This document shows positions 1 to 19,585 of a stretch of 19,585 nucleotides of DNA, piece by piece. Position numbers and translations under genes: made by a program. Origin of the DNA: Bacteroidota bacterium (GTDB lineage Bacteria > Bacteroidota > Bacteroidia > Chitinophagales > LD1); NCBI GenBank assembly GCA_018267355.1, contig JAFDYP010000197.1:1-19585 (forward strand). The letters run 5' to 3'. Numbering within the stretch: position 1 is the stretch's first letter; each line of letters opens with the position of its first letter. Below the pieces are notes generated by a model. The model saw only the letters and a list, made by a program, of their open reading frames with translations, had not been told where the DNA came from and did no database searches.

Positions 1-859
1 AGTTGTTTGACACGATGCGCAGGTACTCCTTTGGACTCCACGTAGTCTGTGAACCAAGACCAGGCATGCTATTAAACTTGCCATAAGTCTGCCAGCCATT
101 GATGATCCATATTTCCTGCTTCAGATTGCGCGTAGGGAATAGCTGTATCCGCACGCCATTGAAGAACCACGGTGTATTGTCTGATGTGAAAGAAGGCTGA
201 TAGGTCCAGTTTTCACAGTTGTAGTACGAGAACAGGCCGACGTAAGACATAAAGATACCTGCATCCACATTGATGCCATGCATCTTATTGAAATGATAGC
301 CTGCATACGCTTCGCTGAAATATCGATAGGCTGTATTGAGATTGTAGCCGCCTCGATTCCAGCTGGCGTCATTTCTTGGCACCACGGTAGAGCGTGTACC
401 GAGCTGCAGCTGTATCTTGGCGCGGACATTCTTGTAGTTGAACTCGCCGCCCAGAGACGCGAGTGAGACCTCCACCTCATTATTCCGCGCCAGCGCAGTA
501 GAGCCTATCACCGTATTGTCTATCGGGTGTGCCAGAGAGGCTGTATAGTTCACATCTACCATTACTATGGGAGTGAAATACTTTGTGGCAAATGGCGTCT
601 CGTGTCTGCGGTCATTGCCATTCAGCCAGGTCAGGTCATATTGGGCAAATGGCGCTCCCGCAGCGCTGGTATCGATTGATCGCGGGTGCTTTTTCTTATC
701 CAGAAAGGCATCGAGGAAGCGCTGGCCTACTTCTTTTGCCTGAGTCTTGCCGCCAGATGTATTGGATGCTGTAGTGGTTTGAGTATTGACGTAGGTATCT
801 TGAGCAAATGCATGGCTGCATATGCCCAAGAACAGTATGGGTAAAAGCCGCTTCTTCAT
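1..859 (-). CDS. Outer-membrane beta-barrel porin of the kdp operon (BBP2/OmpL-like), 3' end outside window
   Basis: Partial gene of at least 286 codons running off the left edge. I translated it from the ATG at 859. It begins with a typical signal peptide (MKKRLLPILFLGICSHAFA, cleavage before QD). The mature part has the aromatic, alternating pattern of a barrel, including stretches such as GIFMSYVGLFSYYNCENW and PWFFNGVRIQLFP followed by QEIWIINGWQTYGKF, which I associate with the putative beta-barrel porin-2 family. It starts 6 nt after the kdpC stop, so it is almost certainly co-transcribed with kdpFABC. A porin at this operon position is recurrent in Bacteroidota and probably lets K+ or counter-ions cross the outer membrane; that role is inference. 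A KdpD-type sensor might follow beyond the edge. Confidence 0.85.
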   Translation of the reverse strand, partial: MKKRLLPILFLGICSHAFAQDTYVNTQTTTASNTSGGKTQAKEVGQRFLDAFLDKKKHPRSIDTSAAGAPFAQYDLTWLNGNDRRHETPFATKYFTPIVMVDVNYTASLAHPIDNTVIGSTALARNNEVEVSLASLGGEFNYKNVRAKIQLQLGTRSTVVPRNDASWNRGGYNLNTAYRYFSEAYAGYHFNKMHGINVDAGIFMSYVGLFSYYNCENWTYQPSFTSDNTPWFFNGVRIQLFPTRNLKQEIWIINGWQTYGKFNSMPGLGSQTTWSPKEYLRIVSNN

Positions 860-865
860 TTATGA

Positions 866-1429
866 TTATTTAGTGTGATCGAGGGAAATATTAAGTTGCA
901 GAACATTGACTTTAGAAGGTCCGAAGAGACCAAAGAGCGGTCCCTGTATATGCTGTGCTACGAGTGCTTTCAGCTTGTCTTCGGAGATGCCTCTGACCTT
1001 AGCGATACGAGGCACCTGTATATCTGCCGCCTCCGGCGAAATATCGGGATCGAGTCCACTGCCCGAGGCTGTGACCAGCTCTGCGGGTATATCAGCTCTT
1101 TTCACAGCAGGGTTCTTGATCAGAAAAGTATCGATAGCAGCCTGCACGGAGGCGAGATATTCAGGATTAGTAGGACCTTTGTTAGACCCACCTGACCCGG
1201 CAGCATTGTAGCCCACAGCAGAAGGACGGCCATTGAAATATTTATCCTGTGTGAAGGACTGACCTATCAGCGTATAGCCTACTGTTTTGCCATTAACCTC
1301 TACAGTATCGCCTTTGCCATGTGATGGAGTGAAGTATGCGATACCCCAGATAAAAGCCGGGTAAACTATGCAGCATACTACCAGTAAAACGACTGTGAGG
1401 CGGATGGCAGAAAAAACATGAGTCTTCAT
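866..1429 (-). CDS. kdpC: Potassium-transporting ATPase subunit C
   Basis: KdpC is the single-span accessory subunit of the KdpFABC K+ pump, thought to assist K+ binding or affinity of the complex. The 187-aa product has the family's usual length. One N-terminal membrane segment (about residues 8-33) is followed by an extracytoplasmic domain. Conserved KdpC blocks are visible: YFNGRPSAVGYNAAGSGGSN, then NPEYLASVQAAI, then the LVTASGSGLDPDISPEAA block with QVPRIAKVRGI, and the closing VNVLQLNISLD. It starts 6 nt after the kdpB stop and ends 6 nt before the porin start, inside the minus-strand operon. Confidence 0.97.
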   Translation of the reverse strand: MKTHVFSAIRLTVVLLVVCCIVYPAFIWGIAYFTPSHGKGDTVEVNGKTVGYTLIGQSFTQDKYFNGRPSAVGYNAAGSGGSNKGPTNPEYLASVQAAIDTFLIKNPAVKRADIPAELVTASGSGLDPDISPEAADIQVPRIAKVRGISEDKLKALVAQHIQGPLFGLFGPSKVNVLQLNISLDHTK

Positions 1430-1435
1430 GATCTT

Positions 1436-3481
1436 TTAATAAAATAATGTAACAATGAGGTCTATCACTTTGATACCGATGAAGGGTACGATGATTCCCC
1501 CCAGTCCGTATATCAGAAGGTTGCGGCGCAGAAGGGCGCTGGCACCTATCGGCTTGTACTGCACACCACGCAGGGCCAGTGGTATCAGCGCAGGGATGAT
1601 GATCGCATTGAAGATCACCGCCGAGAGGATAGCTGTCTCCGGTGAGTGCAGCCGCATGATGTTCATACTTTGCAAAGCAGGTATCGATGCAATGAAAAGT
1701 GCCGGTACGATAGCGAAATATTTGGCTACGTCATTGGCTATGGAGAAAGTGGTCAGCGTACCACGCGTCATCAGTAGCTGCTTGCCTATCTCTACGATCT
1801 CTATGAGCTTGGTAGGGTCGTTATCGAGGTCCACCATATTGCCGGCTTCTTTGGCTGCCTGTGTGCCGCTATTCATCGCTACGCCTACGTCTGCCTGTGC
1901 CAGTGCGGGTGCATCATTGGTACCATCACCCATCATGGCTACCAGCTTGCCCTGCTGCTGCTCGCGGCGGATATAGTTCATCTTATCCTCCGGCTTTGCC
2001 TCGGCTATGAAGTCATCCACACCAGCCTTCTCTGCTATAAATTTTGCGGTGAGCGGATTGTCACCAGTCACCATCACGGTCTTGACGCCCATCCTGCGCA
2101 GCCGCTCAAAGCGCTCACTGATACCGGGCTTGATGATATCTTGCAGCTCTATCACGCCGACCACTTTCTCATCCTGAGAGACTACCAGTGGTGTGCCTCC
2201 ATTGGAGGATATGAGCCTCACCCTTTCTGCTGTCTCATCAGGAAATTTATTACCTGCATTCTCCGTCAGCTTTTTGATCGCGTCATACGCACCCTTGCGG
2301 ATACGTTTGCCAGCAGGCAGATCTACACCGCTACAGCGCGTCTCAGCGGTGAACTTGATCATAGTAGCGCCGGCGATAGACAATCGCTGTGTAACATCCC
2401 TGCCAGCCAGCTCTACTATAGATTTACCCTCCGGTGTGTCATCTGCCAGAGATGAGAGTGCACATATTTCTATGAAACTTTTTTCTTCAATATCATTTGC
2501 CGGCCAGAAGCTGGTAGCTTTGCGGTTGCCTATCGTGATAGTGCCCGTCTTATCCAACAGCAGGGTGTCTATATCGCCGGCGGTCTCTACAGCTTTACCT
2601 GACTTTGTGATCACATTTGCGCGAAGGGCACGGTCCATGCCGGCTATACCGATGGCAGAGAGCAGGCCGCCGATAGTAGTGGGTATCAGGCATACGAAGA
2701 GCGAGATATAAGCTGCGATAGTGATAGGTGTATGCGCGTACTGCGCAAAGGGCTGCAAGGTCACGCACACGATCACAAAGACGAGCGTAAAGCCTGCCAG
2801 CAAGATGGTCAACGCGATCTCATTAGGCGTCTTCTGCCGCGAGGCTCCCTCTACGAGTGCAATCATCTTGTCGAGGAATGACTCGCCAGCCTCAGTGGTT
2901 ACTTGTACTTTGATGCGGTCTGAGAGGACTTTAGTACCACCCGTTACACTTGATTTATCGCCGCCGGCCTCCCGGATCACGGGGGCAGACTCACCTGTGA
3001 TGGCACTCTCATCTATCGTAGCGAGGCCCTCTATGATCTCACCGTCTGTCGGTATGATATCACCTGACTCGCAGAGGAAAACATCCCCCTTTCGCAGTTG
3101 TGAAGACATGACTGCTGTAGTCATGCTAAAGCCGGGCTTGTTATCCACCACCACCTTTGCCTGGGTTTCTTCCCGGGTCTTGCGCAGTGAGTCGGCTTGA
3201 GCTTTGCCACGGGCCTCTGCTATCGCTTCGGCAAAATTTGCGAATAGCAAGGTGAGAAAGAGGATCACAAAGACAACGAGATTATAGATAAAAGAGCCTT
3301 GTGTTTTATCACCGGAGATCAGTGTGTAGAGCGTGACTACGAGCATGACCAGGGTGCCCAGCTCTACGGTAAACATGACCGGATTGCGATACATGCTGCG
3401 TGGGTCCAGCTTGACAAAGCTCTGGCCCAGTGCCTCGCGCATCATGTCGGATTGGAATAAAGATGTATTCTGAGATTTCAT
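1436..3481 (-). CDS. kdpB: Potassium-transporting P-type ATPase subunit B
   Basis: Catalytic subunit of the KdpFABC complex in the inner membrane; ATP hydrolysis through an aspartyl-phosphate intermediate drives K+ uptake. The 681-aa product is full length. Visible landmarks are the actuator motif TGES at residues 162-165 (its serine is the one reported to be inhibited by phosphorylation in E. coli KdpB), the phosphorylation motif DKTGT at 310-314 with Asp310, and the hinge GDGTND at 518-523. Membrane segments lie around 36-56, 63-82, 222-242, 252-282 and in the C-terminal 90 residues. It sits 12 nt after kdpA and 6 nt before kdpC. No frameshift or missing catalytic residue was seen. Confidence 0.98.
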
Positions 3482-3493
3482 GAGTAGTCAGTC

Positions 3494-5215
3494 TTAGTAC
3501 ATGGAGAAATGCTCGGCTATCGGCCCGAGTGCCAGTGAGGGGAAGAAAGCCAGCGCAGCGATGATGAAGATGACACCAAAGACCATGAGGCCAAAGGTGG
3601 CAGTATCTGTCTGTAGTGTGCCTGCACTCTCGGGTATGTATTTCTTCTTTGCCAGTATGCCTGCTATGGCTACAGGACCGATGATAGGCAGGTAGCGCCC
3701 GAGTATCATCACAATACCGGCTGTGATATTCCAGAATGGATTATTATCACTCAGCCCTTCAAAGCCGCTGCCGTTATTAGCCGAGCTGGAGGTGTACTGA
3801 TAGAGCATCTGCGAGAAGCCGTGATAGCCGCCATTGCTTAGCCAGCCAGAGGCCTTGCCGCGAAACCACCAGCCCATAGCCGTATCATGTGCTGCGAAAT
3901 AAGATGACAGCGCTGTGCCTACCAGTATAAGGAATGGATGCAGCAGTGCGATCAGTATCGCGATCTTCATCTCACGCGCTTCGATCTTCTTGCCCAGAAA
4001 CTCCGGTGTGCGGCCTACCATGAGGCCACTGATGAAGACGGCGATGATGATAAAGATGTAGAAGTTTAGGATCCCGACACCCTTGCCACCGTAGAAGCAA
4101 TTGACCATCATGCCGAGCATCTGATTCATACCTGAGAGGGGCATGAAGCTATCGTGCATTGCATTCACCGAGCCGGTAGAGATCACGGTGGTGAGGATGC
4201 TCCAGTAGGCCGAGATGGCAGCGCCAAAGCGCACTTCCTTGCCCTCCATCGCGCCGCTGTGCATGTCTATGCCCATGTGGGTGATCATCGGGTTTCCTTT
4301 CACCTCCAGCATGATAGTCGCGATGGTGAGCAGCAGGAAGCCGATGGTCATCACGCTGAAGATCATCACAGCGAGTTTCCTCCTTTTGAGATAATAACCC
4401 AGTGCAAAGACCAGCGCCATAGGCAGCAGCGACTGCGCCATCAGCTCTATGATGCAGGTGAGGTAGTTAGGATTTTCAAACGGATGCGCACTATTGACTC
4501 CGAAGAAGCCACCGCCATTCGTGCCTAGATGCTTGATAGGTACAAAGGCCGCCACAGGGCCACGTGACACCTGTACGGTATCGCCTTGCAGCGTGGTGAT
4601 GGTATCCTTGCCCTCCCAGGTCATGGGCATGCCATTCAGCAGGAAGATGACGGCTACGATCACAGACAGCGGCAGCAATATCCGCGTGATAGTTTTCACG
4701 AAGTAGTTATAGAAATTTCCAAGCTTGTCCGTCGTGCGTTCCTTCATCGCATTGATTACCACGGCCAGCGCAGCGACACCAGTAGCCGCAGAGACGAACT
4801 GCAAAAACATCAGCACGCCTATCTGCGTGAAGTATGACACGCCCGTTTCGCCAGAGTAGTCTTGCAAGTTGCAATTGACCAGAAAGCTGATGGCAGTATT
4901 GAATGCCAGATCTGGCGACATGGATGGGTTGTGGTCGGGATTGAGCGGCAGCGAACCTTGCACCATCAGTATCACCATCGCGTAGAGAAACCACACGAAG
5001 TTGATCGTGAGTAGGGCGAGGAGATTTTCTTTCCAGTCCATCTCGCGAGTGGCATCTATACCGCTCACGCGGAAGAAGAACCGCTCTGCCGGAGCGAGGA
5101 AATCCAGCATGGTCCGCTCACCGGAGAAGACTTTTGCGATATACTTTCCCAACGGGATAGCGAGTAAAACGGTAGCAATGAAAGTGGCTACCACACCTAT
5201 GATCTCAGTATGCAT
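3494..5215 (-). CDS. kdpA: Potassium-transporting ATPase subunit A (K+ channel-like subunit)
   Basis: Membrane subunit that selects and passes K+; related to the Trk/Ktr superfamily. It has 573 aa, the usual size, and many hydrophobic segments. The selectivity-filter repeats are recognisable: SFLVNCNLQDYSGE in the first loop, LGTNGGGFFGVNSAHPFENP in the second, STGSVNAMHDSF in the third and SSSANNGSGFEGLSDNNPF in the fourth. The first loop reads VNCN where E. coli has TNTN. The ATG at 5215 lies 4 nt after the kdpF stop. Transcription is expected to be induced by K+ limitation through the sigma-54 regulator upstream; that is inference. Confidence 0.98.
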   Translation of the reverse strand: MHTEIIGVVATFIATVLLAIPLGKYIAKVFSGERTMLDFLAPAERFFFRVSGIDATREMDWKENLLALLTINFVWFLYAMVILMVQGSLPLNPDHNPSMSPDLAFNTAISFLVNCNLQDYSGETGVSYFTQIGVLMFLQFVSAATGVAALAVVINAMKERTTDKLGNFYNYFVKTITRILLPLSVIVAVIFLLNGMPMTWEGKDTITTLQGDTVQVSRGPVAAFVPIKHLGTNGGGFFGVNSAHPFENPNYLTCIIELMAQSLLPMALVFALGYYLKRRKLAVMIFSVMTIGFLLLTIATIMLEVKGNPMITHMGIDMHSGAMEGKEVRFGAAISAYWSILTTVISTGSVNAMHDSFMPLSGMNQMLGMMVNCFYGGKGVGILNFYIFIIIAVFISGLMVGRTPEFLGKKIEAREMKIAILIALLHPFLILVGTALSSYFAAHDTAMGWWFRGKASGWLSNGGYHGFSQMLYQYTSSSANNGSGFEGLSDNNPFWNITAGIVMILGRYLPIIGPVAIAGILAKKKYIPESAGTLQTDTATFGLMVFGVIFIIAALAFFPSLALGPIAEHFSMY

Positions 5216-5219
5216 AGCG

Positions 5220-5297
5220 TCAGAATTTTTCGGGTTTCAGCAAGACATAGATGAGGTACCCAAATACGAAAAGAGAGAGGACGAATAAGGCTGCCAT
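5220..5297 (-). CDS. kdpF: Potassium-transporting ATPase small subunit F, 25 aa
   Basis: A 25-residue single-span membrane peptide translated by hand from the ATG at 5297: MAALFVLSLFVFGYLIYVLL followed by KPEKF. The core GYLIYVLLKPEKF is a very typical KdpF ending. KdpF stabilises the KdpABC complex in E. coli. The stop lies 4 nt before the kdpA start. It is too short for usual gene-calling cut-offs. Confidence 0.93.
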   Translation of the reverse strand: MAALFVLSLFVFGYLIYVLLKPEKF

Positions 5298-5300
5298 CGG

Positions 5301-5384
5301 TCAGATTTTATCAAAAAATGAAATAGAGCGGTAGAAGACCGCAAAGCAGGCCACACCGGCCAGTATGAGGAGAGCGGCTACCAT
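5301..5384 (-). CDS. 27-aa membrane peptide upstream of kdpF
   Basis: Short open frame from the ATG at 5384: MVAALLILAGVACFAVFYRS followed by ISFFDKI. It has one hydrophobic segment (residues 2-17) and a short polar tail. It starts 3 nt after the stop of the 123-aa gene and ends 3 nt before the kdpF ATG, so the three frames are packed without wasted bases. That packing, plus its KdpF-like size and topology, argues it is a real gene. It may be a second small subunit or modulator of the Kdp pump. I recall similar peptides ending in F-x-K-I beside kdpF in other Bacteroidota, but could not check this. Confidence 0.7.
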   Translation of the reverse strand: MVAALLILAGVACFAVFYRSISFFDKI

Positions 5385-5387
5385 GGC

Positions 5388-5759
5388 TTATACAGTTTTG
5401 GCATAGAGCAGCTGATAATACTCGGTACCAAAGTCGCGGATGAACTCTGTGCGCACCTCAGGCGTAGGCGCAAAGGAATGCTCCAGCAGGCGGCTCACAG
5501 GATCGATATAGAGATTGATCACGGCAAAGCGTACTGCCTGCGAACCCTCTGCCAGCAGCCCGTGTGCCGCATGAAAGCAGCGCAGCACCTCATCAGTGCG
5601 GTGGCCAGCCAGCATATCTTTGGTATGTGCGGCAAGGCAGGAGATACTTTTGAAGATCTCGCTGCGGTCATCTATGAGCTGTAGCTCACGCGCTATAGCA
5701 GGTACCTCAGCAGAGATAGAGATGCGGACGTCATGGTCGGTGATCATATTGTTTGACAT
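5388..5759 (-). CDS. Unknown 123-aa protein, first gene of the kdp operon
   Basis: I do not recognise this protein with certainty. From the ATG at 5759 it gives about 123 aa, soluble, with no signal peptide or membrane segment, and mostly predicted helix (PAIARELQLIDDRSEIFKSI, then AVINLYIDPVSRLLEHSF). A GTG nine codons upstream (5786) keeps the frame open, but that GTG lies inside the candidate sigma-54 promoter. If the promoter is right, transcription starts near 5762 and translation uses the ATG at 5759 (nearly leaderless) or the one at 5747. It ends 3 nt before the 27-aa gene. Its position suggests an accessory or regulatory role for Kdp. Confidence 0.75.
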   Translation of the reverse strand: MSNNMITDHDVRISISAEVPAIARELQLIDDRSEIFKSISCLAAHTKDMLAGHRTDEVLRCFHAAHGLLAEGSQAVRFAVINLYIDPVSRLLEHSFAPTPEVRTEFIRDFGTEYYQLLYAKTV

Positions 5760-5773
5760 TTGCACCGCTATGG

Positions 5774-5788
5774 GCAAAGCAAACACCA
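5774..5788 (-). promoter_or_regulatory. Candidate sigma-54 promoter of the kdp operon
   Basis: Read on the minus strand the sequence is TGGTGTTTGCTTTGC. It has the invariant TGG and TTGC parts with exactly ten bases between GG and GC, as in the consensus TGGCAC-N5-TTGC. The predicted start of transcription is near 5762. It is the only GG-N10-GC arrangement I found on this strand between 5760 and 6050. A GAFTGA-type activator is encoded just upstream, which makes a sigma-54 promoter expected here. Confidence 0.5.
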
Positions 5789-5880
5789 GAAAAGCAGATG
5801 CGCCAATAGTGGGCTGATATACAGTATATTATACCTGCTATCGCAGAAATCTACCGACGCAGCTGCACACAAAGCCTTTA

Positions 5881-5915
5881 AAAATGAGAAGGTCGGATTC
5901 TCAAAATGAGAGGGT
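5881..5915. promoter_or_regulatory. Candidate activator-binding region (dyad plus direct repeat)
   Basis: TGAGAA at 5885-5890 and TTCTCA at 5898-5903 form a perfect 6-bp dyad with a 7-nt spacer. In addition AAAATGAGAAGGT (5881-5893) is repeated as AAAATGAGAGGGT (5903-5915), 22 nt apart, about two helical turns. The region lies about 120-155 nt upstream of the predicted sigma-54 start at 5762, the usual distance for an NtrC-type enhancer. The link to the neighbouring regulator is inference. Confidence 0.4.
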
Positions 5916-5921
5916 GAAGGC

Positions 5922-6055
5922 TTAATCTATCTTGGGAAGGCTAAAATGCGAATCGAATTAAGTAGCACACTGATCCTACGGATAAAACAGATCTAAAATG
6001 ATAAATCAGTGTCATCCGTGTGATTGTATCAAAGCCTTCCCCTAAGAAAGATTTA
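5922..6055. repeat. Imperfect inverted-repeat element (MITE-like), about 134 bp
   Basis: The left arm (about 5922-5942, containing CTTGGGAAGGCT) and the right arm (about 6033-6055, containing AGCCTTCCCCTAAG) are imperfect reverse complements over about 20 bases. Between them are nested inverted words: CACTGAT near 5967 with ATCAGTG near 6004, and ACGGAT near 5978 with ATCCGT near 6014. No reading frame is present. The right arm reaches the last codons of the response-regulator gene. It looks like an intergenic palindromic repeat element; other copies in the genome would be needed to confirm this. Confidence 0.5.
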
Positions 6056-7381
6056 ATCTAAAGAATACTCCTTCAGCTTGCGATAGAGCGTAGCTAGAGC
6101 GATATTGAGCAGGCGGGCAGCTTCGGTCTTATTGCCGTGGGTATGCTCCAGCACCATCTGTATGTGGCGGCGCTCCATCTCTGCTAGGTCATAGGTGAGC
6201 GGCTGCGCAGTATCATCCTTGAAATCAAATGGCAGCACGGCAGGCGTCAGCTCACTCTGAGAGAGAATGACAGCACGCTCTATCACATTCTTCAGCTCGC
6301 GTATATTGCCGCGCCAGCGGTGGCCTTGCAGCGCTGTGAGAAAGGCTGCCTGCATCACCGGCGCCGCCTTATTTACCTTATCAGCAAAGACGCGGATGAA
6401 GTGTTTGGCCAGCACCTCTATATCAGCCCGTCTCTCATCGAGAGAGGGTATATTGATCTGAAACACCGAGAGACGGTAGTAAAGGTCCGCGCGAAAAAGC
6501 CCCTGGTCACTCTCTGCTTTCAGGTCGCGGTTGGTCGCTGCTATCACGCGCACATTGACACTGGTCGTCCTCGTATCGCCCACGCGGATGTACTCGCCAG
6601 TCTCCAGCACGCGCAGCAGCTTGGCCTGCAGGTCGAGGCTCATCTCCCCTATCTCATCCAGGAAGATCGTACCGCCATTGGCCTCCTCCAGCAGTCCCTT
6701 TTTATCCTTCATAGCACCGGTAAAGGCACCTGCTTTATGACCGAATAACTCACTCTCCAGTATCTCACGGCCCAGTGCACTACAGTTCACCGCCAGAAAG
6801 GTATTGCCCCTGCGCTCACTGGCCTCATGTATGCTCTGTGCAAACACCTCCTTGCCCGTACCCGTCTCTCCCAGCAGCAGCACAGTGGCATCTGTAGGCG
6901 CTACACGCTGTGCCAGATCTTTGGCTGCGAGTATGGCAGGTGAGCTGCCGAGGATATTGGAGAAATTGTATTTGTCAGCTACGCGCTTTTCCAGCTGGAG
7001 GACGCGCTTTTGCAGACGTGCTTTCTCAAGGGCTTTGCTCAGCACCGGCAGTATCTTCTCATTGTCATCGCCCTTCACCAGATAGTCGAATGCACCATTT
7101 TTGATAGCGCGCACCCCATCTGCTATGGTACCGAATGCAGTGAGGACGATCACCTCTATGCAGGGATACTTCTCGCGGATGGTGCGGCTCAGGTCCACAC
7201 CATTGCTATCGGGCAGTTTCACATCACTGATCACCACCTGTATGTCCTCCCGCTCCAGCAGCCGCATCCCGGCAGCGGCAGTAGATGCCTCATGCACCTG
7301 GTAGCCCTCCAGGCTGATGATGCGCGTGAGCAGGCTGCGCAGTTTCTCCTCATCATCTATGATCAGTATGGACTGTTTCAT
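6053..7381 (-). CDS. Sigma-54-dependent response regulator (NtrC family), probable kdp activator
   Basis: Receiver, AAA+ and Fis-type DNA-binding domains in order. I chose the ATG at 7381 ([12 protein letters not shown], 442 aa) because the 22 residues upstream are not part of a receiver fold. The receiver (1-115) has acidic Asp9/Asp10, phospho-acceptor Asp53, Thr81 and Lys103. The AAA+ domain shows Walker A GETGTGKE (171-178), the sigma-54 contact loop GAFTGA (218-223) and Walker [13 protein letters not shown] (236-247). The C-terminus ([20 protein letters not shown]) is a Fis-type helix-turn-helix. It sits directly upstream of the kdp genes on the same strand and probably replaces KdpE as their regulator, activated by a sensor kinase not in this window. 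Confidence 0.93.
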
Positions 7382-7454
7382 GCTGCGAAAGTAGAAAAGT
7401 AATCTGCGGCAGATAAAGAATAGTTTGTTGACGACGAGCTGGGCCAACCATACT

Positions 7455-7480
7455 AAAAAACCATTCGCTTTCGCGAGGGG
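7455..7480 (-). terminator. Probable intrinsic terminator after the HupE/UreJ-family gene
   Basis: On the minus strand TCGC-GAAA-GCGA forms a short stem with a GNRA tetraloop (7465-7476). CC/GG pairs across a small internal loop could extend it. A run of six T follows (7455-7460). It lies about 60 nt downstream of the HupE-family stop and upstream of the response regulator, so it would separate the two transcription units. Confidence 0.55.
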
Positions 7481-7540
7481 CTTTAAGTTTTTAGCAGAAA
7501 GCTATCTGTAGGGTATACTTCTCCCCTACCTCAAGCCCTG

Positions 7541-8197
7541 CTAAGCTGTGAGTCTCACAATGGTCCAGTATATAGCCACCAGCGCGATGAGCCCGGACAG
7601 AGGATATACGATATACCGCCTGTACCATGGCTTATGACCAAACCAGTAGATGAGGCTGAAGTACGTACCCAGGATAATAGTAGCCTGCCCCAGTTCTACT
7701 CCTACATTAAATGAGATAAGAGAGGTATAGAATGCATTTCTCGGCAGGCCCAGTTCATTCAGCGCAGAGGCGAACCCCATGCCATGCACGAGGCCGAAAG
7801 CAAAGACCACCAGTACCCGCCAGGGCTTCAACTCTGTGATCACGATATTCTCTATAGCTATGAATGCTATAGAAAGCGCTATGATCGGTTCTACGATGGC
7901 GGGAGGCACTACGATGATGTTTTTCATAGATAGTATCAGTGTCAGGGTGTGTGCCACCGTGAAAGCCGTGGCCTGCCATAGCAGCGTCCTGATATTGGTG
8001 CTCAGCAGGCACAGACCGGCTACGAAAAGGATATGATCGAAGCCATCGGGCAGGATGTGCTTGTAGCCGAGTACGAGATAGTACCACACTACGTTGTGTA
8101 TGGGTACGCGCTCCAGCTGATAGTTGATGGTATGAGCGGATAGCTGCACGGCTGCCATGACGAACAGCGCGAGCCCGAGCGGCTTTTTGGAGTTCAT
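7541..8197 (-). CDS. HupE/UreJ-family membrane protein (putative metal permease)
   Basis: The 218-aa product has an N-terminal hydrophobic segment or signal and about six further membrane helices. Motifs typical of the HupE/UreJ_2 group are present: GYKHILPDGFDHILFV near residue 44, FTVAHTLTL near 78, EPIIALSIAFIAIEN near 102, FGLVHGMGFA near 134 and FNVGVELGQ near 164. The conserved His, Asp and Glu residues within helices are the usual argument for Ni/Co transport in related HupE and UreJ proteins, but the substrate of this subgroup is not established. It begins 3 nt after the TPR gene stop, so the two are translated from one message. Confidence 0.88.
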   Translation of the reverse strand: MNSKKPLGLALFVMAAVQLSAHTINYQLERVPIHNVVWYYLVLGYKHILPDGFDHILFVAGLCLLSTNIRTLLWQATAFTVAHTLTLILSMKNIIVVPPAIVEPIIALSIAFIAIENIVITELKPWRVLVVFAFGLVHGMGFASALNELGLPRNAFYTSLISFNVGVELGQATIILGTYFSLIYWFGHKPWYRRYIVYPLSGLIALVAIYWTIVRLTA

Positions 8198-8200
8198 GAC

Positions 8201-9541
8201 TTATGCGCCTTTGCGTGGCAGCTCCTTTGAGGCCTCCACTGCCAGTACGGGTGATATATAAGCATTATCCTTAGAGGCCTTCTCACTCAGCTCGGCAGCT
8301 TTGGCGGTATCGCCGGCTTTCTGGTAGATCAGTGCAGCGTGGGTGAGTAGCGTAGGATTTTGCGAGTTGGTCTTCAGCGCCACAGCTATATATTTTGCAG
8401 CCTCTTTGTAGTCGCCCTTTTTATAGTGGACCCATGCGAGGGTTTCATTAGCATCTATATTGTCTGGGCGGCGGTTGTACTCCATCTCTGCATGCTCCAG
8501 CGCCTTGGCATAGTCGCCTGTTTTCACATACACATATGCCAGCTCACGGTCAGAGTAGTGGCCTATCGCGGCATCATTGGTGCCTGCCTGTGCGTCACTG
8601 TTGAGTTTGTCCAGTACTTTCTTTGCTGCCTGCTCAGACTTTTCTTTCTCGCCATTCAGCAGATAGAGGTCTATCAGCTCATCTTTGAAAGAATAATCTT
8701 CTACCAGCCCATCTGCCTTCTCAAAGTTTGCGATCGCGCCTTTATAGTACTTATTGCTCTCTGCTATCCTACCCAGCCCTGCGTATGCGTAGGCGTAGTC
8801 GGGGCGCTCATAGAGCGCGAGTTCGTATTCGCGTTGCGCTTCTTTACGCATACCGGTATTCTCATAGAGGTGGCCTAGCTGTATGCGTGCCCACTCAGTC
8901 TCCTCCGCACCGGGGTAACCTGCGCTCACAGCCATCTTCATAGCTTCGATAGCCCCGGGATAGTCTCCATGTATCTCTCTCAGGTACGATACGCGTGAGT
9001 ATGAGCGGAGATCAGGGCGTATAGATACCATCTTGTCCGTCGTACTCACGGCGGCAGGATAGTCGCCCAGCTCTACGTAGGCATCTGTCATCAGGCCGTA
9101 GACGAATGAATTGTATGGATTGATAGACTGCGCCTTTTGTGCATAGGTGAGCCCATCGGCAAAGTGGTGCTCGGACAGGTATATCATAGATTTAAAGCAA
9201 AGCGCTTCAAAATTTGCCGAATCGGCCTTGAGTGTTTTATCTACCAGCTGCATAGCAGCACGGTCATAGTATAGGTGATCTCCGGTCACGCGTGCCTCCT
9301 GTATATAGAGGGCCGCAAGCTGGAGCTTTAATTTTTCATCTGTAGGTTGCTGCTGTATCCTGGTATAGAGGTCAGTAGCTTTGGTTTTCGTTTCGGCCCA
9401 GTCCGGCAGGGATGCCAGCCTGGCAGAACGCTCCTTGATAGGAGGTATCTTGTCTTCCTTGTTCTTGTCTTTCAGTATCACAAATCCTACTACAAAGCAG
9501 GCTATGACGAGGAGGGCCGGGTATATGAGTTTCTTGTTCAT
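8201..9541 (-). CDS. Membrane-anchored tetratricopeptide repeat protein
   Basis: The 446-aa protein has one N-terminal hydrophobic segment (LIYPALLVIACFVVGFVIL, residues 5-23), which serves as signal anchor or uncleaved signal; the rest is predicted extracytoplasmic. From about residue 70 to the end it is built of TPR-type helix pairs, for example FVYGLMTDAYVELGDYPAAV, then AYAGLGRIAESNKYYKGAI, then ANETLAWVHYKKGDYKEAAK and HAALIYQKAGDTAKAAEL. TPR proteins serve as scaffolds, so this one may bring together components of the neighbouring system. It lies 107 nt after the second DUF4331 gene, across a strong terminator, and 3 nt before the HupE-family gene. Confidence 0.88.
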   Translation of the reverse strand: MNKKLIYPALLVIACFVVGFVILKDKNKEDKIPPIKERSARLASLPDWAETKTKATDLYTRIQQQPTDEKLKLQLAALYIQEARVTGDHLYYDRAAMQLVDKTLKADSANFEALCFKSMIYLSEHHFADGLTYAQKAQSINPYNSFVYGLMTDAYVELGDYPAAVSTTDKMVSIRPDLRSYSRVSYLREIHGDYPGAIEAMKMAVSAGYPGAEETEWARIQLGHLYENTGMRKEAQREYELALYERPDYAYAYAGLGRIAESNKYYKGAIANFEKADGLVEDYSFKDELIDLYLLNGEKEKSEQAAKKVLDKLNSDAQAGTNDAAIGHYSDRELAYVYVKTGDYAKALEHAEMEYNRRPDNIDANETLAWVHYKKGDYKEAAKYIAVALKTNSQNPTLLTHAALIYQKAGDTAKAAELSEKASKDNAYISPVLAVEASKELPRKGA

Positions 9542-9599
9542 CGTGGTATTCTTTATTGTTTATAAAAAAGTGCTTTGTTCAATTTTCCGAGAGTGATAA

Positions 9600-9631
9600 A
9601 AGAGACCCGCCCCCGTCGGGACGAGCCTCTT
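9600..9631 (-). terminator. Strong intrinsic terminator between the DUF4331 genes and the TPR gene
   Basis: On the minus strand the arms are AAGAGGCTCGTCCC and GGGGCGGGTCTCTT around a GACG loop. All 14 positions pair if G-U wobbles are allowed. TTTT follows (the hairpin end plus TTATC). It starts 17 nt after the DUF4331 stop at 9649 and would reduce or stop read-through into the TPR/HupE pair. Confidence 0.85.
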
Positions 9632-9648
9632 ACCACTTTGAACAAACA

Positions 9649-11736
9649 TTAATTCATTTTGACCATCTCCAGTGTCTGCTGGTTATTGCCCTGCACTGAG
9701 CGGGCGAAGTATGTACCGTTTTGCAGGTCACTGCCACTCCAGTTTACAGTATAGTCACCGGGTTGCTTCTTTTCATTGACCAGTGTCCTGACCAGCCTGC
9801 CCTGTACATCATAAAGCATGATCGTCACGGTAGTCGCTTCAGACACGTGATACTTTATCGTATTGCCTCCGGTGAAAGGATTAGGGAAAGTAGTCATGAC
9901 CACATCAGGAGAGCTGAGGCCTATGATGCCGGTAGGTGTAGGGCCGAGCACTGCAGGCTGCATGTAGGCTACCATCTGGCCACCACCATCACCGGTACCA
10001 GGCCATGGGGTCTGTACAAACGGAAAGGAAGTGCGGAAAGTAGTATCGTTATGCTCTACGCCTGTGGTGTAGCCCAGTACACTGAGCAGCTGCGGCGTGA
10101 GCGGACTCTGTGTAGCAGATGTATCATCATCATAGAAGAGGCCTATAGCTGCCAGTGCGGCGCCGGATACAGCCTGCAGCTCTATACGGGTCACATCATC
10201 CTCCAGGCGGCGACCGTTAGGGAAGCCATCCATATTAGGGATGCGCTGGATAGCTGTGGTCTGATTAAACCGCGGGTCAGTGAGGCCTAGTACCGCAGCC
10301 GCAAAGAGGCCTTCACTGCTAAAGTCAGCACTATTGCGCGGTGTAGCAGGGGTAGCCATATTGAGGCGGAGCATATCGCCGCCATTTGGCAGGAAGTTGT
10401 TTACGAAAGGCTTGCCCGCAGAGAACGGATTGCCCGGTGTCTTGCCGGTGGCGAGCTGATACGGAGAGAGATTTGGCACACCCGTGTGGAATATCGGCCA
10501 GATATCAGCAGAGCGTGGCGAGTTAGCATTTGGGGCCAGCAGGCTCTGGTAGCCGGTAGCCGGGTCAAAGGCAGAGCCGCTGAAGCCCGGTATCTGAACG
10601 GGTGCGAGAATATTGGTAGCCACATAGTAGAGGCCTGACTGATCATTGCCAAATCCCACATTACCGTAGTTGGTAAATGAATTGCGCTGGATGTGCAGCG
10701 CTGAGAAGGCGGGTACTGCTGCCGCATACGCGTGCGTATCCATGTACAGCGCCAGCTCCGGCTGGTAAAAGTACGGACCAAAGGTGGCCAGGTTATTCAG
10801 ATCGTCATATGGGGTCAGTGAGTTCCACTGATCCTTCATGCCGATAGGTATGACGGCCTCATTGGTCAGTGGCATGCCCAGACGTGATACCTGTACCCAG
10901 TTGCCTGAGTAGGTTTCATTGCCCGCGCTGAGTGTACGGATCTGCTGGCGGCTGGCAGAGGCCCACACACCGATCACATAGTTGCCATCCAGTATATCTG
11001 TGGCCATTGACACAGGGTTGCCATTCTTCTGGAGGTTTGCTATCGGCACTTCGAGCGCAATAGTGCAGACATTCTTCCTCCTCAGGCCGTCACGTGGTGC
11101 GCCTGTAGCCTGGCGGGGTGCATCACCGAGATCAAAGATACCGCCGAGGTCTACGAAGAACGCATCATCTGCGGTGCCGCAGAAGACGCGCTCACCTGTA
11201 GTAGTGGTCGTGATGGCATTAGTAAACAATGTACCATACTGCGTATTGAGGCCCGCTGCACTCTCTATAGAGCGCGGACCGATGTTTGGCGGAGGTACTA
11301 CACCATTAGCCACCACTGTGGTGAAAGCACCACCAGCTACACTTTTCTCCAGCGTATAGGTCGTCTTGGCATTTTGCTGGCCCAGGCGGATATTGAAGAA
11401 AGTGGTCGGATCCTGATTGGTCTTGTGAAAGGTGAAACGGTATGTCACATCATCACCTGTCGTGGCTGTATTATTATCCACGTGTATCTCATAGCGTATA
11501 TTCTCACCAAAGCTGTAATAGTTTGGTCCGCCGTGAGGCAGCTGCAGAGGTACATAGTTGGCTATGAGGATCACCTTGGTAGAGTCTGTAGGGCTGCGGA
11601 AGGCATACACGTCCGTGTTGTCCGCCAGTGGATCATTAGCTATCAGCGGGGCCTCGCGGTGGCTCGATGCGAAGGCGCTGATGGAGCCCAGTGCCAAACC
11701 TATGGCGAGGGCTGCATTCTTTATATTTCTTTTCAT
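9649..11736 (-). CDS. Secreted DUF4331 protein with type IX secretion sorting domain
   Basis: I chose the ATG at 11736 (MKRNIKNAALAIGLALGSIS, then AFA, cleavage before SSHREAP), giving 695 aa; the upstream extension is not signal-like. After the signal peptide comes the DUF4331 region, which starts with SSHREAPLIANDPLADNTDV and contains GPNYYSFGENIRYEIHVDNN, DDAFFVDLGGIFDLGDAPRQ, PNLSPYQLATGK and FLPNGGDMLRLNMA. The last about 80 residues are a Por-type sorting domain (FPNPFTGGNTIKYHVSEATT through GRLVRTLVNEKK to NGTYFARSVQGNNQ), which directs export by the type IX system and attachment to or release from the cell surface. It follows its shorter paralogue after 32 nt. The function of DUF4331 is not known to me. 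Confidence 0.9.
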   Translation of the reverse strand: MKRNIKNAALAIGLALGSISAFASSHREAPLIANDPLADNTDVYAFRSPTDSTKVILIANYVPLQLPHGGPNYYSFGENIRYEIHVDNNTATTGDDVTYRFTFHKTNQDPTTFFNIRLGQQNAKTTYTLEKSVAGGAFTTVVANGVVPPPNIGPRSIESAAGLNTQYGTLFTNAITTTTTGERVFCGTADDAFFVDLGGIFDLGDAPRQATGAPRDGLRRKNVCTIALEVPIANLQKNGNPVSMATDILDGNYVIGVWASASRQQIRTLSAGNETYSGNWVQVSRLGMPLTNEAVIPIGMKDQWNSLTPYDDLNNLATFGPYFYQPELALYMDTHAYAAAVPAFSALHIQRNSFTNYGNVGFGNDQSGLYYVATNILAPVQIPGFSGSAFDPATGYQSLLAPNANSPRSADIWPIFHTGVPNLSPYQLATGKTPGNPFSAGKPFVNNFLPNGGDMLRLNMATPATPRNSADFSSEGLFAAAVLGLTDPRFNQTTAIQRIPNMDGFPNGRRLEDDVTRIELQAVSGAALAAIGLFYDDDTSATQSPLTPQLLSVLGYTTGVEHNDTTFRTSFPFVQTPWPGTGDGGGQMVAYMQPAVLGPTPTGIIGLSSPDVVMTTFPNPFTGGNTIKYHVSEATTVTIMLYDVQGRLVRTLVNEKKQPGDYTVNWSGSDLQNGTYFARSVQGNNQQTLEMVKMN

Positions 11737-11768
11737 GATATTTTTCTGTTTTTCAGTTATGAATAGGC

Positions 11769-13523
11769 TTAGTTGACTGCGGTGCCTCTCCACGGCGTCT
11801 GCACGTACGGGAATGCTACCTTGAAGGTCGTGTCATTCTTCTCTACACCTGTAGAGTACTGGAGCACATTGGTCAGGTAGTTGGTCACAGGAGATGCGTT
11901 CGGATTCTGTGCATCATAGTCATCATACCACAGGCCTACGGCTGCCAGTGCAGCACCGGATACAGCCTGCAGCTCGATGCGTGTCACATCATCCTCCAGG
12001 CGGCGACCGTTAGGGAAGCCATCCATATTAGGTATCAGCTGGAGTGTATCAGAGCCGTTGAAGCGTGGATCTGTCAGGCCCAGCACTGCTGCGGCAAAGA
12101 GGCCCTCGCTGCTGAAGTCTGCGCTTGTACGCGCGGTAGGTGGCACAGCCATATTCAAGCGGAGCATATCACCACCGTTTGGCAGGAAGTTATTGATGAA
12201 AGGCTTGCCTACTGCCAGCGGGTTGCCGTTCTTGCCTGTAGCCAATTGATATGGAGGCAGGTTAGGCACGCCGGTGTGGAATATAGGCCAGATATCTACT
12301 GAGCGCGGTGACGCCGGTCCTGCCAGGAGCAGTTTGCCAAAGGTAGCCGTATCCAGTGCGGTACCTGTAGTAGCGGCAGCCCCGCGGAGGCCGTAGAGGC
12401 CGGATTTGCCATTGCCGAAATCAAACTGCCCGAGTGACCGGTGCTGTATGCGCAGCGCACGGAGTGCGGGTACTGCACCACCATACAGGCTATCATCCAT
12501 ATACAGTGCCAGCTCAGGATTGTAAAAGTACTTGCCGAATGTACCGAGGCTATCGAGGTCCTGATATGGAGTCATACCGTTCCACTTGTCCTTCTGGCCT
12601 ACCGGTATCACTGCCTCATTGGTCAGCGGCATGCCGAGGCGGGATACCTGCACCCATGTGCCGGTCTCTACCGAGCCACCGCCAGTGACATTGAGTGTCT
12701 TGGTAGCATAGCGGCTGGCAGATGCCCACACACCTATGGTAAAGTCAGGATCCAGTATGCTGGTGGCCTGTGATGCGGTCTTGCCCGCTTTCTGCAGGGT
12801 AGAGATCGCTACTTTGATAGCGATAGTGTGCACGTTCGTCTTGGCTATACCATCACGTACGGTACCGCCATTCTGACGAGGTGCATCGCCCAGGTCAAAG
12901 ATGCCACCCAGGTCTACAAAGAACGGATCATCTACCGGGCCGCAGAATATCTTCTCGCCACTGGTAGCAGTAGCGATAGCGCCTGTCATCAGTGTATTGT
13001 AGTCAGGTGTATTGAGGCCTACAGCACTCTCTATAGAGCGAGGGCCTATATTATTTGGTGGCACTACGCCATTGGTCACGATAGTAGAGAATGACGATCC
13101 GCCATTCGTACTGCGCTCGCAGGTGTAGGTGGTCTTGAGGTTTTGCTGGCCAAGACGGATATTGAAGAAAGTAGTCGGGTCCTGATTGGTCTGGTGGAAG
13201 GTGAAGCGGTAGACAATATCATCACCGGCTGTAGCAGTGTTGTTGTCTATATGGACTTCATAGCGGATGTTCTCGCCAAATGTCGCATAGTTAGGCCCGC
13301 CAAACGGCAGCTCGGCGGGAATGTAGTTAGCGATGATCGTGATGTAGTTTGGATCATCAGGGCTACGGAATGCATAGAGGTCCGTATTGTCTGCCAGGGG
13401 GTCGTTGGATATCAGCGGAGCTTCCCTGTGGCTGGACGCCTGTACGAGTGCAGTGGAGCCGATGAGCAGCAGCGCGGTCATCGAGTTTTTGATCCATGCC
13501 TTCGAGAGAAAATGTCTTTTCAT
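11769..13523 (-). CDS. Exported DUF4331 protein without sorting domain
   Basis: The 584-aa paralogue of the next gene shares long near-identical blocks with it, such as SSHREAPLI, DPLADNTD, GNNTATAGDD-type segments, QDPTTFFNIRLGQQN, PPNNIGPRSIESAVGLNT and SSEGLFAAAVLGLTDPRFN. The signal peptide is residues 1-29 (STALVQA, cleavage before SSHREAP). It stops at QTPWRGTAVN, exactly where the paralogue continues into its type IX sorting domain, so this copy is probably periplasmic or released by another route. It is the first gene of the minus-strand block, facing the plus-strand block across a 310-nt gap that must hold both promoters. Function unknown. Confidence 0.9.
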   Translation of the reverse strand: MKRHFLSKAWIKNSMTALLLIGSTALVQASSHREAPLISNDPLADNTDLYAFRSPDDPNYITIIANYIPAELPFGGPNYATFGENIRYEVHIDNNTATAGDDIVYRFTFHQTNQDPTTFFNIRLGQQNLKTTYTCERSTNGGSSFSTIVTNGVVPPNNIGPRSIESAVGLNTPDYNTLMTGAIATATSGEKIFCGPVDDPFFVDLGGIFDLGDAPRQNGGTVRDGIAKTNVHTIAIKVAISTLQKAGKTASQATSILDPDFTIGVWASASRYATKTLNVTGGGSVETGTWVQVSRLGMPLTNEAVIPVGQKDKWNGMTPYQDLDSLGTFGKYFYNPELALYMDDSLYGGAVPALRALRIQHRSLGQFDFGNGKSGLYGLRGAAATTGTALDTATFGKLLLAGPASPRSVDIWPIFHTGVPNLPPYQLATGKNGNPLAVGKPFINNFLPNGGDMLRLNMAVPPTARTSADFSSEGLFAAAVLGLTDPRFNGSDTLQLIPNMDGFPNGRRLEDDVTRIELQAVSGAALAAVGLWYDDYDAQNPNASPVTNYLTNVLQYSTGVEKNDTTFKVAFPYVQTPWRGTAVN

Positions 13524-13833
13524 GGAATAGTTTTTAATGTTTAAGAATCAAAGTCGATGACGTTGTCTGGCCATCTTGATTTGACATACGCATGTTTAGG
13601 ATGGTTTGGATTTTGACCGCAGCAGTATGCCGCTCACTTTATTTGCAGTGGCCCTATTTTGAAAACATGGTATAACATTTGACTGGCCGCCCCACATTTC
13701 CCCAAAAATCCGGTTGATCGTTTTTTATCGTATGTAAAGACTGATACATACCACCGCTTTGGATACACAGCTACCATCATCACCCCTCTATGCCTCTGTA
13801 CGCCGCTCCTGCCAGCGCCGTGAGAAAGCGCTG
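13524..13833. promoter_or_regulatory. Divergent intergenic region between the DUF4331 and His-rich genes
   Basis: No convincing gene lies in these 310 bases. They must carry the promoters for the minus-strand DUF4331 unit and the plus-strand His-rich gene. A dyad GTATGTA (13730-13736) / TACATAC (13745-13751) with an 8-nt spacer lies about 83-104 nt upstream of the His-rich gene and is a possible operator. The words TTTTTTATCG (13721-13730) and CTGATACA (13741-13748) recur upstream of the TonB receptor gene. I could not fit a clear Bacteroidota TTTG/TAnnTTTG promoter. Confidence 0.35.
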
Positions 13834-14190
13834 ATGATGGGAAAGCTGTCTAAGTTCATCCTCTTCTTCTACGTGCTCTCACTCCTGCGTCCCGCTGTAC
13901 CGATGGTCGCAGATCTCGTAGCACACACCTTCTATGAGCAGGAGCATATCATGATGGTGCATGAAGTCAAGGGCCGGTTTCACATACATGATGAGATAGG
14001 CAAAAACCTCAGCCACAGCGAGCAGGAGAAAGGTAATGTCAATAGCGTGGATGTGGTAGAGTATTGTCACGCTTCTATCGTACACCTCCCGCCTGCCCCT
14101 TCTGTCTGTAGTAGCAGTATCCATATTGCTGCTATCCCATGCTATCCCTCACATCAGATGGATATCCTGTCTCCTCCTCCCTGTGTATAG
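13834..14190 (+). CDS. Small exported His-rich protein, 118 aa
   Basis: I use the ATG at 13834 (MMGKLSKFILFFYVLSLLRP), which puts a hydrophobic signal or anchor at the N-terminus; an upstream in-frame ATG would precede it with 25 charged residues. The remainder carries ten His (31, 38, 43, 50, 52, 61, 79, 84, 97, 107) and four Cys (78, 92, 103, 117), with the dense segment LVAHTFYEQEHIMMVHEVKG followed by RFHIHDE. Small His-rich exported proteins just upstream of TonB receptor genes recur in Bacteroidota and may bind metal. The stretch after residue 70 has a weaker coding look. It points the same way as the receptor gene, 234 nt downstream. Confidence 0.65.
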   Translation: MMGKLSKFILFFYVLSLLRPAVPMVADLVAHTFYEQEHIMMVHEVKGRFHIHDEIGKNLSHSEQEKGNVNSVDVVEYCHASIVHLPPAPSVCSSSIHIAAIPCYPSHQMDILSPPPCV

Positions 14191-14315
14191 CAGCCTCTGT
14201 ACTGCCACTTCATGGATTAGCATCACTATGGTGCTATCGAATGATGTACTACAGCTATATCATGGCAGGCAGCGGCTACCTCTGCACTAGAATCAAATCA
14301 CATAGTTGTCAAATA

Positions 14316-14360
14316 TGTATCAGGATAGATTCCCCATTCTGAGGAGTTTATCCTGATACA
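14316..14360 (+). promoter_or_regulatory. Perfect 12-bp inverted repeat upstream of the TonB receptor (terminator or operator)
   Basis: TGTATCAGGATA (14316-14327) and TATCCTGATACA (14349-14360) are exact reverse complements around a 21-nt loop. Six T (14368-14373) follow 7 nt later. It could end the His-rich gene transcript, act as an attenuator in the receptor leader, or bind a dimeric regulator. There is no gene between 14191 and 14424. Confidence 0.55.
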
Positions 14361-14384
14361 CTTCCCATTTTTTATCGCAAAATA

Positions 14385-14396
14385 ATTTGCGCAAAT
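14385..14396. promoter_or_regulatory. 12-bp perfect palindrome upstream of the TonB receptor
   Basis: ATTTGCGCAAAT is its own reverse complement and ends 28 nt before the receptor ATG. Its position suggests an operator or part of the promoter. TAATTTGC at its left edge resembles the Bacteroidota -7 element TAnnTTTG with one base missing. Confidence 0.35.
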
Positions 14397-14424
14397 ATTT
14401 TTTTGCCTCGCTCCAAACTGATGT

Positions 14425-16728
14425 ATGAAAAGAATCTATACTTTATATAAATACATTGCTACGGTACTCGTATTTCTTCCTTTGATCGTCGCTGCACATG
14501 AGGCTTCTATCAAAGGCAAGATCATCAACGCCTATAACAACTCCCCTCTTTCCAATGTGACCGTATCGTTGAAAGGTACCGAACTGCACATGGAGACTGA
14601 TAGCCTTGGGGCTTATCACTTCACAGATATACCGGCGCGCAACTATACCGTGGTCTTTGACCGGAGCGACTATTTCCGTACAGAGCGTGCGATAGACCTC
14701 AAAGAAAATACAACTCAGGAACTCAATATCTCCATGACACCTGAGATGATAGAGCTGCATACGGCGGAGGTGGCCAGTGCGAGAGCTACATCAGCCTCGT
14801 CATCTGCTGTGATCAGCGCTATAGACATGGAGCTGCGGCCACGCAATAGCGCACAGGACCTCCTCAAGAGTGTACCCGGCATCTTTACAGCACAGCATCA
14901 GGGCGGTGCCAAGGCGGAGCAGATATTCATACGCGGCTATGACTGTGACCACGGCACCGATATCAATCTCTCTATGGACGGCGTACCTATCAATCTTCCC
15001 TCTCACGCGCATGGTCAGGGTTATGCTGATATGCACTTCCTCATAGCAGATGTAGTGTCTGCACTGGATGTGTACAAGGGACCCTTTCAGGCGCAGTTTG
15101 GAGACTTTGCTACCGGTGGCGCGGTGGCATTCCGCACCTACGATACACTGCCGCATAGCCAGGTGAGGCTGGAGTTTGGTGCTACGCCTACACAGCGGGC
15201 CTTTCAGACAGGCAGGTTACTTTTTGCATTGAATATTCCTACAAAAATATCCCGCCTGCAGTCCTACCTGGCAGCAGAGTATAGCTACTCGCCCGGCTAC
15301 TTTGATGTGAATGCAAAGTATAGCAAGTTCAACATCTTTGGCAAGATGAAATACAAGCTATCCGACAACACCTCTCTCGCCCTCAGCGTGGCCAGCTATG
15401 CAGCCTCATGGACCGGCTCAGGTCAGATACCGGAGCGTGCTGTAGAGCAGGGTATCATAGACCGTTTCGGCGGTATAGATCCTACAGAGGGTGGCAGTAC
15501 TGACCGCACGGTGGTCAACCTGATGCTGAATCACCATACAGACAATAGCCAGTTTCAGCTCAATGCCTACTACCAGCGCTACGGCCTGACGCTGTATAAT
15601 GATTTTACCTTCTTTCTGAATGACCCTGTGCATGGCGATGAGATAGAGCAGAACGATGACAGGAATGTCTTCGGCCTCAATACTCATTACTCAAAGTTCT
15701 ATGAGCTGGGCGGTATGCGTATGAAGTCCACCTTTGGCGGAGGTGTGAGGACCGATGTGATACATACAGACCTGTGGCATGTGCAGAAGCGCGTGCGGCT
15801 GGATGAGCGTGGTGATGACAACCTGAGTACGACCAATACGAACCTCTGGTTCAAGCAAGACTTCAACGTAGCAAAGTGGTTCCGCTTTGATGCGGCTGTG
15901 CGGATGGACTATTCCATCTTTCAGGACCGCGACAATCATCCTGACTCTGCCTACAACCGCTCAGGCACCAACTATCAACTGCTCCCTACCTACAAGCTCA
16001 ACTTCGTTTTCACACCGGTGCACTATGTCCAGTTCTTTATCAATAACGGTACGGGCTACCACTCTAATGATACCCGCGCCGTGGTGCAAGACACGAGGCA
16101 CATCCTGCCGATGGTATTCTCTACTGAGGTGGGCGCTACGGTGCGTATCGGTACACGCGCTATCATCACTGCCTCGCTCTACCTGCAGGATGCGAGTGAT
16201 GAGCTGGTCTTCAGCTCAGACGAGGCTATATCTGAGGACAATGGCTCCAGCCGCCGCATGGGCATAGATCTCAGCGGCCGTGTGCAGATCACGCGCTGGC
16301 TGCTGGCAGATGTAGATGTCGACTACTCGCACAACAGGCTCACAGATAAATTTATGGGCAGGCAGGCTGCTACAGACTACTATGTACCGCTGGCACCGAG
16401 CTTTACCTCTCAGGGTGGCCTCACGGTGCGCCACAGCAGTGGCCTCAAGGCCCGCCTCGGCTACCGCGCCATGCTGGACCGCCCGGCCAATGAAGACAAC
16501 TCGATCATCGCGCATGGATACTACGTGATGGATGCGATGGTCGCCTTTGAGCGCAAGCGGTACCAGGTGAGCCTGACAGTAGAAAATTTATTGAACACAA
16601 AGTGGAATGAAGCGCAGTTTGCCACTGTGACCCGCCTGACCAATGAAGCACAGCCCACCGATCAACTGTGCTTTACAGCAGGGACACCCGTTTCGTTAAA
16701 ATTTGGGGTAAGTTACTTTTTCAGATAG
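14425..16728 (+). CDS. TonB-dependent outer-membrane receptor
   Basis: The 767-aa protein has a signal peptide (about 1-23), a carboxypeptidase-regulatory-like domain (about 27-105, from ASIKGKIINAYNNSPLSNV), a plug domain (about 125-235) and a C-terminal barrel ending KFGVSYFFR. The plug carries a notable polar cluster: GYDCDHGTD around 171-179 and LPSHAHGQGYADMHF around 191-205. The order matches ligand-gated transporters that take up metal complexes or other scarce compounds using TonB energy. The substrate cannot be read from sequence, but the His/Cys-rich plug and the HupE-family and DUF4331 neighbours suggest a metal or metal complex. It is not a SusC-type receptor and has no SusD partner here. 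Confidence 0.92.
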   Translation: MKRIYTLYKYIATVLVFLPLIVAAHEASIKGKIINAYNNSPLSNVTVSLKGTELHMETDSLGAYHFTDIPARNYTVVFDRSDYFRTERAIDLKENTTQELNISMTPEMIELHTAEVASARATSASSSAVISAIDMELRPRNSAQDLLKSVPGIFTAQHQGGAKAEQIFIRGYDCDHGTDINLSMDGVPINLPSHAHGQGYADMHFLIADVVSALDVYKGPFQAQFGDFATGGAVAFRTYDTLPHSQVRLEFGATPTQRAFQTGRLLFALNIPTKISRLQSYLAAEYSYSPGYFDVNAKYSKFNIFGKMKYKLSDNTSLALSVASYAASWTGSGQIPERAVEQGIIDRFGGIDPTEGGSTDRTVVNLMLNHHTDNSQFQLNAYYQRYGLTLYNDFTFFLNDPVHGDEIEQNDDRNVFGLNTHYSKFYELGGMRMKSTFGGGVRTDVIHTDLWHVQKRVRLDERGDDNLSTTNTNLWFKQDFNVAKWFRFDAAVRMDYSIFQDRDNHPDSAYNRSGTNYQLLPTYKLNFVFTPVHYVQFFINNGTGYHSNDTRAVVQDTRHILPMVFSTEVGATVRIGTRAIITASLYLQDASDELVFSSDEAISEDNGSSRRMGIDLSGRVQITRWLLADVDVDYSHNRLTDKFMGRQAATDYYVPLAPSFTSQGGLTVRHSSGLKARLGYRAMLDRPANEDNSIIAHGYYVMDAMVAFERKRYQVSLTVENLLNTKWNEAQFATVTRLTNEAQPTDQLCFTAGTPVSLKFGVSYFFR

Positions 16729-16838
16729 CGAGCCTTGCCCACATTGGGTATTGATGTAGTGATATCTCAAATACTTCACGCATAGTAGAAGGCGTGTATA
16801 TATCCCTGCAAAGTCCGGCCATTACTCAGTTTACAGCC

Positions 16839-16864
16839 GAAACATCGCCCACATCCGTATCTAA
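16839..16864 (+). promoter_or_regulatory. Candidate ECF-type promoter before the sigma/anti-sigma pair
   Basis: GAAAC (16839-16843) and TCTAA (16860-16864) are separated by 16 bases, resembling the -35/-10 of RpoE-like ECF promoters. A start near 16870 would leave a leader of about 57 nt. Autoregulation is usual for ECF sigma factors, but I found no matching copy upstream of the DUF4331 or receptor genes, so the call is weak. The rest of 16729-16926 holds no gene. Confidence 0.35.
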
Positions 16865-16926
16865 GATAGTATCGTAGGTATAGATGGCACCCCGTTTGTT
16901 CACCCAGGCCTACGAATACTCCTACT

Positions 16927-17472
16927 TTGAAGCAAACTACGACCGAACCAGAGCTTGTCGCCCTCATCAAAAGCCAACGTAAAGAAGGTTTCGACCTGCT
17001 TTATGCCAACTATGCTGATGCCTTCTACAATGTGATATTGCGGTCTGTGAAAGACGCGGCATTGTCTGAAGATATCATGCAGGAGGTTTTTGTGAAAATA
17101 TGGCGGAATATCGATAAATATGATCCGGATAGGGCGAGGCTATACACCTGGATGATCCGTATCGTGCGCAATGCATGTGTAGACCATCTGCGCAGCCCCG
17201 GGCACAGGCAGCAGCAAAATGTGCAGGAGCAGACAGAGGATATACATCACATGGTAGCGCTCAAAGATCGGGAGATAGACTATGGCCTGATGGACGTCAT
17301 AGCGCGGCTGGAGCCAAAGTACAGGGATGTGATAAACACAGTCTTCTATCACAACTACTCCCATGCTGAGGCCGCCGAGGTGCTGGGACTGCCACTGGGC
17401 ACATTGAAGTCGCGGGTGCGTATGGCCTTGCTGATGCTTAAATCATCACTGCAACCAACTCCTCATGAGTAA
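16927..17472 (+). CDS. ECF-family RNA polymerase sigma factor
   Basis: The 181-aa product has a region 2 (about 18-85) with the core-binding and -10 pattern AALSEDIMQEVFVKIWRNID followed by LYTWMIRIVRNACVDHLR, and a region 4 (about 125-178) with the helix-turn-helix YSHAEAAEVLGLPLGTLKSR. Translation most likely starts at the TTG at 16927; I found no in-frame ATG between the upstream stop at 16867 and the conserved region. It overlaps the cupin gene by 8 nt, the usual sign of a sigma/anti-sigma pair. Likely targets are its own operon and perhaps the divergent envelope genes. Confidence 0.92.
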   Translation: MKQTTTEPELVALIKSQRKEGFDLLYANYADAFYNVILRSVKDAALSEDIMQEVFVKIWRNIDKYDPDRARLYTWMIRIVRNACVDHLRSPGHRQQQNVQEQTEDIHHMVALKDREIDYGLMDVIARLEPKYRDVINTVFYHNYSHAEAAEVLGLPLGTLKSRVRMALLMLKSSLQPTPHE

Positions 17473-18097
17473 CAAAGATCAAAGTACCCTCATCGTAAAT
17501 TATTGCTTAGGTCTGCTGACCGGAGATGTCAAAATGAGTTTCGAAAGAAATATGAAAGTAGATCCCGAACTACATGTACAGGTAGAGGCCATGAAATACA
17601 GGCTACAGCCACTGCTCAGATCATCCTCATCTGCCAAAGCTCCGGCAGGGCTGAAAGACAAGACATGGGCACTCATAGACAATGTGAACCGCGAGAAGAA
17701 GATGGACATAAGCGACCTGCCCCTCCTCAATAAATATACAGACGCCACTGCATGGAGCAGTATGGTGATCCCTATGCTCCCAAAAAACCTGGACAAGAGC
17801 CGCCCCTATATGAAGGTGCTCACAGCCAATGAGCGCGTGACCCAGGTATTGATCGCCACGAGCTTTGACTTTCCCGAGGAGGAGCATGGTGACCTGCTGG
17901 AGAGTTTCATCATCCTGCAGGGTGAGTGTGAGTGCCGCGTAGGAGCAGATACTATCAGGGTGGGCGCCAGCGGCTATCTCGAGATACCGCTGCACACCAG
18001 CCATGATGTCAGGATCATCTCTGACGGTATAGTGGGCATCCTGCAGCGTATCAATCTGACCGATGATGCAGGCCCCCTTTCCTGCGAGAAGAAATAA
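17465..18097 (+). CDS. ChrR-like cupin anti-sigma factor
   Basis: The 210-aa product has an N-terminal helical region (about 1-60, starting STLIVNYCLGLLTGDVKMSF) in the position of an anti-sigma domain, and a C-terminal cupin (about 100-197) with HGDLLESFIILQGECECRVG and EIPLHTSHDVRI. Unlike ChrR of Rhodobacter, the N-terminal part shows no His-x3-Cys-x2-Cys zinc site. Cupin metal-ligand candidates are His141, Glu146, His177 and His180. It is soluble, with no membrane segment, so it would sense a cytoplasmic signal. The 8-nt overlap with the sigma gene supports co-translation. In known pairs the cupin domain responds to singlet oxygen or metal-dependent signals; which applies here is unknown. 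Confidence 0.8.
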   Translation: MSNKDQSTLIVNYCLGLLTGDVKMSFERNMKVDPELHVQVEAMKYRLQPLLRSSSSAKAPAGLKDKTWALIDNVNREKKMDISDLPLLNKYTDATAWSSMVIPMLPKNLDKSRPYMKVLTANERVTQVLIATSFDFPEEEHGDLLESFIILQGECECRVGADTIRVGASGYLEIPLHTSHDVRIISDGIVGILQRINLTDDAGPLSCEKK

Positions 18098-18107
18098 AAA
18101 ATATGAT

Positions 18108-18137
18108 AAGCCGCTCTCACCTGGAGCGGTTTTTTTT
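18108..18137 (+). terminator. Intrinsic terminator after the sigma/anti-sigma operon
   Basis: The stem AAGCCGCTC / GAGCGGTTT (one G-U pair) encloses a 7-nt loop and runs into a tract of eight T (18130-18137). It lies 11 nt after the cupin gene stop and between converging genes. The A-rich left flank could give some termination in the other direction as well. Confidence 0.88.
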
Positions 18138-18149
18138 ATTGCCCCTGCC

Positions 18150-19079
18150 CTACTCACGGCCATTCACCCGCAGCAGGTAGTCTGCTATATCCTCACCGCT
18201 CTGGCCCTCCTGCTCCATCATGGTGCTGACTGACATCTGTATGATATCACCCAGGGCATAGGCCCGCTGCCGCCACACGTCATACGCGCCATGGTCGGGA
18301 TAGCACATCGCCTTGCGGCCACGCAGCACTGCTGTACGCTCGCGCGTCAGGCCATCCTTGCCGCCGGTGGCCATCCAGAGGTAATGGGGCATATACATGC
18401 TGGCTATCACCGCCGTCTTCTCACTCTCTACGATGGCTACCTGTGCCTCCTGGTCCCACCACTCCAGTAGATGCTCGCCAAATAAACACTGCCCGAGCTG
18501 AAACTCCTCTCCTAGCTGCGTATGCACCCACGCTATGTGGCTATGCGGCTGCTTGACACGGTGGCCCGTGTGGTCGTAGAGCATGATCTTGCCGGTGCGG
18601 TAGCGCTGTTCTTTGTCCTTTTGCCACCAGATGCTGGCCCCGGGCCAGCGGTCAGAGGTGCCGATGCGGTATTGTAGAATGCGCCTATTCACCAGCGCGC
18701 GCTCAAAGCCCAGCGTATAGAGGTACTGCACGAAGTGATTATTGCGAAAATTGACAAAACTAGCATTGGCCATCCACTCGGGTATATAGGATACCTGCCG
18801 CTGCGCGGCGACCTCCGGCACCACGCGCACAGGCGGCGGTGAGGGCCGCGTCACGGTGAAAGTGCTGCGCTGTATGCCCTGCTCGCGCAGGTAGTCCCAC
18901 GGGCGGAGGTGATAGCCGCAGCTATCCTGCCTGTCGCACCGGCCCACATGGTCGGCCACATGCTGCTGCGTATCGGTATAGACATACCTGGTAAACCTGC
19001 GCTGCTGCCCACACTGCGGACACCTGTACCGCGTAGCCGGGCCTTTGTACTTTTCAAACTGAAATGGGTATTGGTTCAT
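18150..19079 (-). CDS. DUF6371-like zinc-finger/Toprim protein
   Basis: The 309-aa protein has an N-terminal zinc-binding region (residues 20-54: CPQCG, then CDRQDSCGYHLRP) and a C-terminal part with VAIVESEKTAVIAS and WMATGGKDGL, which resembles the Toprim fold of bacterial primases and related mobile-element proteins. I recognise this layout from DUF6371 proteins in Bacteroidota conjugative elements and phages, where a DNA-processing role is assumed. It stands alone here, converging on the sigma/anti-sigma operon, with no replication or transfer genes visible. It may be a remnant or edge of a mobile element. The frame is intact. Confidence 0.8.
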   Translation of the reverse strand: MNQYPFQFEKYKGPATRYRCPQCGQQRRFTRYVYTDTQQHVADHVGRCDRQDSCGYHLRPWDYLREQGIQRSTFTVTRPSPPPVRVVPEVAAQRQVSYIPEWMANASFVNFRNNHFVQYLYTLGFERALVNRRILQYRIGTSDRWPGASIWWQKDKEQRYRTGKIMLYDHTGHRVKQPHSHIAWVHTQLGEEFQLGQCLFGEHLLEWWDQEAQVAIVESEKTAVIASMYMPHYLWMATGGKDGLTRERTAVLRGRKAMCYPDHGAYDVWRQRAYALGDIIQMSVSTMMEQEGQSGEDIADYLLRVNGRE

Positions 19080-19087
19080 GATTTAGA

Positions 19088-19115
19088 GAATAGTGAATAA
19101 GGAATAGGGAATAAT
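19088..19115. repeat. Four tandem GAATANN heptamers
   Basis: GAATA followed by GT, AG, GG and AT is repeated four times without gaps (7-bp unit, 28 bp in total). It lies 9 nt upstream of the DUF6371-like gene start, in its presumed promoter or leader, so copy-number change by slippage could alter expression. Confidence 0.6.
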
Positions 19116-19141
19116 GAAAGGCATAATGCACTCACACAGCG

Positions 19142-19299
19142 CCGTCATTGCGAGGAGTGAAACGACGTGGCAATCCGGAATGTGCTAGTCAAGAGGTAAC
19201 AGCAGCGTACTACTGAGGTGCTACGATGTCTTTAGATCCGGATTGCTTCTGAATTTCACGCTATTTATTTCCTACGGGAAAAATTCATCGCAATGACGG
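19142..19299. repeat. 158-bp palindromic intergenic repeat
   Basis: The outer ends CCGTCATTGCG (19142-19152) and CGCAATGACGG (19289-19299) are exact reverse complements. So are the inner words GCAATCCGGA (19170-19179) and TCCGGATTGC (19237-19246). The motif GTCATTGCGAGGAG...GGCAATCC is of a kind often scattered between genes in Bacteroidota. There is no gene inside. It is probably a non-autonomous (MITE- or REP-like) repeat. Confidence 0.75.
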
Positions 19300-19308
19300 T
19301 GTGAGGAT

Positions 19309-19351
19309 GGTACCCGGTACCCGTTTCCTAGGCAAACGGGTACTGGGTACC
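19309..19351. repeat. 18-bp-stem hairpin built of GGTACCC units
   Basis: GGTACCCGGTACCCGTTT (19309-19326) pairs with AAACGGGTACTGGGTACC (19334-19351) with a single mismatch around the loop CCTAGGC. The arms themselves contain repeated GGTACCC. It sits 10 nt after the 158-bp repeat and 41 nt before the last gene, with no T-tract, so it is more likely an inserted repeat or a regulatory structure than a terminator. Confidence 0.7.
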
Positions 19352-19392
19352 CAACAGCATTTATTATATTTGAGTGAACAATAAATTGAGCC

Positions 19393-19585
19393 ATGTTTAA
19401 GAAAGAGAGTCTACCGAAAATAATTATCCCGCTAGCTGCACTTTTAGTTCTCGTAGGTCTTATCGCGTTTACTTGCTATAACATAAATGCTGATAGATGG
19501 GGTGCGTTTGGCAGCTACTTAGGCGGCATCCTTTCCACATTTACTACTATATATCTCGTTATTACATTCCAAAATCAGATTGAAC
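19393..19585 (+). CDS. N-terminus of a putative phage abortive infection-like membrane protein (truncated by window)
   Basis: The frame is open from the ATG at 19393 to the window end (64 codons). It begins with a membrane helix (IIIPLAALLVLVGLIAFTCY), followed by DRWGAFGSYLGGILSTFTTI and YLVITFQNQIE. The W-x2-FG-x2-LGG-x(n)-Q-x-QIE pattern before a second helix is typical of the short two-helix N-terminus of putAbiC-like proteins. The diagnostic C-terminal part is outside the window, so the assignment is tentative. It faces the same accessory region as the DUF6371-like gene. Confidence 0.55.
   Translation, partial: MFKKESLPKIIIPLAALLVLVGLIAFTCYNINADRWGAFGSYLGGILSTFTTIYLVITFQNQIE

Follow-up and report, generated by a model that had tools for sequence, protein, structure and literature searches.

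A co-inherited DUF4331 locus of Bacteroidota as a candidate metal-handling system with a probable CruR-like leader

Among the closest described systems is CruR of Bordetella pertussis, which the accessible parts of two reports present as a DUF2946 leader upstream of the TonB-dependent copper transporter BfrG/CrtA (PMC9426467, PMC12914433). A survey published in EMBO J in 2025, in the portion of its text available, describes leaders of RAPP/RGPP type as preceding receptor genes throughout the Gram-negative bacteria, copper-related leaders being missing from groups such as Bacteroidota (PMC12992588). In this study, we analysed a stretch of 19,585 nucleotides from a Bacteroidota bacterium (GCA_018267355.1, contig JAFDYP010000197.1; hereafter the window). 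We consider it fairly probable that its central locus forms one metal-handling system, most likely for Cu(II)/Ni(II) uptake, driven by its own sigma factor and combining DUF4331 proteins of predicted ATCUN type with a putative arrest-type leader.

The gene set named in the initial annotation is present as open frames with Pfam matches across positions 7541-18097, and the labels HupE-like, twin DUF4331 and TPR anchor were correct. The reverse strand encodes a HupE/UreJ-family inner-membrane protein (7541..8197), a member of HupE_UreJ_2 (PF13795) at 153.5 bits; a TPR protein (8201..9541; Pfam TPR) with an N-terminal hydrophobic anchor seen by reading; and DUF4331 proteins b (9649..11736; PF14224, 434 bits) and a (11769..13523; 434.7 bits), both members of a family whose curated cut-off is 27 bits. 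Of these two only b bears a T9SS type A C-terminal sorting domain (Por_Secre_tail); the mechanical frame list starts it at GTG 11793, and its signal peptide agrees with a start at ATG 11736. The forward strand carries a His-rich gene (13834..14190, the start indicated by its family, against 13759 mechanically), a hairpin (14317..14359), a TonB-dependent receptor with a His-rich plug (14425..16728; Pfam Plug and CarboxypepD_reg), an ECF sigma factor (16927..17472; Sigma70_r2 and r4_2) and an anti-sigma factor with a cupin-like C-terminal half (17465..18097). An Rfam scan gave no match above the gathering score, and a tRNA search found none.

That these genes make up one system is borne out by linkage. 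Within 9 kb of DUF4331, at the 100 loci with a full-length protein, we found a TPR gene in 80, a TonB-dependent receptor in 35, HupE in 32, an ECF/anti-sigma pair in 24 and the His-rich gene in 12, in a sample where close relatives dominate, since DUF4331 a had 228 confirmed relatives and the 79 loci from genome contigs come from the best 80 of them (109 records less five duplicates left 104 loci, 100 of them full-length). The families thus do co-occur in other genomes, the absence of which had been named beforehand as refuting the proposal; no further partner recurred in more than 8 of the 104 loci. Three genomes of the same genus keep the window's set as a unit, with its flanking genes missing from the stretch examined or lying on other sides, and other families and phyla have portions of it, among them DUF4331-TPR-permease cassettes in Pseudomonadota and Actinomycetota; this is more than a chance neighbourhood. 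Among 52 well-flanked loci, 14 have TPR alone beside DUF4331 and five have no partner, so receptor, HupE and leader do not belong to every version. At genome level, HupE occurs in 16 of 18 genomes with full-length DUF4331 versus 96 of 277 others (Fisher p 6e-6), the latter including the window's own genome and carriers of short-type DUF4331; in 12 of the 18 it lies at most about 6 kb from DUF4331 by the coordinates. Limnovirga soli, Taibaiella lutea and Flavisolibacter ginsengisoli are among the carriers in culture. Overall, the locus genes are supported as one co-inherited, conserved system.

A candidate ECF promoter, ATCC-N15-18-CGTA, a dyad found by counting across 90 upstream regions, stands ahead of the window's three transcription units: the DUF4331-TPR-HupE operon (13585..13611, reverse strand; ATCC-N17-CGTATG), the leader-receptor operon (13708..13734, forward; the same form) and the sigma gene itself (16853..16878, forward; ATCC-N16-CGTAGG). 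Both divergent blocks share it, which is how the analysis bears on the second refuting condition named beforehand, separate regulons with unrelated inducers; this ECF sigma factor presumably uses it. The window holds five matches against 0.52 expected, three at these units and two within genes. Upstream of leaders the motif is found in 8 of 12 cases, of DUF4331 genes in 39/173 and of other genes in 21/856, the reverse-strand control for the last giving 24/856; it precedes 3 of 31 ECF genes, all three in the window's genus, whereas reading the reverse strand gives 6. The strict form has two sites in the whole assembly, both at this locus; as the pattern read backwards also matches twice, rarity alone proves nothing, and it is the position of both sites that counts. 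Ahead of the receptor there is also a conserved TTGTCAAA element, rejected as ECF promoter since it has three window matches, one mismatch allowed, against 2.8 expected.

The ECF/cupin pair of the initial annotation stands as a pair, its cupin part weakly so (Cupin_2 at 21.9 bits, below Pfam's 27.2, beside weak anti-sigma matches). The ChrR-like, oxidant-responsive reading of the anti-sigma factor was not supported: ChrR has an N-terminal zinc motif, Hx3Cx2C, which is absent by reading from the window's protein of 210 residues, and 24 of 33 anti-sigma factors typed by pattern are RskA-like, with four cupin and five short or other, two of these five being cupins by Pfam. Of the 33, cupin tails are confined to four from the window's genus and to two further loci. 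Pfam identifies RskA_C at L098, L061, L079 and L190 (three scanned RskA-like loci and one of Pseudoalteromonas) and not in the window's anti-sigma factor; relatives share this domain with SigK-RskA pairs, whereas the window's genus has a cupin-like tail instead.

DUF4331 holds its place as the core of the system, a family without assigned function that no paper found in our literature search names. Both window proteins are predicted to begin with SSHREAP once mature (in protein a, the first Ser is encoded at 13436), and Ser-Ser-His directly follows the predicted signal-peptide cut from Bacteroidota to Streptomyces. Mature residues 2-5 are invariant and residues 1, 6 and 7 nearly so; the motif expression failed to match 7 of 299 sequences, some of them fragmentary or with seeming frame errors and one reading SSHREAK. 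The cut was predicted from the -1/-3 rule, with which an alternative two residues further, placing His first, is also compatible; ahead of SSHRE stands a small residue in each of 270 distinct Bacteroidota contexts (Ala in 227, Ser in 36, Gly in 7), as it does in 71 Marinobacter-type contexts. Plasmid-borne proteins, ten opened out of 30 plasmid matches listed, show SSHREAP in 10 of 11, the sequence of L198 being read to residue 75, short of the motif. The structural model reaches a pTM of 0.86, yet residues 1-8 have pLDDT below 50. Judged by sequence, the Ser-Ser-His start is a predicted ATCUN motif that would bind Cu(II) or Ni(II). It is quite improbable, in our view, that DUF4331 is instead a glycan- or surface-binding protein with the metal theme confined to its neighbours.

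The window's HupE has a signal peptide, a predicted mature N-terminal His (cut between ..LSA and HTINYQ) and a HILPDGFDH motif. Thirty-three HupEs were matched at DUF4331 loci; all 31 above 250 bits, the set analysed, have [A/G]-H at the predicted cut. Of the HupEs not linked to DUF4331, 29 from the top-scoring loci of the HupE search were inspected, and 26 lack this combination of signal peptide and N-terminal His. H47, D54 and H55 are conserved in at least 90% of the 31, their spacing read as H47-x6-D54-H55 versus HX5DH, the nickel motif of the HupE/UreJ family; likeness to the HupE/UreJ and NicO nickel/cobalt permeases is one of Pfam membership. The receptor's plug residues H158, H176, H194, H196 and H204 are each conserved across 36 receptors at 97% or more. 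HupE/NicO permeases, a His-rich leader and N-terminal metal-site motifs thus uphold the metal theme, and the metal would be copper or nickel, probably moving inward.

Neither urease nor NiFe hydrogenase was found in 13 of the 18 full-length DUF4331 carriers, which argues against nickel supply as a general task, and nickel enzymes were dropped as the system's general reason. Urease occurs in 3/18 carriers versus 3/277 others (p 0.003), a count that includes two genomes of one genus; urease and hydrogenase were counted at E below 1e-50, in 6 and 8 genomes (16 and 31 at E 0.001). The same 13 carriers suit a different scheme, metal export, detoxification or an envelope-stress response, with DUF4331 and leader buffering Cu/Ni outside and HupE as exporter. 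ATCUN sites can buffer Cu(II), the NicO family includes Ni/Co exporters, and the Streptomyces DUF4331 locus has a NicO-family permease. However, the receptors at 35 of 100 loci speak for import, as does the CruR case, where copper shuts off the receptor operon, according to the accessible text (PMC9426467); we regard the export scheme as unlikely and retain uptake.

The His-rich protein is present as first described, while a regulatory leader is a better reading of it than a working secreted or surface part. Its five His are conserved, its middle varies, and Pro-Pro comes just ahead of the stop (..SPPPCV-stop). Among the best 120 of 354 homologues, Pro-Pro lies at most four residues from the C-terminus in 119 and ends two residues before it in 112, against 3 of 278 other small frames with Pro-Pro in their last seven residues; the profiles include the Pro-Pro columns and the best matches were inspected, so these counts are favoured. 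The end reads PPPR-x or PPPC-x; the 120 average 0.8 Cys per protein with none conserved, and the DUF2946 profile matched none of 12 members. Strong matches occur in seven genomes, all DUF4331 carriers (the window's own and 6/6, p 2e-8), each directly ahead of a receptor gene (7/7). In all 12 leaders C outnumbers G over the last 150 nt, at or above the 95th percentile of 753 other frames; this excess may reflect the leader's residue make-up. The hairpin, kept in four same-genus genomes, the window's included, shows two-sided changes in 4 of 18 pairs and lies about 65 nt upstream of the receptor start codon, off the start site. Cys/His motifs mark a sister family (C..NK.KP..CNGKCH .. HPP-stop), which has matches in 161 of 295 genomes of the class. 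It ends in Pro-Pro in all 28 readable cases of 30 loci inspected, two having no readable frame with the motif, and precedes MbnP, YtkA and receptor genes among them; as these 30 are likewise best matches, this count too is favoured. The regulon could be single and the His-rich gene still an ordinary secreted metal chaperone, its PPP a protein-protein or processing signal. Metal chaperones adjoining receptors are common, and the protein's conserved His and its hydrophobic N-terminal segment would suit one. Yet the stretch that joins the His block to PPP lacks conservation, Pro-Pro placement is the same in 112 of 120, the sister family is Pro-Pro-ended too, and the known metal leaders CruR and CutF, as far as their reports are accessible, have the same layout; the chaperone is a rather unlikely reading. 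By analogy with CruR and CutF, the gene is most likely a regulatory leader, one that may act by arrest.

We propose that the anti-sigma factor would hold the ECF sigma factor, which would transcribe its own gene, the DUF4331-DUF4331-TPR-HupE operon and the leader-receptor operon from the shared promoter. The DUF4331 proteins would be exported, one by type IX secretion, with Ser-Ser-His exposed by signal-peptide cleavage as the ATCUN site for Cu(II)/Ni(II); the His-plugged receptor may admit metal, or a complex of it, to the periplasm; the TPR protein could be a membrane-anchored scaffold, and HupE, with its N-terminal His, may pass metal across the inner membrane. The leader's five His would bind metal during synthesis, and whether Pro-Pro-Pro then stalls the ribosome would set readthrough into the receptor gene, probably under Rho-type control as in CruR. 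A broader statement, in two parts that may both hold, is more tentative. In lineages ranging from Bacteroidota to Streptomyces, the widespread exported DUF4331 may capture Cu(II)/Ni(II) by ATCUN for a dedicated permease; Bacteroidota may also own a large Pro-Pro-ended family of metal-sensing arrest leaders, with a His type bound up with this system and a Cys/His type. DUF4331 thereby becomes part of a concrete, testable metal-handling system with a likely regulon.

As far as the available text of the published reports allows comparison, the locus resembles CruR-BfrG/CrtA in its exported small protein with a metal-ligand motif and Pro-Pro near the C-terminus, the long intergenic gap, the C over G bubble and the receptor gene downstream (PMC9426467, PMC12914433); it differs in its His block instead of CXXC, in YPPPR-x or SPPPC-x instead of RAPP, in the leader having no DUF2946 match and in the gene set DUF4331-TPR-HupE. 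With CutF-CutO-CutG of Rhodobacter capsulatus it shares a metal-motif leader, a proline-rich end and a hairpin downstream; the CutF hairpin, in the part of the report accessible, shields the Shine-Dalgarno sequence, whereas the window's lies some 65 nt ahead of the start codon, and the metal motif of CutF is CxxxC (PMC9973294). Like the RAPP/RGPP leaders, it is a signal-bearing small protein with C-terminal Pro-Pro before a TonB-dependent receptor gene, yet the leaders of the two families described here end in PPPR, PPPC or HPP and have a conserved His or Cys/His block; because the RAPP/RGPP patterns of the survey, as given in its available text, differ from these, PPPR- and HPP-ended leaders would have been missed (PMC12992588). 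Nascent-chain metal sensing, known from CXXC/RAPP leaders such as CruR, is thus predicted to operate in Bacteroidota with other motifs.

The DUF4331, TPR, HupE, receptor, candidate leader and ECF/anti-sigma genes look like one system. In the window, the entire contig C107 of a Bacteroidota assembly that is 77% complete, open frames and Pfam matches place HupE, TPR and two DUF4331 genes in a minus-strand block; divergent from it runs a plus-strand block with the His-rich candidate leader (13834–14190), the TonB-dependent receptor (14425–16728), an ECF sigma and an anti-sigma, and the pair of blocks is flanked by kdp genes on one side and a DUF6371 gene on the other. The complete gene set is retained in three same-genus genomes at 54–96% identity, while the kdp, NtrC and DUF6371 neighbours are there missing from the fetched stretch or on different sides. 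The compared genomes include that of Limnovirga soli (Chitinophagales; G334), from the same order as the window. The kdp genes and an NtrC-type regulator adjoin the locus in the window (866–7447) and in L024 (16994–20000), and adjoin leader-receptor in L215 (1–4049), from a genome of another family; a KdpB homologue is also present in L106. In the window a DUF7674 gene (5388–5786) lies between kdpA and the regulator, and kdpC is followed by what by eye is an outer-membrane-type protein (2–859), cut by the contig end. The DUF6371/PG0870-type gene with a zinc ribbon (18150–19079), 3' of the anti-sigma, is at a different place in L024. Searches of mainly non-subscription literature found no paper naming DUF4331 or PF14224, against 10 for the control term DUF2946, and none whose title or abstract dealt with such a locus under ATCUN with signal peptide, arrest peptides in Bacteroidetes, or HupE with RskA. 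Comparison with described leaders drew on PMC9973294, PMC9426467, PMC12992588 and PMC12914433.

Linkage was counted within 9 kb in 104 non-redundant records. The 100 with full-length DUF4331 have TPR in 80, the receptor in 35, HupE in 32, ECF plus anti-sigma in 24 and the His-rich gene in 12; the corresponding counts in the 52 loci with at least 7 kb on each side are 45, 23, 17, 13 and 6, with TPR as sole partner in 14 and no partner in five. No further partner family recurs in more than eight loci of the 104 records. Two DUF4331 copies occur in 76 loci. Of 73 tandem pairs, 68 have a second protein that exceeds the first by more than 60 residues, comparable to the window, where the second copy carries the sorting tail. 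TPR, receptor, ECF and anti-sigma also stand side by side in L079 and L080, from two genomes of a different family whose DUF4331 genes are short. A Fasciclin gene (L134, 9225–9791) lies near ECF-RskA-DUF4331, the family being present in three loci; SigK-RskA controls fasciclin proteins. Own genome included, DUF4331 is found in 23 and HupE_UreJ_2 in 112 of 295 class genomes; own genome excluded, 16 of 18 full-length DUF4331 carriers have HupE, 12 of them, by reading, within about 6 kb. Ten plasmid records were opened for DUF4331 neighbours: in Pseudoalteromonas, Marinobacter, a Comamonadaceae and Lichenicola, a small or TPR-like gene, or two of them, separates DUF4331 from HupE/UreJ downstream (HupE as annotated in the records, with a Pfam check in Marinobacter), and ECF and RskA precede the Pseudoalteromonas cassette. 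Streptomyces has DUF4331, then TPR and a NicO-family transporter; a DUF4331-TPR pair is present in Adhaeribacter and Miltoncostaea; and in the Rhodobacterales plasmid loci L193, L194 and L197, from Sulfitobacter, Paracoccus and Jannaschia, DUF4331 adjoins type II secretion genes, without HupE.

A candidate shared promoter emerged from a gapped tetramer-pair count, ATCC...CGTA being present in 33 of 90 upstream regions versus 1.2 in shuffles. The fixed pattern lies 5' of 8/12 leaders (reverse-strand control 3/12), 39/173 DUF4331 genes, a total that takes in both members of a pair (8/173), 10/81 TPR genes (0/81), 4/36 receptors (2/36) and 21/856 other genes (24/856); it is absent 5' of HupE genes (0/31 on either strand) and found 5' of only 3/31 ECF genes, where the control is higher (6/31). 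ECF autoregulation would have its basis in the window's genus only. Five matches fall in the window, three at the three transcription units and two within genes. The strict form has two sites in the 3.4 Mb assembly, both inside the divergent region, and the strict pattern read backwards likewise gives two matches. The regulon of the sigma factor may thus be confined to this locus.

The predicted mature DUF4331 start, SSHRE, is present in 293/299 Bacteroidota and 119/120 Marinobacter-type sequences, and recurs in Streptomyces and Miltoncostaea as well as in alpha-, beta- and gammaproteobacteria. The preceding residue is A in 227, S in 36 and G in 7 of the 270 distinct contexts from Bacteroidota, and A in 64 and G in 7 of the 71 that are Marinobacter-type. 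ADH replaces SSH in the short proteins of L031, L079 and L080, which are split and have ADHxDAP as predicted mature start. Mature residues 2–5 are invariant and 1, 6 and 7 nearly so; residues 1–8 are the least certain part of the second DUF4331 structure model, as expected for a free tail rather than a buried core, though truncation at the cut site may contribute. In HupEs of DUF4331 loci the predicted cut lies between A or G and a His in 31/31 analysed, and the same holds for four HupEs from plasmids and for the NicO protein of Streptomyces; 26 of 29 unlinked HupEs inspected have neither signal peptide nor that His, and three have AHGV. The receptor plug carries five His, and 97% or more of the 36 receptors retain each of them.

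The products of the twelve His-rich genes all begin with a hydrophobic stretch, contain five conserved His and end in PP(P), whereas their middle is variable; none of the twelve has a credible Pfam match. A profile search gave 354 relatives. Matches occur in 14/295 class genomes; in all seven strong ones (E below 1e-27, own included) the genome carries DUF4331 and the leader is immediately 5' of this receptor, and through the seven weak ones a sister family came to light that carries C..NK.KP..CNGKCH, likewise ends in PP and has matches in 161/295. Among the best 120 of the 354 relatives PP falls within the last eight residues in 119 and exactly two before the end in 112 (consensus NYPPPR-x), and among 30 of the best sister loci it lies at most six residues from the stop in 28 of the 28 readable, both profiles including PP columns and so favouring PP among matches. 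By comparison, PP falls among the last seven residues in only 3/278 other small ORFs of the loci, including a leader-like ORF 5' of a receptor. Genes of this sister family, widespread small proteins with CNGKCH and an (F/Y)HPP-type end, lie 5' of MbnP, YtkA and receptor genes (e.g. L207, L208, L211, L229–L252), and the own genome carries a family member (G000:C126:3868-4149). The two further receptors of L077 and L078 are preceded by small ORFs that mix Cys with His and end in YPPPRRG.

As to the metal, the HupE and NicO families point to Ni/Co, and the putative ATCUN site (N-terminal X-X-His) of DUF4331 points to Cu(II) or Ni(II). Ten proteins downstream of sister leaders comprise four MbnP, two Phenol_MetA_deg, one YtkA, one 4Fe-4S and two unmatched; position 5' of MbnP, a copper protein, points to copper. 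Counted at E below 1e-50, urease occurs in 3/18 DUF4331 carriers versus 3/277 others and NiFe hydrogenase in 2/18 versus 6/277, with neither in 13 of the 18 or in the own, incomplete genome. The metal would most likely be Cu or Ni.

In the window's genus a hairpin 3' of the leader starts about 126 nt after the stop, out of reach of a ribosome stalled on the leader; this favours a Rho-type scheme over one of the CutF type (PMC9973294). C outweighs G in the final 150 nt of the leaders (mean 0.122 versus -0.037 in 753 ORFs), a bias that PMC9426467 also reports at the Rho site of CruR.
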